Origin: Methanobrevibacter sp. V74
GTDB lineage: Archaea; Methanobacteriota; Methanobacteria; Methanobacteriales; Methanobacteriaceae
DNA length: 64,000 bases
Direction: 5' to 3'
Assembly: GCF_963082495.1 (NCBI RefSeq)
Contig: NZ_CAUJAN010000007.1
Coordinates: forward strand, 1 to 64,000
Positions 1 through 64,000 of this stretch are shown here, piece after piece. The notes below the pieces were generated by a model, which was not told the DNA's origin, ran no database searches, and saw only the letters and a program-made list of their open reading frames with translations. The first letter of the stretch is position 1. Every line of letters starts with the position of its first letter. A program made the position numbers and the translations under genes.

Positions 1-291
1 TTTGTTAGCTTTTTATATTTTTGTCCAATATAAAAATTGCAGAACAGCTTCCAGTAAAACAAGGATTGTGACAAATTATAAATACTACTATCCAATACAT
101 ATTTATAAATTGCATAATAGTTTTCCAGTAAAATAAGGGTTGTGATTTTTAACTTTTAAATTAATTACACTATCTTTTTGAATTGCATAATAGTTTTCCA
201 GTAAAATAAGGGTTGTGATTTTTAACTTTTAAATTAATTACACTATCTTTTTGAATTGCATTAAGTTACAAATAGCTTCCATTAAAGCAAA
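1..291 (+). CRISPR. Decayed trailing end of a CRISPR array
   Basis: Repeat-like units start at 36, 109, 182 and 255. The units at 36-72, 109-146 and 182-219 are 37-38 bp and share ATTGC, TTCCAGTAAAA and a GGNTTGTGAY end. The last unit (from 255) is recognisable only in its first part. Spacer-sized gaps of 35-36 bp separate them, and bases 1-35 would fit a further spacer, so the array probably continues off the left edge. The 3' end resembles the common ATTGAAAC end of archaeal repeats, but altered. Units 109-181 and 182-254 are exact 73-bp copies, including the spacer. I see no cas gene in the window. An unrelated tandem repeat is the alternative. Confidence 0.6.
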
Positions 292-421
292 TGCCATAAC
301 TTTCGATATAACATTCCTGAAATTTCCGTGAAATATTGAGTAGATAAAAGTTGTAAACTATTTAATTTATAAAAACTAAAATAGTAATATCTTAAATACA
401 ATGTATGTTTTGGTGGTTCAA

Positions 422-784
422 ATGAATAATAAAGAATTATATACTACTATTGTTGGATTGAAGAATTATGAAGGTAATAAAGTATTCAAAATCGGATCTA
501 TTGTAAGGTTGGTTAAAGAACCTGATAATGATTATGATTTAGAAGCAATTGCTTGTGAAAACAAATATATTGGAAAAACAGGGTATATTGCAAATAGTAC
601 CCAAACAGTTACCAAAGGTACCATGAGTGCAGGTAGAATTTACGATAAAATTGGTGATATCAGTTACTGTGAAGTTAAGTTTGTTTCCAATGATTCTGTA
701 ATTGCTAAAGTGCTTAGTGACGATAAAATCCAAGAGCTAAAAAAAGATAATGAGGATGACACTTTTTTCAATTCTGAATTATAG
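422..784 (+). CDS. HIRAN-domain-like small protein
   Basis: This 120-residue protein carries the hallmarks of a HIRAN domain. They are a GSIVRLVKEPDNDYDLEAIA core (residues about 24-43), then a GKTGYIANST stretch and a C-terminal strand-rich half. HIRAN domains bind DNA ends, especially 3' single-stranded ends, and are usually fused to or encoded beside helicases and nucleases. I chose ATG 422 rather than ATG 401 because GGTGG lies 5 bases upstream of it. The next gene, on the same strand, is a decayed UvrD-type helicase/nuclease, which fits a DNA-end-processing partnership. The family assignment comes from motif recognition only. Confidence 0.65.
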   Translation: MNNKELYTTIVGLKNYEGNKVFKIGSIVRLVKEPDNDYDLEAIACENKYIGKTGYIANSTQTVTKGTMSAGRIYDKIGDISYCEVKFVSNDSVIAKVLSDDKIQELKKDNEDDTFFNSEL

Positions 785-843
785 ATTTTATCATTAGATC
801 TTTAAGATGAGCGATTTAATCAATACATGTATCAGTTGTGTAA

Positions 844-3800
844 ATGTCATATATTATAAAAAAACATAAATTCCTAAAAAATTTAGATAAGATTAAAGAA
901 ACCTGCATCTATAATGAATATGATATGCCAATTCTTTTAAAAGATTATCCTCTCAAAGATTTAACGGCAGTATTGAAAAGTGAATATGATTGGGAGTTAA
1001 AAAACTTCTTAAAAGCATTTCCAGAGTTTTCAGATATTGCAATTGATTTAAATGAAAATCAGAAAGAGATTGTTACTTATGGGGGAAATAAGTTTTTAAG
1101 CATAGAAGCGGGGCCGGGTGCAGGCAAAACCCGTGTTTTAATTGAAAAAGTTAATTATATGGTAAATGAGTTAGGGGTGGATCCTAAATCATTGCTAATT
1201 GTCACTTTTTCAACTAAAGCTGCAGATGAACTTCGAGAGAGATTGTCTGAAGGTGATTTGTTAAAAAGTGATGTTCAAAAGATGCATATATCAACTATTC
1301 ACTCTTTTTGCGAAAAGATACTTGAAGAAAATGGTCATGTTGGTTTAAATATCATTTCAGACGATGCCGGTGAGAAAAACTTGTTGTTCATTGGAAAGCA
1401 TATGGAAGAGCTTGGATTTGTTAAAGAATGTTACATGTCAAGTAGCAACATCAAATATATTGCCAATAAATATAAATGAATATTGCTCTTTCAGTGTTGA
1501 CACAGATAAGTTAATTGATTATATCACAGAAAATAGGCCAGTCAGCGAGGGATATGTCCACTTTTGTCCGTGAGCGAATGGAATTAAATGATGGAGAATA
1601 TCCTCATGATGAAGTTCGAAAAAATGATGAGTTTAAAGAGTCCAAGTATAATGCACAATATCTGCAAATCGCCAAATCCTATCCGATTTATGAAAAATAT
1701 CTTAAAGCGCGAAAAAGCAATTGACTTTGCACATCTACAAAAGGATGCATTAGAAATTGTCAAAAAAGATGGATTTAAAACACAGTTCACCAACATACTA
1801 ATTGATGAGTTTCAAGATACAGATCCTATGCAGATGGAATTGTTTGAGTATCTGATGAAACAAGCAAAATCATTTACAGTAGTAGGTGACATTAATCAAA
1901 GCATATATGGATTTAGAGGTTCAAACATTAATCCATTTACATATTTAGCTAAATATCATAAAGATAAATTCGAGTTTAAAAGCCTGACCACTAATTATCG
2001 CTCCACTCATGAAATCATCGATGTGTCTGAAGATTTCATTAAACATCAAAGACCAGTTGAATCCGCACTTGGAAAGGCTCAATGTGGTCGTGATGTAAAA
2101 TAATCATGTTTATTATTCTTTAAATAACTATGATGCTAAAAATTAATCGACTAAAGAATCATCACTTGATAGTGAAGCTGAAAACATTGTAAATATCATT
2201 AAATATTTGATTGAAAATGAAAAAATCAATAGATTGTCCGATATTGGCATTCTATTTCGTTCTCTTTCAAAAAGTACCTCACGATGTATCGGACCATTGC
2301 TTGAAAAATTAGAAGCGGAAAATATTAAATTTCAGGTCAATAACAATGATTTAATCAGTCAGGATGAAATTAAGTCAATTTTAACACTCTTTCACCATCT
2401 GGTTTCAGATGATGATCCTCATAGTCACAGGTTTAATAGATGGGAAAAAGACTGGCTGAATTTAAAGGCATATGCCAATCAGGTCTTGTTCAATTTATCT
2501 GATGAGACAAAAGAGATACTGATTAGCTTGCAGAATAAATTTGAAGAGGATGTTGTCAGGGCTGAAAATTATTTTTGGCTAAAAGACCATAATAGAGGAG
2601 GTAAAAAATCCTTCAAAACAGTATTTGCCCGTGATGAGGAAATGCTCATTAAAATATTTAATAGTGTTACAAGGCCGGTTTTAACAAACGATAACCTAAT
2701 TGAATATGGTATTGAAAATGAAGATGATTTGGAATTCTTTAGAAAATTAAATGAATTTAAAGACTCATTGTACTCTGAGGATTTTAAATTCTATGACAGG
2801 CCAACAGTTTCTGAGGTTTATTTAAAACTATTAACTGATGTTACTGGTTATTTGTCTGAAGATTTAATCTTAAGTGATGAAGGAGATATTATAATTAACA
2901 ACCTCTCAAAAATTACAGGTTTTCTTCAAACATTTGTTGACGTTAAGTTCAACCGGGACATTAGAGGTGCATTTTGGTTTGTATATAGAACCATTGAAGG
3001 ACATTCGGCTTTTTCTGATGAAAGTGATGCCATTCAAATAATGACTGTCCATCAGTCAAAAGGATTAGAATTCCCGGTTGTTATTATTCCCTCTCTGAAA
3101 AAAGACAATTTCCCAATGAAATATATCGATCCAAATCCAGATAATGGATGGATTTTTGGCCAGCCCGTTTATTACACTCCTGATGACTGTTTAAATTATC
3201 CCAAATTTGATAAGGAATTCGGGCCTGAACTGTCTCATAATATGGAAGAGGAAAGAGTTATTTATGTTGCAATGACTCGTGCAGAGGATACATTAATATT
3301 GTCTTCATTAGTGGAGGATATGAACCAGTCAAATCAAATCGCAATTGAACAAAGTGAATTTGAAAGACTTCCAAAAGGTCCGGACTGCATAGAAAAATGC
3401 AATTAATGAAAACTTAAATAAATGCAAATTAATTGACCCTGAAGATATGGACATCAATGTGGTGTATTGCAGGAAGGATGAAGAGGATGATGAATACTGT
3501 GTTGATTTAAGCTTCACTGCTTTGGAAAATTATAATAATTGTCCATTTAGATATAAAACTAGCTAACGGAGTTAATTTCACCATATCTGAAAAACAGGAG
3601 ATTGATGATGGGATTTTTGCCCACTATACACTTGAAGTTATCAACAAAAAAATAATTAATAATGGCAATGTCTTTATTGGTGAGGATGAGGTTGTTAAAA
3701 CAATAGAGGAATTATTTGAAAATTCAAATGATGAGTTAAAAGAAGAGGATCCTGTTGGGTATGAAAAACAACTTAACGAAATAATCGGCAACATTTATTC

Positions 3801-4240
3801 ATTATTATAAAAATTACGGTAAAAATATAAAAATACTTGATAGTGAATATCCCTTCTATTTAAAAGACAGAAACTATGCCCTTAATGGAGTCATTGATTT
3901 AATCTATGAAATTGATGGTAAATTGGGCATTATTGATTATAAGAATACTCGCTTAGAGGCCAAATACAAAGATAAATTTAAAAAGCAACTTCATTTATAT
4001 GTATTGGCATTAAGGGATCAAAATCAGGAATATGAATGTAAGGAAATTAGCGAACTTAAGGTTTACACTATTAAATCTAAAAAATTGATCGATTTCGAAA
4101 TCGATGAAGAATACATTAATGATTTAAAAGTTGAATTAGAGCAAGTCGCTTTCAATATTCATGAAAACAACTTTGGCTCCTGTAAATGTGGGGATTGTAA
4201 GTATTGCAGTTATAAAAGTATTTGCAATCAGGAAGTTTGA
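844..4240 (+). pseudogene. Decayed UvrD/AddA-type helicase with PD-(D/E)XK nuclease domain
   Basis: Fragments in several frames add up to one protein of about 1100 residues. In order I see a UvrD P-loop (AGPGAGKTR near 1114), DEFQDTD (near 1806), GDINQSIYGFRG (near 1886), the SF1 motif TVHQSKGLEFPVV (near 3046) and YVAMTRAEDTL (near 3262). Next come a nuclease core with GVID and IIDYKN (near 3888-3945) and a terminal cysteine cluster CKCGDCKYCSYKSIC, typical of an Fe-S-stabilised AddB/Cas4-like nuclease. At least five frame changes occur (near 1480, 1590, 2103, 3406, 3560 and 3810), so no full product can be made. It is probably a former ATP-dependent exonuclease, with the HIRAN gene as its upstream neighbour. 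Confidence 0.85.
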
Positions 4241-4401
4241 TCATCATTATTTTTTCTTAAATCTTTTTGCTTTTATGCTGTGTTCCTTTGAATATGTCAA
4301 GAGTAAGTTCATGGTCATATTGGGATATTTTCATGTCTGCATACTTTAATAAAATAGTTGGAAATACAGAGGTTATTTTAACTTATGCTGAATTAAAATA
4401 A

Positions 4402-4635
4402 CTATATTTGATTTATCTCCAATTCAAATTCTTCAATTTCTGATTTAAAATCTGAAATTTGTGTGCTAGGTAATTCTAATGTTATTGATATTGCTGTTTC
4501 ATCATCTTGTTTTTGAGCATTCATTTTTAAAACATCATCTTCATATTCATAAATTTTCGCCAATACAGTTAGAACATCTTTATTTTTAATTTTACCTTCA
4601 ATGGAAATAATATCTCTTTTTATATTAACAAATGC
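4402..4635 (-). pseudogene. 77-codon in-frame extension beyond the TGA stop of the giant protein
   Basis: Immediately after the TGA stop (4638-4636) of the 1623-residue gene, the same frame stays open for 77 codons to a TAG at 4404-4402. The product reads like a small alternating strand/helix domain, with a stretch such as FVNIKRDIISIEGKIKNK followed by an acidic C-terminus. Its composition resembles coding DNA. No ATG, GTG or TTG lies near its beginning, and the first in-frame ATG is about 37 codons in. It is therefore more likely the severed C-terminus of the giant protein than a separate gene. Alternatives are stop-codon readthrough or a sequencing error at the TGA. Confidence 0.6.
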
Positions 4636-7600
4636 TCATTTTTGCTTTTCTTTTGGGGAAGAATTTATTGTATTGATTGGTTGAGCATTAAATAAAGTTT
4701 CTTTTGCTTTTTCCTGATTTATGATTCCCCAATCATGTCCATCTTTTAAAACTTTTTTATGCAATTTATAAATATTGGAATCCTTGATGGAGACATACTT
4801 CCCATCTATTCGTTTTCCATACACCCAAAGATTTCCAATCTTTCTAACCCATGCAATTCCAGTTTCATGATAGTGTCTTATTTGTATTGCATTTTTGTAT
4901 TTGTCAGGTAATGGGGATAATATATCATTATTTTTTACTGCCTTTTTTGGAATATCAAATGATTTTTGTATTGTTTTTTTGGGTATCTTATCTATTTTTG
5001 AAGGTTCGGGAAGTTTTTTATTGCATTCTTTCAATGTTTGCTTTGCTTTACTTAAATCTCTAACTCCCCATATATGGTTATTTTCTATTACAATATTATA
5101 AAGTTCGTAAATATCATTTTCTCTAAAATGAATTGTGTTTCCATCTTCAACTTTTGTATAGTTCCATTCATTGCCAATTTTATATACCCATGCAAATCCA
5201 GATGTATTGCCTTTAGAATTTTTTCTTAGTTTTTGTTTTATTTTAAGAGGAAGCGGTTTCAATATCTTATTGAACTTTTTATCGGAATTCCTCAATGTTT
5301 CTTTTGCTTTTATTAAATCTCTAACTCCCCAAATGAATTTTTCCTGAACAACTTCTTTGTGCAACTTACGAATATTTGAATCTTCAATGATGATTAACTC
5401 ACTATCTACAATTTTTTGATAGGAATATTCATTTTCAGTTTCACTTACCCATGCAAATCCTGTTTTTGTTTCATAAGCGACATTTTCCAATTCCCTCTCA
5501 ACATTTCCTGGTAGAGGATCAAGGATATTAATAACTGGATTATTTCCATTGTCTTCATCAGTTGTTTTTTCAGATTTAGTTTTGGCACTATAAATTTCAC
5601 CATGTGCTTGTGATAATGTTTTTAAAGCTTTATTTAGGTTAATTACTCCCCAACTATAGTTATTTTTAATAATGATTTCATGTAATTTATAAATATTTTG
5701 ATTTTTAATTGAAATTGGAACATTATTTTCAACATTATAATATTCCCATTCATCTTTATTAGGGTACACCCATCCGAAACCTGTTTCGTCAGGTTTATCA
5801 ATTTTCGCTTTAACCTTTGCGGGCAATTTTCTTAATATGTCATTTGTTTCTCTATTTATGACTTTTTTAGCTTTATTTAAATCAGTTACTCCCCAAATTA
5901 GATTACTTTCCATAACCTTATTGTAAAGGTTTATTATATTTTCATCGCTTAATACAATTGATTCGTTATTATTAATAGTTCGTATATATTTCCATTCATT
6001 CCCAGTTTTCCTTACCCATGCAATTCCAGTTGTTTTGTTCATGTTTCTTATGGAAGTTTTATATTTTCTGGGAAGGGGTGAAAAAATATTTCTATTCTTA
6101 TTTTTGGTGCAGTCTTCATCATTTGAATTTGATTCATTTTCACTTGATGGTGTAGTTATAATTATCTTATTTGCCTTTTCAAAATCCCTTATTCCCCATG
6201 TCAAATTTTGGGCGATGACTTTTTGGTGTAATTTTTCAATGTCGGAATCTTTTATTTTAATAGGTTTTCCGTCTATTATTCTGGAATAACTCCAATATCT
6301 GCTGGTTTTATTTACCCAAGCAATGCCTGTTTTATTAACTTTGTTTGATTTAAATGAATCTTCAAATTGTTTAGGTAAGGGGGACAGGATATCTTCAGCA
6401 GGCACTTCATCTATGGTTTTTGAGCCATTGATAGGTTTTGTTTCAATTTTTTGATTTAGGGTTTGTTTTGCTTTAGTTAAATCTCTAACTCCCCATTCCA
6501 AATTTTCACTAATTACTTTTTCATGTAATTTTTCTATTGTTTCTTCACTGATATTTATATGTTTTCTGTTTATTACCCTGGTATAGGAATATTTTTTTCC
6601 GGTTTTATTTACCCATGCAAATCCAGTACTTGTGCCTCTTGAATTCTTTTTGAATTTGTTTTCTAATTCATAGGATAATGGTGATAATATGTCTTTATTA
6701 ATTACTTTTTTGGGGATTTTAGGTTTTTTTCCTAAAGTTTTTTCGGCTTTACTTAAATTAATGACTCCCCAATCCAAATTGTTTTCAATAACCTTTTGAT
6801 GTAATTTTTCAATATCCGGAGCTTTAATTCGAATATTTTTTGTAGTTCTTGTATAATAATAGTAATTTCCAGAATGGCTTACCCATGCAAATCCGGTTTT
6901 TGTCCCTTTTTTGAATTTATTAATATCATGGGGTAATGGTGCTAAAATATCTTCATTATCTGCTATTTTATTTGGATTTTTTGTATTTTCACAATCACTA
7001 TAGAATTTTAAATGTTTTTTCGTAGCATATTTTCCAGCAGAATACCATTTTTTAATTTCAGCTGAATATTTTCCGTTTTCAATTTTTCTAGATGCTTCAT
7101 CGTGAGAATATCCCTCGTTTAATAGATTGATAAATTCATTTTTCACCTTTTCTTCATTGGAATTTGCTGTTTGTTTTAATATTTTACGAGTTTCCATATA
7201 TTTTTCGTAAAATTCATCATACGGTTTTTGACCTTGGGTTCCACGTGCAATCCAATTGCTTATTAGTTTCAATTCAATAGATGCGCTTTTAGCCGCTTCT
7301 TTTCTGGTTTTTCCATTCCTGATATTTTCTATAAATTTCTCACGAGCCATTATATTATGTTCATCATCATAATCATTAGATTTTTTATTAAGCGTAATCC
7401 GGTTTTCTATTTCAGATTCTTTGATTGATGCTTTTTTTGCAGATTCTTTTCTTGTGTTGTCTTTATGAATTGCATCTAATACAATATCCTTAGTTTTAGC
7501 CGATTTGGCAGTAGGTTTCTTTTGAGCTTTAATTTTTGTTTTTTCATTAAAATATTTATCTAAGAATTCTTCGCATGTTTCCTGTTTGGCCAATATATAT

Positions 7601-9507
7601 TTGTCTGTTTCATAATTTTTGATTAATAAATCATTTTCTAATAATGGCCATGTTTTAGCTTGAAGTAAGAATGTATTTGAGTAATATTTTTCTAGATCAT
7701 TCTCACTGTATTCTGTATCGTAATCAATATGGCTTAGTAGTTCTTTTAAATAACTTGCAGCATTTATTAGTTTTTTGCAATTTTTACAATTGTCCTCATG
7801 TCCATCAGGATTATTTTCAGATACTGGGAATTTAGAGATTTCCAATGTTTCACCGCATGTTGAACATGTTTTGGTTAATTTAACGGTATTTGTTGCAGAA
7901 TCTTTAATTTCAACACCGGATTCTTCAATAAATTCTTCAATATCCACTTTTGAGATTAATGAATACTTATTATTTTTTTCTTTTTTAATTAAATTAAATT
8001 CTTGAAGGGTCCATATATAATCCTGTGTTTGCATTCCGGTTAATCCAAGATTTTTCAAATCGTTTTTTTTAAAGAGAACTTCTGGTTCAATTGATAATAA
8101 TAATTCTTGTACAATATTTGCACAGCGCTGTTTTCTGCGACATCTCTTACATAGTTTTTCACTACTTTTTTTATTAATAGTTCTTCCACAGATTTCACAT
8201 GTTTTTTCACTTTGAGGTTTGATTTTTTCTTTAGTTTCACAATATTGTTTCATGTATGCATCATAAAAATCAATGTAATCTGCTTCGCCGTTTTTTCCCT
8301 GATTAAACCATTGTTTAATTTTAAATTTAGGTATTTTAATGGCTTTAATGGCTTCGTCATTATTTTTTCCTTCATTGATTAGATTTATGAACAGCTTAAT
8401 TTTATTCAATTCCTCTCTATTAACTGCCTTAAGATATGTGTTGTAAAATTCGCTGTAATCCTTATTGCCTAATTTTCCTTGTGTTTTCCAATTCTTAACT
8501 TTAAATTTTGGAATGTTCAGTATTTCAAAAGCTTCTTTATTTGTTTTACCTTCGTCAATTAATTTAATATATTCATTGATTAAATCGTTGTTTTTAGTTT
8601 TCTTTTCTGATGATTTTTCTTTTGTAATTTGGAGGTAGTCTTCATAAAAATCAATATACTCAGCTTCAGAATTTTTTCCGGTTAGAATCCATTTCTTTAA
8701 TTCTAAAGAAGTGATATTTGCTTTTTTAATAGCTTCTTTTTCTGTTTTTCCAGATTTAATTTCATCAAGAAATATGGTCATTTTCCTATGAGGATATGGA
8801 TTTTTAAGCATTAATTCTTTATATGTTTCATAAAAATGCATATATTTTTCATTACCTCTTTTTCCTTTAACATACCAGGCATCAACCGTTTTTGAATCAA
8901 TTTTAGCAATCTTTAAAGAGTGTTCATAATTTTTTCCGGCTTTCATGGAATTTAAAAACAGATTCATTGACAGATTTTTGGAGTTATCCTCCTGATTTTT
9001 ATTGGGTGTTTCAACAGGGGGTTTTAAAGAAGTGTTTTTTATTAATCCATATAGATTATCTGTAAAGTCTTCTTCTAATTTCCCTAATTTAATCATTGGC
9101 ATTTTATTTCTTAAACTAATTTCATATTGTTGGGCAATATCCATTTCTTCATTAAAATTAGGGTATCTCTGTTTTAAAATAGTTTTATTTAGGTATATGG
9201 TTAAATCCTTAGTAATCAATCCAAGTGAATCTTTATAGTCCTTTTTATCAAAATCAATCATTAATGAATTTTCAATTTCGCTAAATTTGTCCATATTCGA
9301 AGAATGTGTTCCGAAAAAATAAATGAATTTGGTATCTGTTTCACTGAATCCAAACCATGTATTTCTTGAATAATATAAATATCTGATACTTTTATTTAGC
9401 TTAATATTGTTCACTTCAGATATATGACTATTAAGTTTCTTGATGGAAGGCATTTTAGTAAATAATTTGTTGAATAAATGTTTATTTATTTGTTCTTGAT
9501 TACTCAT
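4636..9507 (-). CDS. Giant modular repeat protein, zinc fingers plus HTH-like and TG[FI]AWV repeats
   Basis: I do not recognise this 1623-residue protein as a whole. After a unique N-terminal domain (about 1-150) come four helical repeats (about 173-430) of the type GKT..EA...A.I....I..W...GK.G...Y.DFY..Y, which look like homeodomain-type HTH units. A zinc finger (CEICGR...CKRC, about 436-460), a winged-helix-like segment and a second zinc finger (CSTCGE...CKNC, about 546-580) follow. Two more HTH-like units lie at about 723-833. The C-terminal half holds eight 80-110 residue repeats with the signature LPxx...TG[FI]AWVxKxGNxWxY...I.KLH.KV....WGV..L.KAK.TL. There is no signal peptide or membrane segment, so it is probably cytoplasmic and nucleic-acid-binding. 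ATG 9507 was chosen over the upstream Met at 9615 because AAAGGAC precedes it and the longer form would overlap the divergent gene. Confidence 0.85.
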   Translation of the reverse strand: MSNQEQINKHLFNKLFTKMPSIKKLNSHISEVNNIKLNKSIRYLYYSRNTWFGFSETDTKFIYFFGTHSSNMDKFSEIENSLMIDFDKKDYKDSLGLITKDLTIYLNKTILKQRYPNFNEEMDIAQQYEISLRNKMPMIKLGKLEEDFTDNLYGLIKNTSLKPPVETPNKNQEDNSKNLSMNLFLNSMKAGKNYEHSLKIAKIDSKTVDAWYVKGKRGNEKYMHFYETYKELMLKNPYPHRKMTIFLDEIKSGKTEKEAIKKANITSLELKKWILTGKNSEAEYIDFYEDYLQITKEKSSEKKTKNNDLINEYIKLIDEGKTNKEAFEILNIPKFKVKNWKTQGKLGNKDYSEFYNTYLKAVNREELNKIKLFINLINEGKNNDEAIKAIKIPKFKIKQWFNQGKNGEADYIDFYDAYMKQYCETKEKIKPQSEKTCEICGRTINKKSSEKLCKRCRRKQRCANIVQELLLSIEPEVLFKKNDLKNLGLTGMQTQDYIWTLQEFNLIKKEKNNKYSLISKVDIEEFIEESGVEIKDSATNTVKLTKTCSTCGETLEISKFPVSENNPDGHEDNCKNCKKLINAASYLKELLSHIDYDTEYSENDLEKYYSNTFLLQAKTWPLLENDLLIKNYETDKYILAKQETCEEFLDKYFNEKTKIKAQKKPTAKSAKTKDIVLDAIHKDNTRKESAKKASIKESEIENRITLNKKSNDYDDEHNIMAREKFIENIRNGKTRKEAAKSASIELKLISNWIARGTQGQKPYDEFYEKYMETRKILKQTANSNEEKVKNEFINLLNEGYSHDEASRKIENGKYSAEIKKWYSAGKYATKKHLKFYSDCENTKNPNKIADNEDILAPLPHDINKFKKGTKTGFAWVSHSGNYYYYTRTTKNIRIKAPDIEKLHQKVIENNLDWGVINLSKAEKTLGKKPKIPKKVINKDILSPLSYELENKFKKNSRGTSTGFAWVNKTGKKYSYTRVINRKHINISEETIEKLHEKVISENLEWGVRDLTKAKQTLNQKIETKPINGSKTIDEVPAEDILSPLPKQFEDSFKSNKVNKTGIAWVNKTSRYWSYSRIIDGKPIKIKDSDIEKLHQKVIAQNLTWGIRDFEKANKIIITTPSSENESNSNDEDCTKNKNRNIFSPLPRKYKTSIRNMNKTTGIAWVRKTGNEWKYIRTINNNESIVLSDENIINLYNKVMESNLIWGVTDLNKAKKVINRETNDILRKLPAKVKAKIDKPDETGFGWVYPNKDEWEYYNVENNVPISIKNQNIYKLHEIIIKNNYSWGVINLNKALKTLSQAHGEIYSAKTKSEKTTDEDNGNNPVINILDPLPGNVERELENVAYETKTGFAWVSETENEYSYQKIVDSELIIIEDSNIRKLHKEVVQEKFIWGVRDLIKAKETLRNSDKKFNKILKPLPLKIKQKLRKNSKGNTSGFAWVYKIGNEWNYTKVEDGNTIHFRENDIYELYNIVIENNHIWGVRDLSKAKQTLKECNKKLPEPSKIDKIPKKTIQKSFDIPKKAVKNNDILSPLPDKYKNAIQIRHYHETGIAWVRKIGNLWVYGKRIDGKYVSIKDSNIYKLHKKVLKDGHDWGIINQEKAKETLFNAQPINTINSSPKEKQK

Positions 9508-9540
9508 TTTATGTCCTTTGCTTTGATTAAATATTTTAAC

Positions 9541-9570
9541 AATAACTTTATAATATATATTATAGTTATT
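9541..9570. promoter_or_regulatory. Nearly symmetrical bidirectional promoter
   Basis: Between the divergent starts at 9507 (minus) and 9602 (plus) lies a perfect 16-bp palindrome, TATAATATATATTATA. It is bracketed by AATAAC on the left and GTTATT on the right. Such a sequence offers an archaeal TATA box on both strands at plausible distances of about 30-60 bases from each start codon. The symmetry suggests that the giant repeat protein and the EVE/ATPase/helicase operon are expressed together. The promoter role is inferred from sequence and position only. Confidence 0.55.
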
Positions 9571-9601
9571 AACTATTAAATTTAGGGAGTAATGCATTAA
9601 T

Positions 9602-10369
9602 ATGGTTGAAGGCAATTCATTAAAAAAAGTGGATAATACTCATAAATATTGGTTTCATAGACTGGATAATCTTGATATCATTCCTAAAATTGATAAAGAA
9701 AAATGTATCGGGTCTGCTAAAAAACGTTCAGTTAAAATTAAAAAAATTAATCCGGGAGATAGGCTTTTTTTAGTTACAAAGAGAAAAAATACCATTGAAT
9801 TTTTTGGATATACTCAAGTTGAAGAAACATATATTGATGAAGAAGTGTTATACGGATATTATGAATCTAGAAAAAAACTGAAGCTTAAAGGAATTAAATA
9901 CTTTTCAAAGCCGGTTCCTACAAATGACATGGTTCAATATTTGGAATCTGAAAAAATTAAAAAGAGCAGTGCGAAGTTTTTTGGACAAGAATATAATGAG
10001 TTATCTAAAGAAGATTTTATACATATTAGAAAAAGATCTAATTTGGTTAACTATTTACCATCCTATTTAGAAGAATACACAAGACCACTAAAAGAGTTCA
10101 TGTTAAATACAATTAAAGTTGTCTATAAAATGATAAGCCATTACGAAAACCGAAATCAGATAGAAATAAAATATTTTTTAAGAATTTTAAAGAAATTCTT
10201 TGATGCCTATGAACTTAATAAAAGTATTACAGAAATTCAGGAATTTTATGGAAGGCATGCAATAGAATTGGGATATAGGCATATTCCATCAAGAGATCCG
10301 GATAAATTTGTGCCATTATATTTGTCTAATGGAGAAAAAAAGAATTTTACATATGTTATTTTAGAATAG
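9602..10369 (+). CDS. EVE/PUA-like domain protein of the ATPase-helicase operon
   Basis: The N-terminal half of this 255-residue protein looks like an EVE (PUA-like) domain. It has KYWFHRLDN near the start, a basic INPGDRLFLVTKRKN strand (about 50-65) and a FFGYTQVEETYID strand pair, in the order expected for EVE. EVE domains bind modified bases in nucleic acids and are often found in defence loci. The C-terminal half is helical and unrecognised. It is the first gene of a tight operon: 7 bases separate its stop from the next ATG. GGGAG at 9585-9589 may be the ribosome binding site. The EVE assignment needs a profile search; the operon placement is clear. Confidence 0.6.
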   Translation: MVEGNSLKKVDNTHKYWFHRLDNLDIIPKIDKEKCIGSAKKRSVKIKKINPGDRLFLVTKRKNTIEFFGYTQVEETYIDEEVLYGYYESRKKLKLKGIKYFSKPVPTNDMVQYLESEKIKKSSAKFFGQEYNELSKEDFIHIRKRSNLVNYLPSYLEEYTRPLKEFMLNTIKVVYKMISHYENRNQIEIKYFLRILKKFFDAYELNKSITEIQEFYGRHAIELGYRHIPSRDPDKFVPLYLSNGEKKNFTYVILE

Positions 10370-10376
10370 TGATAAT

Positions 10377-11657
10377 ATGGATTATGAAGATGTATTGATA
10401 GCTCTAAAAAGTGGAAATGTTCCATCACATGGAGCAAAAAACTTATGTATGGGTCGTGAAAAGGAAGTAGAAGAGTTTGACAGGTTGCTTGATAAAGTTG
10501 ATTCTGATGAAAAAGCGATTGTCAAATTCGTTAATGGGGAATATGGTGCAGGCAAATCCTTCTTTTTAAAAGTTGTTGAGGAAATAGCATTTGAAAAGAA
10601 TTTTGTCGTTTCATGGATTACTTTAAGTAATGATATTCCATTTAATAAAATTGATGTTGTTTATAAAAATATTGCCCGTAACTTGAAATGTAAAACCGGC
10701 ACTTCCCTAGACCATATTATTGACCGATGGATAACCGGATTAAAGATGATGGCTTTTGAAGAGTCTTCAAATCCCCAGAAACAAAATGAATTGGTCCGTA
10801 AAAACTTATATAATGATTTAGCTGATACAAGAGAGCATGCAAATTCATTTGCCATTGCAATTGAGAATTATAATAAACTGATGAACGAAGAAAATTATCA
10901 AACGGCAGCAAATGCTAAGGCTTGGCTTAGAGGGGATTCTAACATTCCGTATACTGAAAAAAAGAAATTCGGTGTTAAGGGTGATGTTACTAAAGAAAAT
11001 GCAATCAACTTTTTAGAGGCATTATCTATTTTTGTTAAATCAATAGGATATTCTGGATTGATTGTTTTGATTGATGAGGCTGAATTTATTATGAATTTGC
11101 ATACTAAAAAACTTAGAGATATTGCTTATAATTATATTAGGGATATTTATGATAATTGTAATTTGGGAAAATTCCAAAATACACTATTTTTGTTTGCCGG
11201 AACTCCTGAATGGTTTGAACAGCCTCAAAAAGGTATTCCTTCATATGAAGCATTGGATGATAGGCTTAAAACAGTTTTGGATACTGATTTGGAAGATATG
11301 AGAAAACCTATTTTTAATTTAAAAGGGTTTGATGAAGAAAATCTCAAGGAAATTGCAGGCAAGCTTACAATCATGCATGAAGAAGCTTATAATTGGAAAG
11401 CGTCTGATAAAATCAATCCGGTTTTAGAGGATATTGTTTCTATTCATTTAACTGATGCTAGCCTGACTGGAGGTAAGGTAACTCCAAGAACATTCATCCG
11501 TTCATTTATTAGTGTATTGGATACGGTACAACAAAATCAAAGTTTCTTCAACGATTCTCAAAAAATCATTGAACTATTTGAAAAACAAGAAACACCTGGT
11601 GGTTTCGGAGATGATATTGACTTTGAGGATATAGATGAATTTGATGATGACTGGTAG
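10377..11657 (+). CDS. BrxD-like (DUF2791-type) P-loop ATPase
   Basis: This 426-residue protein matches the BREX-associated BrxD/DUF2791 ATPases. It begins with a short helical lead (ALKSGNVPSHGAKNL), then has a Walker A GEYGAGKS at residues 54-61 and a Walker B LIVLIDEAEF near 230. A sensor-like FAGTPEWF follows, and the protein ends in a very acidic tail (DIDFEDIDEFDDDW). BrxD-type ATPases accompany an Lhr-like helicase in some BREX subtypes, and that helicase is the next gene, 5 bases downstream. No methylase, PglZ phosphatase or protease is nearby, so membership of a standard BREX system is not supported. The predicted activity is ATP-driven remodelling of, or loading onto, DNA. Confidence 0.75.
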   Translation: MDYEDVLIALKSGNVPSHGAKNLCMGREKEVEEFDRLLDKVDSDEKAIVKFVNGEYGAGKSFFLKVVEEIAFEKNFVVSWITLSNDIPFNKIDVVYKNIARNLKCKTGTSLDHIIDRWITGLKMMAFEESSNPQKQNELVRKNLYNDLADTREHANSFAIAIENYNKLMNEENYQTAANAKAWLRGDSNIPYTEKKKFGVKGDVTKENAINFLEALSIFVKSIGYSGLIVLIDEAEFIMNLHTKKLRDIAYNYIRDIYDNCNLGKFQNTLFLFAGTPEWFEQPQKGIPSYEALDDRLKTVLDTDLEDMRKPIFNLKGFDEENLKEIAGKLTIMHEEAYNWKASDKINPVLEDIVSIHLTDASLTGGKVTPRTFIRSFISVLDTVQQNQSFFNDSQKIIELFEKQETPGGFGDDIDFEDIDEFDDDW

Positions 11658-11662
11658 GTAAA

Positions 11663-13852
11663 ATGAGTCAAGATGGTTTTGAAATCAATGGAAGACTGTT
11701 GCATTTTCTATCAAATATATTGGGTTGGAGAGAATTAAATTCAATACAGAGAAAAGCCATTCCTAGTGTATTAAACCATGAAAACACATTGATTCTTGCT
11801 CCAACCGCATCGGGTAAAACTGAAGCCGCATTGATACCAATATTTTCTGAGATACTTGATAATAATCTGGAATCTTGCAGCGTATTATATGTATCTCCCC
11901 TTAAAGCTTTGATTAATGATATGCATAATCGTGTTGAAAAATGGGGAAATCATTTTGATTTGACTGTCACTAAATGGCATGGGGATGTAACTAGAGATAA
12001 AAAAGACAAGTTCACTAAAAATCCCACAGATTTTTTATTAACCACACCTGAATCTCTTGAAGTAATTTTAATGAATAGGAGTTCCGGTGTAAAAGAACGC
12101 GTTTTTAAAAATATCAAATTTATTTTAATTGATGAAATTCATTATTTTGCCGCATCTGATAGGGGAGTTCAACTTAACTCACTTTTAAATAGAATTTCCC
12201 AATATGCTCCTAATGCATCTATTATTGGACTGTCGGCTACTGTAGGAAATCCTAAATTAATATCTCAATGGGTTAGTTTAGATAAACCTGCAAAAATAAT
12301 TCAGGATAATGAAGGACGTAAATTACAATATAAAGTGTTTGATTTGCCCCATTATGCACTTTCAAAAGTTTTAAAAAGATATGTTGACAGAAAGGTTTTA
12401 ATTTTTGCTAATTCTCGTAAAGTTGCTGAAACCACTTATCTTAAACTTAAAAAAGATATTAAAATGGGGAATATATTTATTCACCATGGTTCTATTAACA
12501 AGGATATTCGTGAAGAAAATGAAGACAGGTTTAAAGAAGTAAAATATGGATTTATGGTTGCAACAACCACACTGGAATTGGGAATAGACATTGGTGATAT
12601 AGATATAGTTGTACAATTAACATCACCTAATGAAGTAAGTTCATTTTCACAAAGAATTGGTAGAAGCGGAAGACGTAGTAAGGTTCAAAGAACTATTTTA
12701 CTTTCACAAGGATTCAACTTGCTGGTATCATTAGCTGAAGTAATGTTGTATCATGAAAGTGAAGTTGAAAAAATATCCGTTTCAAAAAAATCCATAGATA
12801 TCCTATTCCACCAAATACTGAGCTGTGTTTATGAAAAAGGAAATGTTAACTATAAAAGCTTATATGATGAATTGAATAAGTGTTATGCATTTTCAGGAAT
12901 TTCTTTTAAGGAATATGTAACTTTATTAAAGGAAATGAAAGAAAGAGATATGTTGAACATTAGAAATAACAATTTGACCTTGGGTTATCAGTTTGAAAAA
13001 GACTTTGGCCAATGTAATTATAAAAATTTCTTTTCAGTATTCGCACCAAGATTTGAATATTCAGTTTTTGAGGGAAATAATGAAGTTGGAACGCTGGATA
13101 TTATATATGCAGTTGATTTAGGTGATGGGGATCAATTTAATCTTGCAGGTAAATTATGGCAAGTAATGTCAATAAATCATGGGAGGTATAAAGTTCAAGT
13201 AATTGAAACTGAACTTAATAAAGAAAAAATACCAAGTTGGAACTCCGGCGGAGTTCCCCTTTCACCATTAATTGCTAATAAGATATATGAAATATTGCAA
13301 GGGGATTTTGATGAAAAATTTTTAAGGCCTTTTGAGAAAGATGCTCGGAAAAATATTGAACTTGCAATCGAAGCGGCTCAAATGGACGGTTTTAGTGAGG
13401 GAATCATTCCTGTTGAAATAAATAATTCAAATGAAGTTTATATTTATACTTTTGCCGGAGATAAGGCCAACATATTATTATTGAAAATATTTGAAATGTA
13501 TTATGAACTTAAAAATCCATTCACTTCACCGATCTATATTTCATTTAAAACAGAGGAACATCTCTCTGTTGGGGATTTTGAAGGTGTTATTTATGATTTG
13601 GAAAATATATTGTCCCAAAGCGAAACCGAAGCGATGCTTGATGATTTAACAGTTTCATTTAAAAAAAATAAATTTATGGAGTATCTGCCTAAAGAAGTTA
13701 AGGGTTATCTGAAAATGAATTTAATATTTGATAAACGCGCATTGCTTGAAGCAACAGAGGATAAAAGTCTTTATTTCATTGATAATTCCATGTTTAGGAA
13801 AGTGATTATGGGCTTTCGAAAAAATCAGTATTTGGATGCTGAAGAGAAATAA
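11663..13852 (+). CDS. Lhr-like superfamily II helicase, BrxHI type
   Basis: The 729-residue protein has a complete set of SF2 motifs. They are Walker A APTASGKTE (about 47-55), DEIH (about 156), GLSATVG (about 190), IFANSRKVAET, TTTLELGIDIGD and QRIGRSGRRSK (about 330). The Lhr-type D-E-I-H box and the long C-terminal region place it with Lhr-like helicases such as BREX BrxHI. It follows the BrxD-like ATPase by 5 bases, a pairing also seen in BREX. It is much shorter than full-length Lhr, which agrees with the BrxHI type. The likely substrate is DNA, but RNA cannot be excluded. Confidence 0.8.
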   Translation: MSQDGFEINGRLLHFLSNILGWRELNSIQRKAIPSVLNHENTLILAPTASGKTEAALIPIFSEILDNNLESCSVLYVSPLKALINDMHNRVEKWGNHFDLTVTKWHGDVTRDKKDKFTKNPTDFLLTTPESLEVILMNRSSGVKERVFKNIKFILIDEIHYFAASDRGVQLNSLLNRISQYAPNASIIGLSATVGNPKLISQWVSLDKPAKIIQDNEGRKLQYKVFDLPHYALSKVLKRYVDRKVLIFANSRKVAETTYLKLKKDIKMGNIFIHHGSINKDIREENEDRFKEVKYGFMVATTTLELGIDIGDIDIVVQLTSPNEVSSFSQRIGRSGRRSKVQRTILLSQGFNLLVSLAEVMLYHESEVEKISVSKKSIDILFHQILSCVYEKGNVNYKSLYDELNKCYAFSGISFKEYVTLLKEMKERDMLNIRNNNLTLGYQFEKDFGQCNYKNFFSVFAPRFEYSVFEGNNEVGTLDIIYAVDLGDGDQFNLAGKLWQVMSINHGRYKVQVIETELNKEKIPSWNSGGVPLSPLIANKIYEILQGDFDEKFLRPFEKDARKNIELAIEAAQMDGFSEGIIPVEINNSNEVYIYTFAGDKANILLLKIFEMYYELKNPFTSPIYISFKTEEHLSVGDFEGVIYDLENILSQSETEAMLDDLTVSFKKNKFMEYLPKEVKGYLKMNLIFDKRALLEATEDKSLYFIDNSMFRKVIMGFRKNQYLDAEEK

Positions 13853-14015
13853 ATCGCATAAATCAGTCAAACAATGAACTATAACTTAAAATATACATTA
13901 TTTCACAACAGGGGATTTATCTTCCTTAGATTATAAAAATTTAGAGAGATCCGTTTTAGGTGAAATCCTGAGTGAAAGAGCATATATATATATTCAATTA
14001 AAATATACTATTATA

Positions 14016-14717
14016 ATGGAACTGAAAGATTTCTTTAATTATTCAAATGAAACCTATGAACAGAATATGGATTTATTGGAGGATTATGATTTAATCAATC
14101 CATTAGGTTCACCAAATAAACAATTTTTAAAGTTTCTAAAAGCAAAACACCTTGATATTAAAAAGGATAAAATAATTCCCGAGTTAATTGAAGAGTTTGA
14201 AAGTTCCATGGATTCTGTTAATATTAGATTGGCTAAAAAGCAAAAAGAAAAAGAAATTATTTTCAAGCAAAGAAAAGTCTGGATTAATATTCCCGCTGAC
14301 GATGAGCCGTTAGGCAGTGATTTAATCCTGGAATCTGATGGCATAATCATTGATGAAACAGGTCAGAAAATATTATATGTTGATATGCTTGATATTGAAA
14401 TAGCTCCTGGAGGATGGTCTAAAAAGACATTTATAATATCTGCAAGTGAGGGCAGGGCAATTTTTGAGGTTAATGAAAGTAAAGCCATTCCTTTAAAAGA
14501 AATAATTGAGGACAATATTTCCAATCAAAATCATGATGAGTTTGATGATCTTTTAGACTTATATTCATTATTTGAAGCGGGTGAAATCTCTAAAAAAGAA
14601 TTTGATATTAGAAAAGACATAATTTGCAGTGATGATAGGTATTGTACTGACTGTGGTAAAAAACTAGATTCAAGTTCACTATTCTGTCCCAATTGCGGCC
14701 ATCAGGTTTCAGACTAA
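14016..14717 (+). CDS. PH/SHOCT-like protein with C-terminal zinc ribbon
   Basis: This 233-residue protein has three visible parts. A helical N-terminus is followed by a strand-rich middle (about 85-160, with SDLILESDGIIIDE and ILYVDMLDIEIA) that resembles a bacterial PH-type domain. Next is a short helix pair DLLDLYSLFEAGEISKKEFD typical of SHOCT modules (about 175-195). A terminal zinc ribbon CTDCGKKL...FCPNCGHQ closes the protein. Such architectures are common in Methanobrevibacter, with unknown roles. It lies 163 bases after the helicase on the same strand. The same frame is open for about 40 codons upstream of the ATG without an alternative start codon. Confidence 0.6.
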   Translation: MELKDFFNYSNETYEQNMDLLEDYDLINPLGSPNKQFLKFLKAKHLDIKKDKIIPELIEEFESSMDSVNIRLAKKQKEKEIIFKQRKVWINIPADDEPLGSDLILESDGIIIDETGQKILYVDMLDIEIAPGGWSKKTFIISASEGRAIFEVNESKAIPLKEIIEDNISNQNHDEFDDLLDLYSLFEAGEISKKEFDIRKDIICSDDRYCTDCGKKLDSSSLFCPNCGHQVSD

Positions 14718-15216
14718 ATAAAATCAGAAAGAAGTAGGCAGTCTTGTGCTTTTTAAATATAATGGCAAAGACACAATTTAATTATATTGGTGAATTATTA
14801 CTGTAGACTTAAAGCCCTATATTTTGAGATTGTGTGTTATTTGCATATGTGCGTGTTTTACATCTGTAATGTAGCAAATAGTTAGGGAGTTATCCTAATA
14901 AATTAAATATTATAAATTCCTCATTATAAAACTTAATAGGGTAATTTATCTTAATATCATGTGTTTTATTTAATAATTACTGAATCTACGATGTGTCTTG
15001 CCATCAGATGTTATCTATTCATGGGATAACTTTGAAAAAATGAGGGGGACTTTTTCAAGTGCCTCTCATTCATATGTGAAATATGTAATACATTGGGAGG
15101 AGTATGTTTGTTTACATATTCTAACGCAATAGATATATTGTCACATTAATCAGTTATTCAATTTAAAGTATATATAATGATTTTTCATCGAAATAATTTA
15201 GGATAAACAAAATAAT
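14718..15216. other. Intergenic stretch without a recognisable gene
   Basis: About 500 AT-rich bases lie between two convergent genes. An open stretch of roughly 48 codons ends at about 15129 (reading ...YSWDNFEKMRGTF...), but it lacks a good start and matches nothing I know. I see no tRNA, convincing repeat or hairpin terminator here. Confidence 0.4.
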
Positions 15217-15972
15217 TCAATAGGGGGTTAATTCAAATAAACATTCATCATCTCCCATTGAATAGCATTTGCTTTCAATGATTTTTAATTTAAAATTAAA
15301 GTAATTCTCAAAAAGTCCTTTAAAGATTCCATTTACAATATCGCAGCTGGATTTTCCTGTAATTGGTGTATTTTTACATTCAAAGCAATTTTTACAAGTT
15401 ATTTTAATATCTTCATCTATATTGAAATTCAATTCTCCCAGCTTATTTTCATACCAGTGCCGTTTGATGTTTTCTGTATATTTTTTCAAATCCTCCTCGT
15501 GTAATTGTAAGGATAATTCTTTTCCCATATAATTTCCAATTGATTTTAAAACAGGGCTGATTTCAATGTTATATAAGTGAAGAATAGCCTTTAGTGTGGT
15601 TATAATCTTAATATTACTTTTAAGATCTTCATTTTTTATAAATTCTTCTATTATCTCTTCCATTTTATTTTCAGATATTTTTTTTGCTTTATTGTATGTT
15701 TTTGTATTTATAAAAAAGATTTTTTTCCGATTGTCATTCGGATTCAGTTTAAAGTCAACAAGACCTATTTCACGTAGACTTTTAAGGTGAATTGAGATGC
15801 TGGTTTTAGATTTTGAGGTGTTTTCAACAATGTCTTCAAAGCTCATTTCATTATCATTTAAAAGGGATAATATTTCGTATTTCATTGGGCTTTTAAGGAT
15901 ATCAATGTCAATAAAATCCTTATCGGGTTTATTTTCATCAACTGGGATTTGATTTAAATTTGAGGGGTTCAT
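15217..15972 (-). CDS. MsvR-like regulator: ArsR-type winged helix plus V4R domain
   Basis: The protein has 251 residues. An ArsR-type winged helix spans about 25-95 (SPMKYEILSLLNDNEMSFED, then TSISIHLKSLREIGLVDFKL). It is followed by a linker and a C-terminal V4R domain with conserved cysteines (CKNCFECKNTP, SSCD, ESKCYSMGDDECLFEL). This is the architecture of the methanogen redox-sensing regulator MsvR, in which cysteine oxidation changes DNA binding. ATG 15972 is preferred over the Met at 16011 because GGAGG stands 11 bases upstream. A close paralogue lies at 43792-44565. The target genes are unknown, and the gene is transcribed away from the TPR gene. Confidence 0.8.
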   Translation of the reverse strand: MNPSNLNQIPVDENKPDKDFIDIDILKSPMKYEILSLLNDNEMSFEDIVENTSKSKTSISIHLKSLREIGLVDFKLNPNDNRKKIFFINTKTYNKAKKISENKMEEIIEEFIKNEDLKSNIKIITTLKAILHLYNIEISPVLKSIGNYMGKELSLQLHEEDLKKYTENIKRHWYENKLGELNFNIDEDIKITCKNCFECKNTPITGKSSCDIVNGIFKGLFENYFNFKLKIIESKCYSMGDDECLFELTPY

Positions 15973-16131
15973 ACAAGTTACTTCCTCCTTACATATAATT
16001 TGACATTTCAAATTTAAATATTTTGTTTAACCTAATATAATAAGAGTTGTTGTATTTATACTTACCTTAAATTAGTTTCATTAAATTTTAATTATTTTCA
16101 GTGTCTAAAACTAATTTTCAATTAATTTTCG

Positions 16132-16149
16132 CTAGTTAATTTTAACTAG
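16132..16149. promoter_or_regulatory. Perfect inverted repeat, possible operator
   Basis: CTAGTTAA and TTAACTAG form a perfect 8-bp inverted repeat with a 2-base spacer. It lies about 15 bases upstream of a TATA-like ATTTATATAT (16164-16173) in front of the TPR gene, inside the divergent region with the MsvR-like gene. It could bind a dimeric regulator. The half-site TTAACTA recurs in the palindrome at 29095-29116. Confidence 0.45.
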
Positions 16150-16218
16150 AAGATAATATATACATTTATATATCATAAAACCACAAACAATATATATCAA
16201 ACATTTAATGTGATAACC

Positions 16219-17388
16219 ATGACCAAAAATATCAGAAAAGAATTAAATGAAGCAAAAAAAGCATACCAATCTAAAAATTATGAAGATGCTTTAAATATTT
16301 ATGAAAAACATTTCATTGAAAATCCTGAAAATTTAAATGAATGGGATAAGATTTTTTACAGCTGGTCTTTATATCAGATATACATTAAGGACTGTGAGGA
16401 TGAGGATAAACTTTTCCAAGCGGCTGAAACCGTTACCGAGTTAATTGAACAAGAAGATTTAACCAAAAAATCGGTTTGCGCCTATACTTTCTCTGTTTTC
16501 AAAGTTTTAGATTATCTATATGCTCAAAAGGATTATTATACTTTAATCGTTTGGTTGGAAAAAATCGACTCTAGCTTATTAGACCAAAATAGGTATGAAA
16601 AAGACGATAGGGTATTTAGGTCTAGAAAGGAAAAATACTTCGATTACGCAACCAAGTCCTACTTTGAATGTGATGACTTTGAAAGGTGTATTGAAGTTTC
16701 AAAAGAGGCACTTTCATCACTTAACAAGTACACCAACAACAGCGATATTTGGTATCGTTGGAGAATAGCCAAATCACTAAAAGAATTATTTAAAAATAAA
16801 GAAGCATTAATCTACTTAAATGAAGTTTTAAAAGTTAAAAAAGATTGGTTTGTCTTTAAAGAAATCGCTGAAAACTATTATATTCTGAAGGATTGTAAAA
16901 AAGCCCAAAAATATCTCTGCGATGCGGTTCTTACAAATGATCCAATTAGAATTAAAGTTAACTTGTATTATTTGGCTTATAAAATCCTTAAAGACATAAA
17001 TCCTGATATTGCCCATAAGCACATTGAGTTATTCTATGCTATTAAAATGGAAAATGACTCTAAAGTGCCTGAGGATATTGGAGATTTATTGATTGAAGAT
17101 GAACATTTGGATAAAAAAGTATTGGAACGTGAAATCAAAGATTACTGGACTGAGTTTAAATTTAAAGACAAGAAATTACAATACGGCACAGTTACTAAAA
17201 TCTTTGAACATGGCAAATCCGGATTCATTACCTCTGATGATAATGAATCTGTTTACTTTAACGTTTATGAGTTTAAAGAGGGGAAAGCTAGTTTAGGTCA
17301 ATATGTATCATTTTTTACTGAAAAATCATTTGATAAAACTAAAAACCGGGAATCAGTCAGAGCCATTCATATTAAAGCGCAATTATAA
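16219..17388 (+). CDS. TPR protein with C-terminal cold-shock-like OB domain
   Basis: The 389-residue product is mostly paired helices of TPR type (for example AKKAYQSKNYEDALNIYEKH near the start), filling about residues 1-310. The last 70 residues look like a cold-shock/OB fold: QYGTVTKIFEHGKSGFITSD, then VYFNVYEF, LGQYVSFFTE and RAIHIKAQL. This suggests a protein that binds RNA or single-stranded DNA while scaffolding partners through its TPRs. I used ATG 16219 because GTGAT just before it matches the anti-SD; the in-frame GTG at 16210 would use that same sequence as its start. It probably has its own promoter (TATA-like at 16164-16173). Confidence 0.7.
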   Translation: MTKNIRKELNEAKKAYQSKNYEDALNIYEKHFIENPENLNEWDKIFYSWSLYQIYIKDCEDEDKLFQAAETVTELIEQEDLTKKSVCAYTFSVFKVLDYLYAQKDYYTLIVWLEKIDSSLLDQNRYEKDDRVFRSRKEKYFDYATKSYFECDDFERCIEVSKEALSSLNKYTNNSDIWYRWRIAKSLKELFKNKEALIYLNEVLKVKKDWFVFKEIAENYYILKDCKKAQKYLCDAVLTNDPIRIKVNLYYLAYKILKDINPDIAHKHIELFYAIKMENDSKVPEDIGDLLIEDEHLDKKVLEREIKDYWTEFKFKDKKLQYGTVTKIFEHGKSGFITSDDNESVYFNVYEFKEGKASLGQYVSFFTEKSFDKTKNRESVRAIHIKAQL

Positions 17389-17519
17389 GAGTCAGCACAG
17401 CATGACCCTAATTTTTGATTTTTTAAAAATTCAATGGTAAATCCATAGAGGCGTCTGTAAATTGAGGATGCAAATGTTAAATGTGTTCCCTGATGTAAAT
17501 TAAAAAAGGGATGGTAACG

Positions 17520-17833
17520 ATGAGTAGTAGAGAAAATAACCATGATGAAAAGTTTATTAAAGAAAGAGATGAATATGAACAAGTATTTTTCTCACAGATA
17601 ATTGAAGATGTGGATGAAATTGATGGATTAGATATGTTGATTTCTGAGGAGGTTTATGATGACTTTGATTTTGGACCATCTCTGGCGGATCTTCGTTTAG
17701 AAGAGATATATTTTGCTGATATGAATTAAAGTTTAGAGATGAAGAAGATTTAGATTGCATGGAAGACTATGATTATCCTGAAGGGGTTGATGAAAATCTT
17801 AATGGTCAAATTTTTAAGATTCGAATTCCTTAG
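17520..17833 (+). pseudogene. Small acidic protein gene with a frameshift
   Basis: The frame starting at ATG 17520 (GGGATGG just upstream) gives a very acidic product of about 70 residues that stops at 17729. The sequence immediately after the stop continues with similar acidic coding character in a neighbouring frame (FRDEEDLDCMEDYDYPEG...) up to a TAG at 17831-17833. A single-base indel near 17720-17730 would join the two into one protein of about 104 residues. I do not recognise the family. Two overlapping small genes are the alternative. Confidence 0.4.
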
Positions 17834-18104
17834 AAACAATATTGCTTTAAAAAACAATTGATGAGTTAATTCTTGAGCATAAATATGCCGAGTCATTTTG
17901 ATGATTGATGGCTCATTTACTATTTACATAGTAGAAGTATATATCTACTTTATCAATTGGGAATCAAATTTAAAGTTAGAGAAATTTTATTAAAATGTTT
18001 TTAATTAATAGCTAAATTGCTATTTTCTTATTAATACTCTATTAAAAAAGATATCTTAAATAAAAAACAATAGAAAATATACCTAGTAAATACTTTAGAG
18101 AATT

Positions 18105-18386
18105 TTACATATCCTCCAGTATTTTCAGTACTGTTAATCCTAATTCAGTATTTTGATAGATTCTGCCTTTGTGGGCAGTTTCATTCTTACATTCTACAAG
18201 ATTTTTGTCTTTTAAATCTTGGAGTGTGTATGAAATTTGTGTGGTTTGGATACCTGTAAGTTTTGAAATTTCAGAGGGCATTAAGAAACGATTTTCTAAT
18301 GTTTTTAAAGTTAGCAAACGATTTTTTGAAACTTTTACAAATCCTATTAAATCCCACATTTCGTCATGGGTAATGTTATTTACCAT
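18105..18386 (-). CDS. Small winged-helix transcriptional regulator
   Basis: This 93-residue protein is essentially one winged-helix domain. NRLLTLKTLENRFLMPSEIS begins helices 1-2, TGIQTTQISYTLQDLKDKNL is the recognition region, and KGRIYQNTELG forms the wing. It resembles small archaeal MarR/ArsR-type regulators with no ligand domain. It is divergent from the SseB-like gene at 18527, and the AT-rich region between them (18387-18526) holds overlapping TATA-like sequences. Regulation of that neighbour or of its own gene is plausible but not shown. Confidence 0.7.
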   Translation of the reverse strand: MVNNITHDEMWDLIGFVKVSKNRLLTLKTLENRFLMPSEISKLTGIQTTQISYTLQDLKDKNLVECKNETAHKGRIYQNTELGLTVLKILEDM

Positions 18387-18526
18387 ATAATATGGTTTAT
18401 ATTAGGTTAATAACATTTTTAGTTACTTTATAGTGAATAAATATTAAATAGATTATTAATATATTATTAATATATATAAATTTTTATTAACAATATTCTT
18501 TTAAAATATATAATAAGGGTTAAAAA

Positions 18527-19420
18527 ATGAATACACATTTAATGACAACAATTAAGGGGATTAATAATTTCCTCAATACAAATAATGAACCTCCACAGGA
18601 TTTGCTTGAAAATCTGGTTTTGGAGTTGGAGGTTTCTAAATTATATATTCCAGCAATACATGAGGATGATCATATCATTTTTGAACACCTGGAATCTAAG
18701 GAAGGTATAAAAATATTGCCACTTTACAGTTCAAAAGAAAATTACAGTGGGGATAATGAATTAACTGCTAATGGAATTAGTTATTATGCGGATATTATCT
18801 TGGAACTTGATTTTGAAGGTGCGGTAATTGATCCATACGATGATAGTTTTTTTATTCCCCGTGATTTAATGCTTAACTTTAAAGAAAAAAGCAGTCAGCT
18901 TGAAGATGAAGTTTGTGATGTTTATGAACTTAAAAATATTTCGCGTGAAGTTAAAAATGAGGAATTGTTAAAGTTCATTCAAAATGATTCTAATTTCAAC
19001 AACTTCACCGGATTCATTGATAAACTTAAAGATGTTATTTTATTGAATGTCGTATCAAGTCATAATGATTTAAGTTCATATGCATTTGATGGAGTTTTAG
19101 TGACTTTGGACGTTGGAGGATTTGATTTAAGTGTTAAAACATCAGGTGTTGAAAAATACGGAGTGTTGTTTACAAGCTTAGATGCAATTAAAGGCACTTA
19201 TGATGAAAATTCAGGACTTTACTATTATTATCAAATTGCAAGCTTGAAAAACTTATTTGAATATATATTAATGAATGACTTGGATGGAATAATTATAAAT
19301 CCTGCTTTAGATGACTATTATGTTCCAAGAAATATTTTACTTGATATATATTGCAACCACAAGGATTTAATTGATAATCCAAAATATCGATACGGACTTC
19401 ATTATGCTTTTATAATTTAA
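18527..19420 (+). CDS. SseB-like protein with two related halves
   Basis: The 297-residue product resembles the N-terminal SseB fold seen in bacterial SseB and many uncharacterised proteins. Two halves look like copies of each other. The first ends AVIDPYDDSFFIPRDLMLNF (about 103-122) and the second ends IIINPALDDYYVPRNILLDI (about 260-280). Each half has the motif [IV]P near its start and [IV]xP[AY]xDxx[FY][IV]PR at its end. It has no signal peptide. A paralogue (24873-25775) sits about 6 kb downstream, on the far side of the AAA+ ATPase, zinc-ribbon and helicase genes. The biochemical role is unknown. Confidence 0.6.
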   Translation: MNTHLMTTIKGINNFLNTNNEPPQDLLENLVLELEVSKLYIPAIHEDDHIIFEHLESKEGIKILPLYSSKENYSGDNELTANGISYYADIILELDFEGAVIDPYDDSFFIPRDLMLNFKEKSSQLEDEVCDVYELKNISREVKNEELLKFIQNDSNFNNFTGFIDKLKDVILLNVVSSHNDLSSYAFDGVLVTLDVGGFDLSVKTSGVEKYGVLFTSLDAIKGTYDENSGLYYYYQIASLKNLFEYILMNDLDGIIINPALDDYYVPRNILLDIYCNHKDLIDNPKYRYGLHYAFII

Positions 19421-19522
19421 ACACAATTTATAAATAATATCTCTTTTATAGAATTAATTAGGTTATGCTTAAATAGTCAATCGGCAATTGGGTATAATTA
19501 ATAAAGTGGACATAATGATATT

Positions 19523-20978
19523 ATGATTGAGTGGACAATTTGTACAAAATGCGGGAAAGTTTTAGATAACTCAAAGGATCTTTGTCCTGAATGTGGGGAC
19601 AAAACTGATAAACTTAACATGGATTTTTTAAAAAATCATTTATCTGATGTAACATTTTTAATTAAAACTCTGGATATTGATTTAGTTAAAGATTACTGTC
19701 CACAAATAAAATCACTAAACTCATCGCTTGAAATCATGGTTTTAGATGACCTGTTTAAATATTTTAGTTATTTGGGCTTAGGCGATGAAGTAATAACTGA
19801 TAATGAGCTTAATTTTATAAATGAGCTGTTAAATTCTAATTATACAATAGAGGATATCTTAAACTTAACTGATGATGAAATAGATGATTTGCCTCCGTCA
19901 TTTGAATGCTTACATGAACTTGACTTATTTGCCCAAAACTTTGATATGTGGAGTGTTAAAATATGCAATGAATTGTTTAACTCTTATAAATTTCTTGGAA
20001 AGTTCTTCATCACTGTTGATGGGAATTTAGACCATGTCATGGTTGAAAAATACAATTCATACATTAAAAACCTGAAAGATTTTTTGGGAGATTATTTGTC
20101 TGAAGATGATGAAGATTGCAACTATATTCCAAAAAACTTGCCTGGGAAAGTTGAAGGGGAAAAGCACTCACTTCAGGAATACCTGGATAAGTTAAATAAA
20201 CTGATAGGTCTTGAAAAAGTTAAAAAAGATGTTAACTCATTAATAAATCTTGTTCAAATTAGAAAATTAAGGCAGGACCGGGGAATTAAGCAATCTTCAA
20301 TGAGTCTTCAGTTGGTATTTAGTGGAAATCCGGGAACAGGCAAAACAACCGTTGCAAGATTGCTTTCAAAAATTTATCATGAAATTGGACTTTTATCTAA
20401 AGGTCATTTAATTGAAACGGATAGATCTGGTCTTGTTGGCGGTTATATTGGTCAAACCGCCATTAAAACAAGGGATGTAGTCGACCAGGCAATGGGGGGG
20501 AATATTATTTATTGATGAGGCATATTCACTTGCTTCAACTTCAGAGAATGATTATGGAAAAGAAGCGATAAATACAATTCTAAAATCAATGGAAGATAAT
20601 CGTGATGATTTAATTGTAATTGTAGCAGGTTATCCTGAGCTAATGGATAGATTCTTACATTCAAATCCCAGTTTGGAGTCAAGATTTAATAAGTTCATAT
20701 ACTTTGATGATTATAATGCAGAGGAACTGTATGATATATTTAAATTGATGTGTGATGAAGCTAATTTATTGTTGGAGAAATCTGCTGAGGATTATGCAAT
20801 TCAATATTTTGATAAGATGTGTGAAAATAAACCTCAAAACTTTGCTAATGGCAGAGTTGTTCGCAATTTCTTTGAAGAAGTAATAACTGCTCAAGCAAAT
20901 CGCCTAGTACTACAGGAAGATATAACTGATGAGGAATTAAATACTTTAACTTATGAAGATTTTTTAGTTGAGGATTAG
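19523..20978 (+). pseudogene. CbbX/SpoVK-type AAA+ ATPase with zinc ribbon, frameshifted at a run of seven G
   Basis: The first part (330 codons) has an N-terminal zinc ribbon (CTKCGKVL...LCPECGDK), a helical region, and then a CbbX/SpoVK-type AAA+ core with Walker [12 protein letters not shown]. It stops at 20515, just after ...VDQAMGG. The run of seven G at 20494-20500 shifts the frame. With one G fewer, the next residues read [13 protein letters not shown], the expected Walker B, and the frame continues through VIVAGYPELMDRFLHSNPSL and SRFNKF to 20978. The intact protein would have about 485 residues. The cause could be a real mutation, a phase-variable tract or a sequencing error. Confidence 0.8.
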
Positions 20979-20979
20979 A

Positions 20980-22032
20980 ATGGATAAGATTTGCAATAAC
21001 TGTGGAAAAAATGTTGATGATAGTGTAAATTACTGTCCATATTGTCATTCACAATCATTTGGAAATAAAAATTGGATAGTAAAAAAAGATAATTCTATTG
21101 CCCATTTGCTTTTTTATGAATACTATGATGGATATTATGTTATCTCAAAGGCTAAAGTAATCTCAATTATTGTCTTTTTAATTTTTTCACTTATAGTATT
21201 AGTTCCACCATACTCACTAGATGTCATTGTTTTTGCAGCAATATTGGGGGTTTTCATATATCAATTAGGTAAGTATATAAGAAACATCATTGGGGATCCT
21301 TCAAATGCGATAATTGCTAATAATGATTATGGTTTAGGAATTGATTTAGACCATTTATTATTTTTCTGGCAAAATAAACAAGGCGAATATGCATTATCTA
21401 AAACAAAAATAATTTCCCATATTGTATTTATACTATTTTTCATAATGTCTTTTACAACTGATGTGCCTTCTTTATTTGCAGCAGTAGTATTTGGAGTTAT
21501 ATTTGAAATTCCGGCATTCCCAATAGGTTATGGAATCCATAAGTTCACAAATCCAAATCCTGAAGCTTCACCTAAAAAAGCGGAAGCTAAAAAAGAAGCA
21601 TTCACTCAAAAGCCAGAATTCCAACCTAAAAAAGAAATCATTCCAGAATATTCACAGTATAAAAAACAGCTTGATGATTTAAACCATAAATTTAAATTAA
21701 AAGATGAATATGTTCGTGATTTAATTGAAAAAAGATTTGAACCGCCACAACTTACATATACTCGCTTTATTGGTGGTGTTGATAAATCGGAAGTGATGTT
21801 TAACAGGAATTTAAAATCAGCTTTAACAATGATTGAACTGGCTGATGAATATTCCGCCAGAATTGCAGGGGAAATTAAGTCTAAAATCACTATTTTAGAT
21901 GAAATCAATGATAAATTAGATGCTCTTTCAAATGAATTAGTTTTAAATGAGAACTTATCTAACAAGGAAGATGTGGATAATCTAATTGGTGAAATGGATG
22001 ACTTGATTAATTCAGTTAAAAGTTACTCGTAA
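20980..22032 (+). CDS. Zinc-ribbon membrane protein with internal duplication and coiled coil
   Basis: The 350-residue protein starts with a zinc ribbon (CNNCGKNV...YCPYCHSQ). It continues with two similar membrane blocks, each opening with LLF, a Y-rich turn and KxKxIS (HLLFYEYYDGYYVISKAKVI and HLLFFWQNKQGEYALSKTKI), and each followed by about two hydrophobic helices. A lysine/proline linker leads to a helical, probably coiled-coil tail (about 225-350). It begins one base after the stop of the AAA+ gene, so the two are probably cotranscribed. It may anchor the ATPase to the membrane, but that is inference. I do not recognise a named family. Confidence 0.6.
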   Translation: MDKICNNCGKNVDDSVNYCPYCHSQSFGNKNWIVKKDNSIAHLLFYEYYDGYYVISKAKVISIIVFLIFSLIVLVPPYSLDVIVFAAILGVFIYQLGKYIRNIIGDPSNAIIANNDYGLGIDLDHLLFFWQNKQGEYALSKTKIISHIVFILFFIMSFTTDVPSLFAAVVFGVIFEIPAFPIGYGIHKFTNPNPEASPKKAEAKKEAFTQKPEFQPKKEIIPEYSQYKKQLDDLNHKFKLKDEYVRDLIEKRFEPPQLTYTRFIGGVDKSEVMFNRNLKSALTMIELADEYSARIAGEIKSKITILDEINDKLDALSNELVLNENLSNKEDVDNLIGEMDDLINSVKSYS

Positions 22033-22072
22033 AAATGATAATGCTTAGGGCCTATTGGGGAGTATAACAGTC

Positions 22073-22165
22073 GGATAAGATTGGACGATTGCTCGTCTGC
22101 AATCGCCTGAGAACCGTGCATATCTGTTTCAGAACATAGGAATCATGCAGAACTTTATCCGAAAG
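22073..22165 (-). other. Degenerate second copy of a group II intron 3' end
   Basis: This stretch aligns with the domain V/VI region of the intron at 22325-23214. Both have GGATNAGATTGGA or a similar start, a small hairpin (GACGA/TCGTC here, GGATGA/TCATCC there), GAGAACCGTNCGTG-like sequence and a TTTATC[CT]GAAA end. The domain V stem is broken here, so it is probably a relic of an older intron insertion. The 150 bases between the two copies contain a CTCACAA/TTGTGAG inverted repeat but no gene. Confidence 0.5.
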
Positions 22166-22324
22166 TTCAATTATCATCCTCTGCATTCTAATGATTTAGG
22201 ATTCATTTATAATTCGCCTACTCACAAAATTGTTGTGAAATCTTGTGAGGATTGCCAAGTTTGCCTGCCTAGGATACGAATGAATTTCAATGGGAAATAG
22301 GATCTAGCTTGTTGCACAAGTTAG

Positions 22325-23214
22325 ATAGGATTGGATGATTACTCATCCGCACCCTCTCGAGAACCGTACGTGTATCTTTCGATACATACGGCTCAAATAG
22401 ACCTTTATCTGAAAATATTCACTTTCGGCACGAAATATCCTAAATCTTTGTTTATTTACATACTTATAGGTCTTCTTCCAATCAGTATCAGACCATATCG
22501 TAGCGTATGATGTTGTGGACTCTAAAACAATGTTGTTTTGAGCATAACTCAACTTTATCACCATCCTTTTAACAAACAAACATTAATAGTTTTATTTACA
22601 CGTTGTCTACTCTTTGAAAGTTAGCCATGTTTCCATGCCTACCACAAAAGGGCAGGTATCCGTTCACAGTTAATAATTTCCCTGTTTTCCTGCTATCTTT
22701 CGATAATTAACGGCTTTCGCTTTTTTCAAAATCCTCTACCACCTGAAGAATTCCACTTCATTCGCAATCCGCTTACCTAAAAAAAAAGAGTCTTCTTTTA
22801 GGACTTCAAATGGCTTACCGGGTTAATCTCCCATCAGATACGAATAAGGTAAGGTCCGAACTTTACACCGGCAATTCTACGGGTTGTGCGTTATAAGCAT
22901 AAGTAAAGTACTTATTTCCTAATTGCAATCGATAGTAGCACTCTTTATAGTGCTTTGTATCCTACCTATCGTCATTTGTCACGATGCTTGCATTCGTTCA
23001 CTTTAATTAACCATTCTTATTCTTCCTCTAGCCCTGACAACACTGGATACTAGTGTTTCATTAGACATTTTGCTCATGCAACTTCTTAGGCTCGTTACCA
23101 AGCTAAGAATTTCACAGGAGGAAATCCCAACACAACAGGGATTAAAACAACTTCATACAAGAAGTGTCTCACTGATACAAGAGTAGGGAAAAAGGAGACC
23201 CTATCCCGTCGCAC
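22325..23214 (-). mobile_element. Group II intron with an internally deleted reverse transcriptase
   Basis: Read on the minus strand, the element starts with GTGCGAC (23214 downward), a canonical group II 5' end. It ends with a nearly perfect 34-nt domain V at 22394-22361. That domain has GAGCCGTA pairing with TACGGTTC, the AGC triad, a two-base CG bulge and a GAAA tetraloop. A domain VI-like hairpin follows. In the domain IV position only an N-terminal maturase fragment remains, with TDWKKTYKYVNKQRFRIFRA (about 22490). That reading frame runs straight into domain V, so most of the RT/maturase gene has been deleted. The exact 3' end (about 22325) is uncertain. The intron lies between genes and could move or splice only with help from elsewhere. 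Confidence 0.8.
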
Positions 23215-23274
23215 ATACTAATCAAATGCTCTTGGTTAAATAAGTTATATTTATACTGTTAAATAATTATAACA

Positions 23275-24834
23275 ATGTGGCAGTATAGTAATTATTCAAA
23301 AATAAATCCTGAAGTTCAAAAGCACTTCCCATTCAAAAATCCAAGAGCGGATCAATTAGAAACCATTTCTGAAATTGTTAATGCAATAGATAAGGGTTTT
23401 AAATATATCATTCTTGAAGCTGGAACTGGAACAGGTAAATCAGCAATAGCTTATACATTATCATCAATGTATGATTCATCATACATACTGACTGTCACAA
23501 AACAATTGCAAGACCAATATGTGGATGATTTTAATAATTTGAAGCTTGTTAAAGGAAGATCTAACTTCAGATGCCAACAGGATTCAACTTTATCTTGTGA
23601 TGAAGGCAAATGTCTTCTTGAAGAATTTTCATGTGATAATACTAAATCCACTTGTGATTATCACTATCAAAAAACCGCTGCTTTAAATTCAAAAAAAGTT
23701 ATTTCTAATTATTTTTACATGTTTTTAGAACTTAATTATGTTGGAGATTTCACTAAAAGGGAATTATTGATCTGTGATGAAGCACATAACTTGGAAGATA
23801 CATTAATGAGTCAATTAACACTTGAATTTTCAATTGATGATTTAAAAAACTACTTAAATTTTGACATTACAGATGAACTTCTCTATCAACTTGACAATGG
23901 GGATTATGATGTGTGGATTCAGTTTATCTTGGAGATTTGTGACAATTATCAAAAAGAATATGATAAAATCAAATTTATTGATAGGCCTCACTTAATCGAG
24001 AAAAAATCATTTATCAAAAAAGAAATCAACGATTGCAGGCGTTTAGTTGAAAATATTTCTCATGATCCGTATAGTTGGATATTTGATTATAATCATGATT
24101 ATAAAATAATCGAATTCAAGCCATTAAAAATTGATAATTATGCTCAAAACAATATATTAAGATTTGGTGAAGTATGTATTTTTATGAGTGCCACAATACT
24201 TGATTATAAATTCTTTTCAAAGTGTCTTGGAATTCAAGAAAGCAAAATATATCCAATAAGACGTAAAAGTCCTTTTGATATGAAAAAAAATCCAATAAAA
24301 ACATTTGAAGGCATTAATTTATCTCACAAATCCATTGGGAAAAACGCCCCAAAAACAATCGGCATTATTAAATCTATTTTAGATATGCACAAAAATGAAA
24401 AAGGAATAATACACACAGTAAGCAATACCTGTAAAGATTATTTGATTAATAATTTGGACAATCAAAGATTGATTGACCACAACACTCAAAATAGGATAGA
24501 CCAACTTAATAGATTTAAAAATAGTAATGATTCCTTAGTATTAATATCTCCTTCAATGAATGAGGGAGTGGATTTGCCTGGTGAGTTATGTAGTTTTCAA
24601 ATAATTTACAAGCTGCCTTATCCGGATTTGGCCGATAAGCAAATCCGCCTAAGAGCAAATGCTGATGGGGAGTGGTATAACTATAAGACGGCTTTAGCTT
24701 TAATTCAAACATATGGTAGAGGAATGAGATTTCACGATGATTATTGTAAGACATATTTTATAGACTCAAGGATTAAAGACTTCGTTAAAAATGATAAATT
24801 CATGCCTAAGGAATTTAAAGATTTAATTATCTAA
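23275..24834 (+). CDS. DinG/XPD-like DNA helicase
   Basis: This 519-residue helicase has Walker A EAGTGTGKSA (about 43-52) and a DEAH box (CDEAHNLED, about 165). A four-cysteine cluster lies between them (CQQDSTLSC, GKCLLEEFSC), consistent with the [4Fe-4S] domain of XPD/DinG helicases. Later motifs are FMSATIL, SPSMNEGVDLPG and YGRGMRF. Such enzymes unwind DNA 5' to 3' in repair. It is shorter than bacterial DinG and closer to archaeal and phage-like members. It lies directly downstream of the intron remnant, so its own promoter must lie in the about 60 bases before the ATG or further upstream. No ribosome binding site is obvious. Confidence 0.8.
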   Translation: MWQYSNYSKINPEVQKHFPFKNPRADQLETISEIVNAIDKGFKYIILEAGTGTGKSAIAYTLSSMYDSSYILTVTKQLQDQYVDDFNNLKLVKGRSNFRCQQDSTLSCDEGKCLLEEFSCDNTKSTCDYHYQKTAALNSKKVISNYFYMFLELNYVGDFTKRELLICDEAHNLEDTLMSQLTLEFSIDDLKNYLNFDITDELLYQLDNGDYDVWIQFILEICDNYQKEYDKIKFIDRPHLIEKKSFIKKEINDCRRLVENISHDPYSWIFDYNHDYKIIEFKPLKIDNYAQNNILRFGEVCIFMSATILDYKFFSKCLGIQESKIYPIRRKSPFDMKKNPIKTFEGINLSHKSIGKNAPKTIGIIKSILDMHKNEKGIIHTVSNTCKDYLINNLDNQRLIDHNTQNRIDQLNRFKNSNDSLVLISPSMNEGVDLPGELCSFQIIYKLPYPDLADKQIRLRANADGEWYNYKTALALIQTYGRGMRFHDDYCKTYFIDSRIKDFVKNDKFMPKEFKDLII

Positions 24835-24872
24835 GGATATTGTTAAATATTGTATTGTACAATATAATTTTA

Positions 24873-25775
24873 ATGACTAATCACAAGCATTTACGAGTAG
24901 TTTTAGAAGATATCTACTTAAACAATAATGAATTAACAAATGAATTAACTTTAAGATTAATAAATGAATTTAGATATTCGAATTTATTTATCCCAGCAAA
25001 AAGAGACGATTCGAATCTGAATTTTATAATCTATGAAGATGATGACCATCGTCTTACTCCACTTTTTACAGGCTCTGATGAGTTTCATAAATTCTTTAAG
25101 GATGAAGAGGATATAGAATTATTGCAGAATTCCTTTGAATTGTATCAAAACATTTTAAAAACAAGTAACATTGAAGGATATATTTTAAATCCTGCAACTG
25201 AGAAATATGTTTTTGATAAGGAATTTGTCTTAGATATTAAGCACATTCCGAAAACTAATTTTTACAATACCAGTACTTACTCTAAAGAGGAAATTAAACA
25301 ATTAAAAGATAATATTGATAATGCTGGCTTAGAGGAGTTTATCTCAAATCCAAATAATATAGGGAACTATGAAGCTTTGTTTGATAAGCTAGCTAATTCA
25401 ACATTATTAACATTAATGGTAAGTGATGTTGATTTAAGTTCAAAAGCTAAAATTGGCATTGTTTCTATGATGGATTCAGGTCCACTTGCACAGATGTACT
25501 GCGACAATGTTGGTGGAGTTTATGCTACTATATTTTCAAGTGAAGATAAATTAAAACTTGTTAAAACTAATCAATTTAAGTATTCCCAAGTAATTAATCT
25601 AGCCATGTTGGTTAATTTTGTTTTATGTGAAGATATGGATGGGATTGTTTTAAATCCGGATAGTGATAGTGTTTTAATTACAAGATCAACACTTCTTAAA
25701 TACTCCCTTGGATTTGAAAAATTTGCTAATGATGAAAGATTGGCGGATTCAATTTATTACATGTTTTTATTATGA
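24873..25775 (+). CDS. SseB-like protein, paralogue of the 18527 gene
   Basis: The 300-residue product has the same two-half architecture as the SseB-like protein at 18527-19420. The first half ends in YILNPATEKYVFDKEFVLDI and the second in IVLNPDSDSVLITRSTLLKY. The start NHKHLRVVLEDIYL and FRYSNLFIPAKRDD also align with the paralogue. I chose ATG 24873 rather than an upstream TTG (24840) because alignable sequence begins there. The divergence between the copies suggests an old duplication. It lies 38 bases after the helicase. Function unknown. Confidence 0.6.
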   Translation: MTNHKHLRVVLEDIYLNNNELTNELTLRLINEFRYSNLFIPAKRDDSNLNFIIYEDDDHRLTPLFTGSDEFHKFFKDEEDIELLQNSFELYQNILKTSNIEGYILNPATEKYVFDKEFVLDIKHIPKTNFYNTSTYSKEEIKQLKDNIDNAGLEEFISNPNNIGNYEALFDKLANSTLLTLMVSDVDLSSKAKIGIVSMMDSGPLAQMYCDNVGGVYATIFSSEDKLKLVKTNQFKYSQVINLAMLVNFVLCEDMDGIVLNPDSDSVLITRSTLLKYSLGFEKFANDERLADSIYYMFLL

Positions 25776-25974
25776 TAATGCAATATTGTATTGGATGCAT
25801 ATCAAAAAATATTTATCCTACTCTCTTTAAATTATAATATGGGATTGTTAACACATACAGTCCATGTAACTTGTGATGGTCAAAAGGAATCTCTGATGTT
25901 TTGCATGCTATTTTTTATGGAGGGATTCTTCCAATTAAAAAATTATAATAATCATATTATTTAAATTATTTATT

Positions 25975-26541
25975 ATGTCCGAATTATCTGAGTTAATTAG
26001 AATTAATAAAAATATTGAAAATCAAAATAAAGAGATTATTCGCCTTTTAAAAATTATCGCCGGTCAAGCTACATATGCAGATGCCTCAGGTTATGTTTAT
26101 CCTGATTTTTCAGAAGATAATGAAGAAGAGGAACCGTCTAGTGACTCATTTATTTCTCTTTTTGATGTTGTCTGTGAAATCGGTGATGTTTATTTTATTG
26201 ATGGCGATGTCTACAAATATAGTGTTGTAAATAATGAAGTGAAGATTGATAATTTAATGGGTGGAGATGAAAGTTGTAATTTTAATATTGCAGAAACTGT
26301 TTCTAATGAATCCATTAAACGGAATGAAAGTTTAGATGATGCTACAGTTATACTCACAGATTCAAGTAAAGGTAATTTGCCGAAAACATTGGAATTATGT
26401 CATGAACAAGATGCTAAAAAAGTGTTTATACCATGGGATCAAATGTTGGAATTGGTGGGAGCACCAGATACCTTACAAAGACTATTAAAGCTTAATTTCT
26501 ACAGAAATGAAGAAGAATTGATTAATAAATTATTTAAATAG
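25975..26541 (+). CDS. Conserved-looking hypothetical protein with N-terminal coiled coil
   Basis: I do not recognise this 188-residue protein. Residues 1-30 form a heptad-like helix (LIRINKNIENQNKEIIRLLK). An acidic low-complexity linker follows (about 45-60). The second half is a mixed alpha/beta domain with DATVILTDSS and KKVFIPWDQMLELVGAP. It has no signal peptide or membrane segment. Eight bases separate it from the zinc-ribbon membrane gene downstream, so the two are probably cotranscribed. Confidence 0.55.
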   Translation: MSELSELIRINKNIENQNKEIIRLLKIIAGQATYADASGYVYPDFSEDNEEEEPSSDSFISLFDVVCEIGDVYFIDGDVYKYSVVNNEVKIDNLMGGDESCNFNIAETVSNESIKRNESLDDATVILTDSSKGNLPKTLELCHEQDAKKVFIPWDQMLELVGAPDTLQRLLKLNFYRNEEELINKLFK

Positions 26542-26549
26542 GTGAAAAA

Positions 26550-26876
26550 ATGTCAAAATATTGTCCTTCATGTGGAGAAGAACTTATAGATGATGCGAAA
26601 TTTTGTAAAAGTTGCGGTGAAAATTTAAAAAATTCTAATACAGGACAGACAACTGAAAATGCAACTCAGCAAGTCCCACCTGTTGTTGAAAATGAGCATA
26701 AAGCAGCAATCGTTATTGGGTATATTTTCAGTATTTTAATTCCATTAATAGGTTTAATTGCTGGAATATATCTTATTACAAGAAAAGACTCTCAAAAAGC
26801 TAAGAAACATGGAAAATATGTACTAATAATCTCAGTAATCGTATGGATCTTGTCATTTATTATAATGAGGGGTTAA
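26550..26876 (+). CDS. Small zinc-ribbon membrane protein
   Basis: The 108-residue product begins with a zinc ribbon, CPSCGEELIDDAKFCKSCGE. A polar linker leads to two hydrophobic helices (AAIVIGYIFSILIPLIGLIA and VLIISVIVWILSFII) separated by a basic loop (ITRKDSQKAKKHGK). This zinc-ribbon plus two-helix layout is frequent in Methanobrevibacter, and no function has been assigned. GGTGAAAAA precedes the ATG. It converges on cpgS with a 10-base gap. Confidence 0.65.
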   Translation: MSKYCPSCGEELIDDAKFCKSCGENLKNSNTGQTTENATQQVPPVVENEHKAAIVIGYIFSILIPLIGLIAGIYLITRKDSQKAKKHGKYVLIISVIVWILSFIIMRG

Positions 26877-26886
26877 AAAAGAGAAA

Positions 26887-28266
26887 TCATGATGATTTAT
26901 TAAAATCATCAATTGCTGAATCTACTAATTCAAGTACGGATTCAGTTAAATCAGGATATGAATCATCGATTGGTATGGGGATATTGTCACAGTAGACTAC
27001 TTCTAGCCCATGCTCTATTGCATCCTTAGTTGCAACATCTACTGCAGCAGCTTTAAGCTCAGTTAACATTACATCTGCTTCATCCATATATTTTTCCATA
27101 TCCTCACGTAATAATGGTCTGTTTGATAAGTGCGCTGTTGTTCCAATAACCTTACAGTCAAAGTTGTCCTCTAGGTAAGCTACTAATTTGCCTTTAACCT
27201 CTTCAGGAGCTGTTGTTGCAAATAATACCTTTTTGCCACTAATATCATCAAGTGCCTTAGGTCTAAATACTGTTGATATTACAGTAGCATTTGGGTTAAC
27301 TTCACTTACAAACTCTTCAATTTCTTTTATTTTTTCATTGCTGCACATCGGTTCTTCACACATTGTTAAAATAACTAATTCTCCAAGTGCAATTCTATAT
27401 GGTCCAAAATAATTGGTTAAGTTTTTAATAGGTTGATTTGCTCCAATTAATGTAATTTGTTTATTTGTTTTAATTGGAGGTATTGCTGCTCCGCTTCCTT
27501 CAAAAATAGCGAATTTAGCATCGACTTCATTAGCTAATTTGGCTCCTTTTTTCATATTGGTTAGGAATACTTCACCAGCCATTCCTCCACCGCAACGTCT
27601 GCAACCGATGGTCAATATTCTGCTCATCAGCGCATCTTCCCAGTGATCACTAGCTGCATGAACTCCTTTTTTAGATTGTGCAAGTAAAAATTCGGCATTG
27701 ATTTCTAATTCTTCACCATGTACAATTTCAGGCTCTTCAGGTCCCCCTCGACCCATTGCAATTACGCATGGTTCATAACCGTTTTTATCAATTAATCTGG
27801 ATATGAATCCGGATACGGCGGTTTTGCCTATTCTTTTTCCGGTTCCAAGTATGGTAATTGATGCTTTTTTCATAACATCATATTGTGTTGGCGGTTCAAA
27901 TTTAAAATCAGGTCCTTCATAACTTATTCCTTCATTTAAAACTTTACATGCAATTTTAAATCTTTTAGGATAATCGAGTATAGGTTCATCACTTAAATCA
28001 AAAACAGTTTCAATATCATATTTTCTTATCATTTCTACAATAATGTCATAGGGAATATCTTTATCTTTTGCAAATTGAACTGGAATGCCTAACTTTTCAG
28101 AGTATGATTCTTCTGAATCATCTCTTAGTTTTTCTGTTCCTCCAATAAAAACAGCACCTGCGACATCAATATGATCTAGATCATTTAATGTATCTATTGC
28201 TTCTTGTGTGACTGGAAGATAATGTTCGCCGTCAACTAAACATAGCATTTTAGTTAGAGATTTCAT
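26887..28266 (-). CDS. cpgS: Cyclic 2,3-diphosphoglycerate synthetase
   Basis: This 459-residue cytoplasmic enzyme uses ATP to close 2,3-bisphosphoglycerate into cyclic 2,3-diphosphoglycerate. That compound is a major phosphate and compatible-solute pool in Methanobacteriales. Recognisable stretches are [20 protein letters not shown] at the N-terminus, a P-loop [14 protein letters not shown] (about 145) and [12 protein letters not shown] after it. ATG 28266 fits the family start; the upstream Met at 28323 would overlap the divergent gene. It is transcribed divergently from the UPF0280 gene, with only 43 bases between the starts, so their promoters overlap. Confidence 0.9.
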
Positions 28267-28309
28267 AATTATACTATAATTATTAATAAATAAAAGTTTA
28301 ATTATTATT

Positions 28310-29014
28310 ATGAATATTGACATTGGCGAAACTCATATCAGGTTGACAAGTGATTTGGCAAATCACAACCTGAAACATTATATTTATTCTCTCCGTGCTG
28401 ATTTAAAGGTATATATTAATCACAATCCTGATTTTTTATATACATTAGAGCCAATCAAATTAAAAAACAATAATTTGCCATTAATTATTAAAAAAATGTA
28501 TGAATCATCTAACTTGGCGGATGTCGGTCCTATGGCATGTGTTGCAGGTACAATATCTGAACTGTCACTTAATTATTTAATGGAAAGAAAATCAAAATTC
28601 TCTATTGTAGAAAACGGTGGGGATATTGCACTTATAAACAATAAAAAAGTATTGTGCGGCATTTATTCTGGAAATAAGATTTTAGGCAATGATATTGCTT
28701 TTGAGATTAAAAGAAGAAAATATCCCTTGGGAATATGTACTTCTTCAGGTAAAATCGGCCATTCAATTAGTTTTGGCTCTTCAGATAGTGTTACGGTTTT
28801 ATCGAATTCCCCATCACTTTCAGATGCTCTTGCAACTAGAATTGCCAATGATGTTTGTGGTGGGAGTAGTGAGGATAAATTGACAAATGCTTTAGAAACT
28901 ACCGATTTATATAAAGAATTTTTTGATGGAGTTTTAATCATATCTGATGATAAAGTGGCAACTGTAGGTAGGTTGCCTAATATGGTAGAGACTAAAAATT
29001 TTGACACCTGTTAA
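28310..29014 (+). CDS. UPF0280 family protein
   Basis: The 234-residue product belongs to UPF0280, a methanogen-rich family with an ApbE-like fold. It shows the family core [18 protein letters not shown] (about 64-81), VENGGDIAL and [20 protein letters not shown]. ApbE proteins transfer FMN, but UPF0280 members have no proven activity. It is divergent from cpgS and not in an evident operon. The start ATG gives the expected family length. Confidence 0.85.
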
Positions 29015-29094
29015 AAATAGATTGATAACACAATGCAATATTTAAATATGATTAAATCTTAATATTAATTTATATTATTAATGGAGTTAATTTT

Positions 29095-29116
29095 TTAACT
29101 AATTGAAATTAGTTAA
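29095..29116. promoter_or_regulatory. Perfect 22-bp palindrome before the UPF0058 gene
   Basis: TTAACTAATT and AATTAGTTAA form a perfect 10-bp inverted repeat with a GA spacer. It ends 17 bases before the ATG at 29134 and lies just downstream of a TATA-like AATTTATATTA, so it would overlap the transcription start or leader. It could be a repressor operator or an RNA hairpin controlling translation. Its half-site resembles that at 16132-16149. Confidence 0.5.
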
Positions 29117-29133
29117 ATAAGGGTTAGATATCT

Positions 29134-29421
29134 ATGTATAAAGACGAAATGATACAAATGCACCAATTCTTGGTATATGTTTTAAAATATTTAGCGGAAG
29201 ATGACCAAATAAAAAATGACTGTAGCGAATACATTTCCCTAAAAATAAGCCCACATCATATTCACAAAACTAAAGCGGAACATAAATATGCTATTTTTGT
29301 TTTATGTAAGATTATTTCTGAAATAATAGCTGAAAGGGAGGATAATCCTATCCCTAATAATGTTCGCAATTCTTTAAATGATTTAGTTATTAGATCACAA
29401 AAGGAACTTAATGCACCATAA
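29134..29421 (+). CDS. UPF0058 family protein
   Basis: This small helical protein of 95 residues matches UPF0058, found in euryarchaea. It shows MYKDEMIQMHQFLVYVLKYL at the start and ISPHHIHKTKAEHKYAIFVL in the middle. The function is unknown. It appears monocistronic, with the palindrome at 29095-29116 in its leader. The 289 bases after it hold no gene I can see. Confidence 0.85.
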   Translation: MYKDEMIQMHQFLVYVLKYLAEDDQIKNDCSEYISLKISPHHIHKTKAEHKYAIFVLCKIISEIIAEREDNPIPNNVRNSLNDLVIRSQKELNAP

Positions 29422-29710
29422 CTTTTACTACCTTTGTTTTTTTTTAATTCAGCGAATCTGCTAGGATTAGTTTTAGCAGATGTTGCTGATTTCAATTCAT
29501 TTATTCATCATCATGTAGTAGCAATGTCCAATTGTCATTATGGCATTAACAAAGCATAGGATTTGGAAAATTCAAATTCAATATGGACATAATATAACTG
29601 TGTTATTAAATAATGAGGATAATAGAAAATTTCATCAGGAAAAACCTTAAGTTTCTAGGAATTAGGTATATAAAAATAAATGTAATCCTCAGTTTCCAAA
29701 TCATAAACAT

Positions 29711-30943
29711 TTAAAGAATTTCTTCTGAATTTCTCAAGAAATTAATTATATTTATATGGTCTATTCCATCTCTAGAATGATTAAATTTATCCATAGTTAA
29801 AACATATTTAGGATAATTGTCTTTAACTTTCATTAATGGTTTAAATTCACGATTAAGTGTTTTCACATCATTTAAAATATAAGCAACCTGAATGTAGATT
29901 TTTTTACCATCCTTTCTGCATATGAAATCTATTTCCAAATCATTAACATATCCGATTGTAACTTTATAATCGTTTCTAATTAATTCCAGATATATTATAT
30001 TTTCAATAATTCTTCCAATATTTTGCTGTTTTTCATCTAATTTGGATTTATAAAAACCTTGATCTATTAAATAGTATTTTTCTGAACCGGTGATTTCTTT
30101 TTTTCCTAATATGTCCTCACGAGATATTTTTGATAAAATATAAGCATCTTCTAAATATTTTAGATAATTATAAATTGTTGCTTTTCCTATTTCCAATTTT
30201 TCATGTTTTAAATATCTATATAATGAATTAACGGATATTAAATTACCAACATTACTAATTAAGAACTTTATAATCCTATTAAATAATCCAATATTTCTAA
30301 TTTCATAGCGTTCAACGATGTCTCGTAAAACTATCGATGCATATAAATCATTCAGTATTATTTCCTTATTAGTGTTTGTTGCAATGGCTACTGGAAAACC
30401 GCCATAATTTAAATATTCATCAAAATAATTCTCAATTTCACTATTCAACTCATTATTCATCATAGGTTTTTCATTAAGCTCCTTCTTATATTCAATAAAT
30501 TCATTAAATGAAAAAGGGTACATTTCAATCGAAACATATCTGCCTGTAAGATAAGTTGCAAGTTCACTGGATAATAATTTTGAATTTGATCCTGTAATAT
30601 AAACTTCAACATTTGGCAATTTAAAATAGCTATTTATACTAATTTCCCATTTTGAAACATTTTGTATTTCATCAAAAAACAAATAAACTTTATTTTCCTG
30701 TTTGTTGATAAATTCTAAAACGATTTCATCTAATTGTTCTTTTGAATTGATGTGGTTATATTTTGGAAGTTCTAAATCAATTAAAAGAATATCTTCTTTA
30801 TTAACTCCTTTTTTAATCAATTCGTTAATGATCAAATTTAAGAAAAAGGATTTGCCTGAACGCCTTACACCGGTTATTATTTTAATTAAATCTTTATCCA
30901 TAAAGCTCTCGATTTTATCCATATACATCTTTCTTTCAACCAT
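29711..30943 (-). CDS. AAA ATPase with DUF4143-type C-terminal domain
   Basis: The 410-residue protein is typical of the AAA/DUF4143 family, abundant in archaea. It has Walker A ITGVRRSGKSFF (about 23-34), Walker B VYLFFDEIQN (about 88-97) and sensor 1 VYITGSNSKLL. A C-terminal domain contains a winged helix (VNSLYRYLKHEKLEIGKATI) and a nuclease-like YVNDLEIDFICRKDGKKIYI with D-E and K residues. The biological role is unproven; relatives are often linked to toxin-like or defence roles. Upstream on its own strand are four 40-bp degenerate repeats (30964-31100). Confidence 0.8.
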   Translation of the reverse strand: MVERKMYMDKIESFMDKDLIKIITGVRRSGKSFFLNLIINELIKKGVNKEDILLIDLELPKYNHINSKEQLDEIVLEFINKQENKVYLFFDEIQNVSKWEISINSYFKLPNVEVYITGSNSKLLSSELATYLTGRYVSIEMYPFSFNEFIEYKKELNEKPMMNNELNSEIENYFDEYLNYGGFPVAIATNTNKEIILNDLYASIVLRDIVERYEIRNIGLFNRIIKFLISNVGNLISVNSLYRYLKHEKLEIGKATIYNYLKYLEDAYILSKISREDILGKKEITGSEKYYLIDQGFYKSKLDEKQQNIGRIIENIIYLELIRNDYKVTIGYVNDLEIDFICRKDGKKIYIQVAYILNDVKTLNREFKPLMKVKDNYPKYVLTMDKFNHSRDGIDHINIINFLRNSEEIL

Positions 30944-30963
30944 TTATACTCACCTATAAAATA

Positions 30964-31110
30964 GTTTCATATAGAAAACTTTTACTTATTAAACTATATA
31001 TCTGTCTCATATAAAAAACTTTTTACTAAAAATTACTGAAATGTTCTTTATAAAAAACACTTTTAGTAAAAAGTAATAAATTGTCTTATATACAAAACAA
31101 TAAAAATGTT
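30964..31110. repeat. Four degenerate 40-bp direct repeats before the ATPase gene
   Basis: Units begin at 30964, 31004, 31043 and 31083, a period of 39-40 bases. Each starts with GT followed by a variant of TCATATAAAAAACTTTTTACT. On the minus strand each offers a TATA-like core, and the set lies 20-160 bases upstream of the ATPase start at 30943. The remainder up to the IS element at 31362 is AT-rich with no gene. Confidence 0.55.
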
Positions 31111-31352
31111 ATGAAAATCCTTAGTAAATAAAGAATTAAAAGGAATGAAACTAACGAAAATTTTATATTGTTCATAAATCATATTGCTATATGAACCTTT
31201 TATATTAAATGTATATTAGCTTCACTGAAACTTAACCGTTGATTTTATTTTTTTTAAAATAATTATAAAAAATGATTTTGATGGTATAGAGTACAATCAT
31301 TCTTGTTCTCTTTTATTAGGGGTGCTGTTTGCCATTATATTAATATAATTAA

Positions 31353-31361
31353 TGTTTTGAT
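31353..31361. repeat. Left 9-bp target site duplication, TGTTTTGAT
   Basis: The same nine bases, TGTTTTGAT, immediately flank the IS element on both sides (31353-31361 and 33156-33164). This is direct evidence of insertion by transposition. Confidence 0.85.
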
Positions 31362-33155
31362 CAACCCAGTTAATTTAAGAAATTTATTTTTTAATTTTTA
31401 ATTATATTATTTTATTTTCTTATTTTTTCTTATTGAAATCTTTTATTTGATATTATATTATGTTATATGGTTTATTTTTTATTTTATTACTTGTTTTAGG
31501 GGGTTTTTTGATTTTTCATTGATTTTTCATTTTTGATTATTTTTTTTGTTCTAAATTCATTTAATTTACTTGTAATTAGACATAATTATTTTAATAGTTT
31601 TTAAATTAGTTTAAATTATTTTATATCTAATTTCAAGTATTGTCAACAGTTAATATTAAATATTGGTAAATTATATTTTTATATAATAGTTATTTAGAAT
31701 TTCATGATTGGATTTTTTTTGATTTAGGAGTTGTTTTTGATGATAAATTTCATGGAATATTGTAATGAAACTTGGGCAAACTTAGATAAATATGAAAATC
31801 GAAAATTATATAATATGATGATGGAAAAGTGCATTTTGTTCGAAATCGAAAAACTACTTTAGAAAGTATAATCAAATATCTTTTCTATGATTGTGGTCGA
31901 ACAACTGCTGTAGAAGCTATAAAATTTTATTAGAAGTGATAAGAAGGATAAAAATATGACTTTAACTAAATCCGATATTTCTCAAAGAAGAAAATTGCTT
32001 AATCATATTTGCTATGTAGACATGAATGAAGACTTTATCGACGGAATTTACAATGACCCGGATAGACCTGGTCTTTATAAAGGATATTCAATACTGGCAG
32101 GTGATACCAGCATCTGCGATGCACCAAATATTGGATACACAGAAAAACAACTAAAAGAATTAAATAATCCTCACCTCAATAGATTAAAAAAGGAATTAAT
32201 CAGATTTTAGAGTCCTCATGCATAAGCAGATACACAAACAGATTTCATATTAACTTCTACAATAACCAATAGTAAAAAAAAATAAACGAAGTAGAACTAG
32301 CATTAAAACATTTAGACAATTTAAATCAAAGAATAAATATGACCAACACCATCCACAACCTACGACAGAGGATATGCCTCTCTTGAACTAATGCTAAAAC
32401 ACATGAGTATAAATTCCCATTTCATAATACGCTTAAGAGTAGATGACTTTCAACATGAACGAAAGAACATGAAAACCAACGATGAAACCATAGACATCAC
32501 AATAAACTCAATACGCACAAAAAACTTCCATGATGAAGAAACCAAGAAAAAAGCATTAGAATCACGAAGTGCTGAGATACGAATAACAGAAATAGAACTC
32601 GAAACCAAAAAAGGAAAAAAAATACACAGAAATACTTGCAAGCAATTTACCATTCGAAAAATTCACCACACAAGATTTAAAAGAATTATACAACAAAAGA
32701 TGGAAAATAGAAACCAATTTTGACAGATTAAAAAACATAATCCACATAGAAAACTTCAGCAGACCCTCAGAAGAAATAATACAACAAGGACTTCTACGCC
32801 AACATATTCATGTTTAATTACTTAATGGCAATGAAACTCGACGCAGACCAAAAAATACAAGAAAAACACAAAGATAAAAACTTAAAACACAAATACAAAA
32901 CCAATCTCAACATTTTATTCAAACTAATAAAACTAGACATACCTGACCTCTTATCAAACGACCCCAAAAGAAAGAAAAGACGCCGTTAAAAGAATACTAA
33001 ACACAGCACAATCAAATTTAGTAGAAAAAAATAGAAAAAATGACCGAAACCCTGATAGACAGGTCAAAGATCCAACTAACAAATTCCCCCCAACCCAACG
33101 CAGAGGTGAATAAAAAAAAATATTTTTCAAATTATCTCTTAAATTAACTGGGTTG
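31362..33155 (+). mobile_element. Complete IS4-family element, decayed, 1794 bp
   Basis: The ends are perfect 19-bp inverted repeats: CAACCCAGTTAATTTAAGA at 31362-31380 and its complement at 33137-33155. Nine-bp direct repeats (TGTTTTGAT) flank the element. Inside is one broken transposase gene on the plus strand. The boundaries are exact because repeat and target duplication agree. The transposase signature Y-(2)-R-(3)-E-(6)-K places it in the IS4 family. The element is probably immobile now unless a functional transposase acts in trans. Confidence 0.85.
31740..33112 (+). pseudogene. IS4-family transposase, multiple frameshifts
   Basis: Fragments follow a normal IS4 order. From ATG 31740 comes FMEYCNETWANLDKYENRKL, then (31956-32210) GYSILAGDTSICDAPN with the first catalytic Asp. 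Next is TYDRGYASLELML (near 32345) with the second Asp, then LYNKRWKIETNFDRLKN (near 32680) with the Y2R3E6K signature and the catalytic Glu. A basic C-terminus follows. At least four frame changes separate them, near 31850, 32220, 32640 and 32790. The product would be about 450 residues if repaired. Confidence 0.8.
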
Positions 33156-33179
33156 TGTTTTGATAGTCAGTATTAAAGA

Positions 33180-35411
33180 ATGAAATTGATGAATTTCGAA
33201 ATAAAAAAAACAGGATGGGGTATTATTAAATTTAAAATACAAGAAATAATATTTATAAGTCTTATTTTGTTAATAACACTATCATGTTTGTTTGCTGTTA
33301 GTGCTAAAGATATATATGTAGCATCTGATGGGCAGATGATTTGAACGGTACGGATTTGGATAATCCTTGTAGTTTTAATAAAGCCATTAGTATTTCTGAA
33401 GATGGTGACAATATTAAAATGAAAGCTGGCGACTATTCAATTTCTGAGAAAATTGATAAATCTTTAAGTATTTCTGCCTATAATGATGATGTTGTTAATA
33501 TAAAGAATAAATATTCATCTGTATTCAATGTTGTAAATAATAAAAGTTTAGTATTAAATTCTTTAAATTTTAAGGATTTTGGAACTGCTGTAGAATCATA
33601 TTCATATCCAAATATAACAATTAAAAATTGTTTGTTTGAAAATAGCAGTTACATGTGTCTTAATTTAGTGGGGGGTACTACAATTATAAAGGATTCTGTA
33701 TTTAGAAACAATACTGGTGCTCAAGGTAGTGCAATCAACTTTCATAACAATGACTATAAAAAAAGATCTTATCTGCATATAAATAACACAATTTTTGATT
33801 CAAATAGTGGTCAAAACTTAGGTGGTGTTATTTTCATTTCTGTTTCAGATATGTATCTTTATAATAATACTTTTATTAACAACAAAGCTGCCTATACTGG
33901 TGGTGTAGTCCACAACATTGCATCTAGAATTTTTGATAAACGTTCTAAATATATTAATAATGGTGCACGTTATTCTGGCGGTGCTATTTATATTAGAGGA
34001 GATAGAGATTTAGGTTCTTATTATGGGGATCATGTAGAATTTATAAATAATTCTGCTCTATATAAGAAGGGGGATTCTGAAGATTATGAAACTTCTGGAG
34101 GAGCTTTCACTGCATTACATGGTGGAGAAATAGTTTTAAATAATTCCGTTCTTAAAGGAAATCGGGCAATGCTAAGAGGAGGAGCAATTTGGTCAGAACA
34201 AAGAGTTACTATTATAAATACTATTATAACAAATAACTCTACTTATAATGAAACCGGTTTAACAATGGGTGGAGGTTTATATTGTCCTCTTTTAGAAGTA
34301 AAAATAATAAATTCCACAATTTCAAATAATCATGCAAAAAAATATCCGGATATTTTTTAATGAAATAACTTTTCCTTCAGTAAATATTGTAGAAAGTATT
34401 AATAATACTGATGGTAAGAAGATTAGTATAAAAAATTTAACTAATTCAGTAAGTTATTGTTTACAACCAAGAATTCTAAATATTGCTTCAAATCCTATAG
34501 TTGAGACTGGCACAAATAAATTAATTGGTTCTGGAGGTTATTTCCTTGGCAAACCTATTGGAGAATTATTGAAAATCTTTATAGTTCAAAATTATCAGAG
34601 AGTTCTTGATGGGAAAATTAGTAAAGATTTATTCAAAGGGGTATTGCAGTATATAACAAGTGGATGTGCATTAGTACCTTCTCCATTTAATGAATCTTAT
34701 TCATCTCATAAGTTGATTAAACAAACTTTAGATGAATATGAAAGAGGAGTTAGATATCCTGATGCAAATGCAACAGGTCCGGTTAATTTGTTAACAAAAA
34801 AACATTTAACATTTAACTTTTATCAGTTTGCAAATGATGTCCATCAGGATTTGATAGTGTTTACATATAATGAGTCAAATATAACTGATGAACCGCCGAT
34901 TAATGTAACTAAAAAAGCAAATACTACTGCTCCTAAACTTAATACAACAGTATCTTATACTATAACAGTAAAAAACAACAACAAAACATCAATGGTTGTT
35001 GATGTATTAGTTGTTGATACTTTAGGTGAAGGATTAGTTTTTAAAGGTGCTTCTCATAATGGATTATATAACAATACAACAAACACAATAACTTGGAATA
35101 TTAATATTCCTGCAGATGGTGAATTTAAACTTTTTGTTAATGCAACAGTAGAAAAATTAGGCATAATTAATAATACTGTTAGAGTTTTTAATAAAACTGC
35201 TAATGTTACTGTTAATGTTACCGTTCCAGAGGAACCTCCGGTTAAACCCCCAGTAAAACCTCCAGTTAAACCTCCAGAGAAACCTAATGTTGAAAACAAT
35301 AAGACTATTAAAAAAGAGTTTTCAAGGAATCTAAAAAAGACAGGTAATCCAATATTCTTATTTGTATTATCAGTCCTTATTTCAATTCCTTTAATAAGAA
35401 GAAAAAAATAA
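33180..35411 (+). pseudogene. Adhesin-like cell-surface protein, two frameshifts
   Basis: The first fragment starts at ATG 33180 and encodes a signal peptide (IIFISLILLITLSCLFAVSA). It shifts frame near 33330. The second (to 34360) is a right-handed beta-helix with recurring NN.F..N.A..GGAIY-type turns. It ends at a run of six T (34351-34356); removing one T joins it to the third part. That part ends with a DUF11-type domain (about 34900-35210), a proline-rich spacer (PPVKPPVKPPVKPPEKP) and a C-terminal membrane anchor with RRKK. This is the architecture of Methanobrevibacter adhesin-like proteins anchored outside the cell. The IS element ends 25 bases before its start codon. Confidence 0.85.
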
Positions 35412-35421
35412 CCTAGTTTTT

Positions 35422-35461
35422 ATTTTTGTGTAAAATACATTACACAAAAATCTTTTTTTTT
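35422..35461 (+). terminator. Hairpin plus T-tract after the adhesin-like gene
   Basis: ATTTTTGTGTAA and TTACACAAAAAT form a perfect 12-bp stem with a 6-base loop (35422-35451), followed by a run of eight T. It lies 11 bases after the stop codon. T-tracts terminate archaeal transcription, so the termination role is plausible. Confidence 0.6.
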
Positions 35462-35768
35462 AAGGAAAACGGACTGTCAAAGTTAGTTGATAGAATCTTT
35501 TCTTTGATTTTTTCATTTATTTTAAATCCTTTTATTCAATGTTTTTCAATAACATTCGGATATCTTATGAAACTATTCGTAAATCATTAATATTGTTTTA
35601 ATTCAAATTTAATCTGTCTGTCCGTCTTGTTATGATTTTCAATAGTGTTCGTATGGATCATGTATGATTTTATAGCTATGTTCTATTTGATTTAGTCAAC
35701 ATATGCCTATCGCAGAATTAATTGAGTATTATAAACTATTTTTCAAAATATTTTATTAACAAAGTCAT

Positions 35769-36037
35769 GAAAAAGCATTAAACTACATAAATTTATTAAA
35801 ACAAGAAAAAGCTTTAAAAAATCACATTAATAAAAATTTTTCCCAAACCACAGAAAATTCTTACATTCCCAAAAAAGAACATTACCAAAAACTAGAACGA
35901 ACAAACAACCAACTAGAAAATTACATGAAAATACATTACTAAAATCCTATAAAAGAAAATTTAGAATATTAACAGGAGCATTTAATCAAGTACCTCACAG
36001 GATAAAAAATTGGATAAAAAATCAACTAACTACTTGA
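35769..36037 (+). pseudogene. Fragment of a coiled-coil protein C-terminus
   Basis: An open frame without a start reads LNYINLLKQEKALKNHINKN...EHYQKLERTNNQLENYM. It then shifts frame and continues LLKSYKRKFRILTGAFNQVP...WIKNQLTT up to a TGA at 36035-36037. The style resembles the C-terminal coiled coil of archaeal surface glycosyltransferases, but the match is weak. It appears to be a 5'-truncated, frameshifted remnant. The stretch between 35462 and 35768 holds nothing else that I recognise. Confidence 0.35.
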
Positions 36038-36059
36038 CAGTCCTATATATAAAATGTCA

Positions 36060-36074
36060 AAAATATATAAATAC
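36060..36074 (+). promoter_or_regulatory. TATA box of comA
   Basis: AAAATATATAAATAC is a good archaeal TATA box about 50 bases before the GTG start of comA, which would place transcription start near 36095. It may drive comA alone or the whole comA-hdrA run on this strand. Confidence 0.45.
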
Positions 36075-36123
36075 TATTAATTATAATTTATATTTGATGA
36101 TTGAATAAGGTAAATGTGATATC

Positions 36124-36894
36124 GTGAAATCTTTTGAATTTTTATCTATTAAAAGAGAAGAGAAACCAAGAAATTGTGGTTTAACCATGGTTTTAGACAA
36201 AGGATTAGGCTTAGAAACTGCAAGAAGCCTTATGGAAATATCTGGAGAATATGTTGACTATTTAAAATTTGGATGGGGCACATCTATTGTACATGAACAA
36301 GATATTATCAAAGCAAAAGTTGAAATGTACAAATCATTTGATATTGCTCCTTATACTGGAGGAACATTATTTGAACTAGCTTACTTAAAGGATAAACTAG
36401 AAGAGTTTTTTGCAGAAGCCCATAATTTAGGTTTTCCAGCAATTGAAATTTCAGACGGTTCAATGTCTATTGATTTAGAAAGTAAATTGGATTGTATTAA
36501 AATGGCAAAAAAAGAGGGGTTTGAAGTTTTATCTGAAGTAGGTAAAAAAGACCCTATTTTAGATAATGAATTGTCTATGGAAGACCGAGTTACTTGTATG
36601 CAAAAGGAATTGGATGCAGGTTCATCACTTATCATTGTAGAAGCAAGAGAAGGCGGGAAAAATATTGGAATATTTGATAAGACAGGCAATCCAAAAGAAG
36701 ATGAGATAGATTATATCGTTGATAATGTTGAGTCTAATAAAATCCTTTGGGAAGCACCAAATAAAGACCAGCAAGTATTTTTCATTAAAAAACTAGGAAA
36801 TATCGTTAATTTAGGTAATGTTTCCACTAATGACATTACATCTCTTGAAACCTTGAGGAGAGGTTTAAGAGGAGATACATTTGGTGAAATTTAA
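36124..36894 (+). CDS. comA: Phosphosulfolactate synthase
   Basis: ComA adds sulfite to phosphoenolpyruvate to give (2R)-phospho-3-sulfolactate, the first step of coenzyme M synthesis. The 256-residue protein is a TIM barrel, with family stretches such as GLTMVLDKGLGLETARSLME, LKFGWGTSIV, YTGGTLFELAYL, EISDGSM and VEAREGGKNIGIF. The start is GTG at 36124, preceded by GTGAT. Later pathway genes comD and comE are at 44.6-45.7 kb. It is followed by the DUF39 gene after 94 bases. Confidence 0.92.
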   Translation: MKSFEFLSIKREEKPRNCGLTMVLDKGLGLETARSLMEISGEYVDYLKFGWGTSIVHEQDIIKAKVEMYKSFDIAPYTGGTLFELAYLKDKLEEFFAEAHNLGFPAIEISDGSMSIDLESKLDCIKMAKKEGFEVLSEVGKKDPILDNELSMEDRVTCMQKELDAGSSLIIVEAREGGKNIGIFDKTGNPKEDEIDYIVDNVESNKILWEAPNKDQQVFFIKKLGNIVNLGNVSTNDITSLETLRRGLRGDTFGEI

Positions 36895-36988
36895 TATTAT
36901 TTTTTTTACTTAAAATTAAGTATGGATTGAAACAATAAAATGTGGAAATTATAGTTTCATTCAAAAAACCTAAAAGAAGGCAGTATAA

Positions 36989-38239
36989 TTGGAAATTAAA
37001 ACTATTAGCCAAATCAATGAAAAAATTGATAAGGGCGAAGCTAATATATATACGGCAGAAGAATTTAAAAAACTTATAAAAAAAGGAGATGTTCCCTGTT
37101 TTGAGGAAGTGGATGTTGTAACTTGTGGAACTTGTGGTGTAATGAGTGGTACTGCAGCCATTCTTAATTTTATAGTGTCCGAACCAGGCAAATTCATAAG
37201 AGCGCGTGAAGTTTATTTAAATGGCGTACCTGCATATGCAGGGCCATGTCCAAATGAATGGCTAGGTTCAATTGATGCAATTCTGCATGGAACTACACAT
37301 TCAATTGACGATAAGAATTATGGGGGAGGATTCCTTTTAAAAGAGTTATTGGAAGGTAAATCGGTAGATGCAAGAGTCGAAAGTGTAGATAATGTAAGTG
37401 TTGAAAACACAATCACTATTGATGATATTGTAAGGGGTCAACTTATTGGAACTCGTATGGCATTTAAAAACTACACTGCATTTACAAATCCAAGTAATGA
37501 AGCGGTATCTTCCATATTTGCTGCAACACCTCTTGAAGGTAACTTATCAGGCTTAACATTTTCAGGTTGCGGTGATTTGAACCCTCTTCAAAATGATATT
37601 CCTCATAATGTTATAAAAGAAGGTGCAAAAGTATTGTTAAATGGAAGTGAAGGTTATATTTTAGGTGACGGTACACGTTCTAGTCCTGAAAAACCAAACT
37701 TAATGTTAACTGCTAATTATAAAGAAATGGATCCTTATTATATTGGAGGATTTAAAACAGGTGAAGGTGGAGAAATATACAATACTGTAGCTATACCTAT
37801 TCCTGTATTGACAGAGAAAATTTATAATAATCTATTGATCACTGATGAAGAGGTTAGCTTACCTGTGGTCGACATTAAAGGACGTCACTTTCCACTATCT
37901 GAAACCAATTATCATGAAATGTGGGGAGGGTATGATTTAAGACCAAGATTCAATGATTCTGACTGCAACAAATGTCAGACTTGTCTTGTTGAAGATGTAT
38001 GTCCAACTAATGCATTTAAAAATCGCAAATTCAATATTGCCCAATGCTTTGGTTGTGGAATGTGCACAAACTTCTGTCGCCACAATGCATTTAATATGAA
38101 TACTGGGGATGTTGATCTGGAAATAGATGATATTAGTGTCAATATTCCAATTATTTGTAGGCAATCTGACAGATTAAGGGCAAATAAACTATCCTTAAAA
38201 CTGAAACAATTAATTGAGAAAAAAGAGTTTAGTTTGTAG
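36989..38239 (+). CDS. DUF39-ferredoxin fusion for homocysteine biosynthesis
   Basis: The 416-residue protein has an N-terminal DUF39 domain (about 1-310), with VDVVTCGTCGVMSGTAA and AYAGPCPNEWLGSIDAIL. A C-terminal two-cluster ferredoxin follows (about 325-370: CNKCQTCLVEDVCP and CFGCGMCTNFCRH). In Methanosarcina the DUF39 protein and a separate ferredoxin convert aspartate semialdehyde and sulfide to homocysteine; here they are fused. The start is TTG 36989, preceded by AGAAGG; no better start exists. It ends 10 bases before hdrC, so it is likely cotranscribed with hdrCBA. Confidence 0.85.
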   Translation: MEIKTISQINEKIDKGEANIYTAEEFKKLIKKGDVPCFEEVDVVTCGTCGVMSGTAAILNFIVSEPGKFIRAREVYLNGVPAYAGPCPNEWLGSIDAILHGTTHSIDDKNYGGGFLLKELLEGKSVDARVESVDNVSVENTITIDDIVRGQLIGTRMAFKNYTAFTNPSNEAVSSIFAATPLEGNLSGLTFSGCGDLNPLQNDIPHNVIKEGAKVLLNGSEGYILGDGTRSSPEKPNLMLTANYKEMDPYYIGGFKTGEGGEIYNTVAIPIPVLTEKIYNNLLITDEEVSLPVVDIKGRHFPLSETNYHEMWGGYDLRPRFNDSDCNKCQTCLVEDVCPTNAFKNRKFNIAQCFGCGMCTNFCRHNAFNMNTGDVDLEIDDISVNIPIICRQSDRLRANKLSLKLKQLIEKKEFSL

Positions 38240-38249
38240 GTGGTTATTC

Positions 38250-38849
38250 ATGTCAACACAAAAAATAACTGACTCCCCAATCGATTTTGCTGAAAAAATC
38301 ATTGAAGATGTTAAAAACTCAAAAGAGGAGGGTGTTCTTAAATGTGTTCAATGTGGAATGTGCACATCAACTTGTCCTGCTGCAAGACACTCTGATTATA
38401 ACCCGAGAGACATTATAGAAAGAGTTCTTGAGGGTGATGAAACAATCATAAGTGACGATAATATATGGAATTGCTTTTACTGTTATACATGCCACAGCGT
38501 ATGTCCTGTTGGAAACAGTGTATGTGAAGTAAATCAAATTTTAAAACAAATAGCTGTTGAAAATGAAGTTGGATATGATAAATTATATGAATATATGGGA
38601 TTTGCAGATTCATATTTCACAGCAGCAATAGGAGCGATTCCTGAAAGGTTTTTCCCAGACATTGACCGTGATGTTCCGGGATGGTGGGATTTCAGACAAC
38701 ATTTAAATGAAATCAGAGATGAATTGAACTTAGACCCACCTTTAATGCCGCCTAAAGAAGTAATTGATGAAGTAAGTACAATTTTAACAATAACCGGTTT
38801 TAAGAAAAAAATTGAAAAGATAAGAGCAACAGAGGAGGAAGATAAATGA
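38250..38849 (+). CDS. hdrC: Heterodisulfide reductase subunit C
   Basis: HdrC is the small iron-sulfur subunit of the soluble heterodisulfide reductase that reduces CoM-S-S-CoB. The 199-residue protein has two [4Fe-4S] motifs, CVQCGMCTSTCP (about 32-43) and CFYCYTCHSVCP (about 73-84). Start ATG 38250 follows TAGGTGG; the longer form from 38214 would overlap the DUF39 gene. It overlaps hdrB by the ATGA tetranucleotide, a sign of coupled translation. Confidence 0.92.
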   Translation: MSTQKITDSPIDFAEKIIEDVKNSKEEGVLKCVQCGMCTSTCPAARHSDYNPRDIIERVLEGDETIISDDNIWNCFYCYTCHSVCPVGNSVCEVNQILKQIAVENEVGYDKLYEYMGFADSYFTAAIGAIPERFFPDIDRDVPGWWDFRQHLNEIRDELNLDPPLMPPKEVIDEVSTILTITGFKKKIEKIRATEEEDK

Positions 38850-39787
38850 AAGACGTTCCGGTTAACAATATTCTTCTTTTTAGAAGTTGTCTTGTAAGCG
38901 TAGAATATCCCGGTATTGAAGCATCAACTAAATTCGTATTTGATAAACTTGGCATTGACTATGCAATTTCAGAAAAACAAACTTGCTGCACAGGTCTTGG
39001 TCATTATTCAGATGTATTTAATCAAATTGACACATCAGCTATCGGAGCTCGGAATTTTAAAATAGCCTGTGAACTTGGAAGGCCAAATCTTGTTATGATG
39101 TGTGCAACATGCTATGCTATAAATAAAAAATCGGTTAAATTATTAAATAAGAAAGAGGATTTAAGAAATCACATTAATCAATTATTTGATGATAATGGTC
39201 TTTTTCATCTTAAATATGAAAAAGATGACTTAAAACCAACAGAGAACATATTTCATGTAGTGGATGTCTTATATGCTAATAAAAATGAAATAAAAAATCA
39301 TATAAAATATGATTTAAGCGATTATAAAATAGCAACTCACCATGGTTGTCATTACTGTAAGGTACATTATGAGGATACAATTGGTGGAGTTAGGGATCCA
39401 AATATCATGGATGAATTGGTTGAGTGTTGTGGATGTAAAACCATTGGATGGTATGACCACAAACGTGCAACATGTGGAACAGGTTTCAGGCAAAGGTATT
39501 CAAACCCAGATTTATCTTTTACAGCTACTGCAGATAAGATGAATGCAATAGATGATGAGGATGTTGATATATTAGTTCATTTATGTCCAAATTGCCATAT
39601 ACAATTTGACAGATATCAACATTTAATATCTAAAATGGAGGGAAAAAACTTCAAAGCAATTCATTTAAATATTGCTCAGTTTATTGCATTGGCTATGGGT
39701 GGAGACTTTGATAAAGTTATAGGTGTTAAGGCACACACAGTACCTATAGACTCGATTATTGAAGAGTTAAAGGAGGTTAGTAAATGA
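38846..39787 (+). CDS. hdrB: Heterodisulfide reductase subunit B
   Basis: HdrB carries the catalytic site that cleaves CoM-S-S-CoB. The 313-residue protein contains both cysteine-rich CCG motifs: CCTGLGHYSD with downstream CATCYA (about 48-92), and HHGCHYC, ECCGCKTIG, CGTGF, CPNCHIQF (about 165-255). These bind the two noncubane [4Fe-4S] clusters. It overlaps hdrC and hdrA by ATGA at both ends, so all three are cotranslated. Confidence 0.93.
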   Translation: MKDVPVNNILLFRSCLVSVEYPGIEASTKFVFDKLGIDYAISEKQTCCTGLGHYSDVFNQIDTSAIGARNFKIACELGRPNLVMMCATCYAINKKSVKLLNKKEDLRNHINQLFDDNGLFHLKYEKDDLKPTENIFHVVDVLYANKNEIKNHIKYDLSDYKIATHHGCHYCKVHYEDTIGGVRDPNIMDELVECCGCKTIGWYDHKRATCGTGFRQRYSNPDLSFTATADKMNAIDDEDVDILVHLCPNCHIQFDRYQHLISKMEGKNFKAIHLNIAQFIALAMGGDFDKVIGVKAHTVPIDSIIEELKEVSK

Positions 39788-42090
39788 GGGATGATTTAAA
39801 AATTGGCGTGTTTTTATGTGAGTGTGGAGGAAATATTTCAGATATCGTAGATTTGGATAAAGTTAGAGAGGCACTTGATGTTAGTTTTATTGGACAATTT
39901 GAAAATTTATGTTCTCTAAATGGTCGTAAAATCATAAGGGATGCAATATTTGACCATAATCTTGACCGTGTTGTAGTTGCAGCATGCTCACCGATAAGTC
40001 ATGAAAAAACATTCCAGGATTATGTAAAACCTTTAAATCCGTATTTTATGGATATGGCTAATATTCGTGAGCAATGCTCATGGGTACATGAGGATAATGA
40101 AAAAGCAACAGATAAAGCAATTAGTTTAATCAATGCTTCTATCGAAAAAGTAAAACAGTCCGATGCTGTAGATCCGATTTATTGCCAAACTCCAAAGGAA
40201 GTAGCAGTAATTGGCGGCGGAATAGCTGGAATGAATGCGGCACTATCTATTGCAAAACAGGGAACAAAAGTTACATTAATTGAACAATCTCCTTCAATTG
40301 GTGGACATATGGCTAAAATAGGTAAAGTATTCTCTCCAGTTAAAATTGCGGAAGAATGTGGAATGTGTCTTTTAAATCCAATATTGAATGAACTTGTCTG
40401 GAATGAAAATATTGAAGTACTGACCAATACGAAGGTTATTGAAGCGGATAGGCGTGCAGGTACTTATAATTTGATATTGGAAAAATCTCCGAGATATGTT
40501 GATACAGAAAAATGTATTTCATGCGGTAAATGTGCAGAAGTATGTGAAGTTGAAGTTCCAAATGACTGGAATGATAATTTATCTATGAGAAAGGCAATAT
40601 ACCGGCCATTTGGACAGTCTTATCCAGAAGCATATGTAATAGATATGGATAACTGCACAAAATGCAGTAATTGTGTTAAAGTATGTAATATGAAAGCTAT
40701 TAAGCTTAGAGGAAAATCAGAAAGAATACCTCTTCAAGTTGGTTCAATAATAGTTTCAACAGGTCATAAATTATTTGATATGGATAAAAGGCCGGAATAT
40801 GGATATGGTAGATATGATGATGTTATAACGCAATCTGAATTAGGCCGTATTACTGGTGTAAATGGCCCAACAAAAGGTAAACTCTTAAAAGCCAATGATG
40901 AAGTCCCAAAACGTGTTGTCATGATACAATGTGTAGGGTCTCGTGATGAAAAACCGGATGGGCATAGGTATTGTTCTAAAATATGCTGTACAGTTGCCTT
41001 AAAAAATGCAAATATTATTAAACATAAATATCCAGATACTGATGTTTTAATTTGCTATACTGATGTTAGAACTCCTGGAATGTTTGAAAAATACTATAAG
41101 CACACTCAGGAAAATGAAGTAAGGTTCTTACGCGGACGTCCGGGCGAGGTTGTTAAGAAAGGAGACAACTATATTGTAAGAACTGAAGATACTTTAAAAG
41201 GCGAATTTATAGAAATTGAAGCAGATATGGTAGTATTATCTACTGCTATGGAACCTTCAGAGGGGACTGAAGAGATTGCTGAAATTTTAAATATTGGAAC
41301 AACAGAAGATGGTTTCATTAAAGAATCACATCCAAAAATAAAACCGGTAGCTACTGATGTTCAAGGAGTATTTGTCTGTGGAACCGCTCATGAGCCAAAA
41401 GACATTACAGATTCGATTATGCAAGCAACAGCCGCAGCATCAAAAGTTGGGGAATACAACTATGGCGGTGTTGAAATTGAACCGTTTATTGCAGAAATTG
41501 ATATGGAACGCTGCATTGTTTGTGGGGAATGTATCCAACGTTGCAAGTATAAATCAATGAGCATTCAAAATGATGAGATTTATATTGATCCAATGAGTTG
41601 TACAGGTTGCGGAAAATGCCTTGTTGGATGCGCTCAAAGAGCTATTACAGTAAATGGTAATATTGATGAGAAGATCATGGCAACAATTAAAGGCATACTT
41701 GCAAATAAGAAAGCGGGTCAACGTATGATACTTGTTTTCTTAGATAACATTGGTTACACTGCTGCTGATAATATTGGGGTTAATAGGTTATCGTATCCGG
41801 AGTCTATTCATATTATTAAAGTCATCTCTGTAAATCGTGTAAGGCCAAAGCATATACATTATGCACTTGACAATGGTGCTGATGGAGTGTTTATTGGTGA
41901 GTTTCCAGGAGATTTAATGTATGATGAAGTTGAACGCAAGATTCAAGGGGTTAAAGATAGAATCGAAGAGTTGGGTGAGGATTCTGAAAGATTAACATTT
42001 TCAAAGGTATATATACCATACTTCTCAGGTCTTGCTCGCAAATTCAATGAGTTTGATGCAAAGATTGCTGAATTAGATGCATCTAAATAG
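39784..42090 (+). CDS. hdrA: Heterodisulfide reductase subunit A with a cysteine-free MvhD-like C-terminal domain
   Basis: The 768-residue protein has the HdrA N-terminus (GVFLCECGGN), an FAD-binding Rossmann fold (IGGGIAGMNAALSIAKQG, about 140) and CGMCLLNP. It also has four ferredoxin motifs, CISCGKCAEVC, CTKCSNCVKVC, CIVCGECIQRC and CTGCGKCLVGC. HdrA bifurcates electrons through FAD. It is about 100 residues longer than the usual HdrA. The extra C-terminus (about 640-750) aligns with MvhD, but the cysteines expected for its [2Fe-2S] cluster are replaced: VFLDNIGYTAAD for a CCNWCSY-type motif, and IGEFPGDLMY for a GCHxGDC-type motif. A fused MvhD domain also occurs in HdrA2-type proteins. 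The electron donor here is unknown. Confidence 0.9.
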   Translation: MRDDLKIGVFLCECGGNISDIVDLDKVREALDVSFIGQFENLCSLNGRKIIRDAIFDHNLDRVVVAACSPISHEKTFQDYVKPLNPYFMDMANIREQCSWVHEDNEKATDKAISLINASIEKVKQSDAVDPIYCQTPKEVAVIGGGIAGMNAALSIAKQGTKVTLIEQSPSIGGHMAKIGKVFSPVKIAEECGMCLLNPILNELVWNENIEVLTNTKVIEADRRAGTYNLILEKSPRYVDTEKCISCGKCAEVCEVEVPNDWNDNLSMRKAIYRPFGQSYPEAYVIDMDNCTKCSNCVKVCNMKAIKLRGKSERIPLQVGSIIVSTGHKLFDMDKRPEYGYGRYDDVITQSELGRITGVNGPTKGKLLKANDEVPKRVVMIQCVGSRDEKPDGHRYCSKICCTVALKNANIIKHKYPDTDVLICYTDVRTPGMFEKYYKHTQENEVRFLRGRPGEVVKKGDNYIVRTEDTLKGEFIEIEADMVVLSTAMEPSEGTEEIAEILNIGTTEDGFIKESHPKIKPVATDVQGVFVCGTAHEPKDITDSIMQATAAASKVGEYNYGGVEIEPFIAEIDMERCIVCGECIQRCKYKSMSIQNDEIYIDPMSCTGCGKCLVGCAQRAITVNGNIDEKIMATIKGILANKKAGQRMILVFLDNIGYTAADNIGVNRLSYPESIHIIKVISVNRVRPKHIHYALDNGADGVFIGEFPGDLMYDEVERKIQGVKDRIEELGEDSERLTFSKVYIPYFSGLARKFNEFDAKIAELDASK

Positions 42091-42153
42091 GTGTAAATGT
42101 TTTAAATGGGTTTTGGATTATGGTTTACTTTTTGGTTTTTCAAATGTTTTTCA

Positions 42154-43458
42154 AACCTTGTAGAAACCCTCTTCTAAAAAATTTGTATGGTTCTGTAAAT
42201 GTTATGTAATACATCTTTGAGTTTTGTTTCTTTATTCTGTAGTCTTGTATTTCTACTAAAATTAACGCCATTAAATCCTTCTTTTTATTACGGAAATCAC
42301 GCTTTCAACATTCATTCTTCGTGCATAGACATCATGCCAGAAGGATTGTAGTGCTATTTAATCTGTAATGTCCTGTTGTCGCACCTTTTTTTTAATGGTA
42401 TTTGGTCGAATGCTCCTACTTCTTCATTTTATGCATTTTTCTTATTTCTTCGGAAATCATATGGCTTTGTCTGCTAGTATGTAATAGGGGTTTGTATGGT
42501 ATTAATTGCCTAATTGAAGGTAATACGAATTGTGTATCATGTTTTGGACTTTTATTTGCTGCGTAATTTTAGGATCATTCGTGTGTCAACATTTGATTGC
42601 AATATTGGTTTTTAATGTAAGCATTTTCTGCATTTTCCCCTTATTTTTGCGTAATAATTGTTAGCATAGTCGCTTGTGTGTTCCTGTTCCATCCAATGGC
42701 AACTAATTTTACATTCTGATGGATGCATAAAAATTAATTAAGTCATTTAAATCTTTTAATTATGGTGTCTGACATTCTTTTACAAAGAATTTTTTTGAAT
42801 AGTTGTGAAGTGTGGTAGCTTATTAAGACCTAGGAATTTTCTTATTTTGTCCATGAGTTCCAAACATTCAATTATTTCGCGATAGGTTGTCTTTAAATAT
42901 AGGTTTTCATTGCTAAAATAGTGAATAATTGTGGGCTGATTGTACATAATAGATTGCCTGTAATCACAGGAATACTTTGGAAAAAATCCATTTGGAATAG
43001 TTATAGGTTAATTCAACAAAATTTTAACAACATATTTTTTCATGTTTAGCAATGGAAAAAATAGTTTTTTTCTTCTTGAGTTTCATTTGTTAATTTTAAG
43101 TCCAAAATCCGAAAGGTTTAACTGTCTTGAATTCAAATAATAATATGGAAATATTTTATTTTTGTCTTCATATTAATATATATTCTCCATTTTACTATAT
43201 ATAGTTATTTATCGCATAATTTGGATAATAGTAAGTTATATTTCAAGTGTAAAAAAAATTAAAGCAATTAAATCGCTTAAAATTAAAATCTAAGCATTTT
43301 TGGAAAAATTTTTTTGCTAAGTACATGTTCAAGTGAAAAATAATAATGAATTAAAAACATGTTAAAATTAAAAATAAAGAATCTATATGGCTTATTTAGA
43401 CAAAACAACTAAATAAATTCGATGTTACCATAAATTTTGATATGGTTTCTACAAGGTT
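42154..43458 (-). mobile_element. Decayed IS element with a fragmented transposase
   Basis: A 15-bp inverted repeat (AACCTTGTAGAAACC at 42154-42168 and its complement at 43444-43458) brackets about 1.3 kb. On the minus strand, broken reading frames retain transposase-like pieces. The clearest is MNVESVISVIKRR with downstream LQNKETKLKDVLHNIYRTIQ (about 42320-42180), which resembles the C-terminus of DDE transposases such as IS5-type. The gene is riddled with stops and frameshifts. No target duplication was found, so the outer limits are less sure than for the 31362 element. Confidence 0.6.
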
Positions 43459-43791
43459 AATTTAATAAAAAATAGTTTAAAATTGAACAGAAGCTAAAAC
43501 TCGATAATTTCTGCCAACACTCAAAATTTAGTTTTATATAACCTGGATAATTTGTTTTATAAATATTTATATAAATGTTCTAAACAAATAGTTTATTAAC
43601 ACAATAATTATTTATAGTAATATATTATAAAATAATGGATTGTATTAAATATTGTATAATTAAGTTTACATAATGGTGGCTTAATTCATTGATGAAACAT
43701 TAGAAATATTATTTTATCATCCTAATTTTTTAATATAATTATTTGTATAATTCTAATAAATTATATTATAAATTTGTTATTGGGGAATAAT
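43459..43791. other. AT-rich leader region without a gene
   Basis: These 333 bases separate the decayed IS from the MsvR-like gene. They are extremely AT-rich with several TATA-like stretches, for example TATATTATAAAATAA near 43620-43634. They probably contain the promoter of the regulator. I see no ORF, RNA gene or clear palindrome. Confidence 0.4.
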
Positions 43792-44565
43792 ATGATAAGA
43801 GATGAATCCATACAATTGTGGATGGGTAATAAAAATAAGGAAAAAGATGACGGCTCTTTAGACATTAGTCTGATTAGAAGTCCTACAAAATACGAAATTA
43901 TACGATTATTAAATAATAATGAGTTAAGTTTCGAAGAGATTGTAAAAAATACTTCAAAATCGAAACCAACAATTTCAATGCATCTTAAAAGCTTAAGAGA
44001 AGAGGGCATTGTAAAATATAAAATGGATCCGTCAGATAATCGTAAAAAAATTTTTTATTTATGTGCAGATATCATTGGCAATGTAAATGCAAATAGACAT
44101 GTTCATGTTAAAGAGAACCAAACCAAATTGTTAATTGAAGACTTTATTGAAAATGGTGATGTGGAATATACATTAATGCTAGTTCATTCATTCAAATCAA
44201 TTCTTCAAGAATTTGGTATTGAAATGGAATATATTCTAACTTCAATTGGAAATCATATGGGGGTATATTTATTTGAAACTCTCTATGATAAAGATTTCAA
44301 TAGATTTCAATCAAATATCATCCAATATTGGAAAGACAATAATCTAGGTTTGCTTCAATTTGAACTTAATGATAATATTCAAATTGTCTGTTATGATTGT
44401 TTTGAATGTTATAATTTACCTAAAACTGGAAAACCCGAATGTTATTTGGAAGTTGGAATGTTTGAAACATTGTTTTCTAAATATTTCAATCATGAAGCTT
44501 CTGTTACTGAAATTAAATGTTATTCCATGGGCGATGATTATTGTGCTTTTGAAGTGGAAATTTAA
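43792..44565 (+). CDS. MsvR-like regulator, second copy
   Basis: The 257-residue product is a clear paralogue of the protein at 15217-15972. Its ArsR-type helix region matches closely (SPTKYEIIRLLNNNELSFEE, KPTISMHLKSLREEGIVKYK, DPSDNRKKIF). Its V4R domain has the same cysteines (CYDCFECYN, PECY, EIKCYSMGDDYCAFEV). The family includes the redox-responsive MsvR of methanogens. ATG 43792 is preceded by GGGG; a TTG at 43774 is a weaker alternative. It converges on comE, so any link to coenzyme M genes is by position only. Confidence 0.8.
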   Translation: MIRDESIQLWMGNKNKEKDDGSLDISLIRSPTKYEIIRLLNNNELSFEEIVKNTSKSKPTISMHLKSLREEGIVKYKMDPSDNRKKIFYLCADIIGNVNANRHVHVKENQTKLLIEDFIENGDVEYTLMLVHSFKSILQEFGIEMEYILTSIGNHMGVYLFETLYDKDFNRFQSNIIQYWKDNNLGLLQFELNDNIQIVCYDCFECYNLPKTGKPECYLEVGMFETLFSKYFNHEASVTEIKCYSMGDDYCAFEVEI

Positions 44566-44621
44566 GTTAACGTTTTAATTATTTTTAAAACATAACTTCT
44601 TTATTTTTTTAAAATTAACAT

Positions 44622-45158
44622 TCATATGGATTTCATAAATCTTTCTTTAATTGTAATCGGGTCTATATCAATTATCGGTGCTTTAGAATTTCCTTCTTCA
44701 GTTCTATATACAATAAAACTTGCATCTTCACTTTTGATAAATTCTTTTAAATCGATATCCTCATAATAATGACTATTTTTAAATCCAACGCCTCTTGCAA
44801 TATCAACAAGGTCAACTACTTGTGCATATGTGTCTTGATTGCCAGTAGATCCATATGCTCCATTGTCAATAACAATCCAGGTTAGATTAGAAGGATTATT
44901 TGCAAATACAGTTACAAGTGAGCCCATATTCATTAAAAGAGACCCATCACCATCAATAACAACAATATCATCATAAGGATGAGCTAATGCCAGTCCAAGT
45001 CCAATTGATGAGGCAAGACCCATTGAACCAATCATATAAAAGTTTTTAGATCGGTCATCTATTTCATATAACTCCCTTGATGGAAATCCAATATTACAAA
45101 TGACCAATTCTTCATCGATATTTTCCATAATATCTTTAATAGCTTCATATCTTGCCAT
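44622..45158 (-). CDS. comE: Sulfopyruvate decarboxylase beta subunit
   Basis: With ComD this subunit forms a thiamine-diphosphate enzyme that decarboxylates sulfopyruvate to sulfoacetaldehyde in coenzyme M synthesis. The 178-residue protein contains the TPP-binding motif GDGSLLMNMG...VIDNG (about 74-105), with GSMGLASSIGLGLALAHP before it. It starts 4 bases after the stop of comD, so the two are an operon. In some methanogens the two subunits are fused; here they are separate. Confidence 0.92.
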   Translation of the reverse strand: MARYEAIKDIMENIDEELVICNIGFPSRELYEIDDRSKNFYMIGSMGLASSIGLGLALAHPYDDIVVIDGDGSLLMNMGSLVTVFANNPSNLTWIVIDNGAYGSTGNQDTYAQVVDLVDIARGVGFKNSHYYEDIDLKEFIKSEDASFIVYRTEEGNSKAPIIDIDPITIKERFMKSI

Positions 45159-45162
45159 AGTA

Positions 45163-45654
45163 TCACCAATATTTGATCTCTAATAATATGCTGACGGGTT
45201 TTCCTTCTTCTTCAGAAAATTCCCAAGATAATCTAACGTCATTATAAGCGGCTTCAGGAGTGACTGGTGTGAAGAAATTAAAATTCATTGCTTCAAGTAT
45301 TCTTGAAGTTGATTCACCCATAGGAACTTGACCAACTATATTTTCACCTTCAGTTCCACGATGGCTCATTATCATCAGTAATGGAAATTCATATAACTCC
45401 ATTAATGATTTAAGTGCATTTATTGAATTGCCAAATCCGGAGTTTTGCATTAAAATAGCTGTATGTTTGCCACCGAGATAAGCTCCAGCACATATTCCAA
45501 TTCCTTCCTCCTCACGTGTAACTGGAATGTGGGTAATTTCAGGGTCATCATCAATCATATTTAATAATTTTGATAAGTTTACACAGGGAACACTAACAAT
45601 AAAATCGATTCCTGCATCTTTAAGACCATTATAAATAGCTTCACTACTATCCAT
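45163..45654 (-). CDS. comD: Sulfopyruvate decarboxylase alpha subunit
   Basis: This is the 163-residue pyrimidine-binding subunit of the ComDE decarboxylase. It shows the N-terminal TPP-enzyme pattern with [35 protein letters not shown] containing the catalytic Glu, and [14 protein letters not shown]. It is first in the comDE operon and transcribed away from cofH, with a 103-base divergent promoter region between them. Confidence 0.92.
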
Positions 45655-45757
45655 TTCATATCACTTTTTAAATTTTATATAGTAATTTATCTTAAATACT
45701 ATAAAAAACTATTCAAACATAGTAAAGTTTTTATTTATTTAACCCTAATATACAATC

Positions 45758-46900
45758 ATGTTTAGCAAACTTCCGATATCTAGTAAAACGGAAAAGATTT
45801 TAACAAAATCTTTAGATGAAGCCATTACAGTTGAAGAAGCAAATCATTTAATGAATATAAAAGGAACTGATTTATATCCTTTACTTGCAACTGCGGATTA
45901 TTTACGCCATGAAATTGCTGGTGATGATGTAACATTCATCAATAACTGCAATATTAACTTTACTAACATCTGCACTGTTAGATGTGGTTTTTGCGCATTT
46001 GGAAAAGATGCAGGTGATCCAGAGGCATATATATTAAATGATGAGCAAATTTTGACAAAAGCTCAGGGAGCGGTTGAAAAAGGAGCTCATGAATTTTGTT
46101 TGATGGGTGGTGTTCTTCCAGATGCGGATATTGAGTATTATGAGCATCTACTTAGATTGTTGAAAGGGGAGTATCCGAATGTAATGATTCATGGATTTTC
46201 ACCAACAATGATTAATGATGCATGTACTGTATCGGGAATAAATATTGCAGAAGGTTGTGAAAGATTATGTGATGCTGGTCTTGATACATTGCCCGGAACT
46301 GCTGCTGAGATATTAACTGACCGTTCAAGAGAAATAATCTGTCCAGAAAAGGTTAATGTACAAGAATGGATTGACATTGTAAAAACTGCTCATGAGGTTG
46401 GAATTCCAGGTTCAGCAACAATTATGTATGGACATGTGGAGACTTTAAAAGAAAGAGTAGAACATATTGATATCATTCGCAGATTACAAGAAGAAACTCA
46501 TGGTTTTACTGAGTTTATTCCAATGACATTTATGCATGAGTATTCTCCAATCTTTTTAGAAGGCCAGTCAAATCTTGGAGCTAGTGGAATTGAAGATTTG
46601 AAATTATATGCAGTTTCCAGATTAATGCTTAGAGATTTAATCCCAAATATCCAAGTTTCCTGGGTTAAGATGGGTTTTAGATTTGCACATGTGGCTCTCA
46701 CAGCAGGCACTAATGATTTAGGCGGAACTCTTGGAGGGGACGAATTGTCTGAAGCCTCCGGTGCTCCTGATGGTGTTGAAGCATCAATTGAAACATTAGA
46801 GGGCATGGTTAGAGATCTTGGAAGAAATCCGGTTGAGAGAAACTCCAAGTATACTGAATTTTATCCAATTAATAAAGGCATAGAAATGCCTACATTATAG
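45758..46900 (+). CDS. cofH: FO synthase subunit 2, radical SAM
   Basis: CofH joins 5-amino-6-ribitylamino-uracil to a tyrosine-derived radical on the way to FO, the chromophore of coenzyme F420. The 380-residue protein has the radical SAM cysteines CTVRCGFCAF (about 72-81), GGVLPDADIEYYEHLLR, IHGFSPTM and AGLDTLPGTAAEIL, all typical of CofH rather than CofG. The next gene overlaps or follows directly, suggesting cotranscription with the kinase-like gene. Confidence 0.92.
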   Translation: MFSKLPISSKTEKILTKSLDEAITVEEANHLMNIKGTDLYPLLATADYLRHEIAGDDVTFINNCNINFTNICTVRCGFCAFGKDAGDPEAYILNDEQILTKAQGAVEKGAHEFCLMGGVLPDADIEYYEHLLRLLKGEYPNVMIHGFSPTMINDACTVSGINIAEGCERLCDAGLDTLPGTAAEILTDRSREIICPEKVNVQEWIDIVKTAHEVGIPGSATIMYGHVETLKERVEHIDIIRRLQEETHGFTEFIPMTFMHEYSPIFLEGQSNLGASGIEDLKLYAVSRLMLRDLIPNIQVSWVKMGFRFAHVALTAGTNDLGGTLGGDELSEASGAPDGVEASIETLEGMVRDLGRNPVERNSKYTEFYPINKGIEMPTL

Positions 46901-46909
46901 GTGCTTAAA

Positions 46910-47482
46910 TTGAAGAAGTTTATTGTTATCGATGGGTTAGATGGGTCTGGAAAAGATACACAAGTTAATTTATTGGCTGAAGCTTATAAAAAACATGGAA
47001 AAAGTGTTGTTGTTAGATCCCATCCATGTTGTGATAATAAGTTTGGTCGCAAATCAAAACTTGCACTTCAAAAACAAGGCAAAATCAATAAAATTAAAGC
47101 AACGGTTTATTTTGGTCTTGATGCAATCAGATCTGTTCATATCTATTATTATAAAAAAAATTGTGATGTTTTAATCTTTTCTAGATATATATTGGCGGTT
47201 ATGTATCTTCCAAATGGTATAAATTCACTTGTTTATAAAATTGTTGCTTTTATTCTTCCAACTTCTGATTGCATGTTCTTTTTAGACATTACGCCGGAAG
47301 AATCACTTAGGCGTATTGATACACGTCAGGAAGAGCTTGAAATGTTTGAAAATATTGATTCCTTACGTGAAAATAGAGAAAGATCACGTAAATTTACATA
47401 TAATTGGAATGTTGTTTCAGCAGATGATGCGCCTGATGTAATTTCACAAAAAATAAAAGACATATGTTTCCAAACTGATTAG
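46910..47482 (+). CDS. Thymidylate-kinase-like P-loop kinase
   Basis: The 190-residue protein has an N-terminal P-loop IDGLDGSGKDTQ (about 6-17) and the LID-like region LDITPEESLRRIDTRQEELEMFE, as in dTMP kinases. It lacks the usual DR[YF] after the P-loop region; a SRYILA sequence is found instead. The exact nucleoside monophosphate substrate is therefore uncertain. I prefer TTG 46910, since TAGGTG six bases upstream would serve as the ribosome binding site. GTG 46901, directly after the cofH stop, is the alternative. It ends one base before a convergent gene. Confidence 0.7.
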   Translation: MKKFIVIDGLDGSGKDTQVNLLAEAYKKHGKSVVVRSHPCCDNKFGRKSKLALQKQGKINKIKATVYFGLDAIRSVHIYYYKKNCDVLIFSRYILAVMYLPNGINSLVYKIVAFILPTSDCMFFLDITPEESLRRIDTRQEELEMFENIDSLRENRERSRKFTYNWNVVSADDAPDVISQKIKDICFQTD

Positions 47483-47483
47483 A

Positions 47484-47741
47484 TTATAATACTTCCTTTA
47501 TCCCATCACTTGTTATAATCATCAATGAGTTTAAGTTTTCTAAAACAAGTGAAACAATCGGATGGGTCTGAATATCCTTATGCATGAATATTATTTCTTT
47601 TTCTACAATATCAATCCAATTAACATGATAAACTACCACTCCATTAACAATTAAACCCAAATACTCAGGTACGAATCTGTTTTCATCTATTTCTTCAAAG
47701 TAAGGATTTTTTCTCAATATCTCTCTTAAAACATTTTCCAT
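47484..47741 (-). CDS. Small hypothetical protein in the priS operon
   Basis: This 85-residue protein is not one I recognise. It is soluble and mixed alpha/beta: NPYFEEIDENRFVPEYLGLI, VVYHVNWIDIVEKEIIF, IITSDGIKEVL. ATG 47741 follows GGTG and lies one base after the stop of priS, so it is almost certainly cotranscribed with it. A longer form from 47798 would overlap priS. A role linked to primase is possible but only from position. Confidence 0.6.
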   Translation of the reverse strand: MENVLREILRKNPYFEEIDENRFVPEYLGLIVNGVVVYHVNWIDIVEKEIIFMHKDIQTHPIVSLVLENLNSLMIITSDGIKEVL

Positions 47742-47742
47742 A

Positions 47743-48720
47743 TTATACACCTTTTCTCTCATATACAAACTCAGGCACTGCCTTATCAAAAGGATCAAAG
47801 CTTTCTCTATTTTTAACTTCCATACATTTCATGCTTACTTTGGAGTGTAGCGATGAAGGCAATCTCAAAATTCTTTTAAGGTCAATTGATACTTTTGCAT
47901 CAATTGTTGCAAGATTAACTCTTGCCATAGATTCAACAAGGTTTTTATATCTTCTAGGTCCGATATCTCTTTTAAATAAACCCCAATTATTGTTTTTCAA
48001 GTGGTGTCTTGAAGATATTATGTCTTTCATTAATTTAGGATTTATTCCATCTATTTTTTCATTACCTACTAAATGGAGGATATTAAATTTAACTTTATCG
48101 GTAAATATCTTTGAATAACCTATAGGTATTGTGAAATGCTCAAAATTAAATCCCTGAGGAGATACTTCTGAGTTCATAAACTGTGATTTTGGAACTTCAG
48201 CACCTGCAGCGTATTTTAAAACTTCAGATCTAAGTTCACTATTTGCAAGCATCATTTCTTCATCAAGAATTCTTATATGGTATCCTCTTCCGGAGTATAT
48301 TAAATGAATGTTTTTCAATCCTAAATCAGATTCTAAAGTATCAATTAATGTATTTACTATTTCTAAAGCTTCCCCAAGACAAATTTCGCATACTCCATTA
48401 CATTGACATGATCTAATCGGTATGTCTTTTGCATCTACATCGAAAACATATTCCGCCTTTAACCAATCTTCACGACGGCGAGGGTTATTATAAAAAGCTA
48501 CTGAAATATAAGCTGCAAATGGTGCTTTATACCTTAAGAATTTCCTTAATGATTCACTTCCTTTAAAAACTTTATATCTGTCATTTGGTCCTCTGCCGTT
48601 GTGGTCGAAACCAAACTCTCTTTTTCTGATATCATTTGAAATGAAGTCAGGCAAATCTTTAGGATCCCATTCTTCACGATAGTATTGTCTTCGCTCTTTT
48701 ATTGTAGCTTTAGAAAACAT
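47743..48720 (-). CDS. priS: DNA primase catalytic subunit
   Basis: PriS makes RNA primers for DNA replication. The 325-residue protein has the catalytic acidic motif FDVDAKD (about 98-104), the zinc knuckle SCQCNGVCEICL (about 109-120) and SGRGYHIRILDEEM (about 145-158), which together identify archaeal/eukaryotic-type small primase subunits. The large subunit is encoded about 1.2 kb away on the same strand (49874-51211), with two plus-strand genes between them. Confidence 0.93.
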   Translation of the reverse strand: MFSKATIKERRQYYREEWDPKDLPDFISNDIRKREFGFDHNGRGPNDRYKVFKGSESLRKFLRYKAPFAAYISVAFYNNPRRREDWLKAEYVFDVDAKDIPIRSCQCNGVCEICLGEALEIVNTLIDTLESDLGLKNIHLIYSGRGYHIRILDEEMMLANSELRSEVLKYAAGAEVPKSQFMNSEVSPQGFNFEHFTIPIGYSKIFTDKVKFNILHLVGNEKIDGINPKLMKDIISSRHHLKNNNWGLFKRDIGPRRYKNLVESMARVNLATIDAKVSIDLKRILRLPSSLHSKVSMKCMEVKNRESFDPFDKAVPEFVYERKGV

Positions 48721-48837
48721 GATTATAATTATATTTTTAAAGTATTTATTTATTGGGTAAGTGCGATTTTGTGTATTGTAATGTTTTTATATTACCTAAA
48801 ATATAAGTTACATTGAGGTAAAATTATAGGTGTATTC

Positions 48838-49328
48838 ATGTTTTTAACAATTACTTTATCAATAATTATAATGTTTGCAGTTGTTTTAATGATAGTGTCT
48901 GGAGTGGATTTTATCCAGAACAAAAGACTTTTCACATCAGCTCCTCAAGATATCCAAGATGCAATAGTCCCAGATAATGAACGATTTAGAGGGGCTCATT
49001 TAATTGGTTGGATTTTAGATATCCTTTCAGTTCTCATTATTATTTTTTCTATATTATATGCATTTATTGATGGAATCAATCATAACTGGAAATTCTGCAG
49101 ATTTTCATAAGGTTTTTAGTCATGCTATGGGCTTATAAAATATTTGATATAATATTCCTGGATTGGTTTTTATTAACCAAAACACATTTTTATCAGCATT
49201 ATTTTCCTGAAACCAGAGATTGTAAAAGTTTTAAGCAATATGGATTTAATAAAAAACAGCAAATCATGAAATTGATCCTATTTCCATTTATTGCTTTAAT
49301 ATTTGCAGGAATAGCAACATTATTTTAA
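48838..49328 (+). pseudogene. Membrane protein gene split by a frameshift
   Basis: The first frame (48838-49110) encodes about 90 residues with hydrophobic helices TLSIIIMFAVVLMIVSGVDF and GWILDILSVLIIIFSILYAF. It stops in a run of unrelated residues. From about 49085 the next frame reads LQIFIRFLVMLWAYKIFDII and continues to 49328 with KLILFPFIALIFAGIATLF. A single-base change near 49085-49100 would give one membrane protein of about 160 residues with at least four helices. It could alternatively be two small genes, as a possible ATG lies at 49122. The family is not recognised. Confidence 0.55.
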
Positions 49329-49368
49329 ATTCAATAATTTTAATATCTATTAAAAGGAATATTATCAT

Positions 49369-49884
49369 ATGGAAGAAATAGTTGAAGTTATTGGAATCGA
49401 ACATTTAAAAACAATATTGTCAGGTCTTACACCAGAAGACATTGTTAAACCTGCATTTGATAATTGGATGGGCGGCATTAAAACTGGCCATACAATATTA
49501 AATCTTGAAAATGGTCAGGTTTATGGATTAGGCATTGATTTTAATGATCTTTCATTAGGCGATGAGATTTATATTGAATTATATACCATTAGCTCTCATG
49601 AAAATCCAATCAATGAAGAGGAATTTTTCTCTAAAAGGGAATATGAGGAATTTCTAGAGTTTAGCAGCGAAGATCCTTGTGAGCATATTCCAGATATTAT
49701 CACAGAATTTTGTGAAGTAAAAGGCATTGATGAATATGAACGCCAAATTGGCCTTTTAGCATATAATTTTGAAAAAATGGAACAATCCAATTATAATATG
49801 TGGGAATCTAAGATTTTAAACAAGTATTATGATGCCATTTATGAAAACCACAATCCATTTGAGTTTAGCCAGTCTAGTCTTTAG
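49369..49884 (+). CDS. Hypothetical protein
   Basis: I do not recognise this 171-residue acidic protein. It has a short beta-rich N-terminal half (TILNLENGQVYGLGIDFNDL) and a helical second half. It has no signal peptide or metal-binding motif. AAAGGAATATTATCAT precedes the ATG. Its last 11 bases overlap the convergent priL gene. Confidence 0.55.
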   Translation: MEEIVEVIGIEHLKTILSGLTPEDIVKPAFDNWMGGIKTGHTILNLENGQVYGLGIDFNDLSLGDEIYIELYTISSHENPINEEEFFSKREYEEFLEFSSEDPCEHIPDIITEFCEVKGIDEYERQIGLLAYNFEKMEQSNYNMWESKILNKYYDAIYENHNPFEFSQSSL

Positions 49885-51211
49885 GGGATTGTTTGTCCAG
49901 CTGGAATTTTTTACGCCCATAACATGAAAGAGGGTTATTGATTCCTTTACATGATTTGTCTGGATGACATAGGTGGGGTAAATGTATTTTTATTTTCTCA
50001 CAGCTCATTGGAGTATACCATTTAGTTTCACCTTCATGGTTAATATCAACTGTTTCATGCATTCCAAAACCTAATTTTGAGATGATATTTATTTTTTCTT
50101 GAGGCTGGTCATCAAATAAAGGAGGTGTACAGTTATCTGCCGCATCAAAGATTAATGGAAGGATTTCATTTTCTGTAATTGTAAGGTCAGGATCTATGTC
50201 TGATACTTTCACGGTTTCATCTGAAGCAAATATTCTTGGATATAATCTTGCATATGATGCAAAGGATGTTAAAAGAAGTACGATTGCATCGTTACGTCCA
50301 CCGGAAGATACACCTTCAACTGTTGCTTTAATGCATGGTGGGAAAGCATCTGGATTTAATTTACCTGCTTCGACAGAACCGTAAATTCCACCACTACCTG
50401 TATAGTATTGATTATATTTGCTAATCTCTGTTGGTATGAATTCTTTTAACTCTTCACTGATTTTAATGATGGCTGGGTGAATTTCAATTCTTGCTGACAT
50501 TTCTTTAATGCGTCCAATATATTCTTCGGTTTTCTGCATTATTAATCTTGATATGATTTGTTCTTTGACGCTGTCGCCTATTAATATATTATACATTCGC
50601 TCAGGGCTCCTATCGATAAATTCATCCCCAAAACGATATAGGAAGTCGTCCTGTTGAAGAATAATGTTTCCTTCATCAATTAAAAGATCGGTCATTTTGA
50701 TTTTTTTGGAAGCTACAATGTCTCTTAGGGATTTCCAGTTTATTGCACCATCCACCTTCACCTCATCAAGCACTTCATCAATGATTTCTGCTCTTGAAAT
50801 TGGAGGTATTTTAGATAATCTTTCTAGAATCAGTGTTCCTTGAGATTCAATAAATAGTCTGGTCTCTCGTGAGCCTAAGTTAAATTGTATTGCAATTGCC
50901 TGACATAGTATATGAAAGGCCACTGCGTCTTTGGCGAATAATTCTTCATTTGACAGGTATTCAAATTCAGCTGGAACAAAGTTGTTGTTGTTCTTTTTCT
51001 CTATTGCCCATTGCATACGTTTCATACATAAATCAAAGTATGATTTAGGAATTAAATTGTCATCTGATATTTTTTGATTTAGTGTGTGAGTGCAGATTTC
51101 TATTAAAGATTCATCTACCTCAAATATTTGATTTAAATCTCCATATTCACGTATAATTTCTCTTCCTTCATCGGAAAGTGGATTAATATATGAAACTTCT
51201 GCCATGTTCAT
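49874..51211 (-). CDS. priL: DNA primase large subunit
   Basis: PriL partners PriS and regulates primer synthesis. The 445-residue protein is helical in its first half. Its C-terminal domain carries the four cysteines of the primase [4Fe-4S] cluster: DNCTPPLF, MSCEKIKIHL, LCHPDKSC and PLSCYGRKKF. Two adjacent Met codons (51211 and 51205) are possible starts, and neither has a clear ribosome binding site, so a leaderless start is possible. It is divergent from metG. Confidence 0.88.
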   Translation of the reverse strand: MNMAEVSYINPLSDEGREIIREYGDLNQIFEVDESLIEICTHTLNQKISDDNLIPKSYFDLCMKRMQWAIEKKNNNNFVPAEFEYLSNEELFAKDAVAFHILCQAIAIQFNLGSRETRLFIESQGTLILERLSKIPPISRAEIIDEVLDEVKVDGAINWKSLRDIVASKKIKMTDLLIDEGNIILQQDDFLYRFGDEFIDRSPERMYNILIGDSVKEQIISRLIMQKTEEYIGRIKEMSARIEIHPAIIKISEELKEFIPTEISKYNQYYTGSGGIYGSVEAGKLNPDAFPPCIKATVEGVSSGGRNDAIVLLLTSFASYARLYPRIFASDETVKVSDIDPDLTITENEILPLIFDAADNCTPPLFDDQPQEKINIISKLGFGMHETVDINHEGETKWYTPMSCEKIKIHLPHLCHPDKSCKGINNPLSCYGRKKFQLDKQSPKD

Positions 51212-51314
51212 TATTTTTTATTTTATATTTTAAATAGATAACCTATTTTCAAATTCAATATTGATTTTTTTAAATTATTTTAATTGGCGAAAAAATTGCC
51301 TCTAAAAATAAATC

Positions 51315-51329
51315 TTTATTATATATAAG
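51315..51329 (+). promoter_or_regulatory. TATA box of metG
   Basis: TTTATTATATATAAG lies about 45-60 bases before the metG ATG (51374), at the usual spacing for an archaeal promoter. GAGGGG at 51360-51365 is the ribosome binding site. This promoter probably drives metG with the DUF530 and DUF1699-like genes behind it. Confidence 0.5.
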
Positions 51330-51373
51330 TAACATAATTATACTATGTTTAAAATAATTGAGGGGACTGATTA

Positions 51374-53359
51374 ATGTCAAAAATATTTATTTCATGTGCA
51401 CTTCCTTATGCAAACGGACCATGTCATTTAGGTCATATCCGTTCCACTTATCTTCCGGCTGATATTTATGCAAGGTATAATAGAATGATTGGAAATGACG
51501 TGTTAATGGTTTGTGCTACAGACGAACATGGAACTCCAATTGCTGTAAAAGCGGATAAAGAAAATAAAAAACCGATTGAAATATCAAAAAGATATCATGA
51601 CATGATTGTTCGTGATGTGGAATCAATGAATATTTCATTAGATAGCTTTACAAGAACGACTGACGAATCTCACTATGAAATTGCTAAAAACTTCTTCAAA
51701 TCATTATATGATGAGGGATTAATTTATAGGGAGGATATCCAACAACTATACTGTCCTGTATGCAATAAATTCTTGCCTGACAGGTATGTGGAGGGGTCAT
51801 GTCCAGAATGCGGGTCAGAAGCAAGGGGGGACCATTGCGAGAAATGTGGAAAGGCTCTTGAACCTACAGAACTTGATGAACCACATTGCATTACCTGCGG
51901 CACAACTCCAATTATCAAGGACACATTCCAATATGCCTTTAAGCTGTCTGAATTTGAAGATGACTTGAAGGAGTATATTTCTTCAAATGAAAATTTGCCT
52001 GCAAACGTTAAAAATTACGCTACTAACTGGTTAAATGATGGGTTAAATGACTGGATTCTAACCCGTGATATGGATTGGGGAATACCTGTCCCATTAGATG
52101 AAGCTAAAGGCAAAGTATTATATGTTTGGATTGAAGCATTCTTAGGTTACATCTCGTCAGCATCACAATGGTCAAAGCAATCTGGCAGGAAATGGGAAGA
52201 ATACTGGAATGATTATGTGGTCCATTTCATTGGAAAGGATATTATTTACCACCATTCAATCTTTTGGCCGGGACTTTTAAAAGCATATGGATGCAAATTG
52301 CCTGACATGATATATGCCGGTGAATTTCTATCACTTGAAGGAGAAAAGATGTCTACAAGTAAAAACTGGGTAATATGGATCAGCGACTTTGTAAAAGACT
52401 ATGATCCGGACTTATTAAGATATTACTTAACCATGAACGCTCCCTTAAACAAGGATTCAGATTTCTCATGGGACGACTTCCAAAGAAGAAACAATGACGA
52501 ACTTGCAGATGTAATAGGAAACTTCCTGCACCGTACATTTGTATTCACTAAAAAATCATTTGACAATAGGATTCCAGAATATAAAAATCCAACAGAGGAA
52601 GATGAATCATTCAGAATGGCTATTGAAGAGCTACCTAATAAGGCTGGTGAATACATAGCAAATTATGAATTTAGAGATGCGTTGCTTGAAATATTCAAGG
52701 TAGCCAAAAAGGGAAATAAATATTTCAATGACCAGGAACCATGGAAGGCTGTTAAGGAAGATGTACAGAAAGCAGCAAACTGTTTATACTTATCTAATCA
52801 ATTAGCAAAAACCTTAGCTTACATGCTAAAACCCTTCATACCAACAAAAGCCGATAAAATAGCTGAAATCATGAATATCGATTCTCTTGATGTATGGGAT
52901 GATGCTAAAATAGCACTTCCGGTTGGTCATGAGATAAATAAAGCTAAACCATTATTTAAAAAAATTGAAGATAAAGAAATTGAAGCTCAAAAAGCTAAAT
53001 TAAAAGAAAACTTAAGTGCAGAAGATGAAAATATGAGTGATTTAATAACAATAGATCAATTTGATGAAGTAGTAATTAAAATCGGACAAATTAAAGAAGC
53101 TGAAAAAATAGAAAAATCAGACAAACTATTAAAATTAAAAGTGGACATCGGAGAAGAAAAAACAAGACAAATTGTTGCAGGTCTTGCTAAATTCTACTCC
53201 CCTGATGAATTGGTTGAGAGGAAAGTGTGTGTTGTTGCTAACTTACAACCAGCTAAACTATTTGGGACATTATCTGAAGGTATGGTTTTAGCTACTGGTG
53301 AATCCGGTGCATTACTCGCTCCTGACGTTAATGGAAAAATTGGTGAAAGAATTCAATAA
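51374..53359 (+). CDS. metG: Methionyl-tRNA synthetase
   Basis: The 661-residue class I synthetase charges tRNA-Met. It has the HIGH-type motif CHLGHIRST (about 17-25) and a double zinc knuckle (CPVCNKF...[12 protein letters not shown]...CITC, about 127-180). It also has the KMSTS motif [10 protein letters not shown] (about 323-332). A C-terminal OB-type tRNA-binding domain spans about 560-661 ([20 protein letters not shown]). Ten bases separate it from the DUF530 gene. Confidence 0.95.
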
Positions 53360-53369
53360 ATAGATTAAA

Positions 53370-54947
53370 ATGCCAGAATCTGCACTAGTTAATAAAGCTG
53401 AAAGCTATTTGAAAGAGATAGCAAATGATTGCATTAGCTTGGAAAATATTGAGGAATTCGATGTTTTCAAAGACCTTTACTTTAAACTAGATAACAGATT
53501 AAACTATTTATCAAAACTAAAAGATGATATGGATGTACAGGGATACACCACACCTTTTACATCTTTAAATAAATATGGAACAAAAACAGTAGCTGAAGTT
53601 GCAGCTGATGAAATAAGGGAAAACAGCCGGCACAATCAAATATTTAGAATGAAAGCAAATGCTAAGAAAAACATTCTAGACCGAGTTAAATCAGCTATTG
53701 ATTCGCATAAAATTGCATTGGGAAACCTGGAACAATTCGGGTCTGTGAAATGCAATTCATGTTATAAAAAATATTCAATCAGTGAATATAAACAGAATCA
53801 TGGTGAATGTAGTTGTAAAAGTAAAGCCTTCACTTTTAAAGTAAACAAAGAATTAACCTATCGCCTTGAAATAATCCCATACCTTCCGTTATCTGGTAAT
53901 TACATGGTTCTTCTAAGTGAATTATCAAATAACTCACGCGATTCTTTTAAACAGGTATTGAACATTCTAAAACAGGAACGTAAAGGATTAGTTAAAACTA
54001 TATCTCTTGTTATTAGGTTCAGAGACGATAATAATCGCTTAATTAGGAAAAATGTTACCTTGGAATCTGAATACATCCATAATTACGAAGAGGAGGTAAG
54101 ACGTAGGTATGGTGGAGATGTGAGAATCGAAGCATTGAGATTCCATAGAACAAAACCGGCGATTATTGATGATAAGCATGCACGTACAGCTCTTGCACTT
54201 GCATATGTTGGTTATTCTCAGGAAATTATCTCCAACATTAAAGAGGATATCTTAAAACGTAGATTAACGGATTTTAAAAGAATAAATAAATATGATGAAA
54301 TCATTGAGGAATTTGAAAATCAAACACCTGATTTCATAGATAAATATGATTTAGATGCAATAGAATCATGGAGAAAATCCGAAATTGAAAACAAATTCAG
54401 AAACCTTAACTATATTGACAGATTCGGAAATATGGCAAGATCTTTAAAGCGTGATTTGAAAGTAAGGGAAAGCATATACAAAAGCACTTTTAAAAACATT
54501 TCAGCAACATTAATAATATGGGATATGTTCAGATATTACCTTACAACATCCAACAATTCCCGTAAAATTAATCTAGGACCATTTCCATATATAAGGGTTG
54601 AATTGGATAGGGAACAAAGAAAAGTATTCCAAACAACATATAAAAAGGTAATAGAGATATTAAACTCATTCACGGATATTAAAATAATTCCTATATCTGA
54701 AATGGATTTGCTGTTATATGAGAAATTCAAATTCGAAAAAGAAATGCGCAATTCAAATATTAAAGTTAACCATGTAGCATTGGGCGCTGCTTTAATCAAC
54801 CTAAACTCAAATATTGAGCTTGAAGACATTAGTAATGCATTCAACATTAATGAATCAAGAATTAAAAAGGAACTTAAGCATATCGATCAAATTAAAAATC
54901 CGAAAAGCGACAAATCTAAGAAATTCCTGGATTTAATTAAAAAGTGA
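53370..54947 (+). CDS. DUF530 family protein
   Basis: The 525-residue protein belongs, by overall pattern and length, to DUF530, known only from methanogens and related archaea. It has a cysteine cluster (KCNSCYKKYS...GECSCKS, about 124-150) that could bind zinc, a basic central region and a C-terminal helical segment reminiscent of cyclin/TFB folds (ALGAALINLNSNIELEDISN). The function is unknown. It is directly downstream of metG and 4 bases before the DUF1699-like gene, so the three form an operon. Confidence 0.65.
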   Translation: MPESALVNKAESYLKEIANDCISLENIEEFDVFKDLYFKLDNRLNYLSKLKDDMDVQGYTTPFTSLNKYGTKTVAEVAADEIRENSRHNQIFRMKANAKKNILDRVKSAIDSHKIALGNLEQFGSVKCNSCYKKYSISEYKQNHGECSCKSKAFTFKVNKELTYRLEIIPYLPLSGNYMVLLSELSNNSRDSFKQVLNILKQERKGLVKTISLVIRFRDDNNRLIRKNVTLESEYIHNYEEEVRRRYGGDVRIEALRFHRTKPAIIDDKHARTALALAYVGYSQEIISNIKEDILKRRLTDFKRINKYDEIIEEFENQTPDFIDKYDLDAIESWRKSEIENKFRNLNYIDRFGNMARSLKRDLKVRESIYKSTFKNISATLIIWDMFRYYLTTSNNSRKINLGPFPYIRVELDREQRKVFQTTYKKVIEILNSFTDIKIIPISEMDLLLYEKFKFEKEMRNSNIKVNHVALGAALINLNSNIELEDISNAFNINESRIKKELKHIDQIKNPKSDKSKKFLDLIKK

Positions 54948-54951
54948 AAAT

Positions 54952-55419
54952 ATGAATGATGAAGATATTACCACAATTCATATTACCAAAGCACTATCTT
55001 CCTCTATGATTGTTGAGTTGATTGACAAACACCCTAACTTAGAGGAAATCACCTGTTCTCCCAGCGTTTATAAAAGAACCTCTAAGACATATATTGATGC
55101 ACTGAACCAGTTAGATATTAACGTTAAAACAGAATATCAATGGGGTGCAAAGTCTAGAAGTAATGATATCGAATTTTACATAAAAAAATTATCAGATGAA
55201 GGATTAAATCCAAAACAAATATCTCAAAAACTAGATATATCCCTTAATCGTGTTTATTACTTGCTTAGAAAGGCCAATGCTAGCTTTAACAATCGCAAAC
55301 GTAAATATGACCATGATGAAATTAAACAGCTTAAAAAAGATGGCCTGTCTGCTAGAGAGATTTCTGACAAATTAAATATTCCTCCTAGGAGTGTTTATTA
55401 TATTTTAAATAAAAAATAA
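54952..55419 (+). CDS. DUF1699-like domain plus two helix-turn-helix units
   Basis: The first part of this 155-residue protein (about 1-65) resembles DUF1699, with ELIDKHPNLEEITCSPSVYK followed by RTSKTYIDAL. Two similar HTH units follow: LSDEGLNPKQISQKLDISLN with RVYYLLRKA, and LKKDGLSAREISDKLNIPPR with SVYYILNKK. This suggests a DNA-binding protein, possibly a regulator. It is cotranscribed with DUF530. The DUF1699 assignment is from memory of the family pattern. Confidence 0.6.
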   Translation: MNDEDITTIHITKALSSSMIVELIDKHPNLEEITCSPSVYKRTSKTYIDALNQLDINVKTEYQWGAKSRSNDIEFYIKKLSDEGLNPKQISQKLDISLNRVYYLLRKANASFNNRKRKYDHDEIKQLKKDGLSAREISDKLNIPPRSVYYILNKK

Positions 55420-55455
55420 CTACTTTTTTTAATAATGACAACTATATAATAAACT

Positions 55456-56469
55456 ATGATGATTTTACCACAACTTCCATTATATGGAATAGCTATAATC
55501 TGCGGCTTATTATCTTTTGCGGTTACAAAATTAACAATGCCAAGAATTATACGAAAACTTGAAGATGCCGATATTGTTGGAAAAGATATTCATAAATCAT
55601 GGAAGCCTGTTGTTGCTGAAATGGGTGGATTTGGCATATTATTCGGATTTATAATTGGAATATTTTCCGGAATATATATGCATGATATTTTAACATTTAA
55701 GTTGGTTATAGTGCTCGTTGTCATATTGCTTGTTGGAATAATAGGTATTGCAGATGACTTACTTGCGCTATCCTCAAAAGAAAAATTTTTCTTATTGTTT
55801 TTAGCAGGTCTGCCTTTAATTTGGGCAGCTCCTCCTAATGTAGGATTATTGTATCTTATTACAATTCCAATTGCATTATCTGTGGGTTCTAATTTAACAA
55901 ACATGTTGGCAGGGCTAAACGGTATTGAATCTGGTCTTGGGATTATTTCCATGACGTCACTTACAATTGCTTGTATAATTTTAGGCAAATACGATGTTAC
56001 AATCATCTCAATGAGTATGTTAGGTGCCTTGATTGCATTTTTATATTATAATAGATATCCTGCAAAGATTTTCCCAGGAGATACAGGTACGTTAATAATC
56101 GGTGCAGCTATTATATGTGTTGCTTTTATTGGTAGGGTCAAGTTAATAGCTTTCATAATAATGATGCCGAATATTATTGATGCGGCTTTAAAGTTCTACT
56201 CGGCGGGAGTAATGAACAGACAACAACAAAAGCCAACGCAATTAAATGATGAGGGTAAACTTGTAAGGCCTAAAAGTGGTTTTAAGTCATTGATTAGGTT
56301 AGTTTTAAGAAGACCGATTGCTGAGAAGGATGCAGTTAAAATAATTTGGGGAATTGGATTATTCTTTGGTGTTTTAGGTATTGTTATTGCATTAATCATG
56401 CCGGGAATGCTTGAAAATCAGACATTGATGAATTTTTTACATATTAAGGAAATGTTTTATCATATATAG
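55456..56469 (+). CDS. MraY-like GT4 phosphosugar transferase
   Basis: The 337-residue membrane protein has about ten hydrophobic helices and the hallmark motifs of the MraY/WecA superfamily: GIADDLLALSSKEK (about 97-110), NLTNMLAGLNGIESGLG and FPGDTGTLIIGA. Members transfer a sugar-phosphate from a UDP-sugar to a lipid phosphate. In this organism it may serve pseudomurein or N-glycan synthesis; the sequence cannot decide. The gene ends immediately before the reductase gene, so translation of the two is probably linked. Confidence 0.85.
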   Translation: MMILPQLPLYGIAIICGLLSFAVTKLTMPRIIRKLEDADIVGKDIHKSWKPVVAEMGGFGILFGFIIGIFSGIYMHDILTFKLVIVLVVILLVGIIGIADDLLALSSKEKFFLLFLAGLPLIWAAPPNVGLLYLITIPIALSVGSNLTNMLAGLNGIESGLGIISMTSLTIACIILGKYDVTIISMSMLGALIAFLYYNRYPAKIFPGDTGTLIIGAAIICVAFIGRVKLIAFIIMMPNIIDAALKFYSAGVMNRQQQKPTQLNDEGKLVRPKSGFKSLIRLVLRRPIAEKDAVKIIWGIGLFFGVLGIVIALIMPGMLENQTLMNFLHIKEMFYHI

Positions 56470-56478
56470 GTGATAATA

Positions 56479-57150
56479 GTGAGGCCTTATGTAATATTAA
56501 ATGCAGCTATGACATTGGATGGTAAAATAGCCACCTTATCTGGAAGTTCAAATATTTCAGGTGCTAAAGACCTTGAAAGGGTTCATGAATTAAGAAAAGA
56601 CTGTGACGGGATAATGGTTGGCATTGGAACTGTACTTGCAGATGATCCAAGATTGACAGTTCATAAAATCGATGCAAAACCTTCAGACAATCCTGTACGC
56701 ATTGTAGTTGACAGCAAATGCAGAACACCAGCTGATGCTAGAATAACTAATGGAGATGCTAAAACCATAATTGCAATGGCCAACGAATATAAGGACGAAT
56801 TTAAAGCATCTGACAAATACGAAATATTGAAAAGCAAGGGAGTTAAATTCTTTTTTTCAGGTGATGTGCAAGTTGACCTGAAAATGCTAATGATTTACCT
56901 TCATGAAGTGGGAATTGATAAGTTAATGCTGGAAGGAGGTTCGACTCTTAACTTTTCAATGATAAAGGCAGGTCTGATTGATGAGATTAGCATTTGTGTA
57001 GCGCCAATGGTGGTTGGAGGGGTTAATGCTAAAACATTTTTCGACGGTGAGGGATTTAATACCATGGATGAGTCAGTAAAATTAAAGTTGATTGATTACT
57101 ACCGGTTAGATAAAGACTTTATTTTAAATTATAAAGTATTAAATGGTTGA
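56479..57150 (+). CDS. arfC: 2,5-diamino-6-ribosylamino-pyrimidinone 5'-phosphate reductase
   Basis: This 223-residue RibD-C-type reductase uses NAD(P)H to reduce the ribose of a riboflavin-pathway intermediate, and it also feeds F420 synthesis in methanogens. The family pattern is clear: ILNAAMTLDGKIATLSGSSN, DGIMVGIGTVLADDPRLTV and LMLEGGSTLNFSMIKAGLID. I chose GTG 56479 because GGTGAT precedes it; GTG 56470 is the alternative. Its 3' end overlaps the convergent membrane gene by 22 bases. Confidence 0.88.
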   Translation: MRPYVILNAAMTLDGKIATLSGSSNISGAKDLERVHELRKDCDGIMVGIGTVLADDPRLTVHKIDAKPSDNPVRIVVDSKCRTPADARITNGDAKTIIAMANEYKDEFKASDKYEILKSKGVKFFFSGDVQVDLKMLMIYLHEVGIDKLMLEGGSTLNFSMIKAGLIDEISICVAPMVVGGVNAKTFFDGEGFNTMDESVKLKLIDYYRLDKDFILNYKVLNG

Positions 57151-57998
57151 TTGGACAATACTTTATACCAAATAAAATCGTCACCTCCATAAAAACTGAC
57201 TAAAATAGATGTAATGCTAAGAATAATAAATATTACAGATACATCCAGTGGCATAAACATTAAAAACAGTGCCAATAATATAATTTCAACAGCTATAAAT
57301 GTTTTTTGAGGATGATTTAGTTTAATATAGCTTAATAGACCCAGTAAAATAGGGGTTAATATGATGGCAGATATGTATAAAATCGAATCATATAATCCAA
57401 TCATGTTTGGGATAGGCAAATTCAAGACATTCATAAATAAATGCATCTCCAAAACTGTTAAAAAGAATCCCTGAACGCCGCCGCTGATGGCTTGAGCTAA
57501 AGTATGCTTTTTGAGAAGCACTCTTGACCAAATCAGTATAGGATATATTATGCCAAATAATGCGCCAATATTGCCTAAAAGTAAAATTAATGCAGCAACC
57601 GGACCTGATAAACCAGTTGTATGGACACTAATTTTCCATTTGAGAGTAATTGCAAGTACAACACCAGTATTTATTGAATAACATAAAAGTAGGCAGGTTA
57701 AAAATCTATCCAAGCTGAATATTAAACAAATTAAAAAGCCAATAAGGTAGGAAAGGATGCCAACAACTAGTGGTGCATACCTGTCGGATCTATTGGATAT
57801 GTCTTTATCGCTACCCAGCCTAGTGGCCCAAAACAAAATGATTGCCATAGGCAAAAGTGAAGCGAAAATTAAGGATATCACTTCCAAAACTATGAATTTG
57901 GATAAATCAAATCCGCTACTTGTAAAAGACAAAGTTAGAGAAATTATTAAAAACAATGGTATGCAAATAATTGGAGGATTTGTAAGTGTTGAAATCAT
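57129..57998 (-). CDS. PAP2-superfamily-like membrane protein
   Basis: The 289-residue protein has about nine hydrophobic helices. It retains PAP2-type features: DRYAPL in place of K-X6-RP, SVHTTGLSG in place of PSGH, and SRVLLKKHTLAQ matching SR-X5-H-X3 with Gln where Asp is usual. Lipid phosphatase activity is plausible, but the changed residues leave doubt. It converges on arfC with a 22-base overlap. Confidence 0.6.
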   Translation of the reverse strand: MISTLTNPPIICIPLFLIISLTLSFTSSGFDLSKFIVLEVISLIFASLLPMAIILFWATRLGSDKDISNRSDRYAPLVVGILSYLIGFLICLIFSLDRFLTCLLLCYSINTGVVLAITLKWKISVHTTGLSGPVAALILLLGNIGALFGIIYPILIWSRVLLKKHTLAQAISGGVQGFFLTVLEMHLFMNVLNLPIPNMIGLYDSILYISAIILTPILLGLLSYIKLNHPQKTFIAVEIILLALFLMFMPLDVSVIFIILSITSILVSFYGGDDFIWYKVLSNQPFNTL

Positions 57999-58226
57999 TT
58001 AGCTATTTTCAATTTATTCATATAGTTATTTATACTTCTTTTAAATTAATAAGTATTATGATGATGTATCCGCCATCTCTGTTGTTGTAAGTGATGGAGA
58101 TAACACATTACTATTTTGAAGTTGATAAAATAGCTGATGCATTTAAAGCTGGTTTGAAATTTAGAAAATAATTTAAATGAATAATTAAATATAATAATAC
58201 TGACTATACTTTTTTGGGGGAAAAAT

Positions 58227-58598
58227 ATGAAAATGGAAATAGAATTAACAGATGAGCAAGCAGAGAAAGTGGAAATCTTAAAAGAAAATGGTATTGAAGT
58301 TGGAGAGGCTATAGAGATTCTCTTTGATATGAAAGATGCTGTTATTGAACATGGCAATGATTTTTTTGACCATAGAATCAATAAGGCACATCAAGAAAAA
58401 GCAGAACTTGAAGAAAAATTGGCTCAAGTTGAAGATGAAATAGAGTTATACAATAAATTAAAAGGCAGCGCTCTTAATCCAATTCAAAAACAAAAGATTA
58501 TTGTAAAAGAATATGGCAATGTTGAAAAATCTTATGATGAGACTGTTCAGGATCAAAAACACAAGTTTAAATGGTCAAATGACATTTTCAAATTCTAA
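58227..58598 (+). CDS. Hypothetical coiled-coil protein
   Basis: The 123-residue protein is charged and mostly helical, with a heptad-rich middle (HQEKAELEEKLAQVEDEIEL). I do not recognise a family. GGGGGAAAAAT precedes the ATG. In the 220 bases upstream (about 58060-58170) is a short reading frame with one shift (VSAISVVVSDGDN...VDKIADAFKAGLKFRK) and no start, which may be a gene remnant. Confidence 0.6.
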   Translation: MKMEIELTDEQAEKVEILKENGIEVGEAIEILFDMKDAVIEHGNDFFDHRINKAHQEKAELEEKLAQVEDEIELYNKLKGSALNPIQKQKIIVKEYGNVEKSYDETVQDQKHKFKWSNDIFKF

Positions 58599-58685
58599 TT
58601 CTTTTTTTTTAAATTTTTTAATTGTTGCAAATACAATGGTTGTTAATGCAACAGTTTATATATTATAAGAATATAATAGTAACAT

Positions 58686-59135
58686 ATGAAATCTTTAGTA
58701 GTTTATTATTCAAGAACAAAAACAACAGAAATTCTGGCGGAAGTCATAGCCGGCAGAGTAAATGCGGATGTGGAAGAAATCATTCCAAAAGTAAAATATC
58801 AGGGAAAAATTGGTTATGCGAGAGGTGGAAAGGATGCAATGAGAGAAAAAATCATTGACCTTGAATCATTAAAATTTGACCCATCTGAGTATGATGTAGT
58901 ATACGTTGGAGGACCAGTTTGGGCAAGTAGGATAGCTAATCCGGTGATTTCATATTTAAAGCAAAATGAAGGAAAATTCAACAATGTAAAGTTCTTTGCA
59001 ACCGCAAAAACTAGTGGATTTGATTCCGCTTTTATTCAGATGGAAAAATTTTCAATTAAACCATTAAACACACTTGGACTGAAAACCAAAGAAGTTAGAA
59101 AAAGTGAATATGATATAGATTCATTTATAAACTGA
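58686..59135 (+). CDS. Flavodoxin-like protein
   Basis: This 149-residue protein has the flavodoxin fold pattern. The FMN phosphate loop SRTKTT is at about 9-14, followed by YDVVYVGGPVWASRIANPV and KFFATAKTSGF. Flavodoxins carry electrons in the cytoplasm; this short type is often annotated as flavodoxin or WrbA-like. It is followed after 4 bases by a MarR regulator and then a MATE transporter, forming a probable operon. Confidence 0.8.
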   Translation: MKSLVVYYSRTKTTEILAEVIAGRVNADVEEIIPKVKYQGKIGYARGGKDAMREKIIDLESLKFDPSEYDVVYVGGPVWASRIANPVISYLKQNEGKFNNVKFFATAKTSGFDSAFIQMEKFSIKPLNTLGLKTKEVRKSEYDIDSFIN

Positions 59136-59139
59136 TAAT

Positions 59140-59604
59140 ATGTCACTTGAAGAATTTAAGATAATAGATCCATCTAATCTTCCTGTTGGTAAGTTAATTG
59201 CCATTATTGAAAAAAATCAAGTTTTATATTTAAATCGTCAACTTGAAAGATTTAATATTAATTCCTCACAGCTTCATTTTTTATTTGAAATATCTCATCA
59301 AAAAGAAATAAATCAGGATAAAATTGCTTCTAGATGCACTATTGATAAGGGTACAGTTGCTAGATCAGTCAAAAAATTAGAAGATAATGACTTGGTTAAA
59401 AGAGAGGTAGATGAGAAAAATAGACGTCAAAAAAAGGTTTCATTAACAAATAAAGGTGAGGAAACATTAAATCAGGCGATTAAATTACTTAATGAATTGG
59501 AAAAAACTGTATATGATAATAGCTATATAGAAACTGAAGATTTTAAAAAAGCTTTAAAAGAAATAGCCATTAAAGCTATAGAATTAAATGATAAAGGGGA
59601 ATAA
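59140..59604 (+). CDS. MarR-family transcriptional regulator
   Basis: The 154-residue protein has the MarR fold: QLHFLFEISHQKEINQDKIA for helices 2-3, TIDKGTVARSVKKLEDNDLV as the recognition helix, and DEKNRRQKKVSLTNKGEE as the wing. Directly ahead of a MATE efflux gene, it is likely a drug- or redox-responsive regulator of this operon. Confidence 0.85.
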   Translation: MSLEEFKIIDPSNLPVGKLIAIIEKNQVLYLNRQLERFNINSSQLHFLFEISHQKEINQDKIASRCTIDKGTVARSVKKLEDNDLVKREVDEKNRRQKKVSLTNKGEETLNQAIKLLNELEKTVYDNSYIETEDFKKALKEIAIKAIELNDKGE

Positions 59605-59605
59605 A

Positions 59606-60997
59606 ATGGCTGGAGAAAAAAATAAAAATATTGAAATGATAACAGGGGATCCTAAAAAGGCTATTGTTAAGTTAGCATTGCCAATGATGGTTTCCATGTT
59701 TTTAATTATGCTTTATAATATTGCAGACAGTATATGGGTAGCTGGTCTTGGAGCAGATGCTTTAGCTGCAATAGGATTTATTACACCATTATTCATGGTA
59801 TTGGTAGGGCTTGGAAACGGTATTGGTGCAGGTGCAAACTCATTGATTGCAAGATACATTGGATCAAAAAACTATAGGCAGGCAAATAATGCAGCATTGC
59901 ATGGTATTCTTCTGGCGGTTATCATATCTGTGATATTTACAGTTTTAATTGAAGGGTTAATGGTTCCTATTTTACAATTTATGGGTGCTGGAGATACAAT
60001 ACAATATGCATTAGACTATAGTTACATTATTTTCGGATTTTTATTTGTCTTTGTATATTCTGGAGTTGCATCAGCCATATTTAGATCAGAAGGAGATATG
60101 CGCCGTGCAACCATAGCAATTGCAGTAACAGCTATTTTAAATATTATTTTGGATCCAGTATTTATTTACATTTTGAACTTAGGAATCTCCGGAGCCGCTT
60201 GGGCAACAGTAATATCAGCAGCAATGTCATGTGTTGTAATGAGTTATTGGATATGGGGTAAAAAGGATTTATATCTTGATTTGTCACTTAAGAACTTTGA
60301 TTATCAAGGAAAAATGATGGTTGATACATTGCAGGTAGCTATACCTTCAACATTGGAAAATATTGTATTTTCTGCTTTAGCCATTATTATAAACAGCATG
60401 CTTGTTATGGCTTCTGGAACTACAGCAGTTGCAGTATATACTGCATCAATGAGGATTGTACAATTGGCTATGATTCCATTGATAGGTCTTGGAACAGCGG
60501 TTCTAACAGTTGCAGGTATTGCATATGGTGCACATAATCATGTGAATTTAAAAACAGCCCATTCTTATTCAATTAAATTGGGTTTTGCTATTTCAATTGT
60601 ATTGGGTGCTGCAATGTTCATATTCTCGTCACAACTTGCGGCCATGTTTTCATATACTCAGGCAAGTGCATCGCTTTCACCACAAATTGCAGTAGCAATA
60701 TCTGTTTTAAGTTTATTTGTTCTTGCAATTCCGCATGGAATAATGTCATCTATGATGTTTCAGGGGGTTGGAAAAGGAGGTTATTCACTATTGATTACCC
60801 TTCTTAGATCATTGATTCTTGAAAGTGTATTTGCATATATATTCTGCTTTATATTTGGATGGGGTTTGCAAGGAATTTATGTAGGAGTGGTATTTGGTTG
60901 TTTTGTTGGAGGAACAGTTGGATACGTTTGGGCCAAATTCTTTATTAAGAAATTCACTCAAATTTCAATTAAAAAATATATGCCTCAAAAAAGCTAG
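59606..60997 (+). CDS. MATE family efflux transporter
   Basis: The 463-residue integral membrane protein has about twelve helices and MATE features such as GDPKKAIVKLALPMMVSMFL and FMVLVGLGNGIGAGANSLIA. It probably exports drugs or other cations using an ion gradient. ATG 59606 is used rather than 59588, because AAGGGGAATAAA precedes it and it directly follows the MarR stop. A hairpin follows the gene. Confidence 0.9.
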   Translation: MAGEKNKNIEMITGDPKKAIVKLALPMMVSMFLIMLYNIADSIWVAGLGADALAAIGFITPLFMVLVGLGNGIGAGANSLIARYIGSKNYRQANNAALHGILLAVIISVIFTVLIEGLMVPILQFMGAGDTIQYALDYSYIIFGFLFVFVYSGVASAIFRSEGDMRRATIAIAVTAILNIILDPVFIYILNLGISGAAWATVISAAMSCVVMSYWIWGKKDLYLDLSLKNFDYQGKMMVDTLQVAIPSTLENIVFSALAIIINSMLVMASGTTAVAVYTASMRIVQLAMIPLIGLGTAVLTVAGIAYGAHNHVNLKTAHSYSIKLGFAISIVLGAAMFIFSSQLAAMFSYTQASASLSPQIAVAISVLSLFVLAIPHGIMSSMMFQGVGKGGYSLLITLLRSLILESVFAYIFCFIFGWGLQGIYVGVVFGCFVGGTVGYVWAKFFIKKFTQISIKKYMPQKS

Positions 60998-61016
60998 TTT
61001 AAATAACTAGTTTTTT
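60994..61016 (+). terminator. Short hairpin and T-run after the MATE gene
   Basis: CTAGTT and AACTAG form a 6-bp stem with a 5-base loop and are followed by TTTTTT. The stop codon of the MATE gene lies in the left arm. It is a plausible terminator for the flavodoxin-MarR-MATE operon. Confidence 0.45.
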
Positions 61017-61041
61017 ATACTTTTTTTAACAATAATTAATT

Positions 61042-61473
61042 ATGGAATTCATAGTTAGTAATAAAAAATACTCTATAATAAACCATGAATTATATATAAA
61101 CTATTTAATGGTTGATGCTTATTTTAAAGACAATTCTAAATATGACTATAATATCCATTTTGATTTCCTTGATTCTGTTTTAGAAAAAGATGAAATAAAA
61201 TTTGAAGACATACTTGAAGGCACTAAGGATTTAGAAGAGTTAATTGAAAAAAATGAGATTAATTTTATACCTTCAGGCCTTAGAATTGAAGAGCATTTAA
61301 ATAATAGCTTTAAAATCACTTATCAAAATTTGGAATTTAAAAATGTCAAGGTTGGTGAGGCTATACCATTATTAATAGCATTAACAAGCCTTTTAAATCA
61401 CAAACCAATTGTAACATTATATCAAATAGATGAAGAATTGCACTATTTTTTGGAAAGCTTCAATAAGTATTAA
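61042..61473 (+). CDS. Hypothetical protein
   Basis: The 143-residue acidic protein has no recognised domain. It is a mixed alpha/beta soluble protein (EFIVSNKKYSIINHELYINY at the start). It ends 5 bases before the convergent oxidoreductase gene. Codon use looks like that of the neighbours. Confidence 0.5.
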   Translation: MEFIVSNKKYSIINHELYINYLMVDAYFKDNSKYDYNIHFDFLDSVLEKDEIKFEDILEGTKDLEELIEKNEINFIPSGLRIEEHLNNSFKITYQNLEFKNVKVGEAIPLLIALTSLLNHKPIVTLYQIDEELHYFLESFNKY

Positions 61474-61478
61474 ATTCT

Positions 61479-62495
61479 TTAGGGATTACATGATCTTAAG
61501 TGGCAGGTAGCGGTTTTTTTCCAATAGCAATTATTGCAAGTTTTACAAAAGCTTTCACCATTTCCTTTAATTTGCCAGTCTACTAGGAAACTCGGATCTT
61601 TGACGAATGGCCTTTGCATTGATATAAAATCTATATTTGTAGAATTTAACATTTCATTTATCTGATTTTGACTATTTGCTCCACCGCCTAAAATAACTGG
61701 AATATTAACATTATTAATTATTTGCTCTGTAGCTTCGATTAATGGATTTTCCTCTTTATTTTCACGTGTGAAAAATTGCGGCGAACGTGGACGAGTAATT
61801 TGCAAGGAATCCGCACCATATTTTTCAAGAAGTTTGGCTATTTCAATTGTTTCAGTCAATGTCATTCCATTGGTTGTTCCATCAAATGCATTTAAACGAC
61901 AATTTATATGTAATTTCGTATTGTCTTTTATTACTTTAATCATTTCTAGAACTATTCTTAATCTATTGAAAGTGTTTCCACCGTATTTGTCATCTCTTGT
62001 ATTGAAATTTGGATTAATAAATCTGGATAGGAAATAATAATTTCCAAGACCTAATTGAATGCCGTCAAATCCGCCAAAATCAAACTTTTGAGCTGCAATA
62101 ATCATATCCGTTTGTATTTTTCGGATGTCGTCAATTGTTACCTCTTCAATTTTCATGTTTTGCTGCGTTTTTTTATTATATTGTACAAAACCTAATTGGG
62201 CAAAGATGGGAACATCATATACATGAACAAGATCAGTTAAATCACGAGCTTCACGAACAAATTGAGTGTAGTGAATGGTATTTGAGTATTTGGAGAATGT
62301 ATCTCTTGGGTAAAGTGAATATAACTCAGTAATTATTAATCCAATGCCGCTGGCGGCAATATTTTCATATCGGTTATATATATCAGGAGTCATATTGCCT
62401 GATTTTTCTCTTTGAGACTCCCAAAGTCCAGTTCTCACAATTCTGCTATTAAGTTTTAAATCTCCAAAATCACAATAATCAAATAAATCTTTCAT
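61479..62495 (-). CDS. Old-Yellow-Enzyme-type NADH:flavin oxidoreductase
   Basis: The 338-residue protein is a single TIM-barrel FMN oxidoreductase. It shows LNSRIVRTGLWESQ near the start, FDGIQLGLGNYYFLSRFINP (about 145-164), DKYGGNTFNRLRIVLEMI and ILGGGANSQNQINEML. At its very end is a cysteine cluster, CKTCNNCYWKKTATC and SC. This resembles the [4Fe-4S] site of 2,4-dienoyl-CoA reductase-type members, but the C-terminal FAD/NAD domain is absent. Substrate unknown. Confidence 0.8.
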   Translation of the reverse strand: MKDLFDYCDFGDLKLNSRIVRTGLWESQREKSGNMTPDIYNRYENIAASGIGLIITELYSLYPRDTFSKYSNTIHYTQFVREARDLTDLVHVYDVPIFAQLGFVQYNKKTQQNMKIEEVTIDDIRKIQTDMIIAAQKFDFGGFDGIQLGLGNYYFLSRFINPNFNTRDDKYGGNTFNRLRIVLEMIKVIKDNTKLHINCRLNAFDGTTNGMTLTETIEIAKLLEKYGADSLQITRPRSPQFFTRENKEENPLIEATEQIINNVNIPVILGGGANSQNQINEMLNSTNIDFISMQRPFVKDPSFLVDWQIKGNGESFCKTCNNCYWKKTATCHLRSCNP

Positions 62496-62601
62496 AGTTA
62501 ATATTTTAAATCAGAATAATATAAATATGTTATATAGTGAGTTTATATATGATATGATTGAAATGTGGGATGTTATTGATATAGAATTATAAGGTAATAT
62601 T

Positions 62602-63054
62602 ATGCAAAGTAGGTTTGTAATATCCGTAATAATTGCAGTGCTTGTGATTAGTGGATTATGTGTGGTTATATGTAGTGGTTTTGATAATTCATTAGATATC
62701 TCAAATAAAACGGAAGTTAGAATTTGTGTTGACAACCTTATTGCAATAGATAAGTTCATAAATGAATGTGAAAATTCGGATTACTATAGAAATGTTAATG
62801 GAACCACTTTAAATTGGTTAAAATCTTTATGCAACAATCATATGGTTTTTATATCTGGTGATGAGTCTTATATTATTCCTCTTTCAGATGTAAATAAACT
62901 ACCTCCTATTGAATATGTAACTGACATTTCAATATATGATATTTGCAATTGCACTATTTGAGAGGATAGGCCGTTGGGTGATGATTTAGGCAATATCAAA
63001 TTAATTTCCGACGTTGAATTTATATATCAGGACGTTGAACATTATGATGTTTAA
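62602..63054 (+). pseudogene. Exported small protein gene with in-frame TGA
   Basis: The frame begins with a signal-anchor (FVISVIIAVLVISGLCVVIC) and runs 119 codons to a TGA at 62959-62961. The same frame then continues for 30 more codons (EDRPLGDDLGNIKLISDVEF...) to TAA at 63052-63054, with similar coding character. A TGG-to-TGA change is a simple explanation. The family is unknown. It may also be functional as the shorter 119-residue form. Confidence 0.5.
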
Positions 63055-63178
63055 TTTTTTTAAATTAAACAATATACAATATTTTTTTCTATTTTATATA
63101 CTATTGTTTTCATAATATAAAATTATATTGATTTAAAACTGGTTATTTTAAATAATATTATGTTAAATATACTAATTA

Positions 63179-63243
63179 GGAAATAAAAATTATTTCCTAC
63201 CGGCTGATATAAATTTGATTAATTGGAACAATCCAATTAATCA
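63179..63243. promoter_or_regulatory. Two perfect inverted repeats upstream of mntP
   Basis: GGAAATAA/TTATTTCC with a 3-base loop (63179-63197) is followed by TGATTAATTGGA/TCCAATTAATCA with a 4-base spacer (63216-63243). The second abuts a TATA-like AATTATATTTAAATA (63249-63263), which is 25-40 bases before the mntP ATG. A metal-responsive operator is a reasonable guess. I cannot tell DNA site from RNA leader for the first repeat. Confidence 0.5.
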
Positions 63244-63287
63244 TTTGTTTAATTATATTTAAATAAAATAAAAACAAATATCTAATC

Positions 63288-63842
63288 ATGGCATTTAATA
63301 TTATTTCTGTATTGTTGATAGCAATAGCTCTGGCTATGGATGCATTTAGTGTATCAATGACAAAGGGGTTTACTCAAAAAAACATAACCAATGGACAAAT
63401 CTTTTATTATGGACTATTTTTCGGCGGATTTCAATTTATAATGCCCATATTAGGATATTTCTGTGGTAATGTTATAACAACTATTGTTGAATCTTTAGCT
63501 TCAATTATTGGATTTATCTTACTTTTAATGATTGGATTAAATATGATTCGTGAGAGTTTATCAGGTGGCGATGAAGAAATAACTGACCATTTCTCATTTA
63601 AAGAAGTAACTTTGCTTGCAATCGCAACAAGTATTGATGCCTTTGCAGTTGGAATTACATTAGCACTTTTTAAAGATCCGGTTTTAATATCATCTGCTAT
63701 AATAGGTATTGTAGCATTTTTCTTTGGTATTGTGGGTGTATCTATTGGTAAGAAACTTGGAAATTATGTTGGAGATAAGTTCCAAATCCTTGGTGGAGTT
63801 ATTCTTATACTGATTGGTATAAAACTCCTTTTAGGTTTCTAA
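63288..63842 (+). CDS. mntP: Manganese efflux pump MntP
   Basis: The 184-residue membrane protein has six predicted helices in two related halves. Each half carries the metal-binding motif: AMDAFSVSMTKG (about 16-27) and TSIDAFAVGITLA (about 111-123). Its length is typical of MntP, which exports Mn2+. In bacteria the gene is often under manganese control, and here the inverted repeats at 63179-63243 lie just upstream. The 158 bases after it are AT-rich with no gene. Confidence 0.9.
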   Translation: MAFNIISVLLIAIALAMDAFSVSMTKGFTQKNITNGQIFYYGLFFGGFQFIMPILGYFCGNVITTIVESLASIIGFILLLMIGLNMIRESLSGGDEEITDHFSFKEVTLLAIATSIDAFAVGITLALFKDPVLISSAIIGIVAFFFGIVGVSIGKKLGNYVGDKFQILGGVILILIGIKLLLGF

Positions 63843-64000
63843 ATTTTTTATTCCCAATACCTTTTTTATAAAAATTATAAAATTTAATAAATTTCATTAA
63901 AAATACGAATTTATAAAGGTTTATTTTTTTAATTATGGTTTAATATAATACAAAATAATTAAAATCAGATTAAAAATTTAGTTTATAATTAAATAGAGAT

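Follow-up and report, generated by a model that had tools for sequence, protein, structure and literature searches.

An EVE-BrxD-BrxHI gene module with a repeat-array protein is conserved in Methanobacteriales and is a candidate defence system beside BREX and Shango

The type 2 BREX system is composed of PglW, BrxC, PglX, PglZ, BrxD and BrxHI; the accessible part of one survey presents BrxD as a proposed helicase loader and reports no archaea with this type (PMC12839542). Shango (SngABC), formed by a TerB-domain protein, an ATPase and a helicase, shows antiphage activity in P. aeruginosa according to the accessible part of its source (PMC10250203). A BrxD-BrxHI pair combined with an EVE protein and a repeat-array protein is not described in the accessible parts of the open literature on BREX, Shango, EVE and Pbe (PMC11096173, PMC10250203, PMC10952713, PMC12839542, PMC7641849, PMC12458937, PMC10853773). 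By term counts, lhr, brex, methanobrevibacter, duf2791 and methanogen are all absent from the main text of the EVE survey (PMC7641849).

Such a combination is found in the window, i.e., the whole stretch of 64,000 nucleotides analysed here (Table 1). As the earlier note had described, a giant protein is encoded divergently from an EVE protein, a BrxD-like ATPase and an Lhr-like helicase, and the ORF translations indicate that all four genes (4636-13852) are intact. The last three genes form one operon, with gaps of 7 nt between EVE and BrxD and 5 nt between BrxD and the helicase, and the 94-nt region separating it from the giant gene is a probable two-way promoter, judging from its sequence. 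The gene at 14016-14717, previously counted as a fifth member of the set, belongs to another island. No nuclease was recognised among the module's proteins. The decayed helicase-nuclease noticed near the locus is indeed in pieces (844-4240), and what stands of the reported CRISPR remnant is a set of CRISPR-like repeat copies at the contig edge (three clear copies with 73-74 nt spacing and, by eye, a possible fourth degenerate one).

Table 1. Features of the locus, in positions of the window.
Feature	Position	Strand	Evidence
Giant array protein of modular build, 1623 aa, probably DNA-binding	4636..9507	-	ORF and repeat HMMs
Eight 'GFAWV' repeats, aa 859-1605	4693..6933	-	HMM E 6e-25 to 2e-31
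Three more HTH repeats, aa 680-839	6991..7470	-	HMM E 2e-8, 3e-19, 1e-10
Two Zn-wHTH modules, aa 435-652	7552..8205	-	HMM; CxxC at aa 437, 453, 548, 574
Four HTH repeats, aa 188-418	8254..8946	-	repeat HMM E 6e-16 to 3e-18
Divergent intergenic region, 94 nt, central TATA-like stretch	9508..9601	.	read from sequence
EVE-domain protein, 255 aa, conserved C-terminal domain	9602..10369	+	profile match
BrxD-type AAA+ ATPase, 426 aa	10377..11657	+	Pfam, PADLOC, NCBIfam
BrxHI/Lhr-type superfamily 2 helicase, 729 aa	11663..13852	+	Pfam, PADLOC, motifs

This gene set is a conserved module of Methanobacteriales. When 151 genomes of the phylum were searched, a strong BrxD was found in 21, with EVE directly upstream on the same strand in 21/21 and the helicase following BrxD in 20 of them (in G135 it is not adjacent). 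Besides the window's own genome, the EVE-BrxD pair is kept in 20 genomes of two families, 19 of them with the helicase and 16 with the array protein, so the possibility that the genes are not conserved together in any other genome, raised in the earlier note, does not hold. Within the window's family, strong BrxD (full-length, E < 1e-90) is present in 14 of 138 genomes; at E <= 0.001 there are 26/138, of which 12 weak partial matches were dropped. A BrxD scan of genome contigs, whose reach is limited to close relatives, gave 3 loci. The counts out of 22 given below comprise the 21 strong-BrxD genomes plus G119, where EVE is cut by the contig end and BrxD was not seen, and G047, which has EVE (3.6e-6) in a 3495-aa frame without a strong BrxD, is outside the module count. 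A Zn-wHTH array protein adjoins the module in 18/22 loci (3 of the 4 remaining ones are contig-cut) and a DUF1232 gene does so in 14/22, DUF1232 being found also in 18 module-free genomes. G128 has EVE, BrxD and helicase, and no array protein was seen over ~8.8 kb on the upstream side or 6.8 kb on the downstream side. In g19, probably Methanothermobacter, 7 of 8 genomes keep the module, beside the same MarR-MATE genes in 7/7, as a minimal version of five genes whose array protein has 477-735 aa.

The ATPase matches Pfam PF10923 (6.5e-95) and, among the PADLOC models, BrxD (253 bits) and then SngB (227.5 bits); its NCBIfam NF033438 score (249 bits) is under the equivalog cut-off (350), and a PDB search gave nothing useful (best 0.92). 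Its translation contains the stretches GEYGAGKS and LIVLIDE, which we take to be Walker A and Walker B, respectively. The helicase matches Pfam DEAD (2.7e-38) and WH_Lhr (7.2e-9), as well as PADLOC BrxHI (476 bits) and then SngC (439.7 bits). It is related to Lhr and ligase-associated helicases, and the readable stretches TASGKT, DEIH, SAT and QRIGRSGR presumably correspond to helicase motifs. The profile searches proposed in the earlier note thus bear out its BrxD and Lhr assignments, and the pair is of the BrxD/BrxHI type, since the PADLOC models of the BREX pair score best. In both the BrxD tree (16 methanogen and 9 outside rows) and the helicase tree (15 and 6 rows, respectively), which are small, the methanogen proteins form a clade of their own, the third beside BREX and Shango. 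These trees left out G145 and G146, from g19, and the contig-cut G035, G126 and G127.

The module has in common with Shango the ATPase-helicase pair and its order, but its first gene encodes an EVE protein instead of a TerB protein, it adds the array protein, and its BrxD and helicase fall in separate clades. With type 2 BREX it shares the BrxD-BrxHI pair, but PglZ (PF08665) has no match in the window genome or, overall, in 21 of the 22 module genomes; the only positive one is G135, with PglZ on contig C96 and the module on C83. The same model matched 2/14 named genomes used as control. This genome-wide absence in the organism of the window argues, as far as PglZ is concerned, against an ordinary BREX locus with its remaining genes just outside the window. 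The suspected relation to Ter-linked neighbourhoods stands for the ATPase-helicase pair, which is common to Shango, but not for the TerB family itself (PF05099), found in 0/22 module genomes, window genome included (control, 4/14 named genomes). A BrxD search of plasmids yielded 691 records, every one below 60% identity. Nine of the 30 matches listed were examined, and in these the preceding gene encodes a PglZ/alkaline phosphatase (four: H1, H2, H3, H9) or a TerB-domain protein (five: H4, H8, H22, H23, H25), the call for H22 being made by Pfam and the other eight by annotation. The examined Shango/BREX plasmid loci with both genes annotated have the ATPase followed by the helicase, as in the module.

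The EVE-like identity assigned to 9602-10369 is weak when the protein is searched by itself (NCBIfam PRK00809 at 1.7e-5, far under its cut-off, and no match in a PDB search) and firm by a 12-row profile, which retrieved PDB 2p5d (UPF0310) at 8.2e-14 and 1wmm at 1.3e-6. Pfam EVE matches 4 of the 12 members (best 9.3e-4), the window member giving no match. The module protein thus shares the EVE domain of these UPF0310 proteins, but it has in addition a conserved C-terminal domain of ~100 aa and a fixed link to BrxD. In this domain H223 and R227 are invariant in 12 relatives, and D228 and K231 are kept in at least 90% (residues counted from the codon at 9614). The EVE protein of G051 carries a fused wHTH-type stretch.

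The giant starts at the ATG at 9507 on the minus strand, which gives 1623 aa, and is built of 7 HTH repeats, 2 Zn-wHTH modules and 8 'GFAWV' repeats, as detected with HMMs trained on these repeats (for HTH, the giant's own and related ones). It matches in PHROG a terminase-small-subunit HTH (5.5e-9) and a Lar-like zinc finger (1e-8), whereas the Zn-wHTH module resembles in a PDB profile search only zinc fingers (best 1.1e-3). The HTH and Zn-wHTH modules suggest that the giant probably binds DNA through them. The GFAWV repeats were first read from their pattern as AP2, an identity that was dropped because PF00847 matches 0/13, the hhalign probability is 0.9% and the PDB profile search brought no structure of AP2 type, its best match being MJ0781 at 2.5e-3.

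The Zn-wHTH module is common to 18/18 array proteins that adjoin the module. Their genes are head-to-head with the operon in 16 of the 18 loci (in two, DUF1232 leads the EVE operon) and come after the helicase in G029 and G101, and their size ranges from the 477-735 aa of g19 up to 2207 aa. The G005 array carries, on the C-terminal side of its Zn-wHTH modules, three repeats of AP2 type, of which one stretch reaches 9e-7 in Pfam, just under the cut-off. The array protein is the fastest diverging one, with dN/dS of 0.34-0.59 in 6/6 pairs versus 0-0.20 for five other genes; the pairs come from six g19 genomes, and five of them involve only four genomes, hence not all are independent. No ratio of the array protein reaches 1, and in the single pair split into segments the two segments of highest dN include linkers. 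Moreover, the array repeats turn over.

Arrays of this kind also occur with other partners. G135 encodes a PbeA-type helicase fused to an 11-module Zn-wHTH array, in G029 an array relative lies beside Pbe-type genes, and in G094 and G100 related arrays, with HTH and GFAWV repeats in common but without the Zn-wHTH module, come first in PbeA-PbeC gene sets. Compared with PbeABCD (CxC ABC-ATPase/DndE-anchored), the effectors are different protein families. A Pbe model is the best match of none of the 8 window proteins scanned, and the helicase has a generic PbeA match.

Among the 12 Methanobacteriaceae loci compared, a single pair (G038-G059) has a common flanking gene, of GmrSD type. This comparison covered 19 loci (12 Methanobacteriaceae and 7 g19) and ORFs of at least 110 aa, excluding best matches to module genes; G035, G119 and the window were left out, and G126 and G127 contribute only short contigs. 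By tblastn, the window and G101 share a HIRAN gene close to the locus, along with a few common genes tens of kb away. Four loci have type IV restriction neighbours, GmrSD in L034, L041 and L043 and McrB/McrC-type in L039. In G147 most of the module has been recently lost, and the adjoining MATE gene is 99.6% identical to that of G146. No match was found for the giant in viral contigs or phages, for EVE in plasmids or viral contigs, or for Zn-wHTH and BrxD in viral contigs.

Regulators are often encoded opposite defence operons, and a somewhat unlikely reading is that the EVE-BrxD-helicase operon would do the work, with the divergently encoded array protein as no more than its transcription regulator. 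The head-to-head placement in 16/18 array loci, the HTH and Zn-wHTH domains and the short g19 arrays would agree with it, but array sizes of up to 2207 aa, the placement behind the helicase in G029 and G101, the fusion to a PbeA-type helicase in G135 and the arrays leading the PbeA-PbeC sets of G094 and G100 do not. The module could also perform housekeeping DNA repair or replication restart, with an ORC/Cdc6-like loader, an Lhr-type repair helicase, and EVE and array proteins as sensors of damage or structure; we consider this unlikely, given that strong BrxD occurs in just 14/138 genomes of the window's family, that G147 has lost most of the module, that the array changes fast and that four loci have type IV restriction neighbours, even though the helicase is related to Lhr and ligase-associated helicases and 7/8 g19 genomes keep the module with one conserved flank. 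That the module is simply Shango or type 2 BREX in a local form, in which only the partners have diverged, seems quite improbable. The PADLOC scores of both proteins for both systems and the ATPase-then-helicase order of the plasmid loci point that way, but TerB is found in none of the 22 genomes and PglZ in one, on another contig, BrxD scores 249 bits where the equivalog cut-off is 350, and both trees separate the clades.

We regard it as about an even bet that the module is an antiviral or anti-plasmid defence system, the third built on the BrxD-BrxHI pair beside BREX and Shango, and we present it as a candidate on sequence grounds. The sparse distribution of BrxD, the rarely shared flanks of the Methanobacteriaceae loci, type IV restriction neighbours, fast-changing array, repeat turnover and loss in G147 are signs counted in favour of defence. 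For the reading as a whole we also count the constant EVE-BrxD adjacency, the helicase that follows in 20 of 21, the array protein beside 18 of 22 loci, the separate clades, the arrays linked to Pbe-type genes, the fusion in G051 and the helicase loading proposed for BrxD of type 2 BREX. On the other hand, the constant MarR-MATE flank of g19 makes the module look less like a mobile defence island, and we count against this reading that the array dN/dS is below 1, that no nuclease was recognised, that G128 has no array in the flanks covered and G135 no adjacent helicase, that DUF1232 occurs in module-free genomes and that the G094 and G100 arrays have no Zn-wHTH. In a defence system of this kind, the array protein would use its HTH and Zn-wHTH modules to bind DNA and would select the target, and the EVE protein would sense a base modification marking DNA as foreign or self. 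BrxD, an ORC/Cdc6-type AAA+ ATPase, would assemble at the site and load or activate the helicase, which would track along and open the invading DNA, so that replication is stopped or the DNA is exposed to other nucleases. DUF1232, where present, may be an accessory of the array protein.

To our knowledge, few antiviral systems besides CRISPR and restriction-modification have been characterised in methanogens. With this module the BrxD-BrxHI pair gains a third lineage, which has partners of its own, and this suggests that the pair is an exchangeable engine to which different sensors are coupled, i.e., PglZ-type, TerB and, here, EVE plus the array protein. If the array protein sets specificity, this would be a new way of building target recognition, and the size of the minimal g19 version permits direct testing. 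A broader idea, which we hold as doubtful, is that the arrays may form a protein-encoded, rearrangeable targeting platform, whose Zn-wHTH, HTH, AP2 and GFAWV units differ from lineage to lineage through gain, loss and diversification and are plugged into two effector modules unrelated to each other, EVE-BrxD-BrxHI and Pbe-type helicase plus ABC ATPase. If true, the platform would fill the role that CRISPR or the specificity subunits of restriction-modification systems have in choosing targets, in a guide-free, protein-based form.

The gene set announced in the earlier note, i.e., a giant repeat protein divergent from an EVE-like protein, a BrxD-like ATPase and an Lhr-like helicase, is present in the window, which is the start of a 95-kb contig of a 2.3-Mb genome. 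The EVE, BrxD and helicase genes follow one another on one strand, 7 and 5 nt apart. The start codons of the giant and of EVE are separated by 94 nt that contain a TATA-like stretch, and thus the shared promoter that had been claimed, a two-way promoter serving the giant and the EVE operon, is likely. Relatives of this BrxD were found on three named contigs, and the closest two (81% and 71% identical) are labelled Methanobrevibacter.

Features of the window and of two other loci (positions in the window unless a locus is named)
Feature	Positions	Strand	Remarks
Spaced repeats	49-285		contig edge; 3 clear copies, 73-74 nt spacing, one 73-nt unit repeated exactly
HIRAN gene, then UvrD-type helicase with nuclease-like end	401-4240		four broken pieces
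Giant array protein	9507 down to 4636	opposite to EVE	1623 residues
EVE, BrxD, helicase	9602-13852		
ZnR (fifth gene)	14016-14717		
Methanobrevibacter-type island	14016-26876		conserved; ZnR, TPR protein, AAA protein, helicase, several small genes
MsvR-type transcription factor	15217-16011		NCBIfam equivalog, 220.5 bits (cut-off 220)
Defence island of genome G135	L039:2113-17200		McrB-/McrC-type genes, EVE-BrxD without helicase, array-PbeA fusion
UvrD-PDDEXK relative	L135:6594-9344		916 aa, adjoins DUF1232

The proposed BrxD/BrxHI-type pair is supported by profiles. The ATPase matches Pfam PF10923 at 6.5e-95 and the PADLOC models for BrxD and for SngB of Shango with 253 and 228 bits, and it scores 249 bits against NCBIfam BREX_BrxD, under the cut-off of 350. 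The helicase contains DEAD, Helicase_C and WH_Lhr domains and matches BrxHI (476 bits) and SngC (440 bits) in PADLOC. The single EVE sequence of the window gave a weak match (1.7e-5), and a profile of 12 relatives hit solved UPF0310/EVE structures at 8.2e-14 and 1.3e-6, in agreement with the EVE-like assignment. About 100 residues extend C-terminal to the EVE domain; their H223 and R227 do not vary across the 12 aligned rows, of which at least 90% retain D228 and K231. Two EVE-type copies occur within one 502-aa protein in loci L036 and L037; those of L041 and L045 carry instead of the second copy an N-terminal extension, with a wHTH-type match in L045, and the EVE protein of genome G051 carries a fused wHTH-type stretch (Zn-wHTH HMM, E <= 1e-3).

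The module is real and conserved. PF10923 was found at E <= 1e-20 in 21 of the 151 genomes of the phylum, and the EVE profile at E <= 1e-5 in 23, including all those 21; the two EVE-only genomes are G119, where a contig ends inside EVE, and G047, with a weak match. In 21/21 genomes, the EVE gene directly precedes a co-oriented brxD without an intervening gene (widest gap 245 nt, in G005), and a helicase follows in 20, the copy of G035 being cut by a contig end; G135, with no helicase after BrxD, is the sole exception. A Zn-wHTH (zinc-finger/winged-helix) array protein adjoins the module in 18/22 loci, G119 included. Of the remaining four, G035, G126 and G127 have a contig end just upstream, and G128 shows no array protein within the stretch read around the module. 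A second array protein lies behind the helicase in G038 and G051, where a DUF1232 protein heads the EVE operon. DUF1232 adjoins the module in 14/22 loci; this type occurs in 33/151 genomes, of which 18 lack the module, and was not found in the window genome. Strong BrxD matches were present in 14/138 genomes of the window's family, and the module in 7 of the 8 genomes seen of a second family (g19, probably Methanothermobacter).

The giant had been described as a modular zinc-finger/HTH/repeat protein, and repeat HMMs built from it and its relatives find 7 HTH repeats, 2 Zn-wHTH modules and 8 "GFAWV" repeats. Its PHROG matches are terminase-small-subunit HTH (5.5e-9), Lar-like zinc finger (1e-8) and endonuclease VII (4.5e-5); by eye, the Zn-wHTH alignment shows cysteine pairs and no HNH-type histidine pair. 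AP2 could not be recognised in the GFAWV repeats. In the array protein of G005, 3 AP2-type repeats follow the Zn-wHTH modules towards the C-terminus, with one stretch scoring 9e-7 in Pfam. The 18 module-adjacent array proteins span 2-11 Zn-wHTH modules, 0-10 HTH repeats and 0-8 GFAWV repeats. All seven g19 loci have a minimal form. It begins with DUF1232; the next gene, on the other strand, encodes a Zn-wHTH protein of 477-735 aa, after which come EVE, BrxD and the helicase, with MarR- and MATE-type genes behind them. Therefore, the giant of the window looks like an expanded form.

The array protein evolves faster than its neighbours, and not under positive selection. Between the window and G079, identity is 81% for BrxD, 66% for the helicase, 58% for EVE and 35% for the giant. 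Over six pairs of g19 genomes, of which five are drawn among four genomes, dN/dS is 0.34-0.59 for the array protein and between 0 and 0.20 for EVE, BrxD, helicase, DUF1232 and MATE. Segment-wise divergence peaks include linkers (one pair). In the HTH repeats, several expected recognition-helix positions are among the most variable, an assignment that is itself inferred and concerns surface positions, which vary anyway; W24, G28 and F38 are nearly fixed. Three GFAWV repeats match in order between G038 and G051 (BrxD 93%), with one extra unit only in G038; no orderly pairing is visible between the window and G079, and the window repeats resemble one another about equally or more than those of G079. 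The module can also be lost: G147, in which the MATE gene next to the locus shares 99.6% identity with its G146 counterpart, retains the 111 C-terminal residues of BrxD and a helicase whose alignment is broken near the end, with no match to DUF1232, array protein or EVE in the 20 kb examined. The module is dispensable in this genome.

The locus does not look like an ordinary BREX: PglZ is missing from 21 of the 22 module genomes and lies on another contig than the module in the remaining one. TerB was found in none of the 22. Nine of the 691 plasmid records with BrxD matches were opened; the gene directly ahead of BrxD encodes PglZ/alkaline phosphatase in four of them and a TerB-domain protein in five. 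The plasmid of halophilic archaeon DL31 (L138) has a Shango-type TerB_N/TerB_C-BrxD-helicase set, then metallophosphoesterase, SMC, NurA and DUF87 genes. In maximum-likelihood trees with few outside rows (9 for BrxD, 6 for the helicase), midpoint rooting and several rows of uneven residue make-up, the methanogen, Shango and BREX sequences form one group each, with support of 97/99, 100/100 and 100/99 for BrxD, where long branches meeting gave a warning, and 100/99, 100/100 and 100/100 for the helicase. According to excerpts of a BREX survey, type 2 BREX occurs in no archaea, and BrxD and BrxHI are a tightly linked dyad for which helicase loading was suggested (PMC12839542).

The fifth gene, ZnR, had been counted in the set. 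It is excluded here, since the other module loci have no close homologue beside the helicase, and the near homologues in L129 (61%) and L130 (57%) belong to a different Methanobrevibacter-type island, which also encodes DUF1232 and an HTH/Zn-wHTH protein of 845-885 aa. By BLAST, the TPR gene of L129 corresponds to the one at 16210 in the window; counterparts of other island genes lie further right in the window, as judged by eye from their first residues. Since G079 has a different zinc-ribbon protein (569 aa) after the helicase, such a neighbour may still be a loose theme. BrxD is missing from the homologous islands (L127-L130, partly L136), which encode DUF1232 along with an HTH/Zn-wHTH protein of about 845-900 aa. 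On the other side of the module, the decayed helicase-nuclease was recovered as described; a HIRAN gene also lies ~3.5 kb upstream of EVE in L038. The supposed CRISPR remnant does have CRISPR-like spaced repeats, which may be the end of an array located on another contig.

Among 12 Methanobacteriaceae loci compared, only one pair, G038-G059, shares a flanking gene (1e-20), which is GmrSD-type. GmrSD-type neighbours occur in L034, L041 and L043, McrB- and McrC-type ones (McrC being our name for DUF2357 + PDDEXK_7) in L039, and PbeA/PbeC-type ones in L039 and L080. PbeA is an HKD nuclease-SF2 helicase and PbeC a CxC-type ABC ATPase, according to excerpts of PMC10853773.

With regard to mechanism, the array protein would select DNA, EVE may sense its modification, BrxD would load the helicase, and invading DNA would be blocked. 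No nuclease was recognised among the module proteins; Shango, which is antiphage in P. aeruginosa, is likewise described in excerpts of PMC10250203 as TerB, helicase and ATPase only. In the strongest competing reading, the array protein would only regulate the operon. Against it, array proteins lie downstream in G029 and G101, and in G135 a 2207-aa protein joins eleven Zn-wHTH modules, HEAT repeats and a PbeA-type helicase, with a PbeC-type gene next. Moreover, in G094 and G100, which have no EVE-BrxD module, an array protein with HTH and GFAWV repeats and no Zn-wHTH module opens a PbeA-PbeC gene set on its strand, with ~200-230 nt between it and PbeA. These Pbe calls rest on PADLOC for L077 (737 and 404 bits) and on BLAST for L078; neither stretch holds BrxD, and a D12 methylase adjoins the L077 set, with a homologue in L078.

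As far as literature searches on Shango, BREX, Ter, EVE and Pbe reached, the module is undescribed. It is best ranked with the BrxD-BrxHI kind of system, as a new variant bearing a hypervariable array protein, and this protein could be more novel than the BrxD-BrxHI variant itself.
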